Shown here: in pieces, positions 1-53,993 of the stretch
How the letters are laid out: every line of letters begins with the position of its first letter
Position numbering within the stretch: the first letter of the stretch is position 1
Origin: a virus
Virus record (IMG/VR): IMGVR_UViG_3300049927_000029
Coordinates: 1 to 53,993 of that record
DNA length: 53,993 bases
Reading direction: 5' to 3' (one strand)
Notes under the pieces: model-generated
Database searches by the model: none
What the model saw: only the letters and a program-made list of their open reading frames with translations
What the model was told of the DNA's origin: nothing
Program-made: the position numbers and the translations under genes

Positions 1-362
1 ATCAGGCAGGGGTTTCGGATCCTGCACCAAGATGGCCCCCCCGGTGTCGATAATCGTTCGCATTTGACGTGAAAACGCACCGGAATGGTGCGAAAATGGG
101 GGTGTAGCACGTCAGAGACGTCACTGGACGGGACGCATTCTCATATGGTGCACCGATTCGGTGCGTCGAGGGGCCTCTGGTATGCCAACCCGTCTGACGT
201 CTTATGGTATGCCAAGCTGGATGATGGTATGCCAGTGGGCGGCGGGTCGACGAACGCGCAATCGCTGCGGGTTTGGCCTCACGACCGAAACCGTGGTGCC
301 ACGCCTGGGGCTGCCATGGTGAGAGTGGTGGTGGGTTCTGACGAACGGTACGCGTCCGGCTA
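1..362. other. Gene-poor left end, candidate packaging (cos/TerS-binding) region
   Basis: I see no credible gene here; the open frames on both strands lack ribosome sites and look like chance. The stretch holds three copies of GGTATGCCA (179-187, 206-214, 226-234), an inverted repeat GCACC/GGTGC (77-81 and 87-91) and the palindrome GGTGCACC (147-154). In HK97-like phages the cos site and terminase-binding repeats lie between an HNH gene and TerS. Here HNH (767-1120) and TerS (53427-53903) face each other across the window ends. The packaging role is inferred; the exact cut site cannot be seen. Confidence 0.4.
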
Positions 363-390
363 TTGATACTTGTGAACGCTTGTGTATACT
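363..390 (+). promoter_or_regulatory. Sigma70-like promoter P1 with CTTGTG repeats
   Basis: TTGATA (363-368), a 16-bp spacer and TATACT (385-390) form a good -35/-10 pair. The spacer carries two CTTGTG half-sites in direct orientation, related to the CTTGTA/ACAAG half-sites of promoters at 5019, 5897 and 16655. The promoter is placed to drive the gene at 418. Confidence 0.6.
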
Positions 391-417
391 TGCGGACACA
401 CAAACCGGAGAAACACC

Positions 418-678
418 ATGATCACTTCTACCTCCCTGAAATCCTCTACCTTCATGCCTAAAGTCGTTGAGGGTTGCGACCGGGCGTTGAACAACGCATA
501 CCTCAATGGTACTGACATAGGCCTGGCTTCAGTGCTCAACGCCAAGGGTAAGCTCGCGCTGATTGCGGTCTACCGCACAGGGTACGGTATGGAGTTCCTT
601 GACGCAGAGGACAACGATGTCACCGAGGTGGTGGTGTCCGCTCTGCGCGAGTACCACGGGTACAAAGTATTCCACTGA
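418..678 (+). CDS. Small hypothetical early protein (86 aa)
   Basis: An 86-residue protein with no family I recognise. The ATG at 418 is chosen because GGAG lies 8-9 nt upstream and it follows promoter P1 by a short leader; an ATG at 382 in the same frame overlaps the -10 box. The sequence looks like a small alpha/beta protein with an acidic middle (LDAEDNDVTEVVV). It is the only rightward gene left of position 4125 and has its own promoter, as expected of an immediate-early or host-takeover protein; that role is only an inference. Confidence 0.65.
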   Translation: MITSTSLKSSTFMPKVVEGCDRALNNAYLNGTDIGLASVLNAKGKLALIAVYRTGYGMEFLDAEDNDVTEVVVSALREYHGYKVFH

Positions 679-691
679 GTCACCCTCTCCT

Positions 692-735
692 GGCTACCGT
701 CTGGAGCTTTCAGGGGCTCGCATGAGGCGGTAGCC
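692..735. terminator. Inverted repeat GGCTACCG/CGGTAGCC
   Basis: Eight-base arms at 692-699 and 728-735 flank a 28-nt loop just after the stop of the gene at 418-678 and within the end of the small leftward gene at 694-783. It may end one or both convergent transcripts, but no clear T-run follows, so it could also be a structural or packaging element. Confidence 0.35.
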
Positions 736-783
736 CTCTCGCTCTGCCCATCGTTCGAACTCGTCTCTATCCGCGTCGTGCAT
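694..783 (-). CDS. Very small phage protein (29 aa) after HNH
   Basis: A 29-codon gene starting at 783 with a strong Shine-Dalgarno (AAGGAGG, spacing about 8 nt) and overlapping the end of the HNH gene. The peptide has the pattern F-x2-W-x4-G-Y-x-L that recurs in short phage proteins, but it is shorter than the relatives I can recall and may be truncated. The excellent ribosome site is the main reason to call it real. Function is unknown. Confidence 0.5.
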   Translation of the reverse strand: MHDADRDEFERWAEREGYRLMRAPESSRR

Positions 784-1120
784 GGCCGATGCCTCCTTCT
801 GCTGCCGTCTTCTCTGCGTGATGGGGGGTGCACAGCGGCTGCCAATTGCCTTCGCTATCCCAGAACAGCTTCATGTCACCTCGGTGGTCGACGACGTGGT
901 CAACCACGTTGGCTGCTGTCACCTTGCCCTGGGCTTCACACATCCTGCATAGCGGATGCTTAGCCAGGTATGCCAAGCGCGCACGCTGCCATTTCCCGCC
1001 ATACCCACGCTGTGCTGTAGTCAGCCCTTCGCGCCATGCGTCAGGGTTCAGCATCTGCACCGACTGCGTGCTGACCTCCTTGGCGCGTGTGGGCTGCATG
1101 GTGACGCGTGACTTAGCCAC
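767..1120 (-). CDS. HNH endonuclease of the terminase-linked type
   Basis: A 117-residue HNH nuclease. CRMC and the later CTPHH supply the zinc/HNH frame, and the metal-binding core is HVVDHRGD followed by L-C-x2-HH. In HK97-type phages a gene of this size next to cos and the terminase helps terminase cut concatemers. The leftward direction and position, facing TerS across the window ends, fit that role. The frame opens with GTG at 1120, overlapping the upstream gene by 8 nt; an ATG at 1099 is an alternative. The family call is firm; involvement in packaging follows from family knowledge. Confidence 0.85.
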   Translation of the reverse strand: MAKSRVTMQPTRAKEVSTQSVQMLNPDAWREGLTTAQRGYGGKWQRARLAYLAKHPLCRMCEAQGKVTAANVVDHVVDHRGDMKLFWDSEGNWQPLCTPHHAEKTAAEGGIGHARRG

Positions 1121-1418
1121 GAGTGTTCAACCCTGACGGCCTAGCGTTAAGCACGGGACGTTCTAGCTCCTCGGGTGCGGCGGGTGGTTCACCCTGGGCC
1201 ACCAATCGCTCCACAGCGACGCACAGGCGGGTCAGCAGGCCGGTGTAGTCGACACTCACGGACGCATCAGCGCCACCGTCGAGCACCATTGGTTCTAGGC
1301 CCAACTGCTCAGCGATCGGGGTGATGTGGTCGGTCAACAGGTCTACCAGGGATTTCCCGATCACTTGCGGAATCCGCAGTACCAGTAATCCGTTGCTTGA
1401 GTTCTTCGAATCGTTCAT
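1113..1418 (-). CDS. Hypothetical protein upstream of HNH (up to 101 aa)
   Basis: An open frame of up to 101 residues with hydrophobic and acidic stretches and no recognised domain. Its ATG at 1418 has no clear ribosome site and overlaps the preceding small gene (1309-1482) by 110 nt in another frame. A GTG at 1364 shortens that overlap to 56 nt and may be the true start. The stop overlaps the HNH start, so the genes are probably translated together. The call rests on reading-frame continuity and packing in the leftward block. Confidence 0.5.
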   Translation of the reverse strand: MNDSKNSSNGLLVLRIPQVIGKSLVDLLTDHITPIAEQLGLEPMVLDGGADASVSVDYTGLLTRLCVAVERLVAQGEPPAAPEELERPVLNARPSGLNTRG

Positions 1419-1482
1419 TGGCTAAGTCCAGTAGTCGTTTGAGTTTGGCCCTTCGCCGGGCGCACGCAGAGCAGGCCATCAT
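1309..1482 (-). CDS. Small CxxC protein with basic helix (57 aa)
   Basis: A 57-residue protein starting with a CSAC motif, followed by a strongly basic helix (RRRAKLKRLLDLANERFEEL) and a polar tail. The ATG at 1482 has AGGAAG at good spacing on the leftward strand; a longer in-frame extension to 1587 lacks such a signal and would cross the palindrome at 1500-1516. The shape (short Cys pair plus coiled helix) suggests nucleic-acid or protein binding, but no family is recognised. Confidence 0.6.
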   Translation of the reverse strand: MMACSACARRRAKLKRLLDLANERFEELKQRITGTADSASDREIPGRPVDRPHHPDR

Positions 1483-1499
1483 TTTGCTTCCTGAGGAAA

Positions 1500-1516
1500 G
1501 GTTATCAGGATAATCC
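1500..1516. promoter_or_regulatory. Palindrome copy 1 (GGTTATC-AG-GATAATCC)
   Basis: One of four copies of a GGTTATC-NN-GATAACC palindrome (others at 5821, 16600 and 41537). It lies just upstream of the leftward gene starting at 1482, where a bound protein could affect transcription of the HNH block. Confidence 0.5.
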
Positions 1517-1626
1517 TTTTCGTAACCCGAGAACACCGAACCGGGATAAGCGTCTCGGCCAGGGGTCGTTATCTGCATTACGCGCAATTCTTGCGGGTTT
1601 GTCTCTTTTCATCAAATCCGCAAAAA

Positions 1627-1762
1627 GCTACAAAAACCCCGGATGCTACATTGCTACACTACTACACCCCTAAAGGGGGTGATGTAGTAGTTGTAGCAGA
1701 ACACTTAGCACCTTCCGCTACAACTACAAATAGCTAAAAATAGCATTTGTAGCAGATGTAGC
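1627..1762. other. Iteron cluster, candidate replication origin
   Basis: Within about 135 bp there are six exact GCTACA/TGTAGC hexamers: 1627, 1645, 1653 and 1717 in one orientation and 1748 and 1757 in the other, with a further TGTAGC at 1692. CTACTACA (1659) and TGTAGTAG (1683) are arms of a hairpin with a CCCC/GGGG inner stem. The surroundings are A/T-rich compared with the genome. The stretch sits at the 3' end of the primase-helicase gene and has no plausible ORF. Repeated short motifs, an AT-rich patch and a nearby initiator-type helicase suggest an origin; the hairpin could alternatively end leftward transcription. Confidence 0.5.
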
Positions 1763-1784
1763 AGCAATTATTGCGGATTCGCAT

Positions 1785-3803
1785 TTATTGCGCGTCCGCT
1801 TCTTTAGGCAGACAGATGGCGCCAGGCGTCCTTTGTTCCAGTAGACCTTCGTTAATCAGAGAGGTGATCGCCCTGGCCGCTATGCTTTTACGTTGATCCC
1901 GGACACCATTATCCAGGGGCATTTCAACGAGCATCGCGGCTATGAGTTCCTGCGTTGCCACTTCGCCGACAGGGTTCAGACCGATCATGTCGTGCGCCTT
2001 GTCGAAGGCCAAACGCTTGTTCTTACCTGTGATCCCTTTGTCGTTCTTCAGCTTTGCCGATACTTCACAGAACTCAACGATACAGCTCGTGATATCGTCG
2101 CCGTCGTCATCTTCCCCGAGCACCACGGTGTGCAGCTTAAAGCCCATGCTAGCGCCGTCCTGCCCGTCCTTGAGCTTAGTTACCTTGATAGCGCGATCAT
2201 TCTCCTTACGCGTGATCTCCAGCTCCACGTCAGCAGCAGCGCGAAGACCGGACCAGCCTCGGGCACCTTTGCCGGCGTCCTTACCGCTATGGTGCACCAG
2301 AAGTACCATAGCGCCAGTTTTGACGTTGATCCGCTTACATTGGGCCAGAGCGCTGCCTACGTCCTTACCACTGTTCTCGTCCGCGCCGGCCATAACCTGA
2401 GCGAAGGTGTCCATAACGATTAGGTCGTACGGCTCACGCTCCTTGATCTCCTTTATCAGATCCGTAACCAGGTTCGGTTCGGTCAGGTTTGGTATGAAGT
2501 CGCTGATGTAGTCAACGTCAAAGTCTCCTGGGCTTATGCCCTGTTGATGGCAATACGCGTCAATACGCTGCCGAAAGCCCTGAGCGCCCTCTGCTACTAC
2601 TATAAGAACGCGACCCTGGTTTACGCGCTTGCCGCACCACGTCTCCAGCCCTCGCGAGACAGCGGCACACAGGTCGTAAACCAAGAAGGATTTACCCGAA
2701 CCCGATTCACCATATATGACTCCTAACGTCGCTTTAGGCAGGAAGTTTTTCACCAGCCAAGGGATTTTACGGAAGCTGCTCGTGAACTCAGACTGAGAAC
2801 GGATGTTGAACTTGCCGCCTTTAGGCATCGGCAAAGCTTCGAAATCGTCTATCGAGGCAACGTTAACGACTATCGGGCAGCCAAGGGCTTGCGCCTCGCG
2901 CAAAACAGACCAAAAGGTCTTCTCGTCGCCAGAGTAATTGCCCAGGGTCGACCACTTGGACCGAATTTCATCAGGGCCCTCATAATCGGCGATGCCCTGG
3001 CTCCATTCGTCCCATATCCACTCGCCCTCGCCCTCAGTTTCGTGGTGTATTGCTGCACCTATCGCCAGCCACCGCTTGTAATCGCCCGCCGCAGTCCACT
3101 GCAACACTTCCTTTATCTGCGCATCCGTAAGCCCTACGCGCTCCTTGTCGCTCTTGCCTATAGATATCTCACGAATGACTTGAGGTCCGAACCGCTTTTC
3201 ACAGGTTTCAAGGAGCAACGCTGATGGCTCGGCCACTTCGTCTTCACAGCCGAAGGTAAGCGTGTCGTCGGTCATGTCCCCGGTAAAGGTCACGAACCTG
3301 GACGAACTGTAGGTTTCAAAGCCGAAAGACCCATCATCAGGGTGCGCGTCGCTACGATCCCCGAGGTTGCCTCTTACGAAGGCTCGGACGCCTGTACCTG
3401 AGGGGCTGATCTCGGCGTAGGTGCCGACGATCAACGCTTCAACATCGGGGTGGATAACTCCGTCAGAAACGCAATGGTCGAAGTCCAGAGCGGTGATCGG
3501 GCAACCCTTCACCATGGCGATGCCTACGCCAGTCATGCCACGTTGCATAGCTGCGGCTTTAGCTTCCTCAAAGGTCACCAGCAGAGGCAATTCTTCTTCA
3601 GAACCCTGACCTAGTTTCTTGCTGCGTACACCCGGCATCCAGCCGCGCTTAGTACCGGATTTGGCGTAGTACGGAACCTTAAGATCTTTTTTTCCGGCTT
3701 TAGGGTTAGGTTCGAATTTCCATACCAGCCATTGTTTAAGATCGCGAAGCGCCGCTGGCGCCCGCAGCGACTTTATATTCGACTTTTCAAAAGCTGGCAT
3801 CAT
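1785..3803 (-). CDS. Primase-helicase (primpol-like N-terminus, RepA/AAA_25 helicase C-terminus)
   Basis: A 672-residue replication protein. Residues about 20-200 resemble the bifunctional primase/polymerase domain of phage and plasmid initiators, with the acidic pair in ALDFDHC (about 105-111) and a following SPSGTGVRAFV stretch. A linker at about 225-305 looks like the PriCT helical region. Residues about 345-600 form a RecA-like helicase with Walker A GESGSGKS (365-372), a Walker B-like DLIVMDTFAQ and the sensor LLVHHSGKD. It would prime and unwind DNA at the origin. The start overlaps the Cro-like gene stop, so both are on one leftward transcript. The C-terminal 80 residues look like a winged-helix tail. 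Confidence 0.85.
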   Translation of the reverse strand: MMPAFEKSNIKSLRAPAALRDLKQWLVWKFEPNPKAGKKDLKVPYYAKSGTKRGWMPGVRSKKLGQGSEEELPLLVTFEEAKAAAMQRGMTGVGIAMVKGCPITALDFDHCVSDGVIHPDVEALIVGTYAEISPSGTGVRAFVRGNLGDRSDAHPDDGSFGFETYSSSRFVTFTGDMTDDTLTFGCEDEVAEPSALLLETCEKRFGPQVIREISIGKSDKERVGLTDAQIKEVLQWTAAGDYKRWLAIGAAIHHETEGEGEWIWDEWSQGIADYEGPDEIRSKWSTLGNYSGDEKTFWSVLREAQALGCPIVVNVASIDDFEALPMPKGGKFNIRSQSEFTSSFRKIPWLVKNFLPKATLGVIYGESGSGKSFLVYDLCAAVSRGLETWCGKRVNQGRVLIVVAEGAQGFRQRIDAYCHQQGISPGDFDVDYISDFIPNLTEPNLVTDLIKEIKEREPYDLIVMDTFAQVMAGADENSGKDVGSALAQCKRINVKTGAMVLLVHHSGKDAGKGARGWSGLRAAADVELEITRKENDRAIKVTKLKDGQDGASMGFKLHTVVLGEDDDGDDITSCIVEFCEVSAKLKNDKGITGKNKRLAFDKAHDMIGLNPVGEVATQELIAAMLVEMPLDNGVRDQRKSIAARAITSLINEGLLEQRTPGAICLPKEADAQ

Positions 3804-4024
3804 TTATCACCGCCTAACAGCGCCCGATGTTTAGGATGTATTAGCCGAGCGCGGGGGACGCCGGACAAACTTTCCACCCGGATGATATGGGCCACGGGAA
3901 CCCACCCACATTTCACCCAACGCGAAACCGCTTGGTGCGAAACACCAACCTGACGCGCTAGGGCACCCTGGCCGCCTGCGGCGAGGATCGCGTCAATTAC
4001 CCCAGATGTTTCTTGATCCGACAT
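3800..4024 (-). CDS. Cro/YdaS-like HTH regulator A (74 aa)
   Basis: A 74-residue protein with a helix-turn-helix near residues 22-40 (GALARQVGVSHQAVSRWVK), then the V-P-x6-E-x-L-S-G-V-P pattern typical of small Cro/YdaS-like phage regulators. It is clearly a paralogue of the regulator at 4617-4931. The gene leads the primase-helicase transcript and overlaps it, so it may control its own promoter. Upstream (4062-4080) is an element shared with the other regulator. Confidence 0.8.
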   Translation of the reverse strand: MSDQETSGVIDAILAAGGQGALARQVGVSHQAVSRWVKCGWVPVAHIIRVESLSGVPRARLIHPKHRALLGGDK

Positions 4025-4061
4025 TCCGATATCTCCGTTTTGCTGATGGCGAGAGCATACG

Positions 4062-4080
4062 CTTGCTTGTCAGGGATTTC
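4062..4080 (-). promoter_or_regulatory. Shared upstream element, copy A
   Basis: CTTGCTTGTCAGGGATTTC on the + strand is repeated almost exactly at 4942-4961 upstream of the second regulator. It includes the CTTGT half-site found in early promoter operators. It lies 38-56 bp before the start of regulator A, in the 100-bp divergent gap with the rightward gene at 4125, and is probably an autoregulatory operator. A weak -10 (TATGCT on the minus strand) sits next to it. Confidence 0.5.
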
Positions 4081-4124
4081 TACATTATGTTGCGGACTAG
4101 CGCAAACGATAGACGAGGTGAAAC

Positions 4125-4583
4125 ATGATTGAGTACAGCAAAGAGCAGGTAGAGGAAATCCTTGAGCAGCACCGCCTTTACCGGGAATACCGCCGAGAGC
4201 AAAGCAAGCACGACTACCGTGATCTCGAAGCTATGAAAGATCGGCCTAAGGGTGCCAAGGCCGTATTCAACGGGGCCATGCTAGATGGGCTCGATTTCAG
4301 TCGCATGGACTTGGCCGGCGTCGAATTCCGTAATGCCAGCTTGCGAGACGCAAATTTCAGCTATTCCTACTTGGCCCGCTGCAGCTTCAACGGCGCCAAT
4401 CTGCTACGTGCAGGCTTCCGTTACGCGGTTTTGGATTTCGCGAATATGTGGGTATGCAACGCCAGGGGCGCGGACTTCAGATATGCAGAAATGCACGGCG
4501 CGGATCTCTCCGAGGCATGCCTAGAAGGGGCGAACTTTGAGTTCGCAAACCTAGCCTACAACTGCCGAAAAGATATGGACTGA
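4125..4583 (+). CDS. Pentapeptide-repeat protein (152 aa)
   Basis: First gene of the rightward early region. Residues 1-45 form a charged, probably coiled helix rich in Glu and Arg. From about residue 50 to 145 the sequence repeats a five-residue A(D/N)LxX pattern (for example AGVEFRNASLRDANF and GADLSEACLEGANF), which folds as a right-handed quadrilateral beta-helix. Some family members mimic DNA and protect or inhibit gyrase; others have no known role. Placement at the start of the early region suggests host takeover or protection, which is an inference. An RBS (GAGGTG) precedes the ATG. Confidence 0.85.
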   Translation: MIEYSKEQVEEILEQHRLYREYRREQSKHDYRDLEAMKDRPKGAKAVFNGAMLDGLDFSRMDLAGVEFRNASLRDANFSYSYLARCSFNGANLLRAGFRYAVLDFANMWVCNARGADFRYAEMHGADLSEACLEGANFEFANLAYNCRKDMD

Positions 4584-4591
4584 AACCTTTA

Positions 4592-4609
4592 GGGCACCGC
4601 AAGGTGCCC
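4592..4609. terminator. Hairpin GGGCACC-GCAA-GGTGCCC between convergent genes
   Basis: A perfect 7-bp stem with a GCAA tetraloop lies between the convergent stops at 4583 and 4617. T-runs are weak on both sides, so it may work as a partial bidirectional terminator. Confidence 0.45.
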
Positions 4610-4616
4610 ACTCTCG

Positions 4617-4931
4617 TCATGCCTGTTCTGAGAAATCCGGAGAAGCCAAAGCTGCGGCGTATTTCGGGTTCATCAGTTCGGTTCGAGGAACGCCATAAAG
4701 GCTTTCGATCTCCGGGATGCGTCCGAGTGGTACGTAACCGATCTTTAACCACTGCTGGACAGCCTGGTAGGACACCCCGAGCTTATCGGAGAGGTTCTGC
4801 AAGCTGCCGGCGCGCACGACAGCATCGAGGATGCCGCTGTACTTAGAGGCGTCGTGCAAAGCGTTCATTACGGCCAGGGTGGCGCCGTTCTGTGCTGCGT
4901 GCTGGTTCAGCTCTTTCAGTTTCTTGTCCAT
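4617..4931 (-). CDS. Cro/YdaS-like HTH regulator B (104 aa)
   Basis: A 104-residue protein with a helical N-terminus and a C-terminal HTH (LSDKLGVSYQAVQQWLK, then YVPLGRIPEIESLYGVPR) that matches regulator A (3800-4024) closely. The start at 4931 (MDKKLKEL) is preferred because AAGAGA precedes it; a longer in-frame start at 5030 would run through the shared regulatory element. It stands alone on the leftward strand, between the pentapeptide-repeat gene and divergent promoter P2, which is the usual place for a switch repressor. No protease or S24 domain is present, so it is not a CI-type repressor. Confidence 0.8.
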   Translation of the reverse strand: MDKKLKELNQHAAQNGATLAVMNALHDASKYSGILDAVVRAGSLQNLSDKLGVSYQAVQQWLKIGYVPLGRIPEIESLYGVPRTELMNPKYAAALASPDFSEQA

Positions 4932-4941
4932 CGGGGATTCT

Positions 4942-4961
4942 CTTGCTTGTTTAGGGATTTC
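4942..4961 (-). promoter_or_regulatory. Shared upstream element, copy B
   Basis: CTTGCTTGTTTAGGGATTTC, nearly identical to the element at 4062-4080, lies 11-30 bp upstream of regulator B. Together with the paralogous HTH genes it suggests that gene and operator were duplicated as a unit. Confidence 0.5.
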
Positions 4962-5018
4962 GCGCAGCCTACGGCGATTCACAAGAAAAAGCAACTTATG
5001 ACCGTTCATCGGATCTAC

Positions 5019-5047
5019 TAGACAATACAAGTAACAGCTTGTATTCT
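5019..5047 (+). promoter_or_regulatory. Early promoter P2 with ATACAAG-N6-CTTGTAT operator
   Basis: TAGACA (5019-5024), a 17-bp spacer and TATTCT (5042-5047). The spacer contains a perfect inverted repeat ATACAAG (5025-5031)/CTTGTAT (5038-5044), so a dimeric repressor bound there would block RNA polymerase. It is divergent from HTH regulator B, the natural candidate for that repressor. Confidence 0.7.
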
Positions 5048-5078
5048 TTGAATCAAGGAAACCAGAAAGACAGGCGGA

Positions 5079-5135
5079 ATGCTAGCCCTTCTGATGCCAC
5101 TCCAAGCCCGGTTCGCCGGCCCACTCACCTACTAG
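5079..5135 (+). CDS. Possible leader micro-ORF (18 aa)
   Basis: Eighteen codons preceded by GGCGGA and following promoter P2 directly. The peptide is hydrophobic with a few polar residues. With the next micro-ORF it fills the 250-nt leader before the gene at 5304. It may be a leader peptide or chance. Confidence 0.25.
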   Translation: MLALLMPLQARFAGPLTY

Positions 5136-5146
5136 GAGCAACCGCC

Positions 5147-5185
5147 ATGATCACCGGCCTGCTGATTCTTCTGCTCTTGTTCTAA
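5147..5185 (+). CDS. Possible hydrophobic micro-ORF (12 aa)
   Basis: Twelve codons (MITGLLILLLLF) preceded by TAGGAG with 9-nt spacing. The strong ribosome site and pure transmembrane composition make translation plausible; the size makes the call weak. Confidence 0.3.
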   Translation: MITGLLILLLLF

Positions 5186-5203
5186 CCCCTCCGAACCACA
5201 CCA

Positions 5204-5221
5204 AGCCCGCCGATGCGGGCT
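5204..5221 (+). terminator. Stem-loop AGCCCGC-CGAT-GCGGGCT
   Basis: A perfect 7-bp stem with a 4-nt loop, 19 nt after the micro-ORF stop. No T-run follows, so it is either a weak terminator or attenuator, or an RNA-stabilising hairpin ahead of the gene at 5304. Confidence 0.4.
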
Positions 5222-5303
5222 AAGTCAGTGCCGCACAGACATGATAACGACGGCGTTGTACAGCACGGATGCTACCCAACCTAATCACTTGAGGTAGCCC
5301 AAA

Positions 5304-5819
5304 ATGAAAAACTTATCAGTAGTATTCATCGACCTGGAAGACGCATCCAACGCAGTCGAGAACGTATCTCGGGACTTTTTCCAAGTCCTGCGTGAGGAAG
5401 ACGTTAACGACGTGGAGCACCTGAACAAGATCGCCGCTGACGCCTACCAGGCGAACGGGTGGAGTCTGACCAAGGGGCGCCCCGCAGCGGACGCGACAGA
5501 CAAGCCGGCTCCGGATGTCGTTAAACAGTACCTGTCCTACGCTCGCCGGGGCTTCGCGCTCAAGCTGGACGTGAAGTCTTTCGAGACCATGTACAAACTG
5601 AAGGAAGCGATTGCTACGCCCCCAGTAGTACTGGCCGCGAACGACGCCGATAAGAAGCCGGAGCAACACCCTACCTTCGCCAAGAGTTCTACCTGTGTCG
5701 CGATTGGCGCCCTGTGGGAGCACTTGCCGCCGGATGTGCAGGCCGAGTTCGATAACGAAGTGCTGAAGCTCTTGGCGCGGTTTGGTAAGAAGATGCACGG
5801 CCTGCTGGACGCCGGCTAA
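5304..5819 (+). CDS. Hypothetical early protein (171 aa)
   Basis: A 171-residue, mostly helical, acidic protein with no family I recognise. It is transcribed from P2 and followed directly by a palindrome and a strong terminator, so it forms its own transcription unit with the micro-ORFs. GAGG lies about 15 nt upstream of the ATG. Codon use is normal for the window. A single early gene under its own repressed promoter suggests a regulated host-interaction or regulatory protein, but no motif supports a function. Confidence 0.7.
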   Translation: MKNLSVVFIDLEDASNAVENVSRDFFQVLREEDVNDVEHLNKIAADAYQANGWSLTKGRPAADATDKPAPDVVKQYLSYARRGFALKLDVKSFETMYKLKEAIATPPVVLAANDADKKPEQHPTFAKSSTCVAIGALWEHLPPDVQAEFDNEVLKLLARFGKKMHGLLDAG

Positions 5820-5820
5820 A

Positions 5821-5836
5821 GGTTATCCGGATAACG
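5821..5836. promoter_or_regulatory. Palindrome copy 2 (GGTTATC-CG-GATAACG)
   Basis: Second copy of the GGTTATC-NN-GATAACC palindrome. It starts immediately after the stop codon at 5819 and stands just before the terminator at 5847. Confidence 0.5.
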
Positions 5837-5846
5837 ATTAAAACTA

Positions 5847-5868
5847 ACCCCACTTCGGTGGGGTTTTT
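5847..5868 (+). terminator. Rho-independent terminator
   Basis: ACCCCAC-TTCG-GTGGGGT followed by a T-run: a stable UUCG tetraloop hairpin that ends the P2 transcript. Confidence 0.9.
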
Positions 5869-5896
5869 CTTTCCCGACGAACGGTGAAAATAGCAC

Positions 5897-5925
5897 TAGA
5901 CAATACAAGTGACTGCTTGTAATCT
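5897..5925 (+). promoter_or_regulatory. Early promoter P3 with the same operator
   Basis: TAGACA (5897-5902), 17-bp spacer and TAATCT (5920-5925). The spacer carries ATACAAG (5903-5909) and CTTGTAA (5916-5922), almost identical to P2. It starts the long run of small coupled genes from 5964 onward. Confidence 0.7.
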
Positions 5926-5963
5926 ACAACCACTGAAACGCAAAACACAACGGAGTGACAGAC

Positions 5964-6140
5964 ATGAACAACTTCAAAGCCCAAGACGAAGCTCTGAAAG
6001 CAGCTCGCGCTGCAGTCAACGTCCTGACCTTCGGCACCACTGAATGGGAAGCTGCGATGCAGGTTGTTCGTGACCTCTGCGAGAAGGCTAACGCAGCCGA
6101 CAACGCTATCCTGAACCATCGCTGCGACTTCAACCGGTGA
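5964..6140 (+). CDS. Small helical hypothetical protein (58 aa)
   Basis: First gene of the P3 transcript. The ATG at 5964 has CGGAG at 8 nt; a GTG at 5955 is possible but would overlap that site. The product is a short, Ala-rich helical protein. Its stop overlaps the GTG start of the next gene (GTGA), so translation is coupled. Confidence 0.65.
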   Translation: MNNFKAQDEALKAARAAVNVLTFGTTEWEAAMQVVRDLCEKANAADNAILNHRCDFNR

Positions 6141-6784
6141 AGCCGGGCGTTCACTACCCAAGGGACGGGTTGACGTATATGAAAGGGCAATGCGGGGCCA
6201 TCTCGCTAAGCTCTGATACCGACCTGAAAGGGGTCACTTGTGAAAAATGCAAAATAATTCTTGAGGATGATATGACGACAAAAATCAGCTTTGAAGACTG
6301 GATGCGAAATAACGGGATTGTCCGGAAGCATCTTCGGGAGAAGCAAAAACGCGAAATGGTGCTGAAGTGGAAATCCGAGCAACAACTACCGACACAGGAG
6401 CCCCCAACCATGAAATGTCTTCTCGCTTCCCTCGCAATCATCACTACCCTTTCCGGGTGCTCGACCATCATGAACGACCGTATGACTGACGTGCAGGTCA
6501 CGTCCGAACCAAGCGGTCAGCACTTCAGCATTACCGACGAAGACGGCAAGCGGGTCGCTACAGGCGTCACGCCGGCTAAAGTTAACCTGGACGCTGCAGC
6601 GGGGTTCTTCGATGGGCAGACCTACCAGGTGGCGTACGACAAAGGTCCGACCGTGGAACTCGACTCGCGCGTCACGGGATGGTACTGGGTCGGCTTTTGT
6701 ATCAGCGTGGTGTCGGGCCTGATCGTTGATCCTATTACCGGCGATATGTTTTCGCTTCCTGATAACGTGAACGGGACTTACTGA
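6137..6784 (+). CDS. In-frame composite: zinc-motif segment followed by lipoprotein (215 aa)
   Basis: The frame opens with GTG at 6137, coupled to the preceding gene, and continues without a stop to 6784. Residues 1-45 resemble small phage zinc proteins (HY, CG, then VTCEKCK); residues about 50-85 are a charged helix. From residue 92 a complete lipoprotein with its own strong ribosome site begins (see 6410-6784). As a single protein the signal peptide would be internal, so the upstream part is probably a separate gene that has lost its stop or ends through the coupled start. Whether the full 215-residue form is made is unclear. Confidence 0.5.
   Translation: MKPGVHYPRDGLTYMKGQCGAISLSSDTDLKGVTCEKCKIILEDDMTTKISFEDWMRNNGIVRKHLREKQKREMVLKWKSEQQLPTQEPPTMKCLLASLAIITTLSGCSTIMNDRMTDVQVTSEPSGQHFSITDEDGKRVATGVTPAKVNLDAAAGFFDGQTYQVAYDKGPTVELDSRVTGWYWVGFCISVVSGLIVDPITGDMFSLPDNVNGTY
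6410..6784 (+). CDS. Phage-encoded lipoprotein, PEGA-like (124 aa)
   Basis: ATG at 6410 with AGGAG at 9-nt spacing. Residues 1-17 form a type II signal peptide with lipobox LSGC, so the mature protein would be lipidated and sorted to the inner or outer membrane. The middle (TSEPSGQHFSITDEDGKRV) resembles a PEGA-type surface domain. The end has a hydrophobic GWYWVGFCISVVSGLIVDP stretch seen in bacterial lipoproteins of this kind. In phages such lipoproteins can cause superinfection exclusion, which would be my first guess here. The gene overlaps an in-frame upstream segment with no stop. Confidence 0.7.
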   Translation: MKCLLASLAIITTLSGCSTIMNDRMTDVQVTSEPSGQHFSITDEDGKRVATGVTPAKVNLDAAAGFFDGQTYQVAYDKGPTVELDSRVTGWYWVGFCISVVSGLIVDPITGDMFSLPDNVNGTY

Positions 6785-6785
6785 A

Positions 6786-6995
6786 ATGAGCGAATTCAAA
6801 CCTCACGTCCCGAACGGCGCTAGGCGGCCGGTTGGCGTAAAGCCTGAACAGAAGGTTCACGTTCGGGGAGGCGGCCAAGAGCTTATCGCCACAGCCAATC
6901 GTGTCGACTGGCGGAACGTCTCTGCATGGAAAGAGACGGATGCCGAAGCAACCCTGAGCGTTAACTATGCCAATTGTGATGGGGAGTGCGACTAA
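6786..6995 (+). CDS. Small hypothetical protein (69 aa)
   Basis: Starts right after the lipoprotein stop and ends TAATG-overlapped with the next gene. Basic and Gly-rich N-terminus, acidic Cys-containing end (NCDGECD). No family recognised. Confidence 0.55.
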   Translation: MSEFKPHVPNGARRPVGVKPEQKVHVRGGGQELIATANRVDWRNVSAWKETDAEATLSVNYANCDGECD

Positions 6996-7120
6996 TGAAA
7001 AAGCGCCCAGCTAAACCCAAGATGTCAAAAGTCAACACCAGCGACTGCGCCAAAGGCCAGATGCATGACCAAGTGGCCCAAAAGCTTATGTTCACTACCC
7101 TTTCAGGCTTTATCGCCTAA
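6995..7120 (+). CDS. Small basic protein (41 aa)
   Basis: Forty-one codons starting on the TAATG overlap with the previous gene. Lys-rich N-terminus (MKKRPAKPKMSK) and a hydrophobic end. Small size and coupling suggest a real accessory gene; function unknown. Confidence 0.45.
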   Translation: MKKRPAKPKMSKVNTSDCAKGQMHDQVAQKLMFTTLSGFIA

Positions 7121-7133
7121 CAGGAGATTCGCC

Positions 7134-7724
7134 ATGCCAACCGGATACACAGCCGATATCAAAGACGGCATTAGCTTTGAACAATTCGCCCTTAACTGCG
7201 CTAAGGCGTTCGGCGCCTGCATTTCGATGCGTGACCTTCCAGCGGATACGCCGATCCCTGAGCGCTTCGTAGCGTCGCCTTATCACCTCGACCAGCTTAC
7301 CCAAGCTCGTAACCTGCTCCGCTTCTACGAGGGCTTCTCGCCGGAGGAAGCGACGCGCAAAGCCAACGAGGAGTTTGCCGATGCAGAGTTGAACCGCAAC
7401 CGCCGGCTGCATGAAAACAAAACCTTGCTCGAGCATTATCAAGCGATGCTTCGGCAGGCGAACGAATGGACGCCGCCGTCTGAGGATCATGCCGAGCTGA
7501 AGAAATTCATGATTCAGCAGATCGAAGACAGCATGAAGTGGGACGACAGCAGCGAATACCTGTCGGTGCCTACGCCACAGCTAAGCGCCGAAGAGTGGCT
7601 TGAGAGCAAGAAGGCGAAAGCGCTCAAAGATGTCGAGTACCACAAAAAGGAATGGGCGGCGGAAGTTGAGCGGACCGAACAGCGCAACACCTGGCTGCAA
7701 CAGCTTCGAGAATCTTTGGCGTGA
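7134..7724 (+). CDS. Helical hypothetical protein (196 aa)
   Basis: ATG at 7134 has AGGAG at good spacing; the frame upstream to 7065 overlaps the previous gene and is not used. The protein is highly charged and almost fully helical after residue 60, with likely coiled coil around residues 90-135 and 160-196. I do not recognise the family. Its stop overlaps the GTG start of the next zinc-ribbon gene by 4 nt. Confidence 0.65.
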   Translation: MPTGYTADIKDGISFEQFALNCAKAFGACISMRDLPADTPIPERFVASPYHLDQLTQARNLLRFYEGFSPEEATRKANEEFADAELNRNRRLHENKTLLEHYQAMLRQANEWTPPSEDHAELKKFMIQQIEDSMKWDDSSEYLSVPTPQLSAEEWLESKKAKALKDVEYHKKEWAAEVERTEQRNTWLQQLRESLA

Positions 7725-7879
7725 CCCTCCTATGCCCCAAGTGCGGTAACCCGGACGTGATACGGATGAGCAGCTTACGCATTATTTACTGCGTCGATTG
7801 CCATACGGAATCACCCTGGCCGTTGAAGGACGGCCAGAAGCCTTTGATAAATACGAACCGAGGAGATCGGAAGAAATGA
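7721..7879 (+). CDS. Zinc-ribbon microprotein (52 aa)
   Basis: GTG start at 7721 overlapping the previous stop (GTGA). CPKC at residues 5-8 and CVDC at 24-27 give a four-Cys zinc ribbon like those of small phage transcription-factor-like proteins. It ends ATGA-overlapped with the next gene. DNA or RNA binding is likely; target unknown. Confidence 0.6.
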   Translation: MTLLCPKCGNPDVIRMSSLRIIYCVDCHTESPWPLKDGQKPLINTNRGDRKK

Positions 7880-8043
7880 TCTTCAAACCCGAACAGACTG
7901 TCCGCATTAACGACACGCAGAGCGAGTACCACAAGTGCCTGGCGCGTGTCGTGAAGGTCGGTACGAAGAGCTACGACGTAACGGTAGGTGCCACCCGCCT
8001 GCGCGTCGTCCCCGAACAACTGCTAGGAGTACGCAAGCCGTAA
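7876..8043 (+). CDS. Small beta-rich hypothetical protein (55 aa)
   Basis: ATG at 7876 with GAGGAG upstream, overlapping the zinc-ribbon stop. The alternation of hydrophobic and polar residues (RVVKVGTKSYDVTVGATRLRV) suggests a small beta-barrel, KOW/SH3-like in size. No family is assigned. Confidence 0.6.
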   Translation: MIFKPEQTVRINDTQSEYHKCLARVVKVGTKSYDVTVGATRLRVVPEQLLGVRKP

Positions 8044-8111
8044 TGGACGACGCCGACTTCATGTTCCTGACCGTGCTGTGCCTAATTGCAATCGCGTTCT
8101 ACTTCGCCTAG
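8043..8111 (+). CDS. Single-pass membrane micropeptide (22 aa)
   Basis: Starts on a TAATG overlap and ends just inside the next ribosome site. A short acidic start is followed by one hydrophobic helix (LTVLCLIAIAFYF). Coupling and composition support translation; role unknown. Confidence 0.4.
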   Translation: MDDADFMFLTVLCLIAIAFYFA

Positions 8112-8119
8112 GAGGCGCC

Positions 8120-8302
8120 ATGCTTCAGCCGCCAGTATCTGACTTAACCCCATGGCTGCCCGGCCACTGGATCACGCAAACCGGGTACGCACTGAACGAA
8201 CGGGATGTAGAGGTCGGCGTCAAAGACGACCGCCGCTGTGTAGATATGCAGACCACCGTGTCTGTAGTGGATTCGATAATGGAAAAGGTGATGCGCAAAT
8301 GA
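8120..8302 (+). CDS. Small hypothetical protein (60 aa)
   Basis: ATG at 8120 has TAGGAGG at 5-6 nt. Sixty residues, tryptophan-containing N-terminus and helical end. It overlaps the next gene by ATGA. No family recognised. Confidence 0.55.
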   Translation: MLQPPVSDLTPWLPGHWITQTGYALNERDVEVGVKDDRRCVDMQTTVSVVDSIMEKVMRK

Positions 8303-8601
8303 ACAATGTAAACGGTTTGACAGCTGCTGAAGCAGAACGATTGACGATGCTTGCCGAGGAATGTGCCGAGGTTATCCAAGCTGTGAGCAAAATTCTTCGC
8401 CACGGCTACGAAAGCCGTAATCCAGATTTGGAAAACTCGCCTACCAATCGCGAGCACCTTGATAAAGAGGTTTTGGATTTCTACTCCGTGCAAATGATGA
8501 TGCTTAACGCTGGTGATCTGCGTTTCTTCGACGGCGAGGAAGTAGGCGAAGCGCGGCGTCGCAAATTGCGCTACACCCACTTCCAGGGCGGTGACGTATG
8601 A
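8299..8601 (+). CDS. MazG-like all-alpha NTP pyrophosphohydrolase (100 aa)
   Basis: ATG at 8299 overlaps the previous stop. The pattern LAEECAEVIQAVSKILRHG followed by LDKEVLDFYSVQ matches the EExxE...ExxD metal-binding helices of the MazG/dUTPase-like all-alpha superfamily, and 100 residues is the usual size for phage members. Such enzymes cleave (d)NTPs to monophosphates and can lower alarmone or odd nucleotide levels during infection. The substrate cannot be told from sequence. Confidence 0.75.
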   Translation: MNNVNGLTAAEAERLTMLAEECAEVIQAVSKILRHGYESRNPDLENSPTNREHLDKEVLDFYSVQMMMLNAGDLRFFDGEEVGEARRRKLRYTHFQGGDV

Positions 8602-8888
8602 CCAATCTCGTACTGACACGCAAAGCCGGCCAGGCGGTACGGCTGATTGCTTTTGACCGTGAAGAACCAGAGTTCGTAGATATCCTGGAAGTCTGCGGCG
8701 GCTTCTGCAAGATGCGCATCCGATCAACGATGCGAGTAGAGCGCGTTCGCTTCAGGGATTCGATGCAGATCTCGACCAACGTTTCCGTTTGCGTCGTGGA
8801 CCTCGCCAAAGGCCACGTCAAGCTCAATTTCACCGCACCGCGGGAAGTACAGATCCTGCGTACCGAACTGATAAAGGAGGGTGTATGA
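8598..8888 (+). CDS. CsrA-like RNA-binding protein (96 aa)
   Basis: The N-terminus (LVLTRKAGQAVRL) and C-terminus (VKLNFTAPREVQILRTEL) line up with the two ends of CsrA/RsmA: the LxLTRKxGE beta-1 strand and the VxIGxxAPxxVxVxRxE beta-5/helix region, which form the GGA-RNA-binding face. The middle is longer than in cellular CsrA (about 60 residues) by about 30 residues. In Pseudomonas, RsmA family proteins repress translation of many mRNAs, so a phage version could redirect host translation or protect phage mRNA. The start is coupled to the MazG-like gene and the stop to the EF-Ts-like gene. Confidence 0.65.
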   Translation: MTNLVLTRKAGQAVRLIAFDREEPEFVDILEVCGGFCKMRIRSTMRVERVRFRDSMQISTNVSVCVVDLAKGHVKLNFTAPREVQILRTELIKEGV

Positions 8889-9079
8889 ACATTACCGCAG
8901 AAGCAGTACGCGAATTACGGGAGCGCTCCGGCGAAGGTCTTATGTCCTGCAAAGCTGCTCTAGTAGCCCACAACGGTGACGTAGAAAGCGCGTTGGAGCA
9001 CCTACGCTGTGAGGGCCAAGCCATAGTGCGTAAAGGTCCGAACGCTCGTCAGCCATGCGGCTGCCCCGTGCGCCGCTAA
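8885..9079 (+). CDS. EF-Ts N-terminal (UBA-like) domain protein (64 aa)
   Basis: Residues 3-50 follow the N-terminal domain of elongation factor Ts: I-T-A-x-V-R-E-L-R-E-R-S-G-x-G-L-M-S-C-K-x-A-L, then GDVESALEHLR and a Lys/Arg-containing end. That domain contacts the EF-Tu G domain; the core and dimer parts of EF-Ts are absent, so nucleotide exchange is unlikely. The last 15 residues add a CGC motif. The gene has GGAGG upstream and overlaps the CsrA-like gene by 4 nt. A plausible role is to bind host EF-Tu, which is also a subunit of some phage replicases and a target of exclusion systems. Confidence 0.7.
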   Translation: MNITAEAVRELRERSGEGLMSCKAALVAHNGDVESALEHLRCEGQAIVRKGPNARQPCGCPVRR

Positions 9080-9095
9080 TTTAAGGAGAAGGAAA

Positions 9096-9425
9096 GTGAT
9101 TGAAGAATACAAAATGCTTTCGGATGAATTGCACAACGCGCATTACGACGCGGAGAACGGCGGGCTTCTCAAGAGGGCTCAACGGGCTATCGATGTGCTG
9201 AACGCGCCGGGCGTTAATGACTTTTCGAACTACATGCACCGGCAGACCGAAACGAAACTTGCCAGGGCCGAGTCTGAAGCTGCCTCCCTGCGGGTGGAAT
9301 TACGTTTGATGCGTGAGCGCTGTGCAGAGCTTATGTCGCAGCACGAGCCTCTGAACGGTCTCGGCGTTGATCGTGAACTCGTCCGCCAGGTTCTTCATTA
9401 CATCCAGTGCGGGAGGTTGAGATGA
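9096..9425 (+). CDS. Coiled-coil hypothetical protein (109 aa)
   Basis: GTG start at 9096 preceded by AAGGAGAAGGAAA. Mostly helical, with a coiled coil at about residues 48-80 (ARAESEAASLRVELRLMRE). The stop overlaps the next gene (ATGA). Family not recognised. Confidence 0.6.
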   Translation: MIEEYKMLSDELHNAHYDAENGGLLKRAQRAIDVLNAPGVNDFSNYMHRQTETKLARAESEAASLRVELRLMRERCAELMSQHEPLNGLGVDRELVRQVLHYIQCGRLR

Positions 9426-9532
9426 TCGGCTGGATTTTCGAAACGCTAGGCGGGTTTGGCATAACTTGCTTTCTGATCTTCCTGTTCTGCGACTTGTTCG
9501 GGATAGCCTTTCACATAAACCTAGTGCCATGA
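9422..9532 (+). CDS. Small membrane protein (36 aa)
   Basis: Thirty-six residues dominated by one hydrophobic helix (GITCFLIFLFCDLFGIAF). It overlaps its neighbours by 4 nt on both sides, the usual coupling in this operon. Function unknown. Confidence 0.5.
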   Translation: MIGWIFETLGGFGITCFLIFLFCDLFGIAFHINLVP

Positions 9533-9843
9533 ACCGCTTTCCCTGCCGCTGTCGTCGCTGCGACGGCCGCAGAACGCTTACACAGCTACCCGAGAACATG
9601 CGCAACAGCTGCAAGTGCAAAGCGTGCCGGGAAGCACGAGCAAAAGGAATAGAGCCGATCGTGCATTGCGACTGCGGCGGCACATACCGGGTTGACGTTT
9701 ATCGGCTCAATACCGAGCACAAGAAGTACGGCTGCCAGTGCTCAGGCTTCCCATTCGACAACGGCACACACCGCAAAGGCAGTTCCAGCCCATCGAACGG
9801 GTGGTACTGCATCCACAACAGGAAAGGAGAAGGAAATGCTTAA
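9529..9843 (+). CDS. Cys-rich zinc-binding protein (104 aa)
   Basis: ATG at 9529 overlaps the membrane-protein stop. Three clusters (CRCRRC, CKCKAC and CDCG followed by CQC) with basic residues between them indicate at least two zinc sites and probable nucleic-acid binding. The family is not recognised. The stop overlaps the next start by 8 nt. Confidence 0.65.
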   Translation: MNRFPCRCRRCDGRRTLTQLPENMRNSCKCKACREARAKGIEPIVHCDCGGTYRVDVYRLNTEHKKYGCQCSGFPFDNGTHRKGSSSPSNGWYCIHNRKGEGNA

Positions 9844-10231
9844 ACGATTGCTTGAATGGTTTCAAATCCATAAGCGCTTCGCCGAACTGCAAAAATCCAA
9901 CGATGCACGTCTAATTCTTAACCGCAGGTTGAGTCAGCAAAACTCAGACCTGAAAAGTGAACTGCGAAAACGCAAGAAGCCGACGGGTGAAAAGCCTATC
10001 TCAAGCGCTGCGCAGAAGCACATCGACAATATGTCTGATCAGTTCTCAAAACAGAAAGCTTTGCACCACATCGCTGTTACGCGACGAGAAGTCCTGATCA
10101 GAAAACTGGCTTTAAAGATTCCGTTCCAAGACTTCATCGCGATCCAGGCAGAAGTAGACGCCATGACCGACGTGGAAGTGCTGGCGTACAAAAAGCCTAA
10201 GCTCGAAATAGCTACAAGCAATAGCAATTAA
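9836..10231 (+). CDS. Basic coiled-coil hypothetical protein (131 aa)
   Basis: ATG at 9836 with AGGAGAAGGAA upstream; the longer open frame to 9692 overlaps the zinc-protein gene and is not used. Residues 15-50 are a basic coiled coil, and the whole chain is rich in Lys, Arg and Gln. It ends the P3 gene run: a new promoter follows at 10237. No family assigned. Confidence 0.6.
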   Translation: MLKRLLEWFQIHKRFAELQKSNDARLILNRRLSQQNSDLKSELRKRKKPTGEKPISSAAQKHIDNMSDQFSKQKALHHIAVTRREVLIRKLALKIPFQDFIAIQAEVDAMTDVEVLAYKKPKLEIATSNSN

Positions 10232-10236
10232 ACTAC

Positions 10237-10265
10237 TTGACATACCTTGTGCCGCTCTCTACCAT
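10237..10265 (+). promoter_or_regulatory. Sigma70-like promoter P5
   Basis: Consensus TTGACA (10237-10242), 17-bp spacer and TACCAT (10260-10265), in the only gap of this gene run. Spacer begins TACCTTGT, a relic of the ATACAAG/CTTGT operator. It would drive the recombination/replication genes from 10301. Confidence 0.65.
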
Positions 10266-10300
10266 CTGCGGCACACCTTAACCGAAAAGGAACTTGCAAC

Positions 10301-10723
10301 ATGTCGATCGAAGCCCTGATCCAAGCCCATACCGAAGCGCTGCTCGCGAACACCGAAGCCGTCAAGCTGCTGACCCTCTCCCTGGCCGGACGTACCCCGG
10401 TGAAGGAAGACAAACTGAAGGTCGAGAAAACCGAGAAGGTGAAAGAAGAGCCTAAGACAGAGGTGAAAACCGAAGTCAAGGAAGAACCGAAAGTCGAAGA
10501 AAAAGACGACGTGCCGGACTTCACCGCCGTTCCTTACGAAACCGTCCGCGCATTGGTGCTCAAACTGGCCCCAACGCAGCGTGAAGCGATCAAGACGCTT
10601 AACACCAAGCACGGTATTGCGAACTTGAAAGTGCTTCTGGACAAAGAAGACGACTTCAGCACCGTGAACGACCAAGCGAAGCTGGAAGCCGTTTATGCCG
10701 ATCTGCAGGCACTGGAGGCGTAA
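10301..10723 (+). CDS. Lys/Glu-linker protein with LEM-like C-terminus (140 aa)
   Basis: ATG at 10301 with AAGGAA upstream. Residues 1-30 form a helix. Residues about 38-75 are a low-complexity Lys/Glu/Val linker of imperfect repeats (EEPKTEVKTEVKEEPK). Residues 80-140 are a compact helical domain with a LAPTQREAIKTLNTKHG core. The domain resembles small phage proteins near DUF2800/DUF2815 genes, but I cannot name the family. Its position at the head of the nuclease/SSB cluster suggests a DNA-transaction accessory role. Confidence 0.6.
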   Translation: MSIEALIQAHTEALLANTEAVKLLTLSLAGRTPVKEDKLKVEKTEKVKEEPKTEVKTEVKEEPKVEEKDDVPDFTAVPYETVRALVLKLAPTQREAIKTLNTKHGIANLKVLLDKEDDFSTVNDQAKLEAVYADLQALEA

Positions 10724-10726
10724 GCC

Positions 10727-11140
10727 ATGCAAATACTTGATCAGAACATTCAAGAGCTTTTGAAAGGCGCGGTTAAATACGAACTGGTTGGGTCGCGCAT
10801 TACCTGTAACCCGCCGCCGAGCGGCACGGATCAAGATGTGCTTGTCTACGTCCGAGAAGATCACGCCGGTATGTTCGTCCACGAGATGGAAAGCTTCGGT
10901 TTCGAAGTCGAATTAGGCGAAGGTTACGCCGCCGATGCCCTGAATTCGGGAGAAGAGGACCGCTTCCAGTCGTACCGGTTAGGCGACGTAAACCTGATCG
11001 TCACTGTTGACGAGCGCTTCTACACCAGGTTCTCTGCGGCTACGGCCATGGCGAAGCGCGCCAACCTGATGCAGAAAGACGAACGCATTGAACTGTTTCA
11101 GGCTGTGCTTTACGGCAATAAGACAGCAAAGGAGGCGTAA
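10727..11140 (+). CDS. Nucleotidyltransferase-like protein (137 aa)
   Basis: The segment LVGSRITCNPPPSGTDQDVLVYV has the GS...D-x-D pattern of Pol-beta-type nucleotidyltransferases. The later DVNLIVTVDERFY strand could carry the third acidic residue, and the end (AKRANLMQKDERIELFQAVLYG) is a conserved helical tail in phage relatives. The reaction and substrate cannot be told. It lies 4 nt after the preceding gene and 3 nt before the DUF2800 nuclease. Confidence 0.55.
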   Translation: MQILDQNIQELLKGAVKYELVGSRITCNPPPSGTDQDVLVYVREDHAGMFVHEMESFGFEVELGEGYAADALNSGEEDRFQSYRLGDVNLIVTVDERFYTRFSAATAMAKRANLMQKDERIELFQAVLYGNKTAKEA

Positions 11141-11143
11141 GAC

Positions 11144-12652
11144 ATGGGCGCACATGCACTCTTAAGCCCAAGCGGTATGCCAGCAGCCATTCGATGCTTG
11201 GCTAAGCCGCATCGGGAACGCGGGTTGCCAGACCAGTCGAGCAGCTTTGCAGACGAAGGCACCGCAGCGCATTTCCTGATGGAACAATGCCTGCTCGAAA
11301 ACAAGGACGCGAAATACTTTCAAGGTCTTCGCATCCAGGTTAAGGACGGCGTAACCGAGTTCCATACCTCCGGCCAATACCCGGTAGGGCTCGACATGAT
11401 CGGCCCAATGCAGAAGGCTTTGGATTACGTTCGGGCTGTCGCCGATGGCGCGACGATCTACACCGAACAGAAGCTAAGCATTGCGCACATCACTAGCGAG
11501 CACTGGCACAAAGTCACAGGCGCCGTCTGCTTCAAGAATGACGCCGGTCAATACGTTGACTTCGATAACGGAGATCTGTACACGGAAGACGAAGTAGAGC
11601 CGGCCACGGGCACCACTGATGTTTGGATCATCAAGGGCAGCGTCGCCCACTCGATCGATCTCAAGTGGGGAATGGGCGTCCAGGTCTTCGCCAAGGACAA
11701 CGAGCAGCAGGAAATGTATACCGATGCCGGTTTGCAGGAATTCGACTTCCTGGGCGAAGTCGAAGAGATCCACCTGCACATCCTTCAGCCGCGTTTGCAG
11801 CACTTTGACGAACACGTCATGAGCCGTGCGGAACTCGATGTGCGTATTGATCTGATCCGCGAAGCGTCCAAGGAAATCGCGTTCACGCCTGGCGAAATGC
11901 TTCCGGCAACACCCGGTGAAAAGCAATGCCGCTTCTGTAAGCGTGCGGCGACATGCAACGAGCGTACCGATCACACCATGGAGCTAATCGTGGGCGAATT
12001 TCTTGATCTGGATAAGGGTTTTGTCAAGGTCGAAATGCCGCAGGCCGAAAAGCTTCTGGCGCAATCGTTCGGCGTGAAGCCGGCGGCGATCAGCTTTGTC
12101 CCTGAAGTGTATGCTTCCGAAGAGCACCAAGACGCTTTCTTCCAGGTCAAGAAGCCAAGCATTCGACCATCACTGGAAGCGGCAACCGAAGCGGTAGCCA
12201 CGGCTGATGATGAGCGTTTGGCGACCCTGATGGATGCTGCCGACATGATCGAGGGCTTTGCCAAAGCGGTACGCGCTGAGACTGAGCGTCGCCTCCTGGC
12301 CGGCAAGTTCACCGATGCTCGCTACAAACTAGTCGAAGGTCGGCAGGGCGCACGTAGCTGGAACGACGAGGGCGAAGCAGAAGCCGCGCTGAAAGCGATG
12401 CGTTTGAAGGTCGACCAAATGTATGACTTCAAGCTTATCAGCCCCACAACGGCAGAGAAGGTCTTGAAGGAAGCGAACCCACGCAAGTGGAACAAGCTGC
12501 AGCCATTGATTGGCCGTAGCGATGGCAAGCCCTCCGTAGCACCAGCCAGCGATAAGCGTCCTGCTTTGAGCATGGCGATTGCCGAGCAGTTCGAAGTTAT
12601 CGCGGATGAGCACGCGGAATTTACTGAAGACAATTTCGAGGATTTGGTATGA
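11144..12652 (+). CDS. DUF2800 nuclease, Cas4/RecB-like (502 aa)
   Basis: The start LLSPSGMPAAIRCLAKPH, then FADEGTAAHFLMEQCL, and the central TTDVWIIKGSVAHSIDLKWG give a PD-(D/E)xK core (E..., D, D-x-K) like RecB/Cas4 exonucleases. A C-x2-C...C set near residues 265-275 (CRFCKRAATC) probably forms the Fe-S cluster partner site. DUF2800 proteins occur next to the DUF2815 ssDNA-binding protein and family A polymerase in many siphophages and are thought to act in recombination or replication. The end GAGGATTTGGTATGA combines an SD and the overlapped start of the next gene. Confidence 0.85.
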   Translation: MGAHALLSPSGMPAAIRCLAKPHRERGLPDQSSSFADEGTAAHFLMEQCLLENKDAKYFQGLRIQVKDGVTEFHTSGQYPVGLDMIGPMQKALDYVRAVADGATIYTEQKLSIAHITSEHWHKVTGAVCFKNDAGQYVDFDNGDLYTEDEVEPATGTTDVWIIKGSVAHSIDLKWGMGVQVFAKDNEQQEMYTDAGLQEFDFLGEVEEIHLHILQPRLQHFDEHVMSRAELDVRIDLIREASKEIAFTPGEMLPATPGEKQCRFCKRAATCNERTDHTMELIVGEFLDLDKGFVKVEMPQAEKLLAQSFGVKPAAISFVPEVYASEEHQDAFFQVKKPSIRPSLEAATEAVATADDERLATLMDAADMIEGFAKAVRAETERRLLAGKFTDARYKLVEGRQGARSWNDEGEAEAALKAMRLKVDQMYDFKLISPTTAEKVLKEANPRKWNKLQPLIGRSDGKPSVAPASDKRPALSMAIAEQFEVIADEHAEFTEDNFEDLV

Positions 12653-12909
12653 ACGCAAAAGCTGCAAAACGTATCCGTTACGCGGTCCGGTGTATGGGCC
12701 TTAAGAACGAACCAACGGAAGTTAAGCGCAATCGGATCCTTCCGGGTAGCCCATTTCAAGCGAAAGCTTCACCGGCAACCCGGATGGTCACGCAGTTCAA
12801 GCGCGAATACAAAGCTCTCCCTTTCCATCGCCGCGATGTTCACCAAGAGAGCCACAGCTTCGTGCTTCAAGTGAAGCACGGCAACGCAACACGCAATTAT
12901 CCGGCATAA
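12649..12909 (+). CDS. Basic hypothetical protein (86 aa)
   Basis: Eighty-six residues, strongly basic, overlapping the DUF2800 gene by ATGA. No family recognised; composition suits nucleic-acid binding between a nuclease and an SSB. Confidence 0.55.
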   Translation: MNAKAAKRIRYAVRCMGLKNEPTEVKRNRILPGSPFQAKASPATRMVTQFKREYKALPFHRRDVHQESHSFVLQVKHGNATRNYPA

Positions 12910-12953
12910 CGCCAAACCACTGAAATACCAACGACATATACTGAGGATTTACC

Positions 12954-13502
12954 ATGAAGCACACTTTCCAAAACGCCCGCATTTCCTTCCCGAACATCTT
13001 CGAACCGAAGGCTTCTGAAAGCGGTTCCCTGCAGTTCAGCGCGGCTTTCCTGTTCGACCCCGCCCACCCAGGTATCGCCGGCCTCGATGCGGTGATCGAC
13101 CAGGTGGGCAAAGCCAAGTGGGGCGACAAGTGGGGCGCGGTCAAGAAGGAACTCAAAGCGGGCGACAAGCTGTTGACCCACAACGGCGACAGCAAAGCTT
13201 CCCTGGCCGGCTACGAAGGCAACCTGTATTTCAACGCCTACAACACTGTGCGACCTACCGTCGTAGACCGCGATCGTAGCCCACTGGTGGCCGCCGATGG
13301 CAAACCGTACTCAGGTTCCTACGTCAACGTGATCATCGACGTGTGGGCGCAGGAGAACAAATACGGCAAGCGCGTTAACGCACAGCTGCAAGGTATCCAG
13401 TTTGTACGTGACGGCGAAGCCTTCTCCGGGGGCGGCACCTCTGCAGACGCCAGCGACTTCGAAGAGATTGCCGAAGGCGCGGACGCGGAAGACCTAGCCT
13501 AA
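12954..13502 (+). CDS. DUF2815 ssDNA-binding protein (182 aa)
   Basis: The N-terminus (RISFPNIFEPKAS) and the body with GSYVNVIIDVWAQENKYGKRVNAQLQGIQF are characteristic of DUF2815, an OB-fold ssDNA-binding family that replaces SSB in phages using DUF2800 and family A polymerase. The C-terminus is acidic (EEIAEGADAEDLA), as in SSB tails that recruit partners. It has its own leader (GAGG before ATG) and is followed by a strong terminator, ending the P5 unit. Confidence 0.85.
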   Translation: MKHTFQNARISFPNIFEPKASESGSLQFSAAFLFDPAHPGIAGLDAVIDQVGKAKWGDKWGAVKKELKAGDKLLTHNGDSKASLAGYEGNLYFNAYNTVRPTVVDRDRSPLVAADGKPYSGSYVNVIIDVWAQENKYGKRVNAQLQGIQFVRDGEAFSGGGTSADASDFEEIAEGADAEDLA

Positions 13503-13518
13503 CAGCTAGCGTAATAAG

Positions 13519-13543
13519 AAAAGCCCCTTGAGTGGGGCTTTTT
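13519..13543. terminator. Bidirectional rho-independent terminator
   Basis: AAAAGCCCC and GGGGCTTTTT form a 9-bp stem with A-run on one side and T-run on the other, between the convergent SSB gene and tailspike cassette. It would stop transcripts in both directions. Confidence 0.9.
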
Positions 13544-13554
13544 GTTGACCGCTG

Positions 13555-16203
13555 TTATTCAAAGGCTTCTGGAAAATCTATTTCCACTTGGCGCCGCATT
13601 AGCAAATGCCCAGTAGCGTTAGGGTGAACGCCGTCACCTACATAGTATGCGGAGTTGAAAACGGTTCCGTCAGGTCCGCCCAAAGCTGTCGCCATGTTAA
13701 TTATACGGTAACTGCCAAAATACCCTGATGTGATATCCAAGTTTTGGGCGGTTACCTGGGCTTGCCTAGCAGGGCGAGGAACTTGGGTGACAAGGATCGG
13801 AATGGCCGCCCTGGCCAACGCCCTGGCAATCAACGCCGCATAGTTTGTGCGGAACGCCGCTTGATCAACATCGTTCGTGCCCACAGCCAAGATCACATAA
13901 GTCGGTGAGAACGGGTCTAAGTCAGCCGCGCAGCAGTCCAGTGCATCCGTGGTAGTGTTGCCGCCCTTGGCCGAAAGCAGTAGATCACCTTTTGCCCTTT
14001 CAGCATCTACCAGATATGGCCAGCAGGACGCCCAAGAAGCGCCATTGTCCGAACCTTCCGAAATACTGTCACCGATGATCGTGATATACGGCGCCTGTTT
14101 GCACTGGGTGATCACGTCAATTTTGATGACCTCCACCGTACCCGACATGTGCATAAAGCCCGGCTTGCCATGCTGCGCGCCAGCATCAGGGGAGCCATCG
14201 CCCTGAGACTGCGTAATCGTAGTGGTTGCCTGCGTTACCGTATCGACCAGGGTGCATACGGTGCTTATGCCATCCTTTTTGGCGGTCAATACATAGTCAC
14301 GGCCTGCGACCAGTGCTGCCGCGAGCGCTACGGATTTCGAGAGCGTGACCGTGGAGCCGGTGAACAACGATAACGTGAGGGTTCCCGCAGCACCGTTGAC
14401 CATTAGGGTTGTGCCACGGGTGCCACGCGGCGGGCGCCACTGCAAGCCGAAGTTAGACGTGCTATCGGTAAACCGGATCCGCGCCCGCGTTACTTTGCGG
14501 CTGGCGATACTGGAATTGCCGTAGTAGGCCACCGCCGTTACCGCACCCGCCCCGGTCGATTTCAGGGCATTGGCGACAGTCCATACACCCCCTGCCAGGG
14601 TCCACAGGGTTGGCGTGACCGATCCCGGAAACGCTTCCGACAACACGGACAACTTGCCGCGCAGAGCATTGGACACTTGGGGCATCGATACCGGGTTCAA
14701 CGCGGCGATGGCTTGGGCGTTTGCAACCGAGTTGTTATAAGCCGATTTTGCCATCGTACTAGTGGACGTCAAGCTAGCTACCGTCTCAACTACAGCCCCA
14801 ATTTGAAGGACGTAGGCGTCTGCTACGGCTGCTACGGAGGCACCCAGCAAATCCCCAGCATAGATATAGCTCGAACCGGCTGCGGCGGTAACGCAGGCTG
14901 GGCGGGCAGTGATGCCGTAAAAGCCTAGCGCGTTTCCTGCCGCTACGTTCGTCAGCGGGTAATGCACGCCGCCAACAAACGTGTTCACCCCGACAACGCA
15001 CGTCACAGCGAATTCTTGCGATAGCCCGTAAACGCCCTCGGAGATGCGGTTCAGCAGCTTTATTTTCCCGGTGCCGGCTGTCATGGCATACACAGAGACC
15101 GACTTCATTTCCCCCGCTGCCGCGAACGTAGCCGCCGCGATACGTGTGCGCGAAGCGTTCTCGGTGGCTCCAGACGCTGGTGGTACGACGTTATAGGTGG
15201 CCTGAGTACCTGAGAGCTGGTTGGCCGACGCAATTAGCTGCGAATAGCTCAGGCCGACACCGACAACCGCCTGAATCTGCATGACGTTGACGGTCGACGT
15301 GACCACCTGGTTAGCGCCGGTAAGGTCACCCGGAAAAATCAAACTCGACGCCGCCGGACCGGTCGAGGTCAGCGATGTGCGCCCGACAAAGGTAGCCACC
15401 GCGATAGTGTCGTCAGTCGTGACATTGATACTGAAGAAATGGGTTCCCACGTTGAACACGTTTATGCCGACCGCCAGGGTCACTGCGAATTCGCTGATAA
15501 ACGAGTAAGACAGCGCCCCGGTTTTGCGAACGACCTTCACCTTAGCGGTGCCTGCCGTCTCCGCATAGACGGTGACCTGCTTCAAGTATCCAGCTTCTTT
15601 GAACAACGTACCCTCAATTCTGGTACGCGAGGTGTTTTCTGGTACGCCAGTCAATGCTGGAGCGGCCCTGAACTCTGCCGGATACTGCCCTGCGAGCTGA
15701 ATGCCAATTCCCTGCACAAGAGCCGTGCTTGGGGACCGGCCTATCTCCACCGCGACCCCTGCATCATTTCGATAGGCGATGGCTAGTGAGTCAGCTGTTG
15801 AGGGCACGGAGAAAAGGCGGTTCGTAGCGCCGGTGCCTGATGTATTGGCTAGACCATCGGCCGTCGTCAGAAAACCATGCGCTAAAGCTGCGGCAACAGA
15901 TGCCGAAAGCTCAGAAGAGATTGCCGAGTTCTGCGCCGCCTGAGCAGAGCCAAGTGCGGCGGATGCGGATGCGGCGGAGGCCGTAGACGACGAAACACTA
16001 ATATCCTTCGCGGCCTCAGATGTAGCGGCCTGCACAGCGGCCTCGCCCGCTGCTGCCTGAGAGTCTTCTAACAGTTGCTCGAGTTCCGGGGTTACGCCCC
16101 CCGTATTTCCGGTGTCGCCCTTGTCCCCTTTGTCGCCCTTGATAAAGGCAGCAACCTCCGCAGGAATTACCCCAGGCGTGCCGGGGATCAAATCGATATT
16201 CAT
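13555..16203 (-). CDS. Tailspike with collagen-like start and SGNH esterase (882 aa)
   Basis: Residues about 20-35 are collagen-like (GDKGDKGDTGNTGG); residues about 45-110 are Ala/Ser-rich and probably a trimeric coiled coil. Two tandem copies of a beta-sandwich domain follow (about 160-320 and 330-480, each with S/ASRTRI, VxVYAxTAGT and EFAVT landmarks). The C-terminal 200 residues are an SGNH hydrolase: GDSISEG (nucleophile Ser), the GTNDVD block and DGVHPNATGH (Asp/His). It would deacetylate or de-esterify a surface glycan of the host. Unlike the other tail proteins it lies antisense in the early region, with its own promoter and terminator. Confidence 0.85.
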   Translation of the reverse strand: MNIDLIPGTPGVIPAEVAAFIKGDKGDKGDTGNTGGVTPELEQLLEDSQAAAGEAAVQAATSEAAKDISVSSSTASAASASAALGSAQAAQNSAISSELSASVAAALAHGFLTTADGLANTSGTGATNRLFSVPSTADSLAIAYRNDAGVAVEIGRSPSTALVQGIGIQLAGQYPAEFRAAPALTGVPENTSRTRIEGTLFKEAGYLKQVTVYAETAGTAKVKVVRKTGALSYSFISEFAVTLAVGINVFNVGTHFFSINVTTDDTIAVATFVGRTSLTSTGPAASSLIFPGDLTGANQVVTSTVNVMQIQAVVGVGLSYSQLIASANQLSGTQATYNVVPPASGATENASRTRIAAATFAAAGEMKSVSVYAMTAGTGKIKLLNRISEGVYGLSQEFAVTCVVGVNTFVGGVHYPLTNVAAGNALGFYGITARPACVTAAAGSSYIYAGDLLGASVAAVADAYVLQIGAVVETVASLTSTSTMAKSAYNNSVANAQAIAALNPVSMPQVSNALRGKLSVLSEAFPGSVTPTLWTLAGGVWTVANALKSTGAGAVTAVAYYGNSSIASRKVTRARIRFTDSTSNFGLQWRPPRGTRGTTLMVNGAAGTLTLSLFTGSTVTLSKSVALAAALVAGRDYVLTAKKDGISTVCTLVDTVTQATTTITQSQGDGSPDAGAQHGKPGFMHMSGTVEVIKIDVITQCKQAPYITIIGDSISEGSDNGASWASCWPYLVDAERAKGDLLLSAKGGNTTTDALDCCAADLDPFSPTYVILAVGTNDVDQAAFRTNYAALIARALARAAIPILVTQVPRPARQAQVTAQNLDITSGYFGSYRIINMATALGGPDGTVFNSAYYVGDGVHPNATGHLLMRRQVEIDFPEAFE

Positions 16204-16511
16204 GGGCGCGTAACCTTTTCGACGATATTAAAAAGAAGAGTTGACGTAGGGATAACCGCGACTGGGTCTTCACGCCGCAGGCTAATATCGAACACGGCAG
16301 GGCCTATACGCCAAATGCTTGTATCTGCCACCTGGAGGGATAGCGACATCGTAGTCAAGGGGTCGACCCACTCAATAGGAACCTGGGCGATCAACCGACT
16401 AGCGAAATCTCGCAGCTGACACGTGGGAACGAACCCGACGAAGGTGCCCGGCTCCAGCCACTCGGGGAGGATAACCACGTAGTCGAAAGTAGCGCCGCGC
16501 TTATGTTCCAT
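16200..16511 (-). CDS. Small tailspike-associated protein (103 aa)
   Basis: A 103-residue beta-rich protein that overlaps the tailspike start by 4 nt. Short proteins of this kind (HKRGATFDYVVILPEW... SLSLQVADTSIWRIGPAVFDI) sit directly before receptor-binding proteins in several phages and prophages, where they are taken as adaptors or baseplate-upper-type components. It could link the SGNH tailspike to the virion. The function is inferred from pairing. Confidence 0.6.
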   Translation of the reverse strand: MEHKRGATFDYVVILPEWLEPGTFVGFVPTCQLRDFASRLIAQVPIEWVDPLTTMSLSLQVADTSIWRIGPAVFDISLRREDPVAVIPTSTLLFNIVEKVTRP

Positions 16512-16541
16512 GGGCTTTGTGCTCTATAGGTCTTGCGCGCG

Positions 16542-16571
16542 AGTATGCGGCTTTACGCTGTCAAGGGTCAA
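16542..16571 (-). promoter_or_regulatory. Promoter of the tailspike cassette
   Basis: On the leftward strand TTGACC (16566-16571), an 18-bp spacer and CATACT (16542-16547) lie 31 bp before the ATG at 16511. It gives the cassette independent expression against the surrounding early genes. Confidence 0.5.
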
Positions 16572-16599
16572 CCGTGCAGCTTTTGTGCGAGAGGCTAAA

Positions 16600-16615
16600 G
16601 GTTATCCTGATAACA
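16600..16615. promoter_or_regulatory. Palindrome copy 3 (GGTTATC-CT-GATAACA)
   Basis: Third copy of the palindrome, between the leftward tailspike promoter and rightward promoter P4, about 30 and 40 bp from them. A protein bound here could influence both. Confidence 0.5.
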
Positions 16616-16654
16616 GTTAATTTGGCTTTTTGTTGACCGTTCGTCGGTATACGC

Positions 16655-16683
16655 AAGACAATACAAGTAACACGTTGTACAGT
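16655..16683 (+). promoter_or_regulatory. Early promoter P4 with partial operator
   Basis: AAGACA (16655-16660), 17-bp spacer and TACAGT (16678-16683). The left half ATACAAG is intact, the right half is GTTGTAC (5 of 7 match). It restarts rightward early transcription after the antisense cassette. Confidence 0.6.
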
Positions 16684-16718
16684 TGGCGTATCGAAACCAA
16701 ACAGTAGGGAGAAGGGGA

Positions 16719-16925
16719 ATGTGCAAAGTATGCGACGGCACTGCTGATAATCGCGGCCACGTTTGGCAGCTTGGCGAAGACGGCAAGCCGGACTATTTCG
16801 CCTTCGAAGAGGGCGATCATAACGGGTATTGTTGCATCCGCTGCGGCTATATCTTCTGCCATCACTGCGAAGACGGTCCACAAGAAGATTGTACCTTCAT
16901 CGACCAAGAGGAGATGCCACTGTGA
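16719..16925 (+). CDS. Double zinc-knuckle microprotein (68 aa)
   Basis: ATG at 16719 with GGGAGAAGGGGA upstream. CKVC at residues 2-5, then CCIRCG and CHHC with acidic surroundings suggest two zinc sites. Acidic overall, so protein interaction is more likely than DNA binding. First gene after P4 and coupled by GTGA to the next. Confidence 0.6.
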   Translation: MCKVCDGTADNRGHVWQLGEDGKPDYFAFEEGDHNGYCCIRCGYIFCHHCEDGPQEDCTFIDQEEMPL

Positions 16926-17065
16926 AAAACCGTCGCCTTTACACCGGAATCCAGACAACCGATATGTCCGCCGGCTATGTCCGCCGCATTGAGCCTTTCG
17001 CTGTTACCGAGCAGTTCTACATGCTCGGCGACCATGGGTGCTACTGTCCAATTTTCTATCGTTGA
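16922..17065 (+). CDS. Small hypothetical protein (47 aa)
   Basis: GTG start overlapping the previous stop. Forty-seven residues with a basic start and a Cys pair near the end. No family recognised; support comes from coupling and frame. Confidence 0.45.
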   Translation: MKNRRLYTGIQTTDMSAGYVRRIEPFAVTEQFYMLGDHGCYCPIFYR

Positions 17066-17076
17066 GGACTTCAAGC

Positions 17077-17193
17077 ATGAATCTGACATTCAGCATACAG
17101 TGCTACAAGAAGCTCCGCGCCAAGGGGTACAAACCCGCCGCCGCGCTATACGCGGCTAGGTTCTACAAATCCCTTTATCCGTTCATCGTCTAG
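17077..17193 (+). CDS. Small basic amphipathic protein (38 aa)
   Basis: Thirty-eight codons with GAGG upstream. The peptide is basic and aromatic and looks like one amphipathic helix (YKPAAALYAARFYKSLYPF). Role unknown. Confidence 0.4.
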   Translation: MNLTFSIQCYKKLRAKGYKPAAALYAARFYKSLYPFIV

Positions 17194-17204
17194 GAGCAAC
17201 AAAA

Positions 17205-17351
17205 ATGACCTTCACCGTCAAGCAACAACATGGCCGCTACGACGTCATTGGCTACGGCATGATCCTCGATAGCTTCGACAGCGAGCAGGCGGCAGAGCAA
17301 GAAGCCTCTCGTATGAACGCGGAATACGAGCGCGTCCTGAGTTTCCTGTAA
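17205..17351 (+). CDS. Small hypothetical protein (48 aa)
   Basis: ATG at 17205 with TAGGAG upstream. A beta-hairpin-like start (FTVKQQHGRYDVIGYG) followed by an acidic helix. No family recognised. Confidence 0.5.
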   Translation: MTFTVKQQHGRYDVIGYGMILDSFDSEQAAEQEASRMNAEYERVLSFL

Positions 17352-17409
17352 GGCCCTTTCATACCCGAATAACAACAGCGCACATACGGTAATGCGCCAT
17401 GGAGTTCCA

Positions 17410-17562
17410 ATGACGGCGTTTGAACAAGGATACGAGGCCTTCCTGAAAGGCCTGCAGCGCGACGAGAATCCCTTTGACGAAGAGTCATGTTCGTTCTCTC
17501 GCCGCCGTTGGGTAGAGGGTTGGAACAAGGCATACCGCGCCAGGGAGGAAAAACAGACATGA
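17410..17562 (+). CDS. RMF/CrpP-fold small protein (50 aa)
   Basis: Fifty residues with the spacing G-Y-x-A-x3-G...N-P-F...R-R-W-V-E-G-W-x-K-A-Y that defines the ribosome modulation factor/CrpP group. RMF dimerises and silences 70S ribosomes; CrpP-type relatives occur widely on mobile elements of Pseudomonas. GGAG lies 7 nt before the ATG, and the stop overlaps the PhaZ-like gene. A ribosome-related role is suggested by family only. Confidence 0.6.
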   Translation: MTAFEQGYEAFLKGLQRDENPFDEESCSFSRRRWVEGWNKAYRAREEKQT

Positions 17563-18356
17563 TTATCCGCACCGTAGCCATCAACGGTCAGCAAATCAGA
17601 GTCGCTGAGCGCCTCGGTAGTCCATCCTTGCCGCCTTTGCTGATCTTCAACGGCATAGGGGCTAGCCTCGAACTGGTCCTACCCTTCGCTGATCGGCTAG
17701 ACCCGAAGCAGGGCTTCATCGCGTTCGACGTACCCGGCGTGGGAGGCTCGCCTACACCCTTCCTGCCGTACCGCTTCAGCTGCATCGCCAGATTGACCAC
17801 GAAGCTCCTGGACCTGCTAGGGCACGCCCGTGTAGACGTAATCGGGCTGAGCTGGGGCGGCTTCTTAGCGCAGCAGTTTGCTTACGACCATCCCACGCGC
17901 TGTAGGCGTCTGATTTTGGCGGCTACGTCGTGCGGGGTTGCGATGGTCCCTCCGGCGCTCAGGGTACTGGCACTGATGGCTAGCCCGAAACGCTACACCG
18001 ATCCAGAATACGCGGCGACTATCGCGCCAGAGATTTATGGCGGGGCTTTCCGTACCAATAGGGATCTGTGCGTCTCGCATGCCGCAAAAATGCAATCCTC
18101 CGGGGGGTTGGGGTATTACTACCAAGGAGCAGCCGTGTACTGGTGGACCTCCTTACATTGGCTGCACCGGATTGCACAGCGAACTCTAGTCCTCGGAGGT
18201 AATGACGACCCTCTGATTCCGTTAGTGAATACCCGACTGCTAGCCTCTCGGATTCCGAACGCGGATCTGCACATCGTAGACGACGGTCACCTGTTCCTGC
18301 TGACTCAGGCTGACGTAGTTACCCCCTTGATCTCACAGTTCCTGAGACGGCACTGA
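17559..18356 (+). CDS. phaZ: PhaZ-like polyhydroxyalkanoate depolymerase (265 aa)
   Basis: An alpha/beta hydrolase that follows the intracellular medium-chain PHA depolymerase of Pseudomonas along its whole length: LLIFNGIGASLELV, IAFDVPGVGGSPTP, the nucleophile elbow GLSWGG (Ser98), MASPKRY, APEIYGGAFR, LGGNDDPLIP (Asp near 216) and DDGHLFL (His244). It is about 20 residues shorter than the cellular enzyme, mainly at the ends. PhaZ hydrolyses stored PHA granules to 3-hydroxy fatty acids, so the phage may mobilise carbon and energy during infection. A lipase or lysis role is a less likely alternative. The gene is coupled to the RMF-like gene. Confidence 0.85.
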   Translation: MIIRTVAINGQQIRVAERLGSPSLPPLLIFNGIGASLELVLPFADRLDPKQGFIAFDVPGVGGSPTPFLPYRFSCIARLTTKLLDLLGHARVDVIGLSWGGFLAQQFAYDHPTRCRRLILAATSCGVAMVPPALRVLALMASPKRYTDPEYAATIAPEIYGGAFRTNRDLCVSHAAKMQSSGGLGYYYQGAAVYWWTSLHWLHRIAQRTLVLGGNDDPLIPLVNTRLLASRIPNADLHIVDDGHLFLLTQADVVTPLISQFLRRH

Positions 18357-18372
18357 TCCGAAGGAGAAGAAT

Positions 18373-18840
18373 ATGGCGGGCAAACGGCAGGTAGAAGCGC
18401 GGTGGGGGTTAGAGTTCTGGCAACTGGTGCGGGACTTTGCGGACCAGGGGCTACCACGGTGCGACGTAGCCAAAGCGCTCGGGTATACCCGAGACGGGTT
18501 TTACGCATTGTTGACAGCTAACCCTAGCCGCGACCCTTTCGAAGGCTCAAACATCGTCGCAGCCTACATCCGAGACTCCGGCGAAGGGTTCCGGGAGGCC
18601 TTGGAGCGTATGAGGGACGAAGGCAGGTCATGGGAATATGCCGCAAAGGCGATCGGGTATTGCGACGGTTCAAGGCTGAAGCGGGCCGCGCAAATGCGGG
18701 GGGTGATGATCGAGCTGCGAGGTAAACCGGGAAGGCCGCGAAGCACCGTATCCCGAAAACCAACCGTGTCGAATTTCACCACTAAATGGCCGAGCTGGAA
18801 CAAAGTTTACGCAATGGGGAAATCCAGTGGATCTAAGTAA
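18373..18840 (+). CDS. Duplicated-HTH DNA-binding protein (155 aa)
   Basis: Two segments look like helix-turn-helix motifs: residues about 25-45 (LPRCDVAKALGYTRDGFYAL) and about 80-100 (SWEYAAKAIGYCDGSRLKRA). A basic tail follows (KPGRPRSTVSRKP). Such proteins often sit beside phage replication genes. The ATG has AAGGAGAAG upstream; the end overlaps the polymerase exonuclease gene by 14 nt in another frame. Confidence 0.65.
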   Translation: MAGKRQVEARWGLEFWQLVRDFADQGLPRCDVAKALGYTRDGFYALLTANPSRDPFEGSNIVAAYIRDSGEGFREALERMRDEGRSWEYAAKAIGYCDGSRLKRAAQMRGVMIELRGKPGRPRSTVSRKPTVSNFTTKWPSWNKVYAMGKSSGSK

Positions 18841-19900
18841 ATGCATTTTCCTCGACACGGAAACGTTCTGCGAAACGCCCATCGGCAATGGTACGCACCG
18901 TTATGCAGAAGGCGCCGAGATCATCATGTGGCAGTGGGCGGTCGGCGATGGGCCTGTAGAGATTCGCGATGGGGATGAAGACATCAGCGACTTGCTGGAA
19001 CTCTTAGAGGATGAAAGTTATGAAGTGGTTATCCACAATTCGGCGTTTGATCGGAATGTCATCAGACACGCCACCGGAATCGGTATCCCCGTCGAGCGAG
19101 TCTTCGACACCATGGTCTGCGCTATGGCCCACTCTCTCCCCGGGAGCCTTTCTACTGTTGGAACCATCCTTGGCGTTGCCCAAGACAAAGCGAAGGATAA
19201 AGAAGGCCGCGCATGGATTGCGCTATTTTGCAAGCCTCAACCGAAGGGGCGGAAGATTCGTCGTGCGACGCGGAGTACACACCCGATAGAGTGGCAACGC
19301 TTCCGCGACTATGGCGGCCTTGACATCGAGGCGATGCGCGAGATCTACAAAAAGCTGCCACGCTGGAACTACCGCGGCGCTGAACGCGAACTGTGGCATC
19401 TCGACCAGAAGATCAACGAACGCGGCGTGCTGATGGACCTGGATCTGGCACATGCCGCAATCCGCGCTTCAGATCGCGCTCAGAAGATCCACGCGGCTGA
19501 TGCAGTGCGTTTGACCGATGGCGCCGTGACCAGCGCCAACCAGCGCGACAAGATGCTGGAGCACATCCTGGAGGCTTACGGCGTCGGGCTCCCCGATTTG
19601 CAGATCAGCACTTTGGAGCGTCGCATTGACGATCCGGATTTGCCGGTTGAGTTACGCGAACTACTGGCCGTCCGGCTGCAGGCCTCTAAAACGTCTGTCA
19701 GCAAGTACAAACGTGCGATCAGCGGTACGAGTAGTGACGGACGCATGCGCGGCACAGCGGCGTTCTGCGGGGCCATCCGCACGGGCAGGTGGGCGGGCCG
19801 GCTACTTCAGCTGCAGAACCTGCCGAGACCTTCTATCAAGAACAAAGAGATCGATCTGTGGATCGAGGCGCTCAAAAATGACGCGGAAGACCTCGTATGA
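18827..19900 (+). CDS. DNA polymerase family A, part 1: 3'-5' exonuclease and thumb region (357 aa)
   Basis: GTG start at 18827 with GGGGA upstream. Exo I FLDTET (about 8-13), Exo II HNSAFDRNV (about 70) and Exo III YGGLDIEAM mark a DnaQ-type proofreading domain in residues 1-185. Residues 185-357 are the thumb and entry to the palm, ending at RTGRWAGRLLQLQNLPRP and EDLV. In intact phage polymerases this runs on into motif A; here the chain stops and a methyltransferase gene intervenes before the palm resumes at 20613. The two parts presumably assemble, or this fragment works alone as a nuclease. Confidence 0.85.
   Translation: MDLSKCIFLDTETFCETPIGNGTHRYAEGAEIIMWQWAVGDGPVEIRDGDEDISDLLELLEDESYEVVIHNSAFDRNVIRHATGIGIPVERVFDTMVCAMAHSLPGSLSTVGTILGVAQDKAKDKEGRAWIALFCKPQPKGRKIRRATRSTHPIEWQRFRDYGGLDIEAMREIYKKLPRWNYRGAERELWHLDQKINERGVLMDLDLAHAAIRASDRAQKIHAADAVRLTDGAVTSANQRDKMLEHILEAYGVGLPDLQISTLERRIDDPDLPVELRELLAVRLQASKTSVSKYKRAISGTSSDGRMRGTAAFCGAIRTGRWAGRLLQLQNLPRPSIKNKEIDLWIEALKNDAEDLV
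19888..19900 (+). repeat. 13-bp direct repeat, left copy
   Basis: AGACCTCGTATGA, identical to 20604-20616. It contains the end of the first polymerase ORF and the ATG of the methyltransferase; the preceding GGA completes a Shine-Dalgarno. The pair brackets the methyltransferase gene exactly. Confidence 0.8.
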
Positions 19901-20616
19901 ATTTGATGAAAGGCGATTGCCTGGAAATGATGAAGCTTATTCCGGAGGGCTCTGTGGAAATGGTGCTTTGTGATTTGCCTTACGGTACGACGCAGAACAA
20001 GTGGGACGCAGTTATCCCATTCGACCAGCTTTGGGCGGAATACCGGCGGATTTGCAAAGGCGCGATTGTCTTGACCGCTGCGCAACCTTTCACATCCGCG
20101 CTAGTTATGAGCAACCCTGGACTATTCAAGTACCAATGGGTTTGGGAAAAGAGCGTGGCAACAAACTTCTTGAACGCCAAGAAACAACCGCTGCGCAATC
20201 ACGAAGACGTACTGGTTTTTTATGCTGAGCAGCCTACCTATAACCCTCAAATGGTGCCAGGGGAACGAAAGACATCTAGACGGGTAGGTACGAAGACAAG
20301 CAACTACGGCAAAGCCGATAAGGAAACTTTTTACGATTCGACCGAGCGCTACCCTCTTAGTGTCCAGCGTTTCGGCTCCAGAATTGACGGTGCAGCACTG
20401 CACCCCACCCAAAAGCCTGTCGCGCTAATGGAATACCTGATCCGTACCTACACGAACGAAGGCGACACCGTTCTCGATAACACCATGGGCAGCGGCACCA
20501 CCGGCGTTGCGTGCGTAAACGCAGGCCGGAAATTCATCGGCATTGAGCGCGATGATAAATACTTTGCCATCGCGCAGAAACGTATCGAAGACGCGATGTA
20601 TGGAGACCTCGTATGA
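19897..20616 (+). CDS. DNA (adenine or N4-cytosine) methyltransferase, class beta (239 aa)
   Basis: Motif IV DLPYG (about residues 27-31) precedes the SAM-binding DNTMGSGTTGVACVNAGR (about 192-209), the permuted order of beta-class amino-methyltransferases; HPTQKP before it is also typical. It would methylate adenine N6 (or cytosine N4) at an unknown site and protect phage DNA from restriction or mark it for regulation. No restriction partner is adjacent. The gene is inserted between two halves of the polymerase and overlaps each by 4 nt, with the 13-bp repeat at both ends. Confidence 0.85.
   Translation: MNLMKGDCLEMMKLIPEGSVEMVLCDLPYGTTQNKWDAVIPFDQLWAEYRRICKGAIVLTAAQPFTSALVMSNPGLFKYQWVWEKSVATNFLNAKKQPLRNHEDVLVFYAEQPTYNPQMVPGERKTSRRVGTKTSNYGKADKETFYDSTERYPLSVQRFGSRIDGAALHPTQKPVALMEYLIRTYTNEGDTVLDNTMGSGTTGVACVNAGRKFIGIERDDKYFAIAQKRIEDAMYGDLV
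20604..20616 (+). repeat. 13-bp direct repeat, right copy
   Basis: AGACCTCGTATGA, the second copy, containing the methyltransferase stop and the ATG of the polymerase palm ORF. Confidence 0.8.
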
Positions 20617-22460
20617 CGACGGTGATGGAAGCATGCAGCAGTGCGATACGCGGCCTTATAATCGCACCGCCTAAAAAGAAACTGGCTATCGCGGATTTGT
20701 CAAACGTAGAAGGCAGAGTGCTCGCTTGGCTGGCCGGTGAAGCATGGAAGCTCCAGGCGTTCCGTGAGTACGATACGCAGCTCGGATTAGACGGCGTTTG
20801 GTATACAGGCGAAGAGATCAACGCAGAGGCATTGCGAGGGTCACCAATCCCTGTCGAGCTGAACGCTAAAGGCGATCCAGTAACGCTCGGCCACGACCTT
20901 TACAAACTAGCCTACGCCAAGGCTTTCGGCATTGACGCGGCAGATGTCGACGGGTTCATGCGGCAGATCGGCAAGACCATGGAACTCGCTCTCGGGTTCG
21001 GCGGAGGGTGTGGCGCGTTCATTACCTTCTCGCTCGCATTCAACATCGACCTGGAAGCAATGGCGGAGAAGGCTTACGACAACATCCCAAAAAGCACCAT
21101 GGCTGAAGCCGAAAGCTTCCTCGAATGGCAGCTCGGTCAGGGCAAAAGCCAGTTTGGTTTGAGTGATCGCGCGTACACAGTCTGCGAATCCTTTAAACGC
21201 CTGTGGCGCGAATCCCACCCTGCGATCAGCAGCTACTGGAAGGATCTTGAAGAAACAATCCGTCGCGCGATCAACAACCCCGGACAGACATTGACCTGTC
21301 GAATGCATAAGGTTCGTCGGGACGGCGCTTGGCTTCGAGTCATGTTGCCGTCAGGTCGCTACCTCTGCTATCCATCCCCACGCGTAGAGGACGACGGGCA
21401 GATTACTTATATGGGCATTAACCAGTACAGCCGTAAGTGGGAACGCTTGCGCAGCTATGGTGGAAAATTCGTTGAAAACTGCATCGCCGAGGGGACCGAA
21501 GTTCTTACCGAGAAATTCGGATGGCGGGCTATAGAACGTGTGACACCTGATACCAGAGTGTGGGACGGCGACGAATGGGTATCCTTCTCCCATTGTCATT
21601 ACAGCGGTAAACAAACTACTATTCCAACCTACGGCGTTCACATGACGCCTGATCACTTGGTTTTGACCGAAGAGGGTTGGAAGAATGCATCATCGTGCGG
21701 TGGATATAACCGGGCTGCGTGTCGGTTACCTGACGGCTATCAGATACCAGGGTTCGACCGGAAAGAAATCGATGTGGGAAGTGGCGTGCGATTGCGGGAA
21801 AGTCATTCTGATGGACCCTTCCCAGTTGAAGAAGCACGCAAAGAGAGGAGTTCGGTGCTCATGTGGCTGCATGCGCAAAGCTACCCAATCCGAGAGGAGA
21901 ACACGCCACGGCATGAGTCAGCACCCCGCTTTCGCGGTTTGGCGCGCAATGATCGATCGATGCAGGCTACCGACGCATCATGCTTACAAAAACTATGGCG
22001 GTCGGGGAATAACGGTCTGCGACAGATGGCAGGAGTTATTCGAAAACTTCTGGGAAGACATGGGCGAGAAGTACAAACCGGGGCTGACATTGGAGCGCTT
22101 GGACAACTCGTTAGGCTATTCCAAGGAGAACTGCGACTGGCGTACCCGAAAGCACCAAGCGAACAACACTCGGCGCAACCACTGGTTAGAAACGCCACAC
22201 GGCCGGATGACGCTGATGGAAGCTTCCGAGTTCTACGGAGTGGGCTACACGACTTTGATGTACCGCCTGGATCACGAGTGGCCGATAGAACAAGCGCTGA
22301 TACCCGTAGGGTCTTCGACCTTGTTGATTGCGGACCACGCTCTCGGTTTGTTGTGAGAGGCACCGACGGCTTGCCGCTGATCGTCCACAACTGCACGCAG
22401 GCAGCCGCCCGCGATGTCATTGGGCGATCAATGCCGAGGATTGAAGCATGGAGACCGTAA
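20613..22460 (+). CDS. DNA polymerase family A, part 2: palm/fingers with intein (615 aa precursor)
   Basis: Motif [14 protein letters not shown] (about residue 30) supplies the first catalytic Asp, and motif [19 protein letters not shown] (about 113-130) the O-helix. Residues 1-289 and 594-615 are polymerase, with the intein at 290-593. The host sequence is cut at [12 protein letters not shown], a highly conserved palm site. After splicing the chain would end at MPRIEAWRP, before motif C, which lies on the next ORF in the -1 frame. The start overlaps the methyltransferase stop (ATGA) with GGAGA upstream. Activity needs assembly with the fragments at 18827 and 22448. Confidence 0.85.
21480..22391 (+). 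mobile_element. Polymerase intein (304 aa) with splicing ends and dual-coding middle
   Basis: In the polymerase frame the intein starts with Cys1 in [15 protein letters not shown] (block A) and has block [14 protein letters not shown]. It closes with block [18 protein letters not shown] and block G LIVHN, followed by Cys+1. All residues expected for a class 1 Cys-type intein are present. Only about 70 N-terminal and 35 C-terminal residues look like splicing domain. The roughly 200 residues between have no motif in this frame and are the shadow of an endonuclease gene read in the +1 frame (21685-22356). Confidence 0.9.
21685..22356 (+). CDS. Out-of-frame homing endonuclease nested in the polymerase intein (223 aa)
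   Basis: Complete gene in the +1 frame of the intein. The ATG at 21685 has AGAGGG at 8 nt and the TGA ends at 22356, before the intein's own end. A zinc ribbon (CDCG...CSCGC, residues 35-60) is followed by the widespread phage endonuclease core: [34 protein letters not shown] and [21 protein letters not shown]-terminal HTH-like segment ([20 protein letters not shown]) probably reads the target. It would cut intein-less polymerase genes and drive homing. Related to the helicase-intein enzyme at 24784. Family members are often labelled AP2/HNH. Confidence 0.9.
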   Translation: MHHRAVDITGLRVGYLTAIRYQGSTGKKSMWEVACDCGKVILMDPSQLKKHAKRGVRCSCGCMRKATQSERRTRHGMSQHPAFAVWRAMIDRCRLPTHHAYKNYGGRGITVCDRWQELFENFWEDMGEKYKPGLTLERLDNSLGYSKENCDWRTRKHQANNTRRNHWLETPHGRMTLMEASEFYGVGYTTLMYRLDHEWPIEQALIPVGSSTLLIADHALGLL

Positions 22461-22645
22461 AGCAGTTCGACCAGGGTTTCGAGATTGTCGTAACGGTACA
22501 CGACGAAATCATTTGTGAGGCGCCAGACGATCCAGCCTTTAGCGATGGGGTTTTAGCCGCCCTCATGGCCCAAGGCGAAGATTGGACAGAAGGCTTACCG
22601 CTCGCCGCAGCCGGCTTCGAAGCGTATCGCTACCGGAAAGGTTGA
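22448..22645 (+). CDS. DNA polymerase family A, part 3: motif C segment (65 aa)
   Basis: A 65-residue ORF in the -1 frame relative to part 2 and overlapping it by 13 nt. It carries motif [13 protein letters not shown] with the second catalytic Asp, and the usual polymerase C-terminus [21 protein letters not shown] stands 7 nt before its ATG, so reinitiation after the upstream stop is plausible. The first nine residues (METVKQFDQ) have no counterpart in the normal link between MPxIEA and GYEIV. A programmed -1 shift is unlikely because no slippery heptamer is visible. Without this piece the polymerase cannot work. Confidence 0.8.
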
Positions 22646-22667
22646 CGGCGAGTTCTATCTAGGAATA

Positions 22668-22695
22668 CTATCTAGATTCTACGGTTTCTAGATAG
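22668..22695. repeat. 9-bp inverted repeat between polymerase and HNH cassette
   Basis: CTATCTAGA (22668-22676) and TCTAGATAG (22687-22695) form a perfect stem with a 10-nt loop, preceded by a direct copy of CTATCTAG at 22655. It lies in the 60-nt gap between the polymerase end and the zinc-ribbon/HNH pair; AT-rich compared with neighbours. It may be a terminator-like hairpin or a boundary of the mobile cassette. Confidence 0.6.
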
Positions 22696-22705
22696 GTTAA
22701 ATGCG

Positions 22706-22864
22706 ATGCGCGAACAAGTATATTTCGGTCGGCTTTGTCCGAAGCACCCTGAGCTTAAGGGTGAACGCTGGATCAAGTCATACCGCTGCGTTGAATGCCT
22801 GCGGATCTACGCGAAGAAATACCGCGATGCGAAAAAGGAGATCAAAAATGGCGCCGACGCTTAA
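22706..22864 (+). CDS. Zinc-ribbon microprotein beside HNH gene (52 aa)
   Basis: Starts at 22706 and overlaps the HNH gene by 17 nt in another frame. Residues CPKH (11-14) and CVEC (28-31) form a zinc finger, followed by a Lys/Arg helix. This resembles small proteins that precede HNH nucleases in phage mobile cassettes. Probably nucleic-acid binding. Confidence 0.55.
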   Translation: MREQVYFGRLCPKHPELKGERWIKSYRCVECLRIYAKKYRDAKKEIKNGADA

Positions 22865-23384
22865 GGGTTTCACTCGCGAGTATTTGGCGTCGCTGTTCTC
22901 CTACGATCCGGAGACCGGGCGGATTACCCGTTTAGTCACTGCGGGGCCCATAGGTCGATACGGCAAAATACTTGAGTCTCCACATAACGCCGGGTACACC
23001 CAGGTCGCGCACAAAGGTAAACGGATGCTACTGCATCGCTTGGCCTACTTCTTACATACCGGAGAAACCCCGCAGGAAATCGATCACATAAACCATGATC
23101 GGAAGAACAACCGCTCCGAGAATTTAAGGGCCGCAACAAGCTCCTTGAATAAATGCAACGCTCCTATTCGGGTGACGAATAGCTCAGGGTTCAAAGGCGT
23201 TTGGTATGACAAGAGCAGGAATCGCTATACGGCTCAGTTTCAGTACCAAGGGGTAAATCGCCGGTTAGGGAGATTCAAAACTGCTGAAGAGGCTGCGCGG
23301 GCGTATGACAGGGCCGCGGTGGAAGCAGTGGGCGAATTCGCATTGACCAACGCAAAAATGGGATTGCTTAAGGAGTGCGTGTGA
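22848..23384 (+). CDS. HNH homing endonuclease with AP2 domain (178 aa)
   Basis: The ATG at 22848 has AAAGGAG at 8 nt; the longer open frame to 22701 overlaps the zinc-ribbon gene and is rejected. The HNH core is LLHRLAYFLHTGETPQEIDH followed by INHDRKNNRSENLRAAT. The C-terminus is an AP2-type DNA-binding domain (GFKGVWYDKSRNRYTAQF, then KTAEEAARAYDRAA). Free-standing enzymes of this type move within phage genomes. It sits between polymerase and VRR-NUC genes and overlaps the latter by 1 nt, so it has been fitted into the operon without breaking it. Confidence 0.85.
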   Translation: MAPTLKGFTREYLASLFSYDPETGRITRLVTAGPIGRYGKILESPHNAGYTQVAHKGKRMLLHRLAYFLHTGETPQEIDHINHDRKNNRSENLRAATSSLNKCNAPIRVTNSSGFKGVWYDKSRNRYTAQFQYQGVNRRLGRFKTAEEAARAYDRAAVEAVGEFALTNAKMGLLKECV

Positions 23385-23719
23385 TGCTGGAAAGAGACAT
23401 TGAAGCGCACCTGGTGAAACGGTGTAAGGAGATCGGGGCGCTCGCGGATAAATTTACTTCTCCGAGCCGGCGTTCGGTCCCTGATCGGCTGATCACCTTT
23501 AACGGGCGCGTGCTGTTCGTTGAGCTGAAAGCTACCCGGAAGGAACCGACAGAGGCCCAATACAGAGATCACGACAGACGCAGGGAAGTAGGGGCGGAAG
23601 TTGTGTGGACGGACAGCAAGAAGGGATGTGATTCCTTGTTGCATTCTTTGCAACGCGGCGAAAAGGTGCCGGTCTTCTCAAACTGGCAAGTGCACGAGGA
23701 AATCCACCTTGGCGATTGA
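23384..23719 (+). CDS. VRR-NUC nuclease (111 aa)
   Basis: ATG at 23384 with AAGGAG upstream. PDRLITFNGRVLFVELKA gives the PD...(D/E)xK active site of the VRR-NUC family, and residues up to 80 (GAEVVWTDS) complete the fold. Small VRR-NUC proteins are typical companions of the SNF2-type helicase in phage replication clusters and probably act as structure-specific nucleases. The end overlaps the helicase start by 11 nt. Confidence 0.85.
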   Translation: MLERDIEAHLVKRCKEIGALADKFTSPSRRSVPDRLITFNGRVLFVELKATRKEPTEAQYRDHDRRREVGAEVVWTDSKKGCDSLLHSLQRGEKVPVFSNWQVHEEIHLGD

Positions 23720-26021
23720 ATACAAACCGCACGCCTATCAAGGGCTAATCATGTCCGCTATCCATGCGACCAGGCGTTTGGCCGTGTGGGCCGGAATGGG
23801 GCTCGGCAAGTCGGTCAGCACGGCCACGGCGCTGGAAGACCTTTCGCTTACTGAGGATGTCTATCCGGTCTTGATCGTCGCACCGTTGCGCGTAGCGCGT
23901 ACCACTTGGCCGCAGGAGTACCAGAAGTGGACCCACCTTAAGCATCGCCGTGTCGTGACGATCTGCGGCGCGCTCAAGGAACGTCAAGCGGCGCTACGCA
24001 TGAAGGCTGATGTCTACACGGTCAACTTCGAGCAGCTTGAATGGCTGGTCGAGCAGCTAGGCGACAAATGGCCGTTCCGCACAGTGGTAGTCGACGAAGC
24101 AACCAAGCTCAAGGGTTTCCGGCTGCGTCAAGGTACGCGACGCGCTAAAGCCCTGGCCCGAGTTGCACATACCAAGATCAAGCGCATCATTCTGCTGACC
24201 GGTACGCCGAGCCCTAACGGTCTCCAAGACCTTTGGGGGCAGATGTGGTTCGTTGATAAGGGTGATCGTCTCGGGCGCACCTACGACGCCTTTAAGCAAC
24301 GCTGGTTCCGCGCTTCGCATACCGGGTTTGGCGTAGAAGCCACAGATCAAGCGCAAGAGCAGATCCAAAAAGCGTTAGGTGACGTGTGTATCACGATTGA
24401 CGCCGCAGATTGGTTCGACCTAAAAGAGCCGATCGTGAACGTGATCCGCGTAGAGCTGCCCTCGGCCGCACGCGTCCTTTACAAGAACATGGAAAAGCAA
24501 ATGTTCATGGACCTTGAAGGGTCGCAGGTTGAGGCGTTGAATGCCGCCGCTAAGACGCAGAAGTGCATCGCGGAAGGTACTGAAATCCTGACCGACTCCG
24601 GCTGGAAACCGATTGAGCGATTCGCCCAAGGGGATCTGGTGTGGGATGGGGTCGAATGGGTAAGTGTCTACAAATTAGCTTGCCACGGCTATAAGTCTGT
24701 CGTAGATTGCTTCGGAGTCACCATGACGCCAGACCACAAGGTGCTGACCGTCGAAGGGTGGAAAACCGCCGAGGAGATAAACAATGACGGTACAGTTGAC
24801 AGGCAAAGTGTTCGGCTACCTGACAGTGCTGGGGCGCTCGGGGTCCACGGACACCATAGCGCGGAGAGCGCTATGGGAAGCGCAATGCGTGTGCGGGAAG
24901 GTCATAACGTGCATCGGTACAAATCTGCGCAACCCCAACAGGGGAGAGAAGAAGTCTTGCGGGTGCAAGCGCCGGGAAATGCTCTTGGATGCTTGGGGTA
25001 CTCACGGCATGTCGAAGCACAGGGCTTTCCACACGTGGAGCAACATGAAATCCAGGTGCAGCAACCCAAACGACAAAGACTGGCCCAATTACGGCGGTCG
25101 GGGAATTTCGGTTTGCGAACGGTGGCGCGATTCGTTCGACGCTTTTTGGGAAGACATGGGCTCGACTTATTCGGACGATCTTACGATCGAGCGCAAGAAC
25201 AACAATGGCAATTATCAGGCAGACAACTGTCGATGGGCTACGGTTCGGGAGCAATCAAACAACACACGCTTCAACGTATGGCTGAATACTCCGGCGGGGC
25301 GTATGACGGTTGCGCAGGCGGCCAGGTTCTACGATATCAAGACTGTAACGCTTCGGGCCAGGTTGAAGAAAGGATGGCCGGTACTACGGGCGTTAGGCTT
25401 GTCTACGACCTTATCAACGCGGGTCCAAGACACCGCTTTACCGTTCGAGGAACAGACGGTAAGCCATTGATTGTCCACAATTGTTTACAAATTGCCAGCG
25501 GAGCGGCATATGTGGAAGGCGGACCGCAGTGGAAAAAGATTCATGACGAGAAGCTGAACGCATTGGAGGAAATCCTCGAAGAAGCTGCCGGCATGCCGGT
25601 GCTCGTGGCCTACAACTTTAAAAGCGATCTGGCGAGGCTCTTGGCGCGCTTCCCCCAAGGCCGACACCTGGACAAGAAGCCGGAGACGATCGACGCGTGG
25701 AACGCCGGAGAGATCCCGATCATGTTCGCCCACCCGGCCAGCGCTGGTCACGGTTTGAACCTGCAGGACGGGGGCAATATTCTGGTGTTCTTCAGCGTCA
25801 ACTGGAACTTGGAGGAGCATCAACAAATCATCGAGCGTAACGGGCCGGTGCGCCAACTGCAGGCTGGCCACAACCGCCCGGTGTTCCACCACTTCATCCT
25901 GGCCGCTGACACCGTGGACGAACTGGTATTGGAGCGCCTGCAGACCAAACGAGAGGTGCAGGAGATACTTCTAAAAGCGATGAGGGATAACGGATTTAAC
26001 CCTATAGAGGACGCGGCATGA
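23709..26021 (+). CDS. SNF2/DEAD-type helicase with intein (770 aa precursor)
   Basis: Start set at TTG 23709, with GAGGA at 8 nt and inside the VRR-NUC end; a start at 23601 would overlap that gene by over 100 nt. Motif I GMGLGKS (about residues 33-39), motif II VVDEATKLK, motif III LTGTPSPNGLQDLWG, and after the intein motif V SAGHGLNLQ and motif VI IIERNGPVRQLQAGH define a phage superfamily 2 helicase/translocase of about 464 residues once spliced. The intein occupies residues 286-591, at K-T-Q-K/C-L-Q-I in motif IV. Likely role: remodelling replication or recombination intermediates. Confidence 0.85.
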   Translation: MAIEYKPHAYQGLIMSAIHATRRLAVWAGMGLGKSVSTATALEDLSLTEDVYPVLIVAPLRVARTTWPQEYQKWTHLKHRRVVTICGALKERQAALRMKADVYTVNFEQLEWLVEQLGDKWPFRTVVVDEATKLKGFRLRQGTRRAKALARVAHTKIKRIILLTGTPSPNGLQDLWGQMWFVDKGDRLGRTYDAFKQRWFRASHTGFGVEATDQAQEQIQKALGDVCITIDAADWFDLKEPIVNVIRVELPSAARVLYKNMEKQMFMDLEGSQVEALNAAAKTQKCIAEGTEILTDSGWKPIERFAQGDLVWDGVEWVSVYKLACHGYKSVVDCFGVTMTPDHKVLTVEGWKTAEEINNDGTVDRQSVRLPDSAGALGVHGHHSAESAMGSAMRVREGHNVHRYKSAQPQQGREEVLRVQAPGNALGCLGYSRHVEAQGFPHVEQHEIQVQQPKRQRLAQLRRSGNFGLRTVARFVRRFLGRHGLDLFGRSYDRAQEQQWQLSGRQLSMGYGSGAIKQHTLQRMAEYSGGAYDGCAGGQVLRYQDCNASGQVEERMAGTTGVRLVYDLINAGPRHRFTVRGTDGKPLIVHNCLQIASGAAYVEGGPQWKKIHDEKLNALEEILEEAAGMPVLVAYNFKSDLARLLARFPQGRHLDKKPETIDAWNAGEIPIMFAHPASAGHGLNLQDGGNILVFFSVNWNLEEHQQIIERNGPVRQLQAGHNRPVFHHFILAADTVDELVLERLQTKREVQEILLKAMRDNGFNPIEDAA
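24564..25481 (+). mobile_element. Helicase intein (306 aa) with splicing ends and dual-coding middle
   Basis: Cys1 in CIAEGTEILTDSGWKP (block A), block B MTPDHKVLTVEGW, block F VYDLINAGPRHRFTVRG and block G LIVHN followed by Cys+1. The ends match those of the polymerase intein closely (shared CIAEGTE, MTPDH, VLT-EGWK, GTDG-PLIVHN), so the two are relatives in different host genes. The central 200 residues have no motif in this frame and are the shadow of the endonuclease gene read at +1. Confidence 0.9.
24784..25470 (+). CDS. Out-of-frame homing endonuclease nested in the helicase intein (228 aa)
   Basis: Complete gene in the +1 frame of the intein. GAGGAG (24771-24776) lies 7 nt before the ATG at 24784, and the TGA ends at 25470, 11 nt before the intein ends. 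Zinc ribbon CVCG...CGCKRR, core THGMSKHRAFHTW, WPNYGGRGISVCERW, FWEDMG, TIERKNNNGNYQADNCRWAT, and a C-terminal HTH-like segment (MTVAQAARFYDIKTVTLRAR). It has the same domain order as the enzyme in the polymerase intein. The canonical L-x-R-x-D-N reads T-I-E-R-K-N-N here, so one acidic position is changed, which may matter for cleavage. Confidence 0.9.
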   Translation: MTVQLTGKVFGYLTVLGRSGSTDTIARRALWEAQCVCGKVITCIGTNLRNPNRGEKKSCGCKRREMLLDAWGTHGMSKHRAFHTWSNMKSRCSNPNDKDWPNYGGRGISVCERWRDSFDAFWEDMGSTYSDDLTIERKNNNGNYQADNCRWATVREQSNNTRFNVWLNTPAGRMTVAQAARFYDIKTVTLRARLKKGWPVLRALGLSTTLSTRVQDTALPFEEQTVSH

Positions 26022-26419
26022 AGCTGAAAAAGGCGGAGCGCGAACAGGTTCGTATGAAGTACGGCGGGCGCTGCGCTTATTGCGGAGTGGTTCTATCCGA
26101 TCGGTGGCACGCCGACCATCTTGTGCCTGTACAAAGGGAATTGCTTTCAAAGCAAAACGCTAATGGTACTTGGCGTTTGGATTCCGGTAAGCCTCTAAAG
26201 CCGGAGAACGACACCGTAGAAAATATGATGCCGGCGTGCGCGCCATGCAACATCAGCAAAGGCGCTCAGACGTTAGAAGGGTGGCGTAACTGGATCGCCG
26301 GCCATGTGAACAGCCTGAACAGTTACCACCCAATCTACAGATTGGCGAAAGCATATGGGCTGATAACTGAAACCGCCGCGCCGGTAGTGTTCTACTTCGA
26401 AAAGGAAGACCTAGTATGA
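26018..26419 (+). CDS. HNH nuclease, McrA-like (133 aa)
   Basis: CAYC near residue 20 and ACAPC near 86 form the zinc pair; HADHLVPVQRE (about 33-43) and N-M-M-P-x-C...N-x-S-K carry the HNH residues. The protein is longer than the packaging HNH gene and belongs with replication genes, overlapping the helicase stop (ATGA). It may be a free-standing mobile nuclease or a repair enzyme. The end GGAAGACCTAGTATGA doubles as SD and overlapped start of the next gene. Confidence 0.8.
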   Translation: MKLKKAEREQVRMKYGGRCAYCGVVLSDRWHADHLVPVQRELLSKQNANGTWRLDSGKPLKPENDTVENMMPACAPCNISKGAQTLEGWRNWIAGHVNSLNSYHPIYRLAKAYGLITETAAPVVFYFEKEDLV

Positions 26420-26697
26420 CCCAACAGAAAACCGGCGGCAGCGTCGACTATTACAAATGCCACGTCGCTGATCCCATTTCCAAAGGCGAACCGTACACCG
26501 CCGAGAGCATCGACATTATCGAAGCGCTTGGTATGACCTTCGCGGAAGGTGAAGCGTTTAAAGCGATCTGGCGTACCTGCACTGGCCGCATGGGCGGCGC
26601 GGTAAAGGCGGACAACAAAGCGTTGTACAACGCTGAGAAAGTCGAATTCTTCGGCGCTCGCATGGTGCGGGCCGCGAAAAGGAGTGAAGCGAAATGA
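26416..26697 (+). CDS. Phage hypothetical, DUF3310-like pattern (93 aa)
   Basis: Ninety-three residues with SVDYYKCHVADP, then IDIIEALGMTFAEGEAFKAIWR. This is the arrangement of small phage proteins related to the SaV/DUF3310 type (DxIxA, F..G...K-x-I-W-R). These are thought to bind nucleotides or partner with nucleotide enzymes, but the function is not known. Coupled on both sides. Confidence 0.55.
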   Translation: MTQQKTGGSVDYYKCHVADPISKGEPYTAESIDIIEALGMTFAEGEAFKAIWRTCTGRMGGAVKADNKALYNAEKVEFFGARMVRAAKRSEAK

Positions 26698-26957
26698 CTG
26701 ATAAAATGCGTGAAGAGTTCGAAGCGGCTTATACCGAAATGCAGATTCGCGCGGGGATCAACTCCGTGAAAAGGCTGTTCGATACCCTAGAGGGTTCGTA
26801 CATCAGCAGTACAACGAAGGCCGCTTGGTGGGGCTGGCAAGCTTCCCGCGCAGTAATTCGCGTAGACCTGCCGCATCTGTTTCCGCTCTATCGCGAAGGC
26901 GTTACCGAAGCGCTGCTCGTCCACGGAATCAAGGTAAAGCAGTGGGGCGGCAAATGA
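26694..26957 (+). CDS. Small hypothetical protein (87 aa)
   Basis: Eighty-seven residues; a helical N-terminus, a TTKAAWWGWQASRA segment common in short phage proteins (the WxGWxAx pattern), and a basic end. Overlaps both neighbours by 4 nt. Function unknown. Confidence 0.55.
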   Translation: MTDKMREEFEAAYTEMQIRAGINSVKRLFDTLEGSYISSTTKAAWWGWQASRAVIRVDLPHLFPLYREGVTEALLVHGIKVKQWGGK

Positions 26958-27106
26958 AAATCCTAGCCATGCTTTACGTGATCGCTTTCCCCGGCGCTGC
27001 GCCCCAGCCAGTGGCCGCGTACTTCACGCAGGACGCCCAGGTTATCTGCCAGGCGACAGCCGCTGCGCAAAATGCAACTGAGGAAGAGGAGTATTACTGT
27101 GAGTGA
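26954..27106 (+). CDS. Small secreted or membrane peptide (50 aa)
   Basis: Fifty codons, ATGA-coupled. The N-terminus is hydrophobic and could be a signal peptide (MKILAMLYVIAFPGAAPQ), followed by a Cys-containing acidic tail. Role unknown. Confidence 0.45.
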   Translation: MKILAMLYVIAFPGAAPQPVAAYFTQDAQVICQATAAAQNATEEEEYYCE

Positions 27107-27485
27107 AACGGTAGAAGTAAAAACAACCGACCTACGCGGCAGGCTTTTGGATTGCCTCGTCGCTATGGTGCTAAACGACGCCGAGAAACTGTTCTTCAAT
27201 AGCGACGGCTACACCAACCGTTGGCACAACATCCCGCCGTGCTATTCCTCCGATTGGGATTTCGGCGGCCCTCTCGTTCAAAGCTTCCAAGTGGCTATTA
27301 CGCCTGAAGCGCACGAAGGGAAAGAAGGCACGGAGAGGTCTGAACGTTGGTTGGCGAACATCTATTACGGAGGAGGTGATCAGTATTCTACTGACGCTTG
27401 CGATCACGCTCTTATCGCTGCGTGCCAAGCAATCGTAGCTACGAAGTTCGGGGATACGATTACAGTCCCGAAAGAATTTACTTAG
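27099..27485 (+). CDS. Hypothetical protein ending the early region (128 aa)
   Basis: GTG at 27099 is preferred over the ATG at 27072 because AGGAAGAGGAG precedes it by 7 nt. The protein has aromatic and Cys residues (RWHNIPPCYSSDWDFGG) and a C-terminal helix; phage proteins of this type carry a W-P/S-x2-WxxGGP stretch, but no function is known to me. It converges with the spanin gene, overlapping its 3' end by 8 nt, and marks the border to the late region. Confidence 0.6.
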   Translation: MSETVEVKTTDLRGRLLDCLVAMVLNDAEKLFFNSDGYTNRWHNIPPCYSSDWDFGGPLVQSFQVAITPEAHEGKEGTERSERWLANIYYGGGDQYSTDACDHALIAACQAIVATKFGDTITVPKEFT

Positions 27486-27936
27486 CTGAACGCTTCATCA
27501 ATTCCGACCGGCAGAACCGCAACTCGGCAAACTGCCGGTCGAGTCCTCGCTTCAATTCGAAATAATCCGATCTAACAGAGGCGTCAAGTTCTGCGGTTCC
27601 GCTGACAGCTCCGTCGGGAATGGCTCCATCGGCGCGCACTGCTGGACAACTGGCTTTGACACGCAGCCGCTTAGTGCCATCAGCAACAGCCCGCTCAAGA
27701 GAACTCGTCTCATTTTCTTTACCCGCCTTGTACTCGATGAAGGTTTGTCGGATAGCTTCTGTCCGTGCGCGTGACGCGATTAGCTGTTGGTTCACCGCGT
27801 CCACGTTCGCGTTGATCGCCGTAGCGGTTGCCAGATCGCGTTCCTGTACATCCGTCTCCCAGCGCAACCCCTGGACGTACCACGAACCGGCAGCGCCTAC
27901 CAGAAGCGCCAGCGCGTAGCCGTATGCGGAGTTCAC
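27478..27936 (-). CDS. Rz: Rz-like i-spanin (152 aa)
   Basis: One N-terminal membrane anchor (YALALLVGAAGSWYVQG) is followed by a long periplasmic coiled coil (about residues 30-140), the architecture of inner-membrane spanins. With the nested lipoprotein Rz1 it would fuse inner and outer membrane in the last step of lysis. It overlaps the endolysin stop by 4 nt and is the last gene of the leftward late transcript. Confidence 0.85.
   Translation of the reverse strand: MNSAYGYALALLVGAAGSWYVQGLRWETDVQERDLATATAINANVDAVNQQLIASRARTEAIRQTFIEYKAGKENETSSLERAVADGTKRLRVKASCPAVRADGAIPDGAVSGTAELDASVRSDYFELKRGLDRQFAELRFCRSELMKRSAK
27552..27713 (-). CDS. Rz1: Rz1-like o-spanin lipoprotein nested in Rz (53 aa)
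   Basis: A 53-codon gene wholly inside Rz in the +1 frame, too short to be noticed in usual ORF scans. It begins MRRVLLSGLLLMALSGC, a type II signal peptide with lipobox LSGC, then a short Pro- and Glu-containing mature part (QQCAPMEPFPTELSAEPQ). This is the classical embedded Rz1 arrangement. Confidence 0.85.
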   Translation of the reverse strand: MRRVLLSGLLLMALSGCVSKPVVQQCAPMEPFPTELSAEPQNLTPLLDRIISN

Positions 27937-28463
27937 GTCAGTACACTCAGGGCGAGCGTGTACCGGGCTTTGCGATCCTCAAGACCGTTCGTGCCGCCGT
28001 TGATCGCTTTAGTGATATCGGTGAACTGTCCGCCGTCTGCGAGGTTGTTCAGGTTGCGAGTCGACCAGAACCAAACAGCCGACTTCGCTGCCCAGTCGGG
28101 CACCTCCAGAAGATCCGGTTTACGTAGCAGTCGATCGTCGCCGAACAGCGCTTGGCTGCACTTCCCGTAGTTCGTCCGTCCTGTGACCTGGATCAAGCCG
28201 CGCCCGCAGAAATTAGCACCGTCACCCAGCTGCGTGTTGCCTAAGTCTTTGCGTCCGTCGTACTTGGCGAAGTAGCTCGGGCCGCCGAGTTCCTTGGAGT
28301 AAACCAAAGAACCGCTCTCGTGGCCGATCTGCGCCAGGAAGGCAGCGATACGCAATCTGGTATTGATCTGTCCGCCGGCCATAGCTGCGGTGAGAGCGTC
28401 GGCCCATTTTTGGGCGCGGGCGAGGGGGATAGTCATTGCGCGGGCGAGAGTTGAGGCTTCCAT
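27933..28463 (-). CDS. Endolysin, glycoside hydrolase family 19-type (176 aa)
   Basis: FLAQIGHESG (catalytic Glu at about residue 49) and FCGRGLIQVTGRTNYG (about 85-100), with a later INGGTNGLEDRKARY segment, match the chitinase-like lysozymes of phages, at the usual size. There is no signal sequence, so release depends on a holin. It hydrolyses peptidoglycan. The start overlaps the holin-candidate gene end. Confidence 0.9.
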   Translation of the reverse strand: MEASTLARAMTIPLARAQKWADALTAAMAGGQINTRLRIAAFLAQIGHESGSLVYSKELGGPSYFAKYDGRKDLGNTQLGDGANFCGRGLIQVTGRTNYGKCSQALFGDDRLLRKPDLLEVPDWAAKSAVWFWSTRNLNNLADGGQFTDITKAINGGTNGLEDRKARYTLALSVLT

Positions 28464-28777
28464 CAGACAGGCCTCCGTTGTTTGAACCGAGGCAGCAGCT
28501 TAGCGAGATTACCGCGGCACCTGGCGACTAGGGCGAATACGCAGAGGCACTGGGCGCAGAGAGCCCATAGGAGCGAGCCTATGACTTGCTGTAGCAATCC
28601 CATAGCCACTATGACGGCGAGCCCCGCTGAGCTACCGGCGAGCCCTACGGCGAAGAGGGAAACCCCCGGTCGCCAGCTCGACTGCCGCGGGTGGTATGAC
28701 GCGATAATGATAAAGGTTCCGAAGTAGCCTAACGCACAGACTACTCGTAGGATCGTCTCAAACTCCATCTGTATCAC
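28463..28777 (-). CDS. Membrane protein, holin/antiholin candidate (104 aa)
   Basis: Three hydrophobic segments (about residues 10-26, 38-60 and 65-86) and a strongly basic tail (KLLPRFKQRRP) fit a class I holin. It overlaps the endolysin start and the other membrane gene by 20 nt. Which of the two is the holin cannot be decided from sequence. Confidence 0.65.
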   Translation of the reverse strand: MIQMEFETILRVVCALGYFGTFIIIASYHPRQSSWRPGVSLFAVGLAGSSAGLAVIVAMGLLQQVIGSLLWALCAQCLCVFALVARCRGNLAKLLPRFKQRRPV

Positions 28778-29138
28778 TCCGGCGCTTTAACATCGGGATG
28801 CGATCGAGAATAGATTCAAGCCAAGCTGGCAGAGGGCCACTTTTGTCGATCACGTAATAGAACGCTGTAAATAGGACTGCGCCAAGCGCAGAAAGTGCCG
28901 CAGCTACCAGCATGGCTTTCTCGCTCCACGGGGGGCCTCCCCCATAGCAGAACACGCCGCCCGCGTACCCGAGACCGAAGGAGAACAGCCCCAGCTTTAA
29001 GCGCTTCCACCCCGAGGTGGCCATCGGCGCAGCCAGGAAGAAACAGCAACCGAATGCCGCACCTGCTGCGGCCCACGGATGAATCGCGGCGGCCATAAGG
29101 CAGAGTAGCGAGAGGTCGCGAGAACACTGGTCGAACAT
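28758..29138 (-). CDS. Membrane protein, holin candidate (126 aa)
   Basis: Four hydrophobic segments and a charged cytoplasmic end (DRIPMLKRRSDTD). First gene after the J-like tip protein in the lysis cluster, overlapping the next membrane gene by 20 nt in another frame. A holin or its partner. Confidence 0.65.
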   Translation of the reverse strand: MFDQCSRDLSLLCLMAAAIHPWAAAGAAFGCCFFLAAPMATSGWKRLKLGLFSFGLGYAGGVFCYGGGPPWSEKAMLVAAALSALGAVLFTAFYYVIDKSGPLPAWLESILDRIPMLKRRSDTDGV

Positions 29139-29178
29139 CGCTCAGTCCCTATGGGTCCGTTTATGATGGCATAGTGTA

Positions 29179-31890
29179 TCACGGTGGAAACGCATCGTCG
29201 TCCAGGTACATACGTTCGTCATAGTTCACGGCCTTTACGCTGCATGTCCGCGTGCCGCTTGGACTGACGTCGGTAATCAGCGCGGGGAAGCACCATTTTG
29301 ATTCGTGACCGAACTGGATAATCGGCGGCGTATCGATCGTGCCCGACAGGTCCGGCACAAAGTCCAGGGTTGGGATCGTGAACGAATAGTCATCAACACG
29401 CGTGGCGACGTACGGACCCGATGCGGTGCCGTCCTTACGACGTACCAGCACTTTGTAAACGCCCGGCACAGACCAGTCCAGGGGTTCGGACGATTCGAGC
29501 GTTACTGGTGGGCCCTCCGTGAAGCCGACGACCTCCGCACTCTGTCCGTAGCCGGGGGTTGTTACCCCCAGTGCCACATAGTCGAAGTAACTGCTGTTCA
29601 GCGCGTCCAGTTCTGTTTTGAACGAATATTCACGTTGGCGGTACAAATGTCCGCGGCGGCGGCGCATGCCCCAGCGCCACGCACGGAACCGAACGCCTAC
29701 GCCTTCCAGCTTTAACTTCTCGACACGCTCCCCTGCGTCGCCAGGTAGCCGGCATTCAACGGTCTCATTCTGCCTAGTCGTATGGTCGTAGTACTCCACG
29801 TCCACGCCGTCGAAATCGTCCGGCTGATCAGGCATCACGAAGTCGTAGGACAAGGGCTCCATCATGATCTGAGGATTGTAGAAATGATCAAACGCAGGAC
29901 CGCGCGGTTCATCACGGACGGGCACGAGCAGACCCCGGTCAATAGTTAATTCCGAGAAACCTACTTGCAACACGTCCAGTAGATTCGATTTTACTGTCTT
30001 AGCATCGGACACAATCCGATCGTAGGTATCGCCCCTTGGTGCCCACCGGGTGGACTCCAACCGATCCAGCTCGACTAAATCAATATCAGTTGTATCGGAG
30101 TAGCCTACGCTGCGGATGATATGGCCGACCGCTGCGGATATCTCACGCGTTGGCTCCGGCGCGGCCCATACCCCGCTACGAAGCACAGGTAGGATGCGTG
30201 TACATTCCAGGTTGATCAGACTTTCACTTTGAGACGAAATACGATCTCCGCCCCGGATGTCGCACGTCATAACCGTCATACCGTCATAGCTAGTCGGGGA
30301 GGACGAGGCCATAAGGCCCTTGAGCCGCAGCCACATCATAGTGTCATTCTGCTCTTTATCAGGGTCACCACTGCCCTGGTTAACGAATATCTTCTTCAGC
30401 CGAACCTCAGGGCGCATCGCGTACGGCAAATTTATTCTGTACGTATACCCCTGCGCATCGAGAGTGTTGTCCGTCGCTTGAATAGTCGACGCCGTCCAAG
30501 CGCCGCCTAGCGCCATGTCGCGGTACTCCAAGGACTGATACGCTACCAAGGAGTTGTAATTCCCCTTCGCGTCTAGGAATACGATCCCACTCGGGTAGAA
30601 AATATCAATTTCGATTGCGGTCACCACTTCGCCGGAAGGGCATGCGGGGAAGGGCCCTCGGTAGCCGCCGGATAAGTTCGAACTGTCTAGCAGCACTTGC
30701 CCTACGTTTGACGAGTTGCTATCCCAGCCCGGCCAAGAGCTGTCATCAGTCCCGCCGGATTTGATACGCTTGACTTGCAAGGCTTGCGCGGACCACGACA
30801 GCACCCGGAAACGCATCCCGCGGTATGACATCGCCATGACGACTGGTCCGGTTACGAGCCCAGTGCCGGGGGCACCCCCTTCATAGTCCACCTGCAACGT
30901 GGTCGAGGTGACCGCGCTGACAACATAGAACCCTTGGTTCTGCCCATTGATCTGAATCGTGTCGCCCACGATGAAGTTGTGCTGGGCAATCGGGCCGTTT
31001 ATCACGTCCCTCCCGCCTACGCCGGTGCCGTCATCGATCGTGTAATTGTACGGAGCGGCGACGTTTAGCAAAGTGCCTGCTACCCAATCTGCGGGGAAGC
31101 TTCCGGCCCCCGTCGGGATGCCTACCACGTCACTGTTGAACGTGAAAACAGAAGCCGTCGCCGATCCTGTAAGCGTTGATTCAACCGTCAGCTCCAGCCC
31201 TGACGCGCCTGTATTGCTCGCCCCTACTTCCGGAGCGGTGTACCAGAAGTAGTGTGCGGGATCAGGAGAGATATCAGCGCCAGGGGCGTAAATCGAAAAT
31301 GTCGCGTCCGCTCCTAAGGTGAGTAGCGGCGTCTCGCCGGTCTTGACCGTCGCCAGGTCGATGTTGTACGAACCCTGCCCTACGCCTAGACACATCTCCG
31401 TGCGGGGTTCTCGAGGCGCCGCGAAGTAGGCACGGGGTGGCACTAAGTAGTCCGGGTAGCGCTGGGGGTTGTAACCGAACAGCTCAGGCCTAACATCGTT
31501 GATCTTTACTCTGTTGCCTTTACTGCTCGCCTGATCTAAGGCCTTGCCTTGGGGCCCTGAGCTGTTATTCGGCATACCCGGCAGCTTTGGCATAAGCAGC
31601 CCGATAACGGCAGTGGCGGCAAAAATAAGCGCAAAAGTAATTGTGAAAGGGTCCGCGCCTTTCGGCTCGCGATAAATCTCTACGTTGTCCGCCGCGCTGA
31701 ATTGCGTAGTTAGCCACTGGCGCGGCAACAAGCGTTCACCGTTAAGGTAGAGGCTGATCGCCAGCTTGTTCAAATCAGTTCGTTTGCTGATCCCGTGGCG
31801 ATACATCCACTCGGCCAAGGTTTGGCGCGACCGCACTTTGTACGTCTCTTTGCCTTCGTCAGACAGGCGACTGGCGTAAACCTCAATCAT
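29179..31890 (-). CDS. J-like tail tip/host specificity protein (903 aa)
   Basis: The start at 31890 (MIEVYASRL) overlaps the NlpC/P60 stop by 4 nt; the open frame continues 15 codons further up but has no reason to be used. Residues 1-75 are a ubiquitin-like fold similar to lambda tail protein I. A hydrophobic segment at about 82-105 (FTITFALIFAATAVIGLLM) is a feature of gpJ-type proteins. The central region holds tail-attachment domains with RISSQSESLINLECTR and GVDVEYYDH blocks, as in tip attachment proteins of Pseudomonas siphophages. The central hub-type protein at the tail tip, involved in host binding and DNA ejection. Confidence 0.85.
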   Translation of the reverse strand: MIEVYASRLSDEGKETYKVRSRQTLAEWMYRHGISKRTDLNKLAISLYLNGERLLPRQWLTTQFSAADNVEIYREPKGADPFTITFALIFAATAVIGLLMPKLPGMPNNSSGPQGKALDQASSKGNRVKINDVRPELFGYNPQRYPDYLVPPRAYFAAPREPRTEMCLGVGQGSYNIDLATVKTGETPLLTLGADATFSIYAPGADISPDPAHYFWYTAPEVGASNTGASGLELTVESTLTGSATASVFTFNSDVVGIPTGAGSFPADWVAGTLLNVAAPYNYTIDDGTGVGGRDVINGPIAQHNFIVGDTIQINGQNQGFYVVSAVTSTTLQVDYEGGAPGTGLVTGPVVMAMSYRGMRFRVLSWSAQALQVKRIKSGGTDDSSWPGWDSNSSNVGQVLLDSSNLSGGYRGPFPACPSGEVVTAIEIDIFYPSGIVFLDAKGNYNSLVAYQSLEYRDMALGGAWTASTIQATDNTLDAQGYTYRINLPYAMRPEVRLKKIFVNQGSGDPDKEQNDTMMWLRLKGLMASSSPTSYDGMTVMTCDIRGGDRISSQSESLINLECTRILPVLRSGVWAAPEPTREISAAVGHIIRSVGYSDTTDIDLVELDRLESTRWAPRGDTYDRIVSDAKTVKSNLLDVLQVGFSELTIDRGLLVPVRDEPRGPAFDHFYNPQIMMEPLSYDFVMPDQPDDFDGVDVEYYDHTTRQNETVECRLPGDAGERVEKLKLEGVGVRFRAWRWGMRRRRGHLYRQREYSFKTELDALNSSYFDYVALGVTTPGYGQSAEVVGFTEGPPVTLESSEPLDWSVPGVYKVLVRRKDGTASGPYVATRVDDYSFTIPTLDFVPDLSGTIDTPPIIQFGHESKWCFPALITDVSPSGTRTCSVKAVNYDERMYLDDDAFPP

Positions 31891-32282
31891 GGGCGGTCTC
31901 GATGAAAAGTCACGGTTGAGTGGTCGCGCAGCCACTTGTGCAGCGGCAAGCAGCGAGGACCGCGCGCCGGGTTGATCTCCAAGATGCGCAGTCCATCGGG
32001 GGAATCAATAACCACGGCTACATGAACGCAGATGCGGCCGATCAGCACGGAAGCGATAGCGCCCGGTTCGGGTTCGCATAGCTCCATCACGGATGATTCA
32101 GCTTCGTAGGCCTTAGTGAATTCGCGAGGGGCGGTGTTGCGCAGGCTTCCATATTCGGCCAGTAGCCTTTTGCCTAGCTCGTAGTGACGTACGGTTCTGC
32201 ATAAACCCCAACAGTCGAAGCGCTCAGGACCCCGCGCACCGTCTTCATAGGTGCATGACAAATATTTATTCACGAAGTCCAT
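31887..32282 (-). CDS. NlpC/P60-type tail assembly peptidase (131 aa)
   Basis: Start at 32282 (MDFVNKYL) overlaps the preceding stop (TGATG). FDCWGLCRTV carries the catalytic Cys of the NlpC/P60 fold, HVAVVIDSPDG the His region, and LEINPARGPRC the end. Equivalent to the C-terminal half of lambda gpK; it may process peptidoglycan during entry or act in tip assembly. Confidence 0.85.
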   Translation of the reverse strand: MDFVNKYLSCTYEDGARGPERFDCWGLCRTVRHYELGKRLLAEYGSLRNTAPREFTKAYEAESSVMELCEPEPGAIASVLIGRICVHVAVVIDSPDGLRILEINPARGPRCLPLHKWLRDHSTVTFHRDRP

Positions 32283-32776
32283 CAGATGTACCTGAGCGCA
32301 GGCGCGAAGTTGACAGTGTACAACGCTCGCGGCCATGCGACACCGATCATGTTGAAGTATCCCGTCTGCAACTGCGCCTCCTGCCCTTGGATCGATCCAG
32401 ATAGCAGTGTCAGCACATAGGGCTTCTCCGCCGGCGCCAGGAGGTTGCCGCTAAGGTACGTGCGATAGATCGCTGTTACACGAGCCTTAGCTTCAACCGC
32501 CTGGTCGATCAATCGTGACGCTTCACCCGTGGTGTTATCCACCGCGAAGGCCAAGGTCTGATTCCCTTTGTTGTTCTTGGCCGCCAAGGCGATGTCGATG
32601 TTCGCCCCGATGAACGTCACCGTGCGGGCGTCTTCTGTAACCGCCGTGATGTCCTCGAACCCGGTGCAGATGAGCACAGATTCTGACCATGCGTCGCTGA
32701 CAAGCTCGAGCGTCCTGATAATCTCATCAAGGCGCTCGTTGGCCCCCGCGTTAACTTCAGCAAGGATTATGCTCAC
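32282..32776 (-). CDS. DUF1833-type minor tail protein (164 aa)
   Basis: Residues SDAWSESVLICTGFEDITAV and AFAVDNTTGEASRLIDQAVE, and the end QTGYFNMIGVAWPRALYT, fit the DUF1833 tail family, which lies between the tape measure and NlpC genes in many siphophages, in the lambda gpL position. Probably part of the distal tail. Confidence 0.75.
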   Translation of the reverse strand: MSIILAEVNAGANERLDEIIRTLELVSDAWSESVLICTGFEDITAVTEDARTVTFIGANIDIALAAKNNKGNQTLAFAVDNTTGEASRLIDQAVEAKARVTAIYRTYLSGNLLAPAEKPYVLTLLSGSIQGQEAQLQTGYFNMIGVAWPRALYTVNFAPALRYI

Positions 32777-34680
32777 TCTCCGTTAACCTCGAGGGATGGC
32801 GGCGAGGAGTACGTTATAACTAGGGTAGTCTTGCGGGGCATATAGATGACTCGGTCGGTGTTCACAGCTGCCGGCCTCCCGTTAAGAGTAATAGACGATA
32901 CAGTACCACCAAAAACGCTAGCGCTTAAGGACGATCCGCTAGCGTTGAAGTAGGAAAACGGTGAAGCCCCTACGGGAATCGCCGTAGAGACTAAGTAGTT
33001 ACTGTTCCCCGTAACTACTTTCTCCGACCCGGTGCCGGAGTCAGTCATCGGCGTAGTATTTCCGAGCAAGGTATTACCCGAGATCACGTAGTAATTGCCG
33101 GCACCAGATGCCACCTTGATACCTGTCTCCCAGCTTATGACCCTATTGCCTGAGATCACGAAACCATTGAGCCCCGCGTTAACCTGGATGGCAACGCTAC
33201 CCGCTCCGGCGTTCCCAACGAATTCGTTATCACTAACAACATGCCCGTCTGTAGATTGTAAGATTACACCGAACTTGCTATGTGCGAAGAACTTGTTACC
33301 GACAACCTGAGTCGCTCCGTTATCAAGCTCTATACCGCTGGCAGCGCCGCCGAGCGCGGCCTTAAACGTATTGCCGGAAACTATTGAAGATGAGAGCGTG
33401 GAACCTGAAGCGACCTGGCCGCCGCCCACCGGGGAGGTTTGCAAATGGTTGTTACTGAAGGTGCAATTGAATACGTTTGTGATGCCCCCCGAGAAAACAC
33501 CGTTGAGGCGCCAGTCAGAGATTATGCAGTTAGTTACGGTGCACTCTGCCGTGGACACGTCCGCCCATACGCCAAAAGTACCGTTGACCGTCGCTGAGTT
33601 TGGCCCTGTCAGTGTGCAGTCTTGGATCAGACCCGCGCCCGCGCACTCTACGCCTATCCGCGTGCAGTTAAACACGCGGGTCCTGCGTAGAATGTTGCGC
33701 AAGCCAGACGACCCCATTGCGATCTCAGCGGTAATCGAAGTGATCGCACCCGAGGCGTTCCCGTCTAGGGAAACGTCCTCAAGAATACAACCGCCTGCGC
33801 TGCTAAGTATGAGCATCGCGGACGACGACGGGAGAGAGGGGCCGTGCTTTACCGTGGTTGCACCGATGCCTGCGCCCGTAACCTTGGCACCGGCGGGGAA
33901 GGTCACCGTTGAGTTAACCAAGAAGGTTCCCGAATCCCATCGGCCTGCGTCAGCTCCGATTGCCGACGCCCATGCTTGGAGCGCAGCTGAATCGTCGGTT
34001 ACCCCATCGCCTTTAGCACCAAACTGGCGCGCCGTTAGCGGAGCCGACCGCACCATCTTCCAACGCGCGCCGTCTGTCGCCACGATCAGCGAGCCTCCAT
34101 TATCGGCAGAACTGATGTCCGCTGAGTCTAGGTAGTACGCGCCGCCCCCTCCGTCCCCGAGGGTGTAATATCCCGTAACGAAAGCGAACTGAGAAGGCGA
34201 GGTTTTCGCTAACGCTCTCAGAGCCGCAATTGAGTCGATTACTTGAGCCCCCCGCGCGATAAGAGAAGACCCCTTTTGCGGGTCACTAGCGTTAGCTAAG
34301 TCCGCCCGTAATTCTGCCTCAGCCACTTCAACTAGAAGGCTTGAATCAGAAGCCCATGTTCCAGAAAGCGTAACAGGGAAACTAGCGGGCTGCTTAACCT
34401 TATACGTCAGGCCTGCGCGGTCAACCAGTTGAGTAGGGCGCAGAACGGACAAGGGCGTTCCGTCAACGTATACGAGGTGAGTCGGCTCGAAGCCCATGGC
34501 CTCTAGGAAGTCATTAACCATTTTCTCCATGCCTGCCCAGGTTTCACGACGGCGATTGAATCGGTCGTAAAAGGCCGGCGATAGAGAATTCACGCCTTCG
34601 TCAAAATTCGAGGCATTGTCGTAGAGGTCTTTGACCGCGGTAGACCCAATAGGGTTGTCGGTGCTGTAGGTGTTGGTCAT
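32773..34680 (-). CDS. Pectate-lyase-like tailspike (635 aa)
   Basis: Residues 1-60 are an attachment module shared with the fibre at 34781-35944 (TGN/TDNP, DLYDNA..FD..., R-R-E/K-S/T-W). LTARQFGAKGDGVTDDSAAL at about residue 220 is the usual entry into a right-handed beta-helix of the pectate-lyase 3 type. Residues 230-560 are helical coils rich in N-x-F, V-x-G-N repeats, and the last 60 residues are a small end domain. It would bind or cleave a host surface polysaccharide. It sits between the fibre and DUF1833 genes, an insertion into the usual tail order. Confidence 0.85.
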   Translation of the reverse strand: MTNTYSTDNPIGSTAVKDLYDNASNFDEGVNSLSPAFYDRFNRRRETWAGMEKMVNDFLEAMGFEPTHLVYVDGTPLSVLRPTQLVDRAGLTYKVKQPASFPVTLSGTWASDSSLLVEVAEAELRADLANASDPQKGSSLIARGAQVIDSIAALRALAKTSPSQFAFVTGYYTLGDGGGGAYYLDSADISSADNGGSLIVATDGARWKMVRSAPLTARQFGAKGDGVTDDSAALQAWASAIGADAGRWDSGTFLVNSTVTFPAGAKVTGAGIGATTVKHGPSLPSSSAMLILSSAGGCILEDVSLDGNASGAITSITAEIAMGSSGLRNILRRTRVFNCTRIGVECAGAGLIQDCTLTGPNSATVNGTFGVWADVSTAECTVTNCIISDWRLNGVFSGGITNVFNCTFSNNHLQTSPVGGGQVASGSTLSSSIVSGNTFKAALGGAASGIELDNGATQVVGNKFFAHSKFGVILQSTDGHVVSDNEFVGNAGAGSVAIQVNAGLNGFVISGNRVISWETGIKVASGAGNYYVISGNTLLGNTTPMTDSGTGSEKVVTGNSNYLVSTAIPVGASPFSYFNASGSSLSASVFGGTVSSITLNGRPAAVNTDRVIYMPRKTTLVITYSSPPSLEVNGE

Positions 34681-34718
34681 TCTATAGAATTCCCGTAGAA
34701 AAATGTTTCAGCGAACGA

Positions 34719-34781
34719 CTAAAACCAGTGACCGATAGCCGTGAGTTTGATGGTGTCCTGTAGCTGCTTTTTATCAACCAT
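34719..34781 (-). pseudogene. 20-codon remnant resembling a tail fibre C-terminus
   Basis: An ORF of 20 residues overlapping the fibre stop by one base (TAATG). It ends in LTAIGHWF, nearly the same as the fibre's own end NYVAIGRWF. The simplest reading is the leftover 3' end of an exchanged fibre gene. Translation of the short peptide is possible but lacks a good SD. Confidence 0.45.
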
Positions 34782-35944
34782 TAAAACCACCTTCCTATCG
34801 CAACATAGTTCAATAGGTATGTCTGCGAAGCTCTGGTGAATATCTCAACCAGGTAGCATGCGGGCCAGGATGACACTCCAGGGGCAGCGAGCCCTGAGAC
34901 AAATCCCGTGAACGTAGCGGCTGAGGTTACAGTTATACTTACTACCGGAGCACTTATAAAAGTACTGGGCATCGTAGCTGCCGCTGTCACCGAACCACCC
35001 CAGAAGAGTGCGCCGAAGGCGGCGTTAAGCGCCACTGTGACCGAAACACTGCGAGTACAAACCATTGTACCATCCGCATACCTAGTGTAAGTGCCATTAG
35101 CATTTGTGCCGGTCTCCACAACAGCTCCTGTCGGAACGCCCGATGCTTGGCTAACCGTGCCTAGGATGTTCGTTTTGCCGTAGGCCCCGGCTGTCTGCAA
35201 AGCGGCAAGATGCGCAGCGGTAGTGGACTGTCCGGTGCCGCCTTGGGCGATGCTGAGTACCGTAGTCAGGCCGGCCAGGCTGGTGATATCAGTGTTAGCG
35301 CCGGCACTTGCTGTAGACTGCCAAGAGGTGTACGCGCTGGCTGTGCTTTTGGTGCGATACACTAGAGGCGCGTTCGCCGAAGTAGACCTTAGAAATATCT
35401 GAGCTGACGCTTGCCCGGAAGATCCGTATTGCATATGCAGGAACACCCCGGTAAAACCGGGACCGTTGGTCGCGGTATCCAAAGCGCGGTAAAATCCGGA
35501 AGCACTGACAGCGTTATAATCTGTGATCGCCGGGCCCATGCCCCCTAAACCGAAGTCACCGACCTGCAACACGCTGCCGGCCGTGGCGTCAGTGGCCGAA
35601 GTTGTTTTTACTAGCCCGAGGGTTGCCCTCTGTGCGATAACGGTCGTGTCATCCAGTAACGCCCGAGCAACCGCCGTCAAAGGCGTAAGCGCCATCGCAC
35701 CGACACCAGTGAAGTACGCCAGACGATCAGCCGCGCCCGTCAACCCTGCCAGCGCCGAGATATTCGGACTGATCAGCGCAAGGGCGTCTTGCTCCATCTG
35801 ATACCAGCTTTTACGCTGGACACCGAGCCGATCTGCGTAGCTCGCTGACGTGCCGTTCGCCAGGTTGTCAAACACCGTAGCGTTGTCGTCAAGGTCGCGG
35901 GGGTCAGTCGAAGGAACGGGGTTGCCCGTATTATAAGTACTCAT
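34781..35944 (-). CDS. Tail fibre (387 aa)
   Basis: Residues 1-60 share the attachment module of the neighbouring tailspike (MSTYNTGNPVPSTDPRDL). The middle has fibre landmarks: FYRALDTATNGPG, LHMQYGSSGQASAQIFLRST and the IAQGGTGQSTTAA linker found before many fibre tips. The end is beta-rich with aromatic residues. It probably recognises the host receptor. It overlaps the upstream gene by 4 nt. A trimer is expected by family. Confidence 0.8.
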   Translation of the reverse strand: MSTYNTGNPVPSTDPRDLDDNATVFDNLANGTSASYADRLGVQRKSWYQMEQDALALISPNISALAGLTGAADRLAYFTGVGAMALTPLTAVARALLDDTTVIAQRATLGLVKTTSATDATAGSVLQVGDFGLGGMGPAITDYNAVSASGFYRALDTATNGPGFTGVFLHMQYGSSGQASAQIFLRSTSANAPLVYRTKSTASAYTSWQSTASAGANTDITSLAGLTTVLSIAQGGTGQSTTAAHLAALQTAGAYGKTNILGTVSQASGVPTGAVVETGTNANGTYTRYADGTMVCTRSVSVTVALNAAFGALFWGGSVTAAATMPSTFISAPVVSITVTSAATFTGFVSGLAAPGVSSWPACYLVEIFTRASQTYLLNYVAIGRWF

Positions 35945-36456
35945 GGCTGCGGCCAGTCCTCGTTAATTGCTGAATCCATAGCGTCTGCATAAGCCTGCCA
36001 CGGGTTTAAAGGCCATTCGCGATTCATCGCGTAATCGAAAATGTCAGCGTGCAGAATGTAGCCAGGCAGTAGCTCTGCCCAATCCGGTGGGAGCAAAGGT
36101 CGATTCCTTACTTCACAGTTAACCTGATACTTCCAAAGGAATTTACCCGTTAGCTCGCCGCCTACTGGGGTTTCCGTAAACCTTACCTCTTGGGTATCGA
36201 AACCTAAAGGTGTAAGCAGCTCGATTTCGAACCATCCGGCTCCGACAACCTGCGCGGCCCACGCTTCAAACAACGATGCCTGCGGCGAAGTCATAATCCA
36301 GCGTAGCGAAACCATGGTCGGAACGTTGCGAAACTCGATACGCTGGCGAGCCCGTCCGCTGTCCATCGGCGTGCGACGGATATTGTTGACCGGCGTGAAC
36401 GCGTAGTTCTCCCGCAGCGGGCATGGCAGCCCTTCCGGGTAGACTGGAATTGGCAT
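35941..36456 (-). CDS. Minor tail/distal tail protein (171 aa)
   Basis: Compact beta-rich protein with RARQRIEFRNVPTMVSLRW and ASLFEAWAAQVVGAGWFEIEL. This pattern occurs in small proteins that follow the tape measure in Pseudomonas and related siphophages, in the lambda gpM position. Overlaps both neighbours. Likely links tube and tip. Confidence 0.65.
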   Translation of the reverse strand: MPIPVYPEGLPCPLRENYAFTPVNNIRRTPMDSGRARQRIEFRNVPTMVSLRWIMTSPQASLFEAWAAQVVGAGWFEIELLTPLGFDTQEVRFTETPVGGELTGKFLWKYQVNCEVRNRPLLPPDWAELLPGYILHADIFDYAMNREWPLNPWQAYADAMDSAINEDWPQP

Positions 36457-39389
36457 CAGCGGCCCGCCGTCTGCAAACCGAACTTACGGCTCATCGCGTC
36501 AGCGGAGCGACCATCGCCCAGCAGATCCGCTACGAATACGTCAATCATCTTCTCCCCCTGGTCGCCGGTGCGTTCTTGAGATTGCCCGGCGCGTGATGCG
36601 TCTTCGATCAAGTTTACCGTAGTGCTGCCGGTTCCGGTTGGCGATTTTATATCGTTCAGCGTCTTGTCCAGTTTGGCGCTGGTCTGTGCTGTGGTCACGC
36701 GCTCCCCTTTCTGGAGCAGCCAGGTGCCGGTCTGCGGCACGGAGTCGATACCGTCGTGCGCCATGCCCGCCAGTGCTGAGGTGGCGACGCCGGCGACCAA
36801 GGGGGCCGCGAATGAGGCGGCTGCAGCTGCGGCCCCTGGCGCAAGGAAAGGGCCGACGATAGGAATTGCGGCAGTCGAAGCGAACGCCGCCAGTGATGCC
36901 TGGAAGGCGGTAGCCTGGGCATTCGCGATCAGGATGCCCGCCGCGCCGGCTTGAGCGGCTTTACCCGTTAGCAGTTGCACAGCTTGGTACACGATCCATT
37001 GCGCGGCCATCTTCTCCAGAGCACCGACGATAGAATTCAGCATACTTAGTCCGAGCTGGGCGAACGCATCCCCTACGCTGCTGGTGCCGCGAATGATGCT
37101 GTCAAGGAATGTCGCTGTGCTACTGGTTAAGCCGTCCAGGGCTCCTGAAACGAAGTCCGCAGCTTGTTGGCTATAATTTTGAGCCGTATCCGCGTAGTTC
37201 GCCCATGCTTCAGAGGCGCCGAGGAAGAACGAACCCTGCGCTTCGTCAACCTGGTTGTAGTAGTCCTGCTGCATGACGACGCGGGCGGCGAGAGACTCTT
37301 GAAGCTTGGTGCTTTCTTGAGCGAACAGGTCGTCGCTGATCTGCCCTTTGTTGTGCTGGGCCTCTAGGCGGCTTAGCTCGGATTGATATTCCTTGCGGAT
37401 CGAAATGTCTTCCTTGAGTCGGTCCCGCGTTTTGTTGCCTTGCCCTAGCCCAGTCAGCTGGCTGTTCAGCACATCTTGCGCGCTGCTCAGTTTCGAATCT
37501 TGCGTGTCTTGGAACGCCTGAAGCTTCTGCGCCTCTTCGTAACTAGTTTTGCGCGCAGCGACTTCCTGCTCGAGAGCCACGTTGCGCTTAAGCTGCGCCG
37601 TGATAAGCGCCTCGTTAGCGAGCAGCGATTTCTGGTCGGCCGTCTGAATGTCTTTCGACTTGATATCAGCGATCTGCTGCTGGAATTTAGCCAGTTCCTG
37701 CGCTTGCGCCCCGAGCGTTTTATACTTGCCGGTTTGCTCGTCTACCGAATCCGATTGAAGCTGAAGCGCCGCATTCTGCTGACGTAGTGTGTCCAGCATT
37801 TTCTGGCCGGCGTCTTCACGAACGGCGGGAGTCTTTTTGACGGCGGGATCTTTGTACTTTTCGTTAATCGCGGCGATGTCTTTCGCTTGCCGCTCTGCAG
37901 AAATGAGCAAAGATTTATCGCCGGAAGCACTGGCCGCAGTTACCCGACGTTCGACCAGTTCACGATATTGGCCGAGCTCCCGCGCCCGTTTATCTGCGTT
38001 GCTTTCAGTCTCTCGCCGCAGCTTATCCAGTTCGACCTGGTCGCGTAGTGCGGTAGCTTGCTGCTCCTGCTGAAAGCCTTTCGATGCGGCGCGGCGGTCC
38101 TGTTCGTTTTTCAGGATCAGCTTTTGGGTTTTGTCGGCTTCGAGAGCTTGTTCACGGAAATCATCCGCCGGCGCGACGCCATTACCGCGGGTATTATTGT
38201 TCGCGCGAGCATTGGCGATTGCGTTGAGCTGATCGTCAAGCTTCTTGATCTGCTGATCGAGGGTGTCTTCACGACCGATGTTAAGAGCGGCATCCCATGC
38301 GGCCTTAGCTGCGCTCTTAACGGCGTTCCATCCGGTCTCTAAGGTCCCTAGGTTCTTCTGCACAGCCGTAGCCGTGCGCCCGAGCGCTTCCTCGTAGGCG
38401 GTGTTAGCTACTGCTGCCGCTTCCTGCACGTTGCCTTGCTCTTGGAGCGCTTTGATGTGCTCGTAAGTCGTGGCCGTCAGGAAGTTCATGGTTTCGTTAA
38501 GCTTGAGAATTTCCGCCGCCGGATCTTTGGCGATCTTCTCGAAGTTCTTGACCGTCTCTTCTGCCGCTTGTCCTGTCGCCTTCTCGAAAGCGATAGCTGC
38601 TACCGCGATACCTTCAAACGCTTCTTTCGGGATGAGTGTCGATGCGGCCAGTTGGGCTAAAACGCCCGAAGCTTTGCCGACAGTGCCGCCTGTTAGGGAG
38701 ATCTGCTGCGCCAAGTCCGAAAGCTGCGCAGTAGTGGTGCCGGCGGTGTTACCGGACGTCGCTAGGGCGCTGCTGAAAGCTGTTGTCTCGTCACTGCCCT
38801 GTTTATAGGCCAGGGCGAGCACAGCCGCAGCACCAGCTGCGATAGTGAAGGGATTGATCAGGCCGAGAACGTAACCGCCGAGGGCTTTCGCCGCGGGGCC
38901 GATGCCGCCGAACATGTCCTTGAGCTGGCCGCCCTGTTGCAGGAAGACAGTAAGTGGCGCCTGTCCCGATTGGAGCGAGACGGCTATGTCGGTGAACTGG
39001 GCCGGAACGTTTCGAAGGTTTGCGGCCATTGCCTTGGCCGAGATACCCTGCTGATTGAAGCCTCTGGTATTCGCCCCGATAGCTTTATCGGTCGCCGCCA
39101 AGGAATTGCGGGTCTCCTCAAGCTTCTTGCGGTAGACCTCATAGTCGTCAGTAGGAAGCCGCCCCGCCTTGCGGTGGGCCTCTAGCTGCTGCTCCATCCT
39201 GTCGAGGCGGGAGTACGCGGCAACCGTAGGGTCGATCTGACCGATCAGCTTGTCAAGAGCCTGAGCTTGAAAATTCGCCTCTTTGGTGGCGGACTTCAAA
39301 GCCCGTTCGGCCTGATTCATGCCTCTCTCGAAGCCGGCGGTATTCGCGACGAGATCCAGTGTCAACTGCCCAAGACTGGCCGTACTCAT
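36456..39389 (-). CDS. Tape measure protein, lambda type (977 aa)
   Basis: Residues 1-110 contain the GLNLVANTAGFERGMNQAE-like start of the tape-measure family, then a hydrophobic stretch (about 165-215) and long coiled coils (about 380-700). A Gly/Ala-rich membrane-like region (about 800-900) may cross the host membrane on ejection. 977 residues predict a tail of about 145 nm if the usual 1.5 angstrom per residue holds. Follows the GT chaperone genes. Confidence 0.9.
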   Translation of the reverse strand: MSTASLGQLTLDLVANTAGFERGMNQAERALKSATKEANFQAQALDKLIGQIDPTVAAYSRLDRMEQQLEAHRKAGRLPTDDYEVYRKKLEETRNSLAATDKAIGANTRGFNQQGISAKAMAANLRNVPAQFTDIAVSLQSGQAPLTVFLQQGGQLKDMFGGIGPAAKALGGYVLGLINPFTIAAGAAAVLALAYKQGSDETTAFSSALATSGNTAGTTTAQLSDLAQQISLTGGTVGKASGVLAQLAASTLIPKEAFEGIAVAAIAFEKATGQAAEETVKNFEKIAKDPAAEILKLNETMNFLTATTYEHIKALQEQGNVQEAAAVANTAYEEALGRTATAVQKNLGTLETGWNAVKSAAKAAWDAALNIGREDTLDQQIKKLDDQLNAIANARANNNTRGNGVAPADDFREQALEADKTQKLILKNEQDRRAASKGFQQEQQATALRDQVELDKLRRETESNADKRARELGQYRELVERRVTAASASGDKSLLISAERQAKDIAAINEKYKDPAVKKTPAVREDAGQKMLDTLRQQNAALQLQSDSVDEQTGKYKTLGAQAQELAKFQQQIADIKSKDIQTADQKSLLANEALITAQLKRNVALEQEVAARKTSYEEAQKLQAFQDTQDSKLSSAQDVLNSQLTGLGQGNKTRDRLKEDISIRKEYQSELSRLEAQHNKGQISDDLFAQESTKLQESLAARVVMQQDYYNQVDEAQGSFFLGASEAWANYADTAQNYSQQAADFVSGALDGLTSSTATFLDSIIRGTSSVGDAFAQLGLSMLNSIVGALEKMAAQWIVYQAVQLLTGKAAQAGAAGILIANAQATAFQASLAAFASTAAIPIVGPFLAPGAAAAAASFAAPLVAGVATSALAGMAHDGIDSVPQTGTWLLQKGERVTTAQTSAKLDKTLNDIKSPTGTGSTTVNLIEDASRAGQSQERTGDQGEKMIDVFVADLLGDGRSADAMSRKFGLQTAGR

Positions 39390-39391
39390 TG

Positions 39392-40056
39392 CTAGGGCTT
39401 CCTGGATGCTTGCAACACCCGCATGAAATCTTGCGGTGTGGCGATTTTCAGTTCGTCGTCAGATTCCCGGTTAGGGATGAAATCTGCGACCTTTACCTTC
39501 TTGTTGCCCATCAGCTGCGCGGCGGTAGTACAGATCAGCGCGGCGGCCTGCTCTATGCGTTCAGCGATGTTCAGACCCCCATGGCGCTGCATGTAACGAG
39601 CCCATTGCCGCGCTTCGACCAGTGACATGTTCTGTTGGGCTTCGGCGATCGTGCGACCGCCGATACCGTTCATAACTAGTTCGAACCAGAGGTCTTCCGG
39701 GGGCTCGTCTTTGCTGATTGTGCTTCGTTAACCGCAGAGATCAAGGCCAGGAACAGCGTGTCGCAGATCGGACCGCGATCCGGGGAAGCGGTGCCGAGTA
39801 CATCAGCAGTCGTGAAGACCGGACCGCCATTCTCGTCGCACACCATGGTCGCGATCCGTGCAGCCAGGTGTTCCTGGTTACCCTCAGCAGCTTTCCAGGT
39901 GTTCGTAATCGTGTGGTACGACGCCAGTCGCACGTAGATTTCAGCTATCTGCTCTACGCCTTCGGTGTTGTGCCACTTGATTTCGCGCTTCACGAATGGT
40001 TCAGCGGCGCTAACAAAAGCGCCGGCTTCCACGAGGTCTTTAAGGTTGAAGGCCAT
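39392..40056 (-). CDS. GT-type tail assembly chaperone fusion made by -1 frameshift
   Basis: The downstream frame (39392-39673) has no ribosome site but is open upstream of its first ATG through EDLWFELV, joining the G frame near 39700 in the -1 register. The T part (MNGIGGRTIAEAQQNMSLVEARQWARYMQRHGG) matches the T-segments of many siphophage chaperones. The fusion would bind tape measure and tube protein during tail assembly, as lambda gpGT does. The gene lies directly before the tape measure. Confidence 0.75.
39676..40056 (-). CDS. G-type tail assembly chaperone (126 aa)
   Basis: Product of normal termination. Starts LKDLVEAGAFVSAAEPFVKREI, continues with EIYVRLASYHT and ends in a Ser/Thr/Lys tail after the shift site. 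Position between tube protein and tape measure, size and the overlapping -1 frame identify it as the gpG equivalent, expected in large excess over the fusion. Confidence 0.8.
   Translation of the reverse strand: MAFNLKDLVEAGAFVSAAEPFVKREIKWHNTEGVEQIAEIYVRLASYHTITNTWKAAEGNQEHLAARIATMVCDENGGPVFTTADVLGTASPDRGPICDTLFLALISAVNEAQSAKTSPRKTSGSN
39699..39703 (-). other. Likely frameshift site (C5 run)
   Basis: On the leftward strand the G frame reads AGC-CCC-CGG; moving back one base gives GAG-CCC-CCG-GAA and enters the T frame. The P-site CCC re-pairs perfectly in the run of five C. The only other candidate is AAAG a few codons upstream. Neither is the classical X-XXY-YYZ, so the mechanism is not certain. 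Confidence 0.5.
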
Positions 40057-40059
40057 GGA

Positions 40060-40542
40060 TTAGCTCGACGATTTAGGAATGAGAACCGGTTCGCCGGACA
40101 CTTGAATGCCGACGGTCGAGGTGACCATGGTGTTCAAGCCGAAGGTGAACGGGTAGCTGTTCATGTAGCCCTCGAAAACGATCCAACTACGGGTTGGCGG
40201 CAAAACGAACTCGTCATCACCGGAACTATCAGTGCCAACAGTTGGCAGTGTGGTGCCGTCCGAGAAACCGATAGCCCACTTCAGCGTGGTGCCTGCGGTC
40301 TTCAGCTGGTGCAATCGGATGTGCGCCGGGTCGGAAGGGTCGAACTGCAAACCGAACGTAGCCGCGCCCGGAGTGGCTAGGCCGGCTTCGTAGGTGCGCG
40401 CCAGGTCGTTGAGACAGGTCGTTTCGATTTGATCGATGGCGGTGTCGATGCCGTCGATAGAGGTGATACAACCCACGTCCAACAGGGTGCCTGTTGCTGG
40501 GTCGATGGCAACCAGGTCGCTGCCCTGTGCTTTTATGGTCAT
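40060..40542 (-). CDS. Major tail (tube) protein (160 aa)
   Basis: The start MTIKAQGSDLVAID, the IDQIETTCLNDLARTYEAGL block and the beta-rich body with FDPSDPAHIRLHQL match phage tail tube proteins of the lambda gpV/TTP_3 type. No Ig-like tail domain is present. A 65-nt gap separates it from the terminator gene; GAGGCTAC precedes its ATG. Confidence 0.85.
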   Translation of the reverse strand: MTIKAQGSDLVAIDPATGTLLDVGCITSIDGIDTAIDQIETTCLNDLARTYEAGLATPGAATFGLQFDPSDPAHIRLHQLKTAGTTLKWAIGFSDGTTLPTVGTDSSGDDEFVLPPTRSWIVFEGYMNSYPFTFGLNTMVTSTVGIQVSGEPVLIPKSSS

Positions 40543-40607
40543 GGTGTAGCCTCGTGGAAGTGGGGAACGTTCGGCGGAAGCATACCATGCGGCGGGGGTT
40601 TCGCAAA

Positions 40608-40973
40608 TTAGCGATTGACTAACCAGTTGAGGTCGAACCCTGTTCGGTAAAGCAGGGTGTCCGGCTCGCGGTCGGTGCCCTTATAGGACGTTACGTGACA
40701 GTCCATTTCCACGGCGTAGCGTATCGCTTCGGCGACTGTAGAGCTTGACTGCGCGGTGGTGCCGTACACATCCACCTGGAGCACTGCGCGGTCTGCTTTA
40801 GGCCGGCAGTTCAGCGTGTTGAACGGGTCACCGTCGATCCACTGATAGACGACGTAGGGTTTTACGACGTTCTGCGGACTGGCCCCAAACGGATAAATTC
40901 GGGGGAGTGCGCCGCCGAGCAATGCCTGGACGGCCGTATCCGCTTTGCACACGTTGAAGAATGGAGTATCCAT
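40608..40973 (-). CDS. Tail terminator, DUF3168-type (121 aa)
   Basis: PFFNVCKADTAVQALLG at the start and KPYVVYQWIDGDPFNTL, then VDVYGTTAQSSSTVAEAIR are hallmarks of the gpU-like DUF3168 terminators that cap the tail tube. Abuts the gp10-like gene. Confidence 0.85.
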   Translation of the reverse strand: MDTPFFNVCKADTAVQALLGGALPRIYPFGASPQNVVKPYVVYQWIDGDPFNTLNCRPKADRAVLQVDVYGTTAQSSSTVAEAIRYAVEMDCHVTSYKGTDREPDTLLYRTGFDLNWLVNR

Positions 40974-41419
40974 CAGTTGAGCCCGAGGTCAATTAATTTG
41001 AGTTTGGCGACGCTAAGGAATTCTTGAAACACGGCCTGCTGGTTCTGATTCAACGCGTTACGCATGAAAGGGTGTGCGCGGCTGCGACTGGTCCCTAATT
41101 CAAGGAAAAGAGCTGCGTAATAAGTGTTGCCGCCGCCTACGCCGCGTTTCCGTTTGCGTACACCGACGGATACCTTGGTCGAGCCCGTCTCCTCGAAATA
41201 CTTCTTATCTTCAATCATGTCCAGGTTCTTCGGGATGTAATTCGGCGTCTCTGGGTTATCCAGGGCAGACGCACGGTCTTTAGCATCTGTTAACACGATC
41301 TGCATCGCTTCCTTCGCGGCGGGCACAACAATTTCGCGTTGCAGCTTTTGGGGCAGGGTCTTAAAGATCCTCGACAGTTCGTCAGCGCCCTTAAGCTTGT
41401 ATGTGATCCAATCGGCCAT
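40973..41419 (-). CDS. HK97 gp10-like tail completion protein (148 aa)
   Basis: ATG at 41419 is preferred (MADWITYKLKGADEL); the frame to 41458 is longer but lacks a signal. GADELSRIFKTLPQKLQREIV followed by TYYAALFLELGTSRSRAHPFMRNAL is the classical HK97 gp10 family pattern. It connects head-tail joining and terminator genes and probably acts in the neck. Confidence 0.85.
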   Translation of the reverse strand: MADWITYKLKGADELSRIFKTLPQKLQREIVVPAAKEAMQIVLTDAKDRASALDNPETPNYIPKNLDMIEDKKYFEETGSTKVSVGVRKRKRGVGGGNTYYAALFLELGTSRSRAHPFMRNALNQNQQAVFQEFLSVAKLKLIDLGLN

Positions 41420-41462
41420 GTCGTCGCCCTCGGTTTGAGCGGAGTTTATCACAGGCAAGAAA

Positions 41463-41487
41463 AAGCCGCCCTAGGGAGGCGGCTTTG
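41463..41487 (-). terminator. Rho-independent terminator after the methyltransferase gene
   Basis: AAAGCCGCC/GGCGGCTTT stem (9 bp) with a 7-nt loop; on the leftward strand a T-run follows. It separates the sugar/methyl cassette from the tail genes. Confidence 0.85.
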
Positions 41488-41536
41488 ACTACAACACCGA
41501 AAGATTTGGGCTTCTACGAGAGGCCTATCGGTTAAT

Positions 41537-41552
41537 GGTTATCAGGATAACC
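41537..41552. promoter_or_regulatory. Palindrome copy 4 (GGTTATC-AG-GATAACC)
   Basis: The most perfect of the four copies; it covers the stop codon of the methyltransferase gene and precedes its terminator. Confidence 0.5.
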
Positions 41553-42159
41553 TTTTAAACGCAAACGATGTAATACCCTCGCGGCCTAAATCCGTCTCGG
41601 CATGATTGACTTCCATAACCTGAAAGCCGAGCGCCTCAACCCAGTTTATGAAACCCGGCAAAGACCAGTAAAAAATATGCTCGCCAGGCTTGAAATGTTT
41701 GGAGGCTAGCCATTCTTCCGCAGAGTCGCACAACGGCAGCGAAACGAAGAACCAGTCGTCGACCTGCGCCAAAAGCTTTTCGGGTTCCGGGATGTGCTCC
41801 AGGCTATCCCAACAGGTGACGTGCGAAACTTTTTCGGAGTAGGGGTCTTTGTAGGAGCCGGTTTGCTTTAGCCACTCAACCGCTTCGCTGCTCACGTCAT
41901 AGCCGTCGCCCCACGACTCTTTGACGTAGCGCCCGCCGCCGATACCGATGTCGACGCCTAGACAGGCCTTCGTGTACTTCTCGACCAGTTTCAGTCGGGC
42001 TTTGGTCAGCAGGCCGCCCATGGGCGTTTCGTCGAGCTTCTGGTAATGGGCGAAGTATTCACCGCTGTAGGTCATCGGTGGCGAGCTATGCCATCCGAAG
42101 CCCTTTTCAGGGCTCCAAACGAAGGTGTCGGTCAGCCCACTGGGCAAGCTTTGAGTCAT
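41542..42159 (-). CDS. SAM-dependent methyltransferase (205 aa)
   Basis: ATG at 42159 has AGAGGA at 9-10 nt. VDIGIGGGRYV is motif I (SAM binding), GYDVS the acidic strand 2, and CWDSLEHIPEPEKLL the motif typical of small class I methyltransferases acting on sugars or small molecules. It overlaps the glycosyltransferase-like gene by 53 nt. Sitting in the neck gene region, it may methylate a virion glycan or host surface sugar. The substrate is unknown. Confidence 0.75.
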   Translation of the reverse strand: MTQSLPSGLTDTFVWSPEKGFGWHSSPPMTYSGEYFAHYQKLDETPMGGLLTKARLKLVEKYTKACLGVDIGIGGGRYVKESWGDGYDVSSEAVEWLKQTGSYKDPYSEKVSHVTCWDSLEHIPEPEKLLAQVDDWFFVSLPLCDSAEEWLASKHFKPGEHIFYWSLPGFINWVEALGFQVMEVNHAETDLGREGITSFAFKRLS

Positions 42160-42937
42160 AATCTGAAATCCTCTTATCGCAGCCATGCTGCTTCAGTTTG
42201 CACCGGCAGAAGTTGTCCGGCACCGCGAAGGTAATTGTACTACCGGAAGGGCAGATTAGCTCCGGCGCATTGAAGCCGCCTTGGCCTCCGCAGATGATCC
42301 ACGCGGGAACCTTAGCCGCGAGCGCAGCCGGCACCAGCCAGCCAATGCCGCCGATCACCGCCGAGGCGTTAGCGACGAGCGACAACAGTTGTTCGACCGG
42401 CAGTTCGCCTTTGTGGTATCGCTTGTCTGCGTGTGGTAATGGCTCTACGGCCCACTCCACGCCATCTACTAGGTCGGCTACGCTAATCACTCGATACCCA
42501 CGGCGCATGGCTTCAGCAGCCGCCCACGCGATGTACTCGGGGTCAGGGTTGCGGGTATCCGCCCGCCACTCACTGCGCACTGTAGCTGGCCGCACGACAA
42601 CGTACTTACCTCGCTCAGGAGAGGGTGGAAGCGGTGGGAGGTCGAACACGCCCGGCATTACGCCAAAGCACGCTGTCATGCCGGGAATGATGCCCTCGGC
42701 GCCGTAGCGGATCTGTCGGGTAGGTTGGCGCGTCGGCGGCATTACCCAATCGGCATGGCGCGCGATGTTCTTCGCCTGGGTGCGCAGCGTGGTTTGCGGA
42801 CGGATGAAGTGAACGCCTTCAATTCCTGCGTGGATTTCCGGCCAGGGTGTGTCGAGGTATACCGGTTTCGGAAGCTGCTTGATGAAGGCGCGTTCGTAGA
42901 TGTTGTCGCCTAAGCCGCGGTGACAGTGGATGATCAT
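42107..42937 (-). CDS. GT9-like glycosyltransferase (276 aa)
   Basis: MIIHCHRGLGDNIYERAFIKQ is the N-terminal phosphate-loop region of heptosyltransferase-type (ADP-heptose:LPS) proteins; RPATVRSEWRADTRNP and ANASAVIGGIGWLVPAALA fit the second Rossmann domain (donor-sugar binding). The C-terminus has a CRCKLKQHGCDK cysteine cluster. With the methyltransferase and the 43310 gene it forms a surface-sugar cassette between head-tail joining genes. Precise donor and acceptor cannot be told. Confidence 0.7.
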   Translation of the reverse strand: MIIHCHRGLGDNIYERAFIKQLPKPVYLDTPWPEIHAGIEGVHFIRPQTTLRTQAKNIARHADWVMPPTRQPTRQIRYGAEGIIPGMTACFGVMPGVFDLPPLPPSPERGKYVVVRPATVRSEWRADTRNPDPEYIAWAAAEAMRRGYRVISVADLVDGVEWAVEPLPHADKRYHKGELPVEQLLSLVANASAVIGGIGWLVPAALAAKVPAWIICGGQGGFNAPELICPSGSTITFAVPDNFCRCKLKQHGCDKRISDYDSKLAQWADRHLRLEP

Positions 42938-42944
42938 AAAACCT

Positions 42945-42972
42945 CGTTCAAAAAGAACCCGCCGAAGCGGGT
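42945..42972 (-). terminator. Strong rho-independent terminator after the tRNAs
   Basis: ACCCGC/GCGGGT stem with a TTCG-type loop (leftward) and a long T-run at 42950-42954. It ends the tRNA transcript before the glycosyltransferase gene, which must then have its own promoter or depend on read-through. Confidence 0.85.
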
Positions 42973-43046
42973 CAAGGAGGGCACGACGGGAATAGGCCTC
43001 GGAATTTTTATCGAGGCTCCGAGTCCTCTTTTTGGCGCTGGTTGAC

Positions 43047-43122
43047 TGGCGACGAGGCTAGGACTCGAACCTAGAACGCACGGCTTTGGAGGCCGGCATG
43101 TTGCCAATTACACTACCTGGTC
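43047..43122 (-). tRNA. tRNA-Trp (CCA anticodon)
   Basis: A 76-nt cloverleaf: acceptor GACCAGG/CCTCGTC (one mismatch), D-arm with GG, anticodon loop CTCCAAA giving CCA, perfect T-arm CTAGG-TTCGAGT-CCTAG, discriminator G73 as in bacterial tRNA-Trp, and an encoded CCA. The last pair of the anticodon stem is imperfect. It may supply Trp decoding or resist tRNA-cutting defences. Confidence 0.85.
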
Positions 43123-43157
43123 AAATTCTTTGTAGGTTCCGGCGCTGAACTCCGGAT

Positions 43158-43228
43158 CAATTGGGTGGGAGTCGAACCCGCAACGCGCCCCTTTCGAGAG
43201 CCGCTCTACCGGTGAGCTACACAATTAG
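43158..43228 (-). pseudogene. Degenerate tRNA-like sequence
   Basis: A D-arm (GCTC...GGTAGAGC) and a T-arm with GGTTCGACTCC are clear, and the ends can pair in part (AATTG/CAATT). The anticodon stem fits poorly: loop CTCGAAA (CGA, Ser) lacks a proper stem and the long variable arm of Ser tRNA is missing; GAA (Phe) would need C33. Probably a decaying tRNA. Confidence 0.5.
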
Positions 43229-43309
43229 GCGATCCTGTCACCCGGTCTAGAAATCCGGTCACCTATCACGCTTATCGCATCAGCCTGCGCATTCCCTACG
43301 ACCCGAACT

Positions 43310-44071
43310 CTAGTCACTCGCATCACAAGTGTCAACAACCTTTTGCAACTCTTTTTCCAACATGCCTAAACGATACGCTGAAAGCGAAGTCTCTCTACTG
43401 CAATTCACGACGTCAGCCTTCCGCGCTAACCGGGTGTGTTGCTTGTTCCACTTCCTGCACAACGCTTCGTCGGGGTTCTTCGTATCGGTATGGTCGCCGT
43501 GCCAGTGCGTACCGCTTTGCACCGTGCAGTCATACCCGAGAAGCAAAACGCGTTCCGCGCCTAGCTGAAAGGCCAGTTCGATCGCTCTCAAGCCCGAATT
43601 ATATTCACCGTAAGCGGTGTGCAGGTTCAAAGAGTGTTTTGCGGATGCCTGGCGGGTACACGTCCACCGCTTAGAGCCTTCGGGCACTTCACTAATATAA
43701 GCATCCCACCACGCGAGATCACCCGCGTAAAGGTGATCGCACCATGGGGCTAGCTGCCAGGAGTTGTTCACAGCGATTGTAGGGAGGCCGGAGGCGCGGA
43801 CCCGTTCGCAATCGTGCGCGTTGAGGCTTGGGCCGGAGGCGATGCAGACGAAGGTTTTAGAGGATTGCACGTGGCTGGTGTTCCTATTCTGGTAGCGCGC
43901 CCCTGAGTGACGTTGCTTACAGCCATGGCATACAGGTATCGACTTACATGTAGGACTTGTCCGGGAACTCAGATCCCGACTCCAGTGATGCGAAACGGTG
44001 GCCGCTGTCCGAAGAGACGCATTATTAAGCCATTCGCCGCACGTGCTTCTAGTTACGATTGGTAGCGGCAT
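43310..44071 (-). CDS. MptE/DUF115-like protein (about 186 aa core, frame up to 253 aa)
   Basis: From about residue 68 of the open frame the protein is clear: FVCIASGPSLNAHDCERVR, IAVNNSWQLAPWCDHLYAGDLAWW, SGLRAIELAFQLGAERVLLLGYD and HWHGDHTDTKNPDEALCRKW. This is the phage form of the MptE-like/DUF115 Rossmann protein, related to glycosyltransfer enzymes. GTG at 43870 may be the true start; the first 67 codons (with a CKSIPVCHGC cysteine cluster) may be noncoding or an N-terminal zinc part. The gene belongs to the same sugar-related cluster as 41542-42937. Confidence 0.65.
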   Translation of the reverse strand: MPLPIVTRSTCGEWLNNASLRTAATVSHHWSRDLSSRTSPTCKSIPVCHGCKQRHSGARYQNRNTSHVQSSKTFVCIASGPSLNAHDCERVRASGLPTIAVNNSWQLAPWCDHLYAGDLAWWDAYISEVPEGSKRWTCTRQASAKHSLNLHTAYGEYNSGLRAIELAFQLGAERVLLLGYDCTVQSGTHWHGDHTDTKNPDEALCRKWNKQHTRLARKADVVNCSRETSLSAYRLGMLEKELQKVVDTCDASD

Positions 44072-44198
44072 CTTAAACGGCTACCCGGCGTCCTCTACAC
44101 GGCTTGGTCAGGCGCGAGACACCACAGTCAATGTGCACGAACTTGGCACCCGAGGGTGGTAAAACATCCGTTTAGCTCAAATAAGTGACCCGAACATT
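44072..44198. other. Gap between sugar cassette and head-tail genes
   Basis: About 125 bp with no credible gene. I see short stem candidates but no full tRNA cloverleaf. It could hold the promoter of the leftward 43310 gene and tRNAs. Confidence 0.3.
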
Positions 44199-44537
44199 CT
44201 AACCTTGATTCAAGCCCAAAGATACTGGTGCGCTCACATAGTCGCGCCCGCTTTCCTGATCCGGCAGCCACGCGTGAACATTGTAGATATCGCCATTGTG
44301 CAAAATGCGTTGCTTGGCATTCAGGCCGGGGCGCTGGCGGATAACGATGCGCGCGATGATCTCGGATTGGATCGCCGCTGCGGCCAGGAATTCCCGACCG
44401 CTGGCCGGAGCAATGCGCGCCGGGACGTTCTCAAATACGGTTACCCAAGCTTCAGTAAAGCCGCCCGTATCAGGATCGCGGACTTCGGTCCAGTCTTGGA
44501 TATCCACCCGGTGGCGGTACTGGCCGGCGCGGCTCAT
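44199..44537 (-). CDS. Head closure/head-tail adaptor, SPP1 gp16-like (112 aa)
   Basis: MSRAGQYRHRVDIQDWTEVRDPDTGGFTEAW is the signature start of the phage head-tail joining family, and VIRQRPGLNAKQRILHNGDIYNV the core. It closes the connector and provides the tail docking site. Overlaps the preceding gene by 4 nt. Confidence 0.9.
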   Translation of the reverse strand: MSRAGQYRHRVDIQDWTEVRDPDTGGFTEAWVTVFENVPARIAPASGREFLAAAAIQSEIIARIVIRQRPGLNAKQRILHNGDIYNVHAWLPDQESGRDYVSAPVSLGLNQG

Positions 44538-45364
44538 GGGCGCTCCTCCCAGGCGAGGCGGTAAACGTACTGCGCAGCATCATTGACCGTCAGGCCCCCC
44601 GCCAAGGTCGATAGGCGTCCGTGGAATACCGCAGCAGGCAACCCCCTCTCGCTGAATTCTTGGCCGACGTTACTGGCAGTGTTGTTCTGCGCAGCAGCTC
44701 GAACTTGCATAAAATCTACCCGTGTGCCCCCGGTAAAATTACCGCCGGTCTCTATAGTGATTTGCGATACGTAAGTCGGAAGCGGAGCTTCGCTCATACG
44801 GTTAAGCCCGAGGATGGGAACCGCCGTCCATGATCCGGAAGACGTAGCCCCTGTGTAAACCTCGAGCTGTAACGCTCCTTGAGTCAGTTCCAAGGTTTGT
44901 GTCCACAGGATGAAGTTTATCGGCGCGGTAAATCGAAACTGTACCGTCGGTCCCGCGACAGGAATTACGCCGTTGAAGAAAGAACGGAACATCCGACCTT
45001 CAAAGAAGCCGGTTTGCCCCGGATCAACACGCAGGCGTGGCTTTGAGGTTCCCGTAACCAAATTGGCTGGATGTGTGATCGCTACAGGCTGAGAAACGTC
45101 AACCTGGAGACGGTTCGCTATAACCATCGCGGCCGGCAATACGACGTCGATCGGATCGTCCACTTCGACCTTAAGCCTGTCGGAAGTCACCATAGCAGCA
45201 GGAAGCGTCACTGCCACCGGCTCGTCGAGTTCCACTTTGAGGCGATCGCCGGCCAGCATATCCGGAGGCGGCGCCGCGACAATGCGCTCTGAGAACGTGC
45301 CGTCGCCCATGTCGATGATACGTCGGAGAAAACCGCCGAATGCTCGTGTAAATCTGTCTGCCAT
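44534..45364 (-). CDS. Virion protein with three 22-residue repeats (276 aa)
   Basis: Residues about 33-105 hold three copies of a DRLKVELDEPVAVTLPAAMV-type repeat, each ending in an LPAAMV or HPANLV turn. The rest is a beta-rich domain (EGRMFRSFFNGVIPVAG, VQFRFTAPINF) that resembles phage baseplate or decoration proteins. Position between connector genes suggests a neck or capsid accessory part, perhaps whisker-like. Name not assigned. Confidence 0.6.
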   Translation of the reverse strand: MADRFTRAFGGFLRRIIDMGDGTFSERIVAAPPPDMLAGDRLKVELDEPVAVTLPAAMVTSDRLKVEVDDPIDVVLPAAMVIANRLQVDVSQPVAITHPANLVTGTSKPRLRVDPGQTGFFEGRMFRSFFNGVIPVAGPTVQFRFTAPINFILWTQTLELTQGALQLEVYTGATSSGSWTAVPILGLNRMSEAPLPTYVSQITIETGGNFTGGTRVDFMQVRAAAQNNTASNVGQEFSERGLPAAVFHGRLSTLAGGLTVNDAAQYVYRLAWEERP

Positions 45365-45370
45365 GACAAC

Positions 45371-45745
45371 TTACCTCAGTGCTGGATCACGAAGCGCATA
45401 GAGCAGCGCGGTAACAGGTTTTGGGAGGTAGCCCATGTCATAGGCGCCGTCTGCGTTCTCGTCACGGTCTTTGTACAGGAAGCCAAGCTGCAGCAGCGTG
45501 GCCGCTTGCACAGCGTATTTCACCTGCTTATCGCCGGAGCTGTCGACGACGTAAGTCGGATCGCCCGAACTGTCTAGGATCGGGTCGTCGTTGCTGTCAC
45601 GCTCGACCTCATACGGCGAAGCGCTCTTGAGATAGTTCTTCACCGCTTCGGACGCAGCGCCAATGTACGCTTCGATCAATACGTCATCCTGATCGTGATC
45701 CATGTTCAGGTGTCGCTTAGCACGGTCAAGCGTGACATACATCAT
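45371..45745 (-). CDS. Head-tail connector, gp6-like (124 aa)
   Basis: VTLDRAKRHLNMDHDQDDVLIEAYIGAASEAVKNYL is the standard N-terminus of the HK97 gp6-type adaptor, and the C-terminal helix YLPKPVTALLYALRDP agrees. A tract with Asp-Ser-Ser-Gly-Asp repeats (DDPILDSSGDPTYVVDSSGD) interrupts the usual loop and is longer than in relatives. Ring between portal and stopper. Confidence 0.85.
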   Translation of the reverse strand: MMYVTLDRAKRHLNMDHDQDDVLIEAYIGAASEAVKNYLKSASPYEVERDSNDDPILDSSGDPTYVVDSSGDKQVKYAVQAATLLQLGFLYKDRDENADGAYDMGYLPKPVTALLYALRDPALR

Positions 45746-46782
45746 TTTAACGACACTCCTTTCGCCGGGTCGAAGGTGCTCGCGTTCTCGCGGAGGTCTT
45801 TGCCATTACGCCCTGCTTTAACTGTTAGCTGCCACGCGTCGCTGGAGCCCGGCTTGTCGGTGTTCTCGGCTTTGGTCGAAGTCCACTGGCTACCCGCCCA
45901 GGTGACGTTGTCGTGGGCGTCGTAGGCTTGCTCTTCACGGAACACGCCTTTGTAGATCTGAATCGGCATCGCAAACTTCTGCGCGACTTCCTGGCCGCTG
46001 GACTTCATCAGCTTAATCGAGAACTCTCGGTCGCCGTCCTGCGTGATGCTCACGCCGTCGATACCATCCACGATGCATTCCCATCCGCGCATGCCGTGGG
46101 TGCGCTCGTACGACTTCCACAGGCCGCCACGGTGCGCAGCGTAAGTGCCGCGTGGATACTGCTTCGCTTCCTCGATCGCCGGCAGGATCTCTACGTCGAT
46201 CGCGTCGCGCCCGTCTTCAGCCTGGCGCACTTCAGGAACGACGATCAGATCGGCAGCAGATCGCGCCAAGGCTTGAAGGTCGACCGGATCGGCGTCTTTG
46301 CCTGGAATCGGTTCAGGAACGTCGACAAGCTTCGCCGCTTCCGCAGCAAGCAAAGCGATATCGATAGTAGGCAACTGGACGAACTCCGCTGCAGCCTTCG
46401 CCAGCGCTTCCAGGTCGACCGGATCCGCGTCTTTGCCGTCCTTCACTTCAGGAACTACGACAAGCTTGGCGATCGCTTCTAAGTCCGGCTCCACTGGTTC
46501 CGGAAGTTGCACTAGATCCGCCGCCGCCTTAGCCAGGGCGTCTAGGTCTACTTGATCCGCGTCTTTTCCGTCCTTCACTTCAGGCAGAACAACGAGCGCC
46601 GCGGCGGACTGTGCCAAGGCTTCCAAATCGACAGGATCATGTTGTACTGGCATAGGTCGATCGGCTAAACACTTGCGCAGGTCGGTCAGTTCGAGGTTCA
46701 GCGGTGCAACAGCCTTCGCCACCGCTGCGGCGATAACCGGCGCGAGGAATTCGGCTTGCGCTTCAAGTTCACGCAGGTTCAT
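45742..46782 (-). CDS. Repeat-rich virion fibre-like protein (346 aa)
   Basis: After a helical start (1-45), residues about 48-200 hold about six imperfect units of the type (A)LA-K-A-A-A-x-L-V-x-L-P-E-V followed by KDGKDADPVDLE. GKDAD motifs are collagen-like breaks found in phage fibres. The C-terminal 130 residues (YPRGTYAAHRGGLWKSYE, IYKGVFREEQAYDAHDNVTW) carry a carbohydrate-binding-like or beta-domain pattern. It overlaps the portal stop by 14 nt and may be a head fibre or neck appendage. Confidence 0.65.
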   Translation of the reverse strand: MNLRELEAQAEFLAPVIAAAVAKAVAPLNLELTDLRKCLADRPMPVQHDPVDLEALAQSAAALVVLPEVKDGKDADQVDLDALAKAAADLVQLPEPVEPDLEAIAKLVVVPEVKDGKDADPVDLEALAKAAAEFVQLPTIDIALLAAEAAKLVDVPEPIPGKDADPVDLQALARSAADLIVVPEVRQAEDGRDAIDVEILPAIEEAKQYPRGTYAAHRGGLWKSYERTHGMRGWECIVDGIDGVSITQDGDREFSIKLMKSSGQEVAQKFAMPIQIYKGVFREEQAYDAHDNVTWAGSQWTSTKAENTDKPGSSDAWQLTVKAGRNGKDLRENASTFDPAKGVSLK

Positions 46783-48145
46783 TAGCGAGCCTCTTTTCGA
46801 TCAGCAGAGCGAGCATTTTCGCGCTGTCTTGGATTTGTTCGTCGGTTGGTTCTGGCGGTGCGGCCGGCGGACTTGTTTGAGTGGCGGGCTGCGCCGTGCC
46901 GAAGGGGTCTGCGGAGGCGTCCCGTTTTGCCAGGGCGGCCAGGGAATAGTTCTGCTGCTGGATCATCGGGGAAGCGCCGCCTTCTACCGGAGCCATGTTG
47001 AGGCGCTTCCGGGCTTCGTCTGGGGCCATAATGCCCGCTCCCACGGCTACCTTAAGGGTTTCGACCAGGGAGCCGAGGTCCATCCGCAGGAGGCCGTCGA
47101 GGTCAAGCTCTACGCCGTATCGATCGGGCAGTGCTAAACCGTCATCCATGCAAGCTTCGAACTCTTCGATCAGGCTTTGCAAGCAGTCTGAGTAATAGAT
47201 CTGATTAAGGTCTGCTACTTTTTGGCCGGCCGGTTGCTGACCTACACCAACTTTGAAGCCCGGTACGTGGAACGCTGTGCAGATCATTTCAGCAGTCAGC
47301 TTGAACTGCTCGATCAACTGGGAGTCGGTCGCGCTCATGCGCATCTGCTGAAACTTCAGATCGTCACCGACCACGGCCACTTTGCCCGCGTTCGTGCCGG
47401 TGTAGTTCGCGTCCCAGTGTGCTTTAAGCCGTGCCGCTGTCTCATCGCTGATCGCGCCGGGGGCTGACAGGATGCCGCCAGGGCGCGCGCCGTTCTCGAA
47501 GAATGTCGAGCTATCGTTCTGCATTTTCAACGACTGGCATGCTGCTAAGGCGCACGCGTACAGAGGAGAGATGCCGACCAGGGGGTGGAACAGGCAATTC
47601 ATTCGGTCGTGGATCATCTCGGATGCAGGGACCGTTACGCCTTCGCTGCCTAGTTCGTTGAGGTCATCGCCGTTGCACTGGTAGTACACGTCGCCATTGT
47701 CAGCCACCAGAACAGTTACGCGGCACGGGTCGAGCAAATAGATAGACGTCACGACGCCGCGCTGATCGCGCTGCTTCAGGCCGTAGGCGTTGCCGTGGGT
47801 AAGCTTGGAGGTCTGCCACCATTGCTTGAACTGGATATGGTTCTGGTAGTTGTTTGGCTTTTTCAGCACAGGGCTAAACGCAGGGCTCGCCGTCTCCGTC
47901 CAAATACCGTTCGCGTCCAGTTGCATCAAGCGCGGACGCAACTTGCCGATGTCGTTAGCAATCAAGGTGACGCACGCGTATACGGCGTAATGCGCCAACA
48001 CGGTAGGAGCACGCCACTCATCGTTCTTTTGCCAGGCGCCAGTGTAGGGCTCCCGAATCCACGGATACCATCCACCGGAGCTACTGCTACTGACGGCAGA
48101 GGCTGGCGCTCGTTTGAATGTCAGCTCTCGGCCGAAGATACGCAT
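46769..48145 (-). CDS. Portal protein, HK97 gp3-like (458 aa)
   Basis: WRAPTVLAHYAVYACVTLIANDIGKL and HGNAYGLKQRDQRGVVTSIYLLDP, then GGILSAPGAISDETAARL and FHVPGFKVG are landmark blocks of HK97-type portals; size is as usual. It forms the dodecameric DNA channel. In this phage it stands downstream of the capsid gene, not between TerL and capsid. Confidence 0.9.
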   Translation of the reverse strand: MRIFGRELTFKRAPASAVSSSSSGGWYPWIREPYTGAWQKNDEWRAPTVLAHYAVYACVTLIANDIGKLRPRLMQLDANGIWTETASPAFSPVLKKPNNYQNHIQFKQWWQTSKLTHGNAYGLKQRDQRGVVTSIYLLDPCRVTVLVADNGDVYYQCNGDDLNELGSEGVTVPASEMIHDRMNCLFHPLVGISPLYACALAACQSLKMQNDSSTFFENGARPGGILSAPGAISDETAARLKAHWDANYTGTNAGKVAVVGDDLKFQQMRMSATDSQLIEQFKLTAEMICTAFHVPGFKVGVGQQPAGQKVADLNQIYYSDCLQSLIEEFEACMDDGLALPDRYGVELDLDGLLRMDLGSLVETLKVAVGAGIMAPDEARKRLNMAPVEGGASPMIQQQNYSLAALAKRDASADPFGTAQPATQTSPPAAPPEPTDEQIQDSAKMLALLIEKRLANEPA

Positions 48146-48441
48146 TAGGCGAGATCCTGATCCGCGATTACCGCTTCTATATCAGACTTCTTGATTCGGC
48201 CATCTTTGCCGGTGCCGACGACTTTATCCAGGTCGACGCCGTGTTCCTTGGCAAACTCGGCCACTGCTTCAGAGGCACGCGGTTCATCGGCTACCGGAGG
48301 CGGGCCGGCGGACAACATGCGGGTGTTGTAGCCGTCATCGGCGTATGTGCCGTGGCCCAGCTTGCGAAGAGTCTCCGCGTAGCGGCGGGCCATCATGACC
48401 TTTTTGCCGCCCTTGCCATAAATAAATTCAACTTTAGACAT
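48145..48441 (-). CDS. Small protein with E3-binding (PSBD) domain (98 aa)
   Basis: ATG at 48441 is preferred; the longer frame to 48537 overlaps the GIY-YIG gene. Residues 60-95 (AKEHGVDLDKVVGTGKDGRIKKSDIEAVI) match the peripheral-subunit-binding domain of 2-oxoacid dehydrogenase E2 proteins, a small three-helix fold used as a protein docking module. The N-terminal half is basic and unassigned. The stop overlaps the portal start. A capsid- or portal-associated docking protein is likely. Confidence 0.7.
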   Translation of the reverse strand: MSKVEFIYGKGGKKVMMARRYAETLRKLGHGTYADDGYNTRMLSAGPPPVADEPRASEAVAEFAKEHGVDLDKVVGTGKDGRIKKSDIEAVIADQDLA

Positions 48442-48484
48442 AATCAGTCTTCCGTAAAGAATCGGATTCGCCGCAGTATAGCGT

Positions 48485-49657
48485 TTAGGTAGCGGACTGT
48501 GATAGTGCTTTGAGTTCGAGGTTGCGTTTCTTGGCATAGGCCGCGCGCTTTGCTTTCTTCGCCAATATTTCTGCCTGAATTTGCGCGGGCGTCATAGAGG
48601 CCAGTTTCTCCGCTTTCTTTCGCGCGTGATATGCTTTCATTTTTAAGCCTTGAGCCGCCCGGACTTCGGGGGTCATGGCGGCCGCAATCTTTTCCCTACG
48701 CGCTTCAAGGCCGACAGCTTGCGCAGCACGATGCTCGTCCGTCCATCGTGCTGCGTGCATCTTGGCTTTAGCCTCTGGATCTCGCCAGCGGCCTTTCAAT
48801 CGCTCTGCCTGATCGGCTTTGAATTCGTCCGATTGTACACACTGGTGCAAACCGCCGCCTTCATAGTTCGCCCTCGCCGCCGCAGCCTTCTTAACCTTAA
48901 CTTCGGGTCGCTCTTTTATCTCAGCTAGAGCCGCAAGGTTCTTTTCGCGGTACTCGGGCGTAGCCTGAACCTTCGCCAAGCTTTGGCGGCGTTTGGCTTT
49001 AGCTTCCGGGGTCTGCGACGCGGCTTTCAACGGTGCAAACACTTCAGGATTCGTACGGTGTAATTCTCTCATCCTCTTCGCATGGGCTTCCCCAAAAGCC
49101 GGATCATCGTAGCGGCGTGAAGACGCAGCCTTGCGGCGCTCTACAGCGTCAGGATGTCGCATCCCGGCGAGAAAGCTAGCGCGAGTTTTAGGGTTTGTCC
49201 AAGCACCTTTAATCTTCAACGAGAGCGCTTCGCGGAACTCGGGAGAACTTCTAACTTCACGCATAACCGCGCTTATACGCTCCTTATAGCCGAGGGCCGC
49301 TTTAGTGATCTTGGCTGCGGCTACACGCTTAGCGATAGCTTCTGGGCTAACGTCAAAGAAACCGTCGCCACCGCCTGTGGAATTTGTAAGCCGGTGCCCC
49401 TCAGCCTTGAATTCCGCGATCAGTCGAATTTCGTATGGCTCCCAGGGTTCGCCTTCCGGCACTTCGAAGACTATTTCTATCGCGGGCTTTTCGCCAACGT
49501 TAATCAACGAACGGATCCAGTTCGCAGCATGGTGCTTCGTTTGGTTGGTCTTAGCTTTGCTTATGTGCGCCGCCAGTCTTGCTTCCGGGTTGGTGGTTTT
49601 CCCGATGTATCGAATTTCACCTTGCGGGCAGAGTAGGGCGTAAATGTAATCGGTCAT
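48485..49657 (-). CDS. GIY-YIG homing endonuclease with NUMOD3-type repeats (390 aa)
   Basis: The start at 49657 gives MTDYIYALLCPQGEIRYIGK, the GIY-YIG core; R and E residues follow in ARLAAH and WEPYEIRLIAEF. Residues 110-390 are a string of short basic helices (for example SPEFREALSLKIKGAWTNP) of the NUMOD3/interrupted-helix type that bind DNA. A free-standing mobile nuclease placed between the capsid terminator and the PSBD gene. Confidence 0.85.
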   Translation of the reverse strand: MTDYIYALLCPQGEIRYIGKTTNPEARLAAHISKAKTNQTKHHAANWIRSLINVGEKPAIEIVFEVPEGEPWEPYEIRLIAEFKAEGHRLTNSTGGGDGFFDVSPEAIAKRVAAAKITKAALGYKERISAVMREVRSSPEFREALSLKIKGAWTNPKTRASFLAGMRHPDAVERRKAASSRRYDDPAFGEAHAKRMRELHRTNPEVFAPLKAASQTPEAKAKRRQSLAKVQATPEYREKNLAALAEIKERPEVKVKKAAAARANYEGGGLHQCVQSDEFKADQAERLKGRWRDPEAKAKMHAARWTDEHRAAQAVGLEARREKIAAAMTPEVRAAQGLKMKAYHARKKAEKLASMTPAQIQAEILAKKAKRAAYAKKRNLELKALSQSAT

Positions 49658-49681
49658 AGTTTCCGGTCCCGTAGAAAACAA

Positions 49682-49714
49682 AAAGCCGGTAGAGGATCGC
49701 CCCCTACCGGCTTT
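49682..49714 (-). terminator. Rho-independent terminator after the capsid gene
   Basis: AAAGCCGGTAG/CTACCGGCTTT, an 11-bp stem with an 11-nt loop and a leftward T-run. It would end the TerS-TerL-capsid transcript ahead of the GIY-YIG gene. Confidence 0.85.
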
Positions 49715-49750
49715 GAGTGTATCAGACTAACCGCGTCTGTCTACGGGTTT

Positions 49751-51133
49751 TTAAACCCCCCACAGGACCCCACTCAACCATGCAACTGCCGAAGGGCGGC
49801 GGCGGGCAAAGTTGAGACTCAATTCTGCCCTAAAACCTACGAGGTTGCGCTGCCACAAACTGACGAGCACGGTGCTTGCGGTGGTTGGGTTATCCGGCGC
49901 GCTATCCATTTGCAGGGAAGCTTCGGTCGACATAGAAACATCGAGGCCGCCTTCATCTGCGTAGTAGATATCGCTGGCGTTGATCAAAGCTACGATCGAG
50001 CCGCTGGAATCGGTGGGAACATATTCTGTGGTCAGCACAGGAAGCCCGCCGAATACCCCACCGTTCATGGTGATGCCCGGAAATTCAACCTGGCCCAGAG
50101 GGTTTACCATCATGCTCAAAGCGAGCGCGGTGGTAGAAGACATTACCCACACACCGGAGGTTGGCGCGTTGTTGGCCGCGATGAACGAGGCGAACAGCGC
50201 ACGCATATCCGTGCGAACGTCGTCAGCGGTAGTGCCCGAACTTGGAATGGCCGAGACGCCATTAAGAATGCCGGCCGGCGAGATCCCTGCTACTGCGGTT
50301 TTGGTTGGAGAGATGAAGTCGATGTCAAGACGTTCGCGCAGAGCAGCTACCAGTTGATCCCGGATGATGCCATCCGCCGAAGGGCTGGAGTCGCGAATCA
50401 CTTCCATGGTTGCTACGGCGATGTTTGCCAGCTTCAGCGGTTCCAGGGTGGTACGCGAAAAATCAAACTTCGTCAATGGCTTAGCTTGCGACTCGCCGAC
50501 CCAGTAACCATCGCCGCCAGATGTCTGACCAATGAGGGCAGTCCGAAAAGGTACGCGACGCAGACCGGGGATGCCGTTAGTGCCGAAGCGGCCAACGAGC
50601 GTCTGGGGGCGCAAAAACTCCAAAAAGTCTGCGTATGCAGTGCTTTCCTGGCCTACTAGGGGTTTCGCCCACGTTGCATCGGTAGTTGTTGCGGCGGCTA
50701 CGGCGGCCTTAGTAACGAGGCGCTCGGTAGCATTGACAATAACTTCTTGATCGCCGTACAGCGCTTTCGCAATCTGCACCGCGTCACGGTGTTCCAAATG
50801 ACCGATAGCGAGACACTTGGCGGCGCGAGCAAACGCGATGCCGGGTTCCAGCTTCTGGGTATTCTTGGCTACGACGTGCACGCCCTTGCTACGATCCTGC
50901 ATACCCGAAACGTCGGTCACCGGCTTGGCGGTAGCGATAGCGGCTTTCTGCATAGCTTCCAGGCGACCGATGTGAACTTCGGTGGCTTTGATTTCGTCGA
51001 CCAGGGTGTCGAACTCTTCCGACTCTGCGCCGTCCAAGGTGCGGCCTTCCGCGCTGGTCATCAGCTCGGTTTGTCGCGCGGCCTTCTGTTCCAGTGCTGC
51101 TTGGAACGATTTGATTTGCTCAGCGATGTTCAT
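49751..51133 (-). CDS. Major capsid protein from internal start (460 aa)
   Basis: The ATG at 51133 inside the fusion has a very strong SD (AGGAGG, spacing 8 nt), and MNIAEQIKSF is the expected start of an HK97 capsid precursor with its delta-domain. This second start would allow more capsid than protease to be made, needed for the hundreds of capsid copies per virion. Confidence 0.7.
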   Translation of the reverse strand: MNIAEQIKSFQAALEQKAARQTELMTSAEGRTLDGAESEEFDTLVDEIKATEVHIGRLEAMQKAAIATAKPVTDVSGMQDRSKGVHVVAKNTQKLEPGIAFARAAKCLAIGHLEHRDAVQIAKALYGDQEVIVNATERLVTKAAVAAATTTDATWAKPLVGQESTAYADFLEFLRPQTLVGRFGTNGIPGLRRVPFRTALIGQTSGGDGYWVGESQAKPLTKFDFSRTTLEPLKLANIAVATMEVIRDSSPSADGIIRDQLVAALRERLDIDFISPTKTAVAGISPAGILNGVSAIPSSGTTADDVRTDMRALFASFIAANNAPTSGVWVMSSTTALALSMMVNPLGQVEFPGITMNGGVFGGLPVLTTEYVPTDSSGSIVALINASDIYYADEGGLDVSMSTEASLQMDSAPDNPTTASTVLVSLWQRNLVGFRAELSLNFARRRPSAVAWLSGVLWGV

Positions 51134-51721
51134 ATCTTGGCCCTCCTCGGGCTTCGGAGTAACGGGTAGTTTTTTCGTAACGGTTGCCGAAGCGCCGGCG
51201 GGTTTGGCGAGCCGAACGACTGGGACTTCCTTTTTGCCGAACGCGGCAGGTAGACCCACGTCGAAACTTTTCACCGTGTTAATCGTTGCGTTTGCCTGCG
51301 CCGGAATTGTGACGGCGCTAAGCTCAAAAACTTCAGTTTGCATGTAGCGGGTGCCCCAAGTGCCGGCGATGTTCTCCGACTCCAAGGAGCGAAAACCGAT
51401 CGATACCGCACGAACCAGGCCTGCTTTAATCGACTGCCAAGCCTCTTCGATACGGTCTTGCAGCGCGCCAGGCTCTTCGATACGCGGCAGCGTTGCAGTA
51501 AATGGTACGCCCTTCGCCGTAGGCTTGCCGAACTCTACCAGGCCAATCGGCTTGTCGTGTTCATGCTGCCACAGGAGCGGCAAAGGGTTTTTGTACTTGA
51601 CCCCGAGCGGCTCTACAACGTCGCCCACGCGATCGACTTCCGGGGTAGTCGCCCAGCCGGTAATCGTTCGAGTTTCCTCGCCGACCGCCTTAACCTCAAG
51701 AAAACTGTAGGCTCTGTTCAT
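49751..51721 (-). CDS. Prohead protease-major capsid fusion (656 aa)
   Basis: Residues 1-165 are an S78-type prohead protease (GWATTPEVDRVGDVVEPLG, LLWQHEHDKPIG with the catalytic His, VRAVSIGFRSLE with the Ser). Residues about 197-290 are the delta-domain-like coiled coil, and 300-656 the HK97-fold capsid protein (FLRPQTLVGRFG, GYWVGESQAKPLT, ending FARRRPSAVAWLSGV). The delta-domain is presumably cut off by the protease. An internal start (51133) may also give capsid protein alone. Confidence 0.9.
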   Translation of the reverse strand: MNRAYSFLEVKAVGEETRTITGWATTPEVDRVGDVVEPLGVKYKNPLPLLWQHEHDKPIGLVEFGKPTAKGVPFTATLPRIEEPGALQDRIEEAWQSIKAGLVRAVSIGFRSLESENIAGTWGTRYMQTEVFELSAVTIPAQANATINTVKSFDVGLPAAFGKKEVPVVRLAKPAGASATVTKKLPVTPKPEEGQDMNIAEQIKSFQAALEQKAARQTELMTSAEGRTLDGAESEEFDTLVDEIKATEVHIGRLEAMQKAAIATAKPVTDVSGMQDRSKGVHVVAKNTQKLEPGIAFARAAKCLAIGHLEHRDAVQIAKALYGDQEVIVNATERLVTKAAVAAATTTDATWAKPLVGQESTAYADFLEFLRPQTLVGRFGTNGIPGLRRVPFRTALIGQTSGGDGYWVGESQAKPLTKFDFSRTTLEPLKLANIAVATMEVIRDSSPSADGIIRDQLVAALRERLDIDFISPTKTAVAGISPAGILNGVSAIPSSGTTADDVRTDMRALFASFIAANNAPTSGVWVMSSTTALALSMMVNPLGQVEFPGITMNGGVFGGLPVLTTEYVPTDSSGSIVALINASDIYYADEGGLDVSMSTEASLQMDSAPDNPTTASTVLVSLWQRNLVGFRAELSLNFARRRPSAVAWLSGVLWGV

Positions 51722-51753
51722 GTATACAGCTCCGGTAAATTACGCGCACCTTA

Positions 51754-53427
51754 TCACCCGAGGAACATCATCGCAAATTTCTTGTGCGCTGCCGGCGGGT
51801 TAAGCGCCATCAGCGACACGGCGTTGAACAATGCCATTACCGGGTCAATCTTCGCCGAACCGGAAGCCTGTTTGGTGATCAGGATCGAGTTCGCACGCGG
51901 CTCAACGCGGCAGTTTGAGACGCACCACGACATCAAAGGCTGCTCGGCATGCTTGAGCTTCCCTTCAGCCAGTCGTCGTTCAGTGGTCTTGATCGCGCCT
52001 CCGAGTTTCCAACCTTGACTGATACCGACGATCTTGTCTTCCGGGATGGACCGTGCAACCAGTTCGTCGAAAATGGCGCCGATGCCTACCGGGTCGACGC
52101 CGATCTTATCGAGTAAGCCGGAATCGTAAACGCGCTCCACGATATCGCAGACTTCCGTTACGTCGTCACCGATGTGAGAAACCATCACCAGGTCGCCGGC
52201 ACGGGCAAAGTCTTCAAAGCGCGCCGCTTCCTGCAGGTTGCGTTTCATCGCCGAGGGGTGCGCCCAACCTTTGCACCACACCAGCCAATCGCCTGTGTCC
52301 TTTTCGCGCCCTACCAAGGAGAGGCCTAGAAGGTCGTCCAGGCCGCCGCCGTCGATCCCTACGTCGATCACTTCAGCGCGATCTAGCAAGGTGTCTAGCG
52401 TTACAGAGCGCTCCGACTGCGCTTGCCAATAATCGGCACCAGCCCATCGGTCTGTGCGCAGGGCCAGCCCGATTTCTACGTTCAGGTACTTGGCCAAGAC
52501 ATTCAGTGTTTCCGGTTCGCCAGTCTCCTGTGCCTGCTTCAGCTTTCTGGCTATGTATTCGACACTGGTCGATCGGCCAAGGTTCGGGTTCGAGATGTAG
52601 AAGTTCTCAGGATTCAGGTAATCCTTATTTTCGATCATCGCCTGTGGGTACTCATAGAGCACCGGGAGGAACTGAGGATCGTGGATCTCGCCGTCACGCA
52701 CTTTTCGGGCATACATCAGCTTTGAGCGGAAGACGCCGGCGGGTGGCTCGTCTGACTGCGTGGTCAAGTAGAGAATGAAACCCTCGGGTCGGGAGGCTAA
52801 TCCTCCGGTAGCTTCCAGGAGCATTCTCTCGGCGTTTGGATTCTTGCCGAATAGGTGAATCTCATCGATCAGCACCACAGCCGCTTTCTTACCGCCAACC
52901 GTGTTTGTGTCAGCAGCCACAACCTTCAACGTAGCGCCCGTCCCTAAATGCGTGATCGTCCGCAGGTGGTCCTGTACTTGCATCATGCTGTCTAGTTCGG
53001 GGTCGGTCTTCACCATATCCCTTGCAGGAGCGAAGGCGTTATCGGCAACTTCCTTGGTTGGCGCCAAGATGATGAACTCCGCGGACTGCCGCCAGTTCTG
53101 GATCAACACCGTAAGCATGATCGCAGCAGCAAAGGTGGATTTTGAATTCTTCTTGGCGATCAGCAGGAAATATTCCTTGATCAACTGCACGCCGTTATCT
53201 GGGTTGTACGCGCCGAAGATGGCGCCGGCTAAATCGTCCGTCCAGGGCTCGCAGGATTCCCCAATGGTCGGACTGCCGGGGGCATCTACGATCTTCAGCA
53301 GGTGCAGGACGCTAAGCGCGGCGGCGGCGGAATCAGGAAACAGCGGTTCGAAAGGGATCAGGCTTTCGCCTTTAATGATCCGATCTTCCCACGTCGGGCA
53401 GGCCGTCGACCAGGTTGGCGACCCCAT
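51754..53427 (-). CDS. terL: Terminase large subunit, Terminase_1 type (557 aa)
   Basis: ATPase: Walker A-like AKKNSKST (about residues 91-98, with Ser where Gly is usual), Walker B VVLIDEIHLFG and coupling motif YLTTQSDE. Nuclease: DVGIDGGGLDDLLG, then DPVGIGAIFDEL and the late Asp in IDPVMALFNAV. It packages DNA into the prohead and cuts it at the end site. Starts on the TerS stop overlap. Confidence 0.9.
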   Translation of the reverse strand: MGSPTWSTACPTWEDRIIKGESLIPFEPLFPDSAAAALSVLHLLKIVDAPGSPTIGESCEPWTDDLAGAIFGAYNPDNGVQLIKEYFLLIAKKNSKSTFAAAIMLTVLIQNWRQSAEFIILAPTKEVADNAFAPARDMVKTDPELDSMMQVQDHLRTITHLGTGATLKVVAADTNTVGGKKAAVVLIDEIHLFGKNPNAERMLLEATGGLASRPEGFILYLTTQSDEPPAGVFRSKLMYARKVRDGEIHDPQFLPVLYEYPQAMIENKDYLNPENFYISNPNLGRSTSVEYIARKLKQAQETGEPETLNVLAKYLNVEIGLALRTDRWAGADYWQAQSERSVTLDTLLDRAEVIDVGIDGGGLDDLLGLSLVGREKDTGDWLVWCKGWAHPSAMKRNLQEAARFEDFARAGDLVMVSHIGDDVTEVCDIVERVYDSGLLDKIGVDPVGIGAIFDELVARSIPEDKIVGISQGWKLGGAIKTTERRLAEGKLKHAEQPLMSWCVSNCRVEPRANSILITKQASGSAKIDPVMALFNAVSLMALNPPAAHKKFAMMFLG

Positions 53428-53903
53428 TACTTAGGCACCGCTTTTAGCGCTGGCGCTGCTCGGGCGCCGAACTTATTACCCTCCGCGGCCGCTTGCTGTG
53501 CGCCTTCTGCTTTGGTCGCCTTCTTCCCTTTCTCGCCGATCTTCGAGTGCTCGAACGGGAGCAAAGCTTTAGCCGCTTCCAGGCGGGCTTTCACGCCGGC
53601 CTTCGGGCAGTTCATCAAGGCGGTAAGGAAAACCTTCGGATCTTCAGTTTCTGGGATTTCTATCGTCGCCAATTCGGCGGCTGCGTCTTCCTCGGAAGCC
53701 GATTCGGTAGAACCTGGTTTAGTCGGCTTTATGCCTGAGGTTGAAATACCTACCGCCGCCAGTGCGGCCACGATTGCGGGGTGTTTGCGCATACGAAAGC
53801 CGGCGGCCTTCGGTGACTTCAAACCCGCTGAAACAGCGGCCTGCTCAGGTTTTTCACCGCGCAGCGTGGCTTTGAAGAACAGCTCTTGGGTTTCGTTCAG
53901 CAT
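53427..53903 (-). CDS. terS: Terminase small subunit (158 aa)
   Basis: N-terminal HTH-like region (FFKATLRGEKPEQAAVSAGLKSPKAAGFRMRKHP split over two helices), an acidic linker, and a basic Ala-rich tail (KIGEKGKKATKAEG). It recognises the packaging site. First gene of the leftward late region, overlapping TerL by 1 nt. Identified by pattern and place; direct homology is weaker than for TerL. Confidence 0.8.
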   Translation of the reverse strand: MLNETQELFFKATLRGEKPEQAAVSAGLKSPKAAGFRMRKHPAIVAALAAVGISTSGIKPTKPGSTESASEEDAAAELATIEIPETEDPKVFLTALMNCPKAGVKARLEAAKALLPFEHSKIGEKGKKATKAEGAQQAAAEGNKFGARAAPALKAVPK

Positions 53904-53993
53904 GTGTTGTTACCTGCGTGTTACTCGTGTTCGGAGGGTAACACGGGGCACAAAGCCCTAGGGCAAAAATAATCTGTAAAAGGGGTCGGCGCG
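53904..53993. other. Right-end noncoding region
   Basis: Ninety bases with an inverted repeat GTGTTAC/GTAACAC (about 53918 and 53937), just before the window end. With positions 1-362 it would make a 450-bp gene-free region between TerS and the left block, fitting cos. No promoter for TerS can be fixed with confidence. Confidence 0.4.

What the first reader, a model, noticed from the sequence alone, without database searches (positions are those of the whole stretch)
21480..22391. Polymerase intein whose homing endonuclease is encoded in a different reading frame
The polymerase frame has a full set of splicing residues (Cys1, TPDH, HN|C) and stays open across 304 codons. The endonuclease is not part of that chain: it is a complete gene in the +1 frame (21685-22356) with its own SD, ATG and stop. 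Normal inteins carry the endonuclease fused in frame or lack it. Here splicing and homing functions are uncoupled at protein level but locked together at DNA level, with about 220 codons dual-coding. Block F of the intein itself ([13 protein letters not shown]) is overlapped. I cannot tell whether this arrangement has been published.
Basis: partly seen in the sequence, partly recalled or inferred. Interest (0 to 1): 0.97.

Follow-up and report, generated by a model that had tools for sequence, protein, structure and literature searches.

The report
Inteins hiding an out-of-frame homing endonuclease
In this phage, and in dozens of unrelated phages and prophages, a self-splicing protein insert (intein) carries its presumed homing-endonuclease gene in a different reading frame of the same DNA, so one stretch encodes a spliced-out spacer in one frame and a separate DNA-binding, nuclease-like protein in the other.

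Summary
The PolA intein (21480-22391, 304 codons, Cys1, TPDH, HN|Cys) contains a complete HNH-family ORF (21685-22356) in the +1 frame. It is not an indel artefact. I found 55 distinct intact inteins at PolA and SNF2-helicase sites with the same layout, all +1. Two further groups have the HNH in +1 (Streptococcus/Gardnerella phages) or +2 (Salmonella SETP3, Sodalis SO-1, Escherichia, Pseudomonas). The frame under purifying selection switches at the ORF boundaries (p=6e-10 for the closest pair). The intein frame is stop-free in 55/55, against 0.33 expected and 1/170 free-standing relatives. All 55 ORFs have ATG/GTG starts, mostly with strong Shine-Dalgarno sites. Dual amino-acid constraint is confined to about 25 codons at the start and 10-15 at the end; the middle is a stop-free shadow, predicted disordered. 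Intein-free alleles exist (APSE phages; helicase of L001). Closest published case: the ShiLan insertion (out-of-frame HNH, no splicing domain). A 2025 preprint on 'non-canonical' phage inteins could not be read. New variant of a known kind; nuclease and splicing activity untested.

The parts
20613..21479 (+). N-extein: PolA fingers/palm part of the phage DNA polymerase (polymerase ORF 20613-22460)
   Evidence: phrog_7766/17 DNA polymerase E 1e-34/2e-27
21480..22391 (+). Polymerase intein, 304 codons, open throughout; Cys1, TPDH block B, block F, HN|Cys
   Evidence: profile match to Mtu RecA mini-intein; AlphaFold Hint fold, Foldseek hits are inteins
21480..21737 (+). N-terminal Hint half (intein residues 1-86, pLDDT about 80-94 for most); residues 69-about 93 are dual-coded with the start of the HNH ORF
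21738..22292 (+). Linker in the intein frame (residues 87-271): predicted disordered, stop-free shadow of the HNH gene
22293..22391 (+). C-terminal Hint half (residues 272-304, blocks F and G); block F overlapped by the end of the HNH ORF
21672..21676 (+). Shine-Dalgarno-like GAGGG, 8 nt before the HNH ATG, inside the intein coding frame
   Evidence: dG -6.3 kcal/mol
21685..22356 (+). HNH-family ORF, 223 aa, +1 frame relative to the intein, own ATG and TGA
   Evidence: phrog_374 E 7.5e-57; codon-position test
22392..22460 (+). C-extein beginning with the +1 Cys; stops early in this record
24564..25481 (+). Second intein, in the SNF2/DEAD-type helicase (ORF 23601-26021), 306 codons, Cys1, TPDH, HN|Cys
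   Evidence: close relative L001 lacks it exactly
24771..24776 (+). Shine-Dalgarno GAGGAG before the helicase-intein HNH ORF
   Evidence: (dG -8.9)
24784..25470 (+). Second HNH-family ORF, 228 aa, +1 frame relative to the helicase intein
   Evidence: (phrog_374 E 4.8e-58)

Best explanation
This is a mobile intein whose homing endonuclease gene is nested out of frame. The polymerase ORF is translated through the whole element. The Hint domain folds from residues about 1-86 and 272-304, with the middle as a disordered loop, and splices itself out to restore the polymerase (splicing inferred from intact catalytic residues and fold). Ribosomes also start independently at the internal SD and ATG and make a free HNH protein in the +1 frame (supported by selection and start-site statistics, not by experiment). 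That protein presumably cuts intein-free alleles so that the whole 912-bp unit is copied in (inferred from intein-free alleles and sporadic distribution). Because both frames share the DNA, an indel in the endonuclease gene also breaks the polymerase ORF, so the selfish gene can be lost only by stops or missense confined to its own frame or by deletions of a multiple of three. Two HNH-reduced relatives are such deletions (423 and 507 bp).
For: Layout in 55 intact distinct inteins, all +1, all with Cys1, (H/S)N|Cys and no stops, at several PolA and SNF2-helicase sites. Selected-frame switch: window vs L001 mismatch by intein codon position is .05/.00/.38 in Hint-N and .37/.12/.11 in the HNH zone (Fisher p=6e-10); +2 group .05/0/.30 versus .08/.33/.15. 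Stop depletion 55/55 versus 0.33 expected; free-standing HNH 1/170. Starts: 55/55 ATG or GTG, median SD dG -7.0 versus -3.1 for controls, p=1e-17; Gardnerella phage AB1 has AAGGAGGT. Structures: intein model confident only in the Hint halves; HNH model mean pLDDT 87. Intein-free alleles: APSE-7 and L001 helicase KTQK|CLQ. HNH-truncated and HNH-less inteins with the intein frame kept. Finished isolate genomes: APSE-1, Caulobacter GB2A, SO-1, SETP3.
Against: No experiment shows splicing, translation of the +1 frame or cleavage. The first His of the HNH motif aligns with an invariant Arg (DRID/ERLD) in the only relevant PDB sequence match, I-HmuI, at E=0.048. Pfam has no HNH model that matches the protein, and fold searches of the HNH model were uninformative. 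The window's own polymerase C-extein is frameshifted.
Confidence: 0.9

Rival explanations
1. The endonuclease is made as an intein-N/HNH fusion by programmed +1 frameshifting (or +2, i.e. -1) rather than by internal initiation.
For: The HNH frame is open a few codons upstream of the start in many copies; some copies have CTG at the conserved MHH position.
Against: Every one of 55 has an ATG/GTG in the start zone, usually with a strong SD, and where the MHH codon is CTG an ATG lies about 5 codons upstream, usually with GAGGT before it. No shared slippery sequence was noticed, but none was searched for systematically.
Confidence: 0.06
2. The HNH ORF is translated and selected but is not an active homing endonuclease (DNA-binding regulator, nickase or decayed enzyme).
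For: Invariant Arg where I-HmuI has the first HNH His; no Pfam HNH match; C-terminal helix-turn-helix matches.
Against: PHROG families named HNH endonuclease match at up to E 1e-58; zinc-ribbon and GGRGI core strongly conserved; element present or absent at identical sites in closely related genes, as homing predicts.
Confidence: 0.12
3. A sequencing or assembly indel split a normal in-frame intein endonuclease.
For: The window is a metagenomic virus record and its polymerase C-extein does carry a frameshift.
Against: A single indel could not restore the intein frame at the far end; the same layout occurs in 55 intact sequences, including finished isolate genomes, with conserved start and stop.
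Confidence: 0.005
4. A group I intron with an intron-encoded HNH gene, as Sodalis phage SO-1 is annotated.
For: SO-1 gp38/gp39 annotation 'type I self-splicing intron'; HNH genes often ride in group I introns.
Against: No Rfam match in window 18500-26500 up to E 1, and no intron match in the relatives at the gathering threshold; continuous host frame with all splicing motifs and a Hint fold.
Confidence: 0.01

Closest known systems
[quoted passage not shown] 2025, PMC11855218)
   Same: In-frame insertion in a phage gene that stays open in the host frame and hides an HNH gene in another frame; sporadic distribution interpreted as homing.
   Different: The authors found no intein or intron splicing domain and no RBS; here there is a full Hint splicing domain in the host frame and a conserved SD plus start for the HNH.
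Canonical large inteins with in-frame homing endonuclease domains (PI-SceI, PI-MtuI)
   Same: Hint domain at the ends, endonuclease at the same insertion point, mobile at DNA level.
   Different: There the endonuclease is part of the spliced-out polypeptide; here it is a separate protein from another frame and the intein loop is a shadow peptide.
APSE-1 P45/P46 and Sodalis phage SO-1 gp38/gp39 GenBank annotations
   Same: Exactly this architecture, deposited as overlapping DNA polymerase and HNH genes.
   Different: The records do not describe it as an intein with a nested endonuclease (SO-1 is called a type I intron; an intein-free APSE-7 is called 'missing large internal portions').
Mobile group I introns with intron-encoded HNH endonucleases (e.g. 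I-HmuI)
   Same: The endonuclease is a free protein translated from its own start inside the splicing element.
   Different: The splicing element is RNA there; here it is a protein domain sharing the bases in another frame.
Gosselin, Arsenault and Gogarten 2025 preprint on actinobacteriophage inteins with 'non-canonical architecture' (doi 10.1101/2025.01.02.630785)
   Same: Title suggests unusual intein architectures; may include this one.
   Different: Could not be read here, so overlap is unknown.

Membership tests
Intein (Hint-domain protein splicing element) | In-frame insertion with Cys/Ser/Thr at position 1, block B TxxH, C-terminal (H)N and Cys/Ser/Thr +1 | tested here: met
   Cys1, TPDH, HN|Cys; 56 of 56 listed elements have Cys1, (H/S)N and Cys+1
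Intein (Hint-domain protein splicing element) | Hint fold | tested here: met
   residues 1-86 and 272-304 confident; top Foldseek hits are inteins
Intein (Hint-domain protein splicing element) | Removal restores the host protein | tested here: met
   the helicase exteins join to KTQKCLQIASG, the sequence of the intein-free relative L001. For the window polymerase the C-extein is frameshifted.
Intein (Hint-domain protein splicing element) | Splicing activity | not testable with these tools
   needs expression
HNH homing endonuclease | Sequence homology to HNH endonucleases | tested here: met
   PHROG HNH families up to E 1e-58; weak I-HmuI alignment (E 0.048)
HNH homing endonuclease | Catalytic H-N-H residues | tested here: inconclusive
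   invariant Asn149 and Asn161, but the first His aligns with invariant Arg138
HNH homing endonuclease | Presence/absence polymorphism at a fixed site in closely related genes | tested here: met
HNH homing endonuclease | Site-specific cleavage | not testable with these tools
   needs purified protein
Canonical intein-encoded endonuclease | Endonuclease fused in frame within the intein | tested here: not met
   all in +1; another group in +2; none in frame; none of 202 free-standing relatives lies in an in-frame intein
ShiLan-type insertion | No detectable splicing domain | tested here: not met
   full Hint domain present
Group I intron | Conserved catalytic RNA structure | tested here: not met
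   no Rfam intron match

The most novel reading that the evidence does not exclude
A widespread class of 'nested-frame' inteins in which the homing endonuclease gene was placed out of frame at least twice (+1 and +2), with selection favouring entanglement because indels that would kill the selfish endonuclease also kill an essential replication protein, slowing the decay phase of the homing cycle.
Probability: 0.5. Interest if true: 0.88.

Novelty: new variant of a known kind. Interest (0 to 1): 0.78.

Why it matters
It shows a way to pair protein splicing with DNA mobility without fusing the two proteins, and it recurs across phages and prophages of Proteobacteria, Firmicutes, Actinobacteria and others, so phage inteins of about 300 aa with no recognised endonuclease may hide one in another frame. 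It is a natural counterpart of engineered 'sequence entanglement' used to protect genes from mutational loss (PMC12455656), and it makes the question of what slows homing-gene decay testable in cultured phages (SETP3, Caulobacter RW). It also corrects annotations (overlapping HNH genes, 'introns', 'partial' polymerases).

Tried and rejected
Group I/II intron: no Rfam match. Indel artefact: rejected by conservation. Real dual-coding of the whole 220 codons: rejected; intein-frame similarity in the middle equals a synonymous-shuffle null. In-frame or otherwise nested copies among free-standing HNH relatives: none of 202; the only free HNH with that frame open (L077) is a stand-alone gene. Foldseek and VIA-align of the HNH model against PDB gave nothing useful. 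hhalign of A7 with the window's other HNH (22701-23384) found no match. Scans that failed: Hint-N alignment not conserved enough; SFCi1 HNH query in viral contigs found no relative. Alignment A3 was made with a wrong frame for L263 and not used. Literature: no held paper found describes an intein with an out-of-frame endonuclease, but bioRxiv and most subscription journals are not held.

Full report
WHAT IS THERE. In the window the polymerase ORF (20613-22460) contains an intein of 304 codons at 21480-22391. It starts with Cys, has block B TPDH, block [14 protein letters not shown] and ends HN|Cys. Within it, in the +1 frame, lies a complete ORF of 223 aa at 21685-22356 with an SD-like GAGGG eight bases before its ATG. 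The protein matches PHROG families of phage HNH endonucleases (phrog_374, E 7.5e-57).

NOT AN ARTEFACT. HNH relatives from virus and genome contigs and from phage records were scanned with profiles of the two Hint halves. Sixty-seven HNH matches lie between a Hint-N and a Hint-C of one continuous frame and are in +1. The only matches with other labels are fragments of a broken copy in Arsenophonus (L121) and two partial loci. After removing duplicates there are 56 elements, 55 with an intact HNH ORF; all have Cys1, a terminal Asn (His-Asn or, in five, Ser-Asn), Cys at +1 and no stop in the intein frame. They occupy PolA sites (..GGK..EN^C and ..GGKL^CEN) and SNF2-helicase sites. Carriers include finished isolate genomes (Hamiltonella phage APSE-1, Caulobacter phage GB2A, Shewanella phage SFCi1) and bacterial genome contigs of Alicyclobacillus, Paenibacillus and others.

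A SECOND FRAME. A different PolA site (motif B region) carries inteins with related HNH proteins. In Salmonella phage SETP3, Sodalis phage SO-1, Escherichia phage Pubbukkers and Pseudomonas phage MR14 the HNH is in the +2 frame; in Streptococcus Javan phages and Gardnerella phage AB1 it is +1. The proteins are homologous to the window's (hhalign E 4.5e-16 and 3.7e-13). Out-of-frame nesting therefore arose, or changed frame, more than once (inference).

BOTH FRAMES ARE REAL. (a) Selection follows the HNH frame inside its ORF. Between the window and its nearest relative L001, mismatches by intein codon position are .05/.00/.38 in Hint-N.37/.12/.11 in the HNH zone and .08/.00/.25 in Hint-C (Fisher test on positions 1 and 3, p=6e-10). 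The pattern holds at all divergence levels, in the Javan group and, shifted to position 2 as expected for +2, in the SETP3 group. (b) The intein frame is kept open: 55 of 55 with no stop, against 0.33 expected when HNH codons are shuffled synonymously; 1 of 170 free-standing relatives is open in that frame. (c) All 55 have an ATG or GTG in the start zone, with median anti-SD pairing of -7.0 kcal/mol against -3.1 at control codons (p=1e-17); Gardnerella phage AB1 has AAGGAGGT.

HOW MUCH IS TRULY DUAL-CODING. Intein-frame amino-acid similarity exceeds what the HNH protein alone would give mainly at HNH residues about 2-26 and in the last 10-15 residues (z about 20 at the two extremes), with a small rise near 182-196; the rest is close to the null. 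This fits the predicted structure: intein residues 1-86 and 272-304 form a confident Hint domain and 87-271 are disordered. Its matches in PDB are inteins, and the Mtu RecA mini-intein aligns through the dual-coded strand. The HNH product itself is confidently modelled (mean pLDDT 87), but no PDB fold match was informative.

MOBILITY. APSE phages are polymorphic: APSE-1/2 have the intein, an APSE-7 record (LR794146) does not, with 93-99% identical flanks and the junction GGK-II-EN versus GGK-S^C...N^C-EN. L001 has the polymerase intein but its helicase is intein-free, reading KTQKCLQIASG exactly where the window reads KTQK^C...HN^CLQIASG. In the Javan site, Javan422 and a Ruminococcus phage have lost most or all of the HNH by deletions of 423 and 507 bases, both multiples of three that keep the intein frame.

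MECHANISM. Shown by computation: layout, conservation, selection in both frames, start-site statistics, Hint fold prediction, presence/absence polymorphism. Inferred: protein splicing, translation of a free HNH protein by internal initiation, and homing by cleavage of intein-free alleles. Weak point: the residue aligned with the first catalytic His of I-HmuI is an invariant Arg, and that alignment is itself weak (E 0.048), so catalytic activity must be tested.

KNOWN OR NEW. The nearest description found is the ShiLan insertion (PMC11855218): an out-of-frame HNH in a methylase insertion for which no splicing domain or RBS could be found. APSE-1 P45/P46 and SO-1 gp38/gp39 show that the overlap has sat in GenBank unrecognised. 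A 2025 preprint on actinobacteriophage inteins with 'non-canonical architecture' is cited there but was not readable; it may have priority for part of this. I classify it as a new variant of a known kind.

CAVEATS. The window's polymerase C-extein carries 23 extra bases relative to L001 and is out of frame after 22 codons, so this particular polymerase may be broken, split or mis-sequenced; this does not touch the intein itself. HNH-based searching favours this HNH family, so the share of all inteins with nested endonucleases is unknown. The close-pair statistics in the +2 group rest on few pairs. That entanglement itself is favoured by selection is a hypothesis, not a result.

Noticed in passing
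window 18827-19900, 19897-20616, 20613-22460: The PolA gene is split into an exonuclease part and a polymerase part by an N6/N4 DNA methylase gene with ATGA overlaps on both sides; both junctions read GACCTCGTATGA. The relative L001 has the same split with a different gene in the slot.
   Followed up: partly
window 22392-22645: The polymerase C-extein has 23 extra bases relative to L001; it stops at 22460 while motif C (VHDE) lies in another frame (ORF 22448-22645, own ATG).
   Followed up: partly
L005 861-1784 and 2181-3086: One polymerase gene with two inteins, each carrying a +1 HNH ORF of a different subfamily.
   Followed up: partly
L121 (Arsenophonus endosymbiont of Aleurodicus floccissimus): A decaying copy: HNH ORF broken while the intein frame is still open, but the polymerase C-extein has a stop.
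   Followed up: partly
L261 (APSE-7, LR794146): An intein-free polymerase annotated as 'missing large internal portions', i.e. the annotators did not recognise the intein in its relatives.
   Followed up: yes
window 22701-23384: Free-standing HNH_3 plus AP2-domain gene between the polymerase and a small gene at 23375-23719.
   Followed up: no
window about 16109-16141: 33-base exact match to a tail gene of Gordonia phage Suzy, the only megablast hit of window 10001-30000 against phage records.
   Followed up: no

What the first reader, a model, noticed from the sequence alone, without database searches (positions are those of the whole stretch)
21665..24790. Intein block B region doubles as the ribosome site of the nested gene
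In the helicase intein the codons for the two Glu after block B spell GAGGAG, an ideal SD 7 nt before the endonuclease ATG. In the polymerase intein EEGW provides AGAGGG 8 nt before the ATG. So the DNA simultaneously specifies intein residues and translation initiation of the endonuclease, at the same place in both. The endonuclease can be made independent of splicing and could be regulated separately, which may solve the folding conflict between endonuclease and splicing domains.
Basis: partly seen in the sequence, partly recalled or inferred. Interest (0 to 1): 0.85.

Follow-up and report, generated by a model that had tools for sequence, protein, structure and literature searches.

The report
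Out-of-frame endonuclease genes inside phage inteins
Two phage genes are each interrupted by a self-splicing intein whose DNA also encodes, in a shifted reading frame with its own start signal, a separate DNA-cutting enzyme; about a hundred relatives in public viral sequences share this two-messages-in-one arrangement, which gene annotation mostly misses.

Summary
But the two sites are not at the same residue (offsets 205 and 220), and taken alone neither is unusual: 84% (pol) and 30% (helicase) of synonymous recodings give an equal or better Shine-Dalgarno site.

The evidence comes from relatives. In 96 of 96 complete inteins the intein frame is open through an HNH endonuclease gene that is never in that frame (+1 in 86, +2 in 10). 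Synonymous shuffling predicts 444 intein-frame stops in 79 representatives; 0 are seen. Free-standing homologues average 15.7. Substitutions switch from intein codon position 3 to endonuclease codon position 3 inside the overlap. AlphaFold folds the intein ends and the endonuclease well; the overlapped linker is disordered. In the +1 clade 53 of 70 have an ATG/GTG with a good SD (13 expected), in three alternative places.

So both frames are real, and independent initiation best explains the +1 clade. A second clade (+2) lacks strong SDs. Out-of-frame HNHs are known in a phage methylase without an intein; I found none described for contiguous inteins, but one relevant preprint could not be read.

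The parts
20613..22460 (+). DNA polymerase A central part (PHROG 7766/17 DNA polymerase) containing the intein; one open frame of 615 aa
21480..22391 (+). Pol intein, frame 0: Cys1 (CIAEGTE) to His-Asn (IVHN), followed by Cys+1 at 22392
21480..21704 (+). Pol intein N-terminal splicing blocks A-B (frame 0)
   Evidence: pLDDT ~97
21671..21676 (+). AGAGGG Shine-Dalgarno-like site within the codons for E-E-G
   Evidence: dG -6.3 kcal/mol; not exceptional given the residues
21685..22356 (+). Nested HNH homing endonuclease gene 1, +1 frame relative to the intein, 223 aa
22305..22391 (+). Pol intein C-terminal splicing blocks F-G (frame 0), overlapping the 3' end of endonuclease gene 1
   Evidence: pLDDT ~96
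23601..26021 (+). SNF2-type helicase ORF containing the second intein (true start codon uncertain, near 23700)
24564..25481 (+). Helicase intein, frame 0: Cys1 (CIAEGTE) to His-Asn (IVHN), followed by Cys+1 at 25482
24771..24776 (+). GAGGAG Shine-Dalgarno site = two Glu codons of the intein
   Evidence: dG -8.9 kcal/mol
24784..25470 (+). Nested HNH homing endonuclease gene 2, +1 frame relative to the intein, 228 aa
25395..25481 (+). Helicase intein C-terminal splicing blocks F-G (frame 0)

Best explanation
Each element is a contiguous class-1-type intein into whose usual endonuclease insertion point (just after block B) a complete HNH homing endonuclease gene sits out of frame. The same RNA is read twice. 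(1) Ribosomes in the host frame pass through the endonuclease gene, which there encodes a stop-free linker of about 200 aa with no evident fold; the splicing blocks A-B and F-G fold around it and excise the intein. (2) Other ribosomes start at an ATG/GTG in the +1 frame behind block B, in the +1 clade guided by a Shine-Dalgarno sequence written in the intein's own codons, and make the endonuclease as a free protein. That protein is inferred to cut intein-less alleles and drive homing. Shown by computation: the anatomy, stop avoidance in frame 0, coding selection in the +1 frame, over-representation of SD and start codon, and empty sites in close relatives. Inferred: splicing, initiation at these codons, DNA cleavage and homing.
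For: Frame 0 open in 96/96 complete inteins with the HNH gene out of frame: +1 in 86, +2 in 10, in frame in none. 0 intein-frame stops in 79 representatives against 444 expected with the endonuclease protein and codon usage held fixed, while the third frame shows 854 observed and 815 expected. 68 free-standing homologues average 15.7 stops in the same frame and 1 of 68 is open. Substitutions peak at frame-0 position 3 in splicing blocks (56%) and exteins (53%), but at frame-0 position 1 (= endonuclease position 3, 56%) in the overlap. AlphaFold: splicing blocks pLDDT about 97, overlapped linker mostly 41-55, endonuclease alone 91.8. Intein model matches mini-intein structures (5i0a, 3ifj, 6frg). 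Start plus SD in 53/70 against 13.0 expected. Three start classes, each with its own SD codons. Empty sites in relatives 85-89% identical at DNA level. Same arrangement in named phages and in bacterial genomes of the class of a Lachnospiraceae bacterium.
Against: No expression, splicing or cleavage data exist here. The window's own two SDs are not unusual given the residues. The +2 clade and the divergent +1 group mostly lack a strong SD. The control frame (+2) also scores above its null for start plus SD (17 against 5.7), probably because the same SDs lie upstream of it, so the z-scores are inflated by some amount. The endonuclease model has no clear Foldseek match; PacI (HNH) comes up only at Z 6.0, which may be a common arrangement, and I-HmuI only at E 0.03 by sequence.
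Confidence: 0.85

Rival explanations
1. The endonuclease is made by programmed ribosomal frameshifting from the intein frame, giving an N-intein/endonuclease fusion, and the SD-like codons are incidental.
For: The two frames overlap over several hundred bases. In the +2 clade the endonuclease frame is usually open upstream of the presumed start in the stretch inspected and the SD is weak.
Against: In the +1 clade a stop in the endonuclease frame lies a short way upstream of the start in most cases, often within about 20 nt, leaving only a short window. An ATG/GTG is kept there in 68/70 against 30.7 expected, which frameshifting would not need. No shared slippery motif was seen in the listed upstream sequences (by eye, not by a scan).
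Confidence: 0.06
2. The intein frame is not read through: these are in effect split inteins with a free-standing gene between the halves ('fractured genes'), and frame 0 is open by accident.
For: True fractured relatives exist: in L125 (from 1351) and L109 (from 135) the N-half ends at a stop, an HNH ORF follows and the C-half reads MLVPVYDI... in another frame.
Against: 0 stops against 444 expected and 96/96 open cannot be accident; the C-half stays in the N-half's frame. The few misphased cases are sequences with ambiguous bases (L071, L090), a cut contig end (L039) or the fractured ones.
Confidence: 0.03
3. The endonuclease genes are decaying remnants, no longer translated; the SD and start codon are vestiges.
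For: A few relatives carry lesions in the endonuclease frame (L050, L059, L074), and L120 is a mini-intein that keeps only an endonuclease N-terminal remnant, as the homing cycle predicts.
Against: 93/96 have no lesion in the endonuclease frame. Substitutions are strongly concentrated at endonuclease codon position 3 even in close pairs such as window/L060 (35, 8 and 1 changes at frame-0 positions 1, 2 and 3).
Confidence: 0.05

Closest known systems
Hidden out-of-frame HNH in phage DNA methylase genes (ShiLan domain; Arsenault, Gosselin and Gogarten 2025, PMC11855218)
   Same: An HNH homing endonuclease gene out of frame in a phage gene whose own frame stays open through it; patchy distribution among phages.
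   Different: That insertion has no intein splicing blocks and is thought to stay in the protein; the authors found no ribosome binding site and suggested leaderless initiation. Here a conserved splicing domain surrounds the gene and, in the +1 clade, SDs are enriched.
Canonical full-length inteins with a nested homing endonuclease domain (for example PI-SceI; insertion site discussed in PMC6801210)
   Same: Splicing blocks A-B and F-G, with the endonuclease at the usual insertion point behind block B.
   Different: There the endonuclease is a domain of the intein polypeptide, in frame; here it is a separate out-of-frame gene and the intein carries an unstructured linker instead.
Fractured genes with split inteins and a free-standing endonuclease between the halves (Dassa et al. 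2009; cited in PMC10448857, paper itself not held)
   Same: Endonuclease gene encoded separately inside the intein region, with its own translation.
   Different: In fractured genes the host gene and intein are in two ORFs; here one continuous frame runs through the endonuclease gene.
Group I intron-encoded endonucleases of phage T4 (I-TevI, -II, -III; PMC2988022)
   Same: Endonuclease ORF inside a self-splicing element with its own SD about 8 nt before AUG.
   Different: RNA splicing, so the host frame need not be open; their SD is hidden in stable RNA structure, for which no clear sign was seen here. No Rfam match in 20500-26100.
Phage APSE-1 P45/P46 (GenBank NC_000935)
   Same: Same arrangement in polA: DNA polymerase with an HNH CDS annotated inside it.
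   Different: A deposited annotation only; P46 is annotated from an internal start (locus 2669), while the homologous reading starts at 2441 (GTG).

Membership tests
Class 1 intein (Hint splicing domain) | Cys at position 1, block B T-x-x-H, C-terminal His-Asn and a Cys/Ser/Thr at +1 | tested here: met
   C1, T56, H59, H303 and N304 invariant in 61 aligned inteins; Cys+1 in both window inteins
Class 1 intein (Hint splicing domain) | Hint fold | tested here: met
   Model residues 1-90 and 270-304 mostly at pLDDT about 97; Foldseek top hits are mini-inteins, probability 1.00, E 6.5e-4
Class 1 intein (Hint splicing domain) | Protein splicing activity | not testable with these tools
   needs expression
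Canonical intein with in-frame homing endonuclease domain | Endonuclease in the same reading frame and polypeptide as the splicing domain | tested here: not met
   +1 in both window inteins; 0 of 96 relatives in frame
HNH homing endonuclease (PHROG 374) | Sequence family match | tested here: met
   E 7.5e-57 and 4.8e-58
HNH homing endonuclease (PHROG 374) | HNH nuclease fold | tested here: inconclusive
   No Foldseek match under E 0.4; PacI HNH at Z 6.0, 75 residues, rmsd 2.4, among rows from Foldseek's list only; I-HmuI at E 0.03
HNH homing endonuclease (PHROG 374) | Cleavage of intein-less alleles (homing) | not testable with these tools
   Only indirect: empty sites in close relatives and intein more alike than extein in some pairs
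Fractured gene with split intein | Host gene and intein in two separate ORFs | tested here: not met
   One open frame through each window intein; met in relatives L125 and L109
Group I/II intron with endonuclease ORF | Intron RNA family match | tested here: not met
   No Rfam match with E up to 1 in 20500-26100
ShiLan-type hidden HNH insertion | No splicing domain in the host frame | tested here: not met
   Splicing blocks conserved and modelled at high confidence

The most novel reading that the evidence does not exclude
In this widespread phage intein class the endonuclease is never in frame by selection rather than by history: free endonuclease genes were captured by inteins more than once, the phase changed between +1, +2 and split forms, and out-of-frame overlap with a separate ribosome site was kept because it lets the nuclease be made independently of splicing while the essential host frame protects the element. 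Intein residues near block B are then chosen partly as ribosome-binding sequence.
Probability: 0.35. Interest if true: 0.85.

Novelty: new variant of a known kind. Interest (0 to 1): 0.74.

Why it matters
It gives inteins a second way to carry a homing endonuclease, as a gene overlapping the splicing protein instead of a domain of it. It supplies an unusually clean case of long same-strand gene overlap (about 600 nt, two frames under different selection, about a hundred instances). It shows amino-acid choice in one protein coupled to ribosome-site position for another. It also means that polymerase genes in deposited phages, including a Salmonella phage annotated only as 'intein-containing DNA polymerase precursor', contain unannotated endonuclease genes, and that long frame-0 linkers with random-looking sequence are apparently tolerated by splicing domains.

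Tried and rejected
Judging the two window SDs alone: rejected as evidence, since most synonymous pol versions do as well. Group I intron: no Rfam match. SD sequestering by RNA structure: unpaired probability at the SD (0.44-0.46) is similar to neighbouring stretches. Selection on linker composition: Pro and hydropathy lie below synonymous shuffles, but the shuffles were not required to be stop-free, so I draw no conclusion. Foldseek on the endonuclease: no significant match. The genome-contig scan gave one relative. Relatives that at first seemed exceptions: L071 and L090 contain ambiguous bases, L039's first intein is cut by the contig end, L125 and L109 are fractured genes, and L057 lacks an HMM hit but has an HNH-like reading in +2 (seen by eye). 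The careful tree did not finish; the quick tree was used, and its long L208 branch is an artefact of a truncated contig. Literature searches found no description of contiguous inteins with out-of-frame endonucleases; Dassa 2009, Degnan and Moran on APSE, and the 2025 preprint on actinobacteriophage inteins with 'non-canonical architecture' (10.1101/2025.01.02.630785) are not held.

Full report
What is there. The window is a 53,993-base virus record. Between 20613 and 26021 it carries part of a family A DNA polymerase and an SNF2-type helicase. Each is interrupted by an intein that starts CIAEGTE and ends IVHN|C: 21480-22391 in the polymerase, 24564-25481 in the helicase. Inside each, in the +1 frame, lies an ORF for an HNH endonuclease of PHROG 374: 21685-22356 and 24784-25470. 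The intein frame is open through the whole endonuclease gene.

Checking the finding. The positions are not the same in the two inteins: the starts lie at intein offsets 205 and 220, and the SDs fall on different residues. On the window alone the SDs are not surprising, because codons for Glu-Glu-Gly-Trp are purine-rich anyway: 84% of synonymous versions of the pol stretch and 30% of the helicase stretch bind the anti-SD at least as well.

Relatives. tblastn found the same arrangement in APSE phages of Hamiltonella, in Caulobacter phages and in a Shewanella phage, and viral contigs gave many more. Scanning these with profiles of the N-block, C-block and endonuclease gave 107 distinct inteins. 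Of these, 96 are complete, have N- and C-block in one frame and an endonuclease match: all 96 have an open intein frame, with the endonuclease at +1 in 86 and +2 in 10, and never in frame. The searches did not require an open frame through the middle, except that full-length tblastn hits favour it; the N-block and endonuclease searches do not. Cases with N- and C-block out of phase are two sequences with ambiguous bases, one cut by a contig end, and two true fractured genes. Host genes are polA (82, several insertion sites), SNF2 helicase (19), one terminase-like and one other helicase gene (the last two names rest on reading the sequence, not on a family scan).

Both frames are used. Permuting synonymous codons within each endonuclease, which keeps its protein and codon usage, predicts 444 intein-frame stops in 79 representatives; 0 are observed. 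The third frame, as control, has 854 observed and 815 expected. Free-standing homologues average 15.7 stops in the equivalent frame, 1 of 68 being open. So the intein frame is held open. Conversely, substitutions in 33 pairs (not all independent) fall mainly at intein codon position 3 in the splicing blocks (56%) and exteins (53%), but at intein position 1, which is endonuclease position 3, inside the overlap (56%). So within the overlap the endonuclease protein is what selection keeps, and frame 0 needs little more than to be free of stops. AlphaFold agrees: the splicing blocks are modelled at about 97 and the overlapped linker mostly at 41-55, while the endonuclease alone averages 91.8. The intein model matches mini-intein structures. 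The endonuclease's HNH identity rests on the family match; fold support is weak.

How the endonuclease starts. In the +1 clade the start falls in three classes: offset about 187, with SD GAGGT in the codons of His-Glu-Val; about 202, with SD in Lys/Glu-Gly-Trp; and about 220, with SD in Ala-Glu-Glu-Ile. Without choosing starts by their SD, 68 of 70 representatives have an ATG or GTG in the +1 frame within 39 nt before the conserved domain (30.7 expected from synonymous recoding), and 53 have one with a good SD (13.0 expected). The +2 control frame is also raised (17 against 5.7), so the excess should be read as strong but not as the exact z. Glu before the block-B Val is found in 23 of 25 of the 187 class but in 7 of 41 others. 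Members of the 187 class lie in several parts of the tree (L003, L126 and L110/L083 outside the main group), which hints at repeated shifts, though I did not count them formally. Stops in the +1 frame just upstream make frameshifting unlikely. In the second clade (+2, with one +1 and one split-like member, support 99) a start codon overlapping the block-B Gly-Trp codons is common, but SDs are mostly weak, so initiation there is open.

Mobility. Helicase genes 85-87% identical at DNA level around the site lack the intein, and a close polymerase relative lacks the pol intein. In some pairs the intein is more alike than the extein (window against L060: blocks 5.9%, endonuclease 7.5%, extein 14% different). 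Decay is seen as the homing cycle predicts: three endonuclease-frame lesions with intact intein frames, and a mini-intein with an endonuclease remnant.

Breadth. Beyond viral contigs, the arrangement is in Streptococcus phage Javan113 and a Lachnospiraceae genome (+1), and in a Salmonella Jerseyvirus, an Escherichia Dhillonvirus, a Pseudomonas phage and EBPR siphovirus 2 (+2). A survey of 391 genomes of the same class as the Lachnospiraceae genome found this intein family in 6; those with an endonuclease match have it at +1 with an open intein frame, and the others are mini-inteins.

Prior knowledge. The nearest published case is the out-of-frame HNH in phage methylases, which lacks an intein and has no recognised ribosome site (PMC11855218). 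Fractured genes and T4 intron endonucleases share parts of the logic (PMC10448857, PMC2988022). APSE-1 P46 shows that one instance has sat in GenBank, with what looks like a late start. A preprint on actinobacteriophage inteins could not be read and may hold cases.

Verdict. A real and widespread arrangement: contiguous inteins overprinted by an out-of-frame homing endonuclease gene. Confidence 0.85 in dual coding with independent initiation for the +1 clade; splicing, initiation and cleavage remain to be shown at the bench.

Noticed in passing
window 18827-22645: The DNA polymerase I gene is in three ORFs: exonuclease/N part 18827-19900, then a DNA methyltransferase 19897-20616, then 20613-22460 with the intein, then the C-terminal VHDE part in overlapping ORF 22448-22645. 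Relatives L030 and L031 have the VHDE part in the same out-of-frame ORF.
   Followed up: partly
window 22701-23384: A free-standing HNH_3 plus AP2 endonuclease gene lies between the polymerase and helicase genes.
   Followed up: no
L125 from 1351; L109 from 135: Fractured polA with a split intein and an HNH ORF between the halves (C-half starts MLVPVYDI), in contigs that also carry an overprinted polA intein.
   Followed up: partly
L120 3001-3447: Mini-intein in a helicase gene that keeps a +1-frame remnant of the endonuclease N-terminus (DLLGQTFGFLTVLSRAEPP), apparently an internal deletion keeping the intein frame.
   Followed up: partly
L001 2441-3091 (NC_000935): APSE-1 P46 is annotated from 2669, but the homologous reading starts at a GTG at 2441, inside P45; the N-terminal part looks missed.
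   Followed up: partly
L289 (MN336265) and L291 (OK499988), intein from 2001: Salmonella and Escherichia phage polymerases annotated as intein-containing hold an unannotated HNH reading in the +2 frame; 143 Salmonella records match the intein query, one of which was inspected.
   Followed up: partly
L294 / L298: Two inteins of this family in one gene, a 366-nt mini-intein and a 924-nt one with a +1 endonuclease.
   Followed up: no
L050_3000, L059_3000, L074_3000: Endonuclease frame carries stops or a frameshift while the intein frame is intact.
   Followed up: partly
L057 3001-3969: Intein in a different helicase gene, without an endonuclease HMM hit but with an HNH-like reading (LTLDRIDNKKGYEPGNLRF) in the +2 frame.
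   Followed up: no

What the first reader, a model, noticed from the sequence alone, without database searches (positions are those of the whole stretch)
24564..25481. Second intein with the same nested out-of-frame endonuclease, in the helicase gene
The helicase intein has the same ends and the same layout: an endonuclease gene in the +1 frame starting about 220 nt after Cys1 and stopping 11 nt before the intein ends. Two independent host genes with identical geometry make a sequencing error very unlikely and argue for a stable, heritable type of element.
Basis: partly seen in the sequence, partly recalled or inferred. Interest (0 to 1): 0.95.

Follow-up and report, generated by a model that had tools for sequence, protein, structure and literature searches.

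The report
Intein hiding an out-of-frame endonuclease gene
This phage helicase gene carries a self-splicing protein insert whose homing-endonuclease gene is written over the same DNA in a different reading frame, a double-coding layout that turns out to recur in many phages.

Summary
The helicase gene holds a 306-codon intein (24564-25481), open in the helicase frame, with a 228-codon endonuclease ORF (24784-25470) in the +1 frame. It is neither chance nor a frameshift artefact. Shuffling the endonuclease's synonymous codons left the intein frame open in 1 of 20,000 trials. Between relatives, substitutions concentrate at third codon positions of the intein frame in the splicing blocks and of the endonuclease frame in between. 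The intein frame is predicted to be a confident Hint fold split by a disordered linker of about 180 residues. Of 121 distinct long inteins of this clade, 96 carry the endonuclease in +1, 24 in +2, one is decayed, none carries it in frame alone. Named examples: APSE-1, Caulobacter RW, a Salmonella Jerseyvirus. Inteins of a second Hint group carry an unrelated nuclease (DUF559), also in +1. Near-identical helicases show clean empty sites. Best reading: a mobile class-1 intein whose endonuclease is a separate gene, started internally. Splicing and cleavage are untested. A 2025 paper describes an out-of-frame HNH insertion without an intein; I found no paper on this intein type, but a related preprint could not be read.

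The parts
23601..24563 (+). helicase N-extein (ORF start as listed; the homologous start is probably TTG 23709)
   Evidence: phrog_62 DNA helicase E=2.9e-143 for the whole ORF; ORF
24564..25481 (+). intein, 306 codons, helicase frame, no stop
   Evidence: Hint fold predicted; empty alleles
24564..24788 (+). Hint N-terminal part: Cys1, TPDH (residues 55-58)
   Evidence: pLDDT 93-98 over residues 1-80
24772..24776 (+). AGGAG, Shine-Dalgarno-like, 7 nt before the nested ATG
   Evidence: the same bases encode intein residues AEEI
24778..24780 (+). TAA in the +1 frame, one codon before the nested ATG; closes that frame upstream
24784..25470 (+). nested endonuclease gene in the +1 frame, 228 aa plus stop
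   Evidence: phrog_374 HNH endonuclease E=4.8e-58; codon-position bias
25165..25302 (+). HNH-like region of the nested protein (about residues 128-173)
   Evidence: weak profile match to I-HmuI, E=0.16
25411..25467 (+). endonuclease tail (residues 210-228), predicted disordered; here the intein frame is the constrained one
25389..25481 (+). Hint C-terminal part ending HN, followed by Cys+1
25482..26018 (+). helicase C-extein
21480..22391 (+). polymerase intein of the same type
21685..22356 (+). nested endonuclease gene of the polymerase intein, +1 frame, 223 aa plus stop
   Evidence: phrog_374 E=7.5e-57

Best explanation
A mobile class-1 (Cys1) intein whose homing endonuclease is a separate gene in the +1 frame. 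Ribosomes reading the helicase pass through all 306 codons and make one precursor: two Hint halves joined by a disordered shadow-frame linker; the Hint domain is expected to splice the helicase. Other ribosomes start at the internal ATG 24784 behind AGGAG and make a free HNH-type endonuclease, expected to cut intein-free helicase alleles at the KTQK|CLQ site so that repair copies the whole element. Selection keeps the endonuclease frame coding and the intein frame free of stops. Shown here by computation: both frames, constraint on both, conservation across relatives, empty alleles. Inferred: splicing, internal initiation, cleavage, homing.
For: Host frame open in 1 of 20,000 synonymous shuffles. 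Against L003, substitutions at intein-frame positions 1/2/3 are 5/5/20 in Hint-N, 95/45/19 in the middle (third-position bias of the endonuclease frame), 1/1/6 in Hint-C. 120 of 121 distinct long inteins carry the endonuclease only out of frame, the other is decayed. Hint fold confident, linker disordered. Start-site SD energy -7.0 in 32 single-candidate relatives against -3.1 for 983 internal start codons. Empty site in 77 of 80 helicase relatives kept.
Against: No experiment. The nested protein has Arg where I-HmuI has the HNH His, no Pfam nuclease match and no significant fold match. The SD-like bases also encode conserved intein residues. A few relatives have a broken host frame while the nested ORF stays open: L059 (5 stops), L099, L190; L209 has a broken host frame too.
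Confidence: 0.85

Rival explanations
1. Self-splicing (group I) intron with an intronic endonuclease gene; the open host frame is incidental. The record of Sodalis phage SO-1 labels a homologous insert this way.
For: Group I introns often carry out-of-frame endonuclease genes (general knowledge); SO-1 annotation.
Against: No Rfam match at E<=1 in 18500-26600; Hint sequence and fold with Cys1, TxxH, HN|C; host frame kept open and constrained in the Hint blocks.
Confidence: 0.02
2. Double-frameshift or assembly artefact of an ordinary intein with an in-frame endonuclease.
For: Single metagenomic contig for the window.
Against: 0 of 121 long relatives have it in frame alone; sequenced isolates show the same; 16 +1 pairs show the frame switch in substitutions.
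Confidence: 0.01
3. The nested ORF is made by programmed frameshifting as an intein-endonuclease fusion, not by internal initiation.
For: Both frames run on the same mRNA.
Against: TAA in the +1 frame one codon before the ATG leaves almost no room; SD-like site at the start.
Confidence: 0.04
4. The nested gene is translated but is no longer, or never was, a homing nuclease (for example a DNA-binding or regulatory protein); the element now spreads with the phage genome only.
For: Arg in place of the HNH His; no Pfam nuclease match; no fold match.
Against: Purifying selection on the nested frame; sporadic occupancy, 3 of 80 helicase loci kept, and one contig (L015/L221) with the polymerase intein but an empty helicase site; the Arg is invariant in 38 of 38 aligned members, so it is the family norm and not decay; the DUF559 nests are of a nuclease-like family.
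Confidence: 0.12

Closest known systems
APSE-1 P45/P46 (NC_000935) polymerase intein with overlapping HNH ORF
   Same: Same intein clade, nested +1 gene, 33% identical over the whole intein frame
   Different: In the polymerase, not the helicase; P46 is annotated from an internal start; I found no paper treating it as a system
ShiLan domain (PMC11855218)
   Same: Out-of-frame HNH gene inserted without breaking the host frame
   Different: No intein or intron detected in the ShiLan insert; no RBS found there; here there is a Hint domain and an SD-like site
Salmonella Jerseyvirus 'intein-containing DNA polymerase precursor' (EnJE6)
   Same: Intein with a nested endonuclease of the same superfamily
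   Different: Endonuclease in the +2 frame
Conventional full-length inteins (e.g. the Cane17 portal intein)
   Same: Hint domain plus endonuclease in one element
   Different: Endonuclease (LAGLIDADG) in frame
Split inteins with a free-standing endonuclease gene between the halves ('fractured genes', recalled, not read)
   Same: Endonuclease gene lies between two Hint halves and is translated by itself
   Different: Here one continuous frame links both halves

Membership tests
Class 1 intein | Cys1, block B TxxH, C-terminal HN and Cys+1 | tested here: met
   C1, T55, H58, N306 invariant and H305 at 90% or more in 37 sequences; Cys+1
Class 1 intein | Hint fold | tested here: met
   model pLDDT 93-98 over residues 1-80 and 95-96 over 281-306; 8 Foldseek hits at E<=0.001, all inteins
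Class 1 intein | Intein-free homologous alleles at a conserved site | tested here: met
   77 of 80 kept loci, 27 of 80 at DNA level
Class 1 intein | Protein splicing | not testable with these tools
   needs expression
Canonical intein with endonuclease domain | Endonuclease in frame with the splicing domain | tested here: not met
   in the +1 frame
HNH nuclease superfamily | Match to HNH endonuclease family profile | tested here: met
   phrog_374 E=4.8e-58; the label is the library's
HNH nuclease superfamily | Canonical catalytic His | tested here: not met
   Arg137 aligns with His of I-HmuI in a weak alignment (E=0.16); Arg invariant in 38 of 38
HNH nuclease superfamily | Fold match to a solved HNH nuclease | tested here: inconclusive
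   none at E<=0.001; I-HmuI at Z 3.2 among unrelated rows
Homing endonuclease | Cleaves the empty allele | not testable with these tools
   needs purified protein and an empty helicase site
Group I intron | Intron RNA structure | tested here: not met
   no Rfam match at E<=1
ShiLan-type hidden HNH insertion | Out-of-frame HNH with open host frame | tested here: met
ShiLan-type hidden HNH insertion | No splicing domain | tested here: not met
   Hint domain present

The most novel reading that the evidence does not exclude
Endonuclease genes colonise phage inteins as autonomous, out-of-frame genes, and this is a common, convergent intein architecture: at least three combinations exist (phrog_374-type HNH in +1, HNH in +2, DUF559-type nuclease in +1), in phages of Proteobacteria, Firmicutes and Actinobacteria. 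In-frame fusion is then not needed for a mini-intein to become mobile; a stop-free shadow frame is enough. The architecture as such has not been described in print.
Probability: 0.6. Interest if true: 0.88.

Novelty: new variant of a known kind. Interest (0 to 1): 0.8.

Why it matters
How endonucleases enter inteins is an old question, because in-frame fusion seems a rare accident. Out-of-frame nesting offers an easier route: a whole gene enters a mini-intein in any frame that leaves the host frame open. It separates splicing from endonuclease production, gives a natural set of long overlapping genes in which one frame is structured and the other disordered, and sits in phages that can be grown and tested in laboratory strains. 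It also explains missed or odd annotation: no nested gene is listed over the K391 intein, and SO-1 calls it a type I intron.

Tried and rejected
Rejected: group I intron (no Rfam match). Double-frameshift artefact. Frameshift fusion. Recent copying of one window intein into the other gene: in the Hint tree the helicase copy groups with L002/L003 and the polymerase copy with L015; the tree has few columns and many open forks.

Led nowhere: alignment A1 was too divergent for collection scans. A PDB sequence search with the single endonuclease gave nothing. Foldseek with the endonuclease model gave no significant hit; the VIA second look covered mainly residues 1-70, with I-HmuI at Z 3.2 among unrelated rows. 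Profile comparison of A6 with the window AP2/HNH protein was negative. Literature searches. [quoted passage not shown] I saw it only as a reference entry. Its title may cover this layout, so novelty is not claimed outright.

Rows dropped before counts: 13 of 208 Hint-N hits had no Hint-C in the same ORF. In one search, 6 of 137 entries had no Hint-C in range: four are short inteins that fail the spacing filter, one is cut by the contig end, and L209 is frame-broken. Searches kept only the best 80 of 423, 284 and 230 relatives. The Hint profiles were seeded from nested inteins, so other intein clades are under-sampled. The first start-site analysis took the best of several candidate starts, which is biased; one search repeats it with single-candidate starts only.

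Full report
WHAT IS THERE. The helicase ORF 23601-26021 (phrog_62 DNA helicase, E=2.9e-143) contains a 306-codon insert, 24564-25481, open in the helicase frame. It starts CIAEGTEILT, has TPDH at residues 55-58, and ends IVHN followed by Cys. The +1 frame holds an ORF from ATG 24784 to a stop ending at 25470, 228 aa, matching phrog_374 'HNH endonuclease' at E=4.8e-58. Pfam gives it no nuclease match. The polymerase intein (21480-22391) has the same layout, with a 223-aa nested ORF at 21685-22356.

NOT CHANCE. I kept the endonuclease protein and codon usage and shuffled synonymous codons. The host frame stayed open in 1 of 20,000 shuffles for the helicase copy (7.6 stops expected) and in 6 of 20,000 for the polymerase copy (6.2 expected); the real third frames have 12 and 17 stops. 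Sixteen endonuclease homologues outside inteins were the control: all 16 have stops (4 to 30) in the frame that would be the host frame, about as many as expected.

RELATIVES. From 215 sequences (214 loci and the window), a Hint-N profile gave 208 hits, 195 with Hint-C in the same ORF, reducing to 130 distinct inteins: 9 short (109-166 aa) and 121 long (252-325 aa). With an endonuclease profile from seven nested genes, the long ones divide into 96 with it in +1, 24 in +2, one decayed with pieces in frames 0 and +1 (L074/L200), and none in frame alone. Four of the nine short inteins keep a remnant of the endonuclease in +1, as expected if it is lost by in-frame deletion. Over the overlap the 121 have no host-frame stop where 779 are expected in sum, and 1,484 stops in the third frame; but an open host frame was a condition for entering that set. 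Without that condition, of 137 entries 126 are open and same-frame, one is same-frame with 5 stops (L059), four have Hint-C in another frame (two contain undetermined bases), and six have no Hint-C in range.

TWO FRAMES UNDER SELECTION. Against L003 (endonuclease 78% identical, linker in the intein frame 47%), substitutions at intein-frame positions 1/2/3 are 5/5/20 in Hint-N, 95/45/19 in the middle and 1/1/6 in Hint-C. The middle pattern is third-position bias of the endonuclease frame. In the last block, where the endonuclease ORF still runs, the intein frame wins. Polymerase copy against L015: 4/1/24, 81/26/22, 2/0/5. Over 16 non-overlapping +1 pairs from the whole set (one holds the window helicase copy, one its polymerase copy) the sums are 114/70/302 in Hint-N (intein frame) and 380/301/1073 in the middle (endonuclease codon positions); the single +2 pair gives 39/18/82 in the middle. 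The Salmonella and E. coli +2 inteins compared with each other give 26/15/63. Two of the 16 pairs, both of the APSE type and over 95% identical, do not show the pattern in their few substitutions.

STRUCTURE. AlphaFold2 on 37 intein-frame sequences gives block means of 93-98 for residues 1-80 and 95-96 for 281-306; residues 93-181 and 203-272 are under 50. The top Foldseek hits are inteins (Ssp DnaB, Mtu RecA; best E 4.9e-4, 8 hits at E<=0.001). The endonuclease model has mean pLDDT 82.8, with the last 19 residues, which lie over Hint-C, under 50. It has no significant PDB match. The best profile match in the PDB is I-HmuI at E=0.16, aligned over the HNH region, with Arg in place of the His. 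That Arg is invariant in 38 of 38 members, so it is the family norm. Whether this family cuts DNA is the weakest link.

EXPRESSION. The +1 frame is closed by TAA at 24778-24780, one codon before the ATG, so a frameshift fusion has almost no room; AGGAG lies 7 nt before the ATG. In the 32 relatives with a single candidate start, mean anti-SD energy is -7.0 (25 of 32 at -6 or lower) against -3.1 for 983 internal in-frame start codons (120 at -6 or lower). The same bases encode conserved intein residues, so this supports but does not prove internal initiation.

MOBILITY. With the joined helicase flanks as query, 230 relatives were found and the best 80 kept: 77 match across the site without the insert, at up to 99% protein identity; 3 match only from the site onward and are the intein-bearing contigs. 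At DNA level 27 of 80 span the site, with AAGACGCAGAAG|TGTTTGCAGATCGC in L219. One contig (L015/L221) has the polymerase intein and an empty helicase site. By host gene the 130 inteins are: polymerase +1 68, helicase +1 27, polymerase +2 23, polymerase short 7, helicase short 2, unassigned 3 (the decayed one is counted as +1 there). The two window copies are not each other's nearest relatives; the tree needs at least 4 changes of frame and 3 of host gene, with few columns and weak support.

NAMED PHAGES. I looked at thirteen inteins in named phage records; twelve carry the endonuclease out of frame. In +1: APSE-1, Caulobacter RW, Shewanella SFCi1, Streptococcus Javan113. In +2: EBPR siphovirus 2 and Pseudomonas MR14, Salmonella EnJE6 and Escherichia Pubbukkers, Sodalis SO-1 and Vibrio 97.13. 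In +1 with a different nuclease: Corynebacterium phi673 and Vibrio K391. The thirteenth, the Mycobacterium Cane17 portal intein, is conventional, with LAGLIDADG in frame. Near matches to the EnJE6 intein are in 163 phage records, 145 of them Salmonella, and to the K391 intein in 34 Vibrio records; I did not check the frame in those further records. In the shuffle test Vibrio 97.13 is not significant by itself (P 0.15).

A SECOND NUCLEASE. L043 and L097 carry another intein upstream in the same helicase gene, from a different Hint group (PF14890). Their +1 frames encode DUF559 proteins (E=3.4e-11 and 1.4e-6), as do phi673 and K391 (E=1.1e-11 and 7e-12). Host-frame stops are 0, with 5.5-11.8 expected in the eight IMG/VR copies (some near-identical) and 8.5 and 12.6 in the two phages. 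Substitutions again switch frame between Hint-N and the middle in three of three pairs.

WHAT IS KNOWN. PMC11855218 (abstract, parts 1 and 3 of 6 of the text, section 4.3 and passages read) describes the ShiLan domain: an out-of-frame HNH insert that leaves a phage methylase frame open but has no detectable intein or intron. PMC12613952 (search listing only) reports another phage with an out-of-frame HNH in a methylase. Passages of PMC5418858 and PMC8425127 mention inteins or homing endonucleases without this layout. Ten searches found no paper describing inteins with out-of-frame endonucleases; the library lacks preprints and most subscription journals, and the 2025 actinophage-intein preprint could not be read. 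Records of APSE-1 and SO-1 list the two overlapping genes, SO-1 as a type I intron.

VERDICT. Confirmed and enlarged: a mobile intein with an autonomous, overprinted endonuclease gene, the rule in the sampled clade and found with an unrelated nuclease in a second one. The double coding and the constraint on both frames are shown by computation; splicing, internal initiation and homing are inferred.

Noticed in passing
18827-19900, 19897-20616, 20613 onward: The family-A DNA polymerase is split into two ORFs by a DNA-methylase-like gene lying between them with ATGA-type overlaps.
   Followed up: partly
22386-22645: Just after the polymerase intein the polymerase C-terminus continues in another frame (matches at 22386-22445 and 22475-22639): a frameshift, an error, or a damaged gene.
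   Followed up: partly
22701-23384 and 26018-26419: Two further free-standing HNH genes (one HNH_3 + AP2) flank the helicase gene, close to the two inteins.
   Followed up: no
L043:1699-2538, L097:837-1706, L302-L307, L308, L309: Inteins of another Hint group with a DUF559 protein in the +1 frame: the same layout with an unrelated nuclease.
   Followed up: yes
L019, L020, L021; also L060, L081, L176, L207: Two inteins of this clade in one host ORF or contig; in L060, L081 and L176 one has its endonuclease in +2 and the other in +1.
   Followed up: partly
L059:3001-4000, L099:3001-4200, L190:136-1200, L209:2738-3900: Relatives with stops in the host frame; in L059, L099 and L190 a long ORF persists in the +1 frame. 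They may be dying copies, split inteins, or recoded genomes.
   Followed up: partly
L298 (Sodalis phage SO-1): The record labels the polymerase and the nested HNH gene 'type I self-splicing intron', although the insert is an intein with a +2 nested gene.
   Followed up: yes
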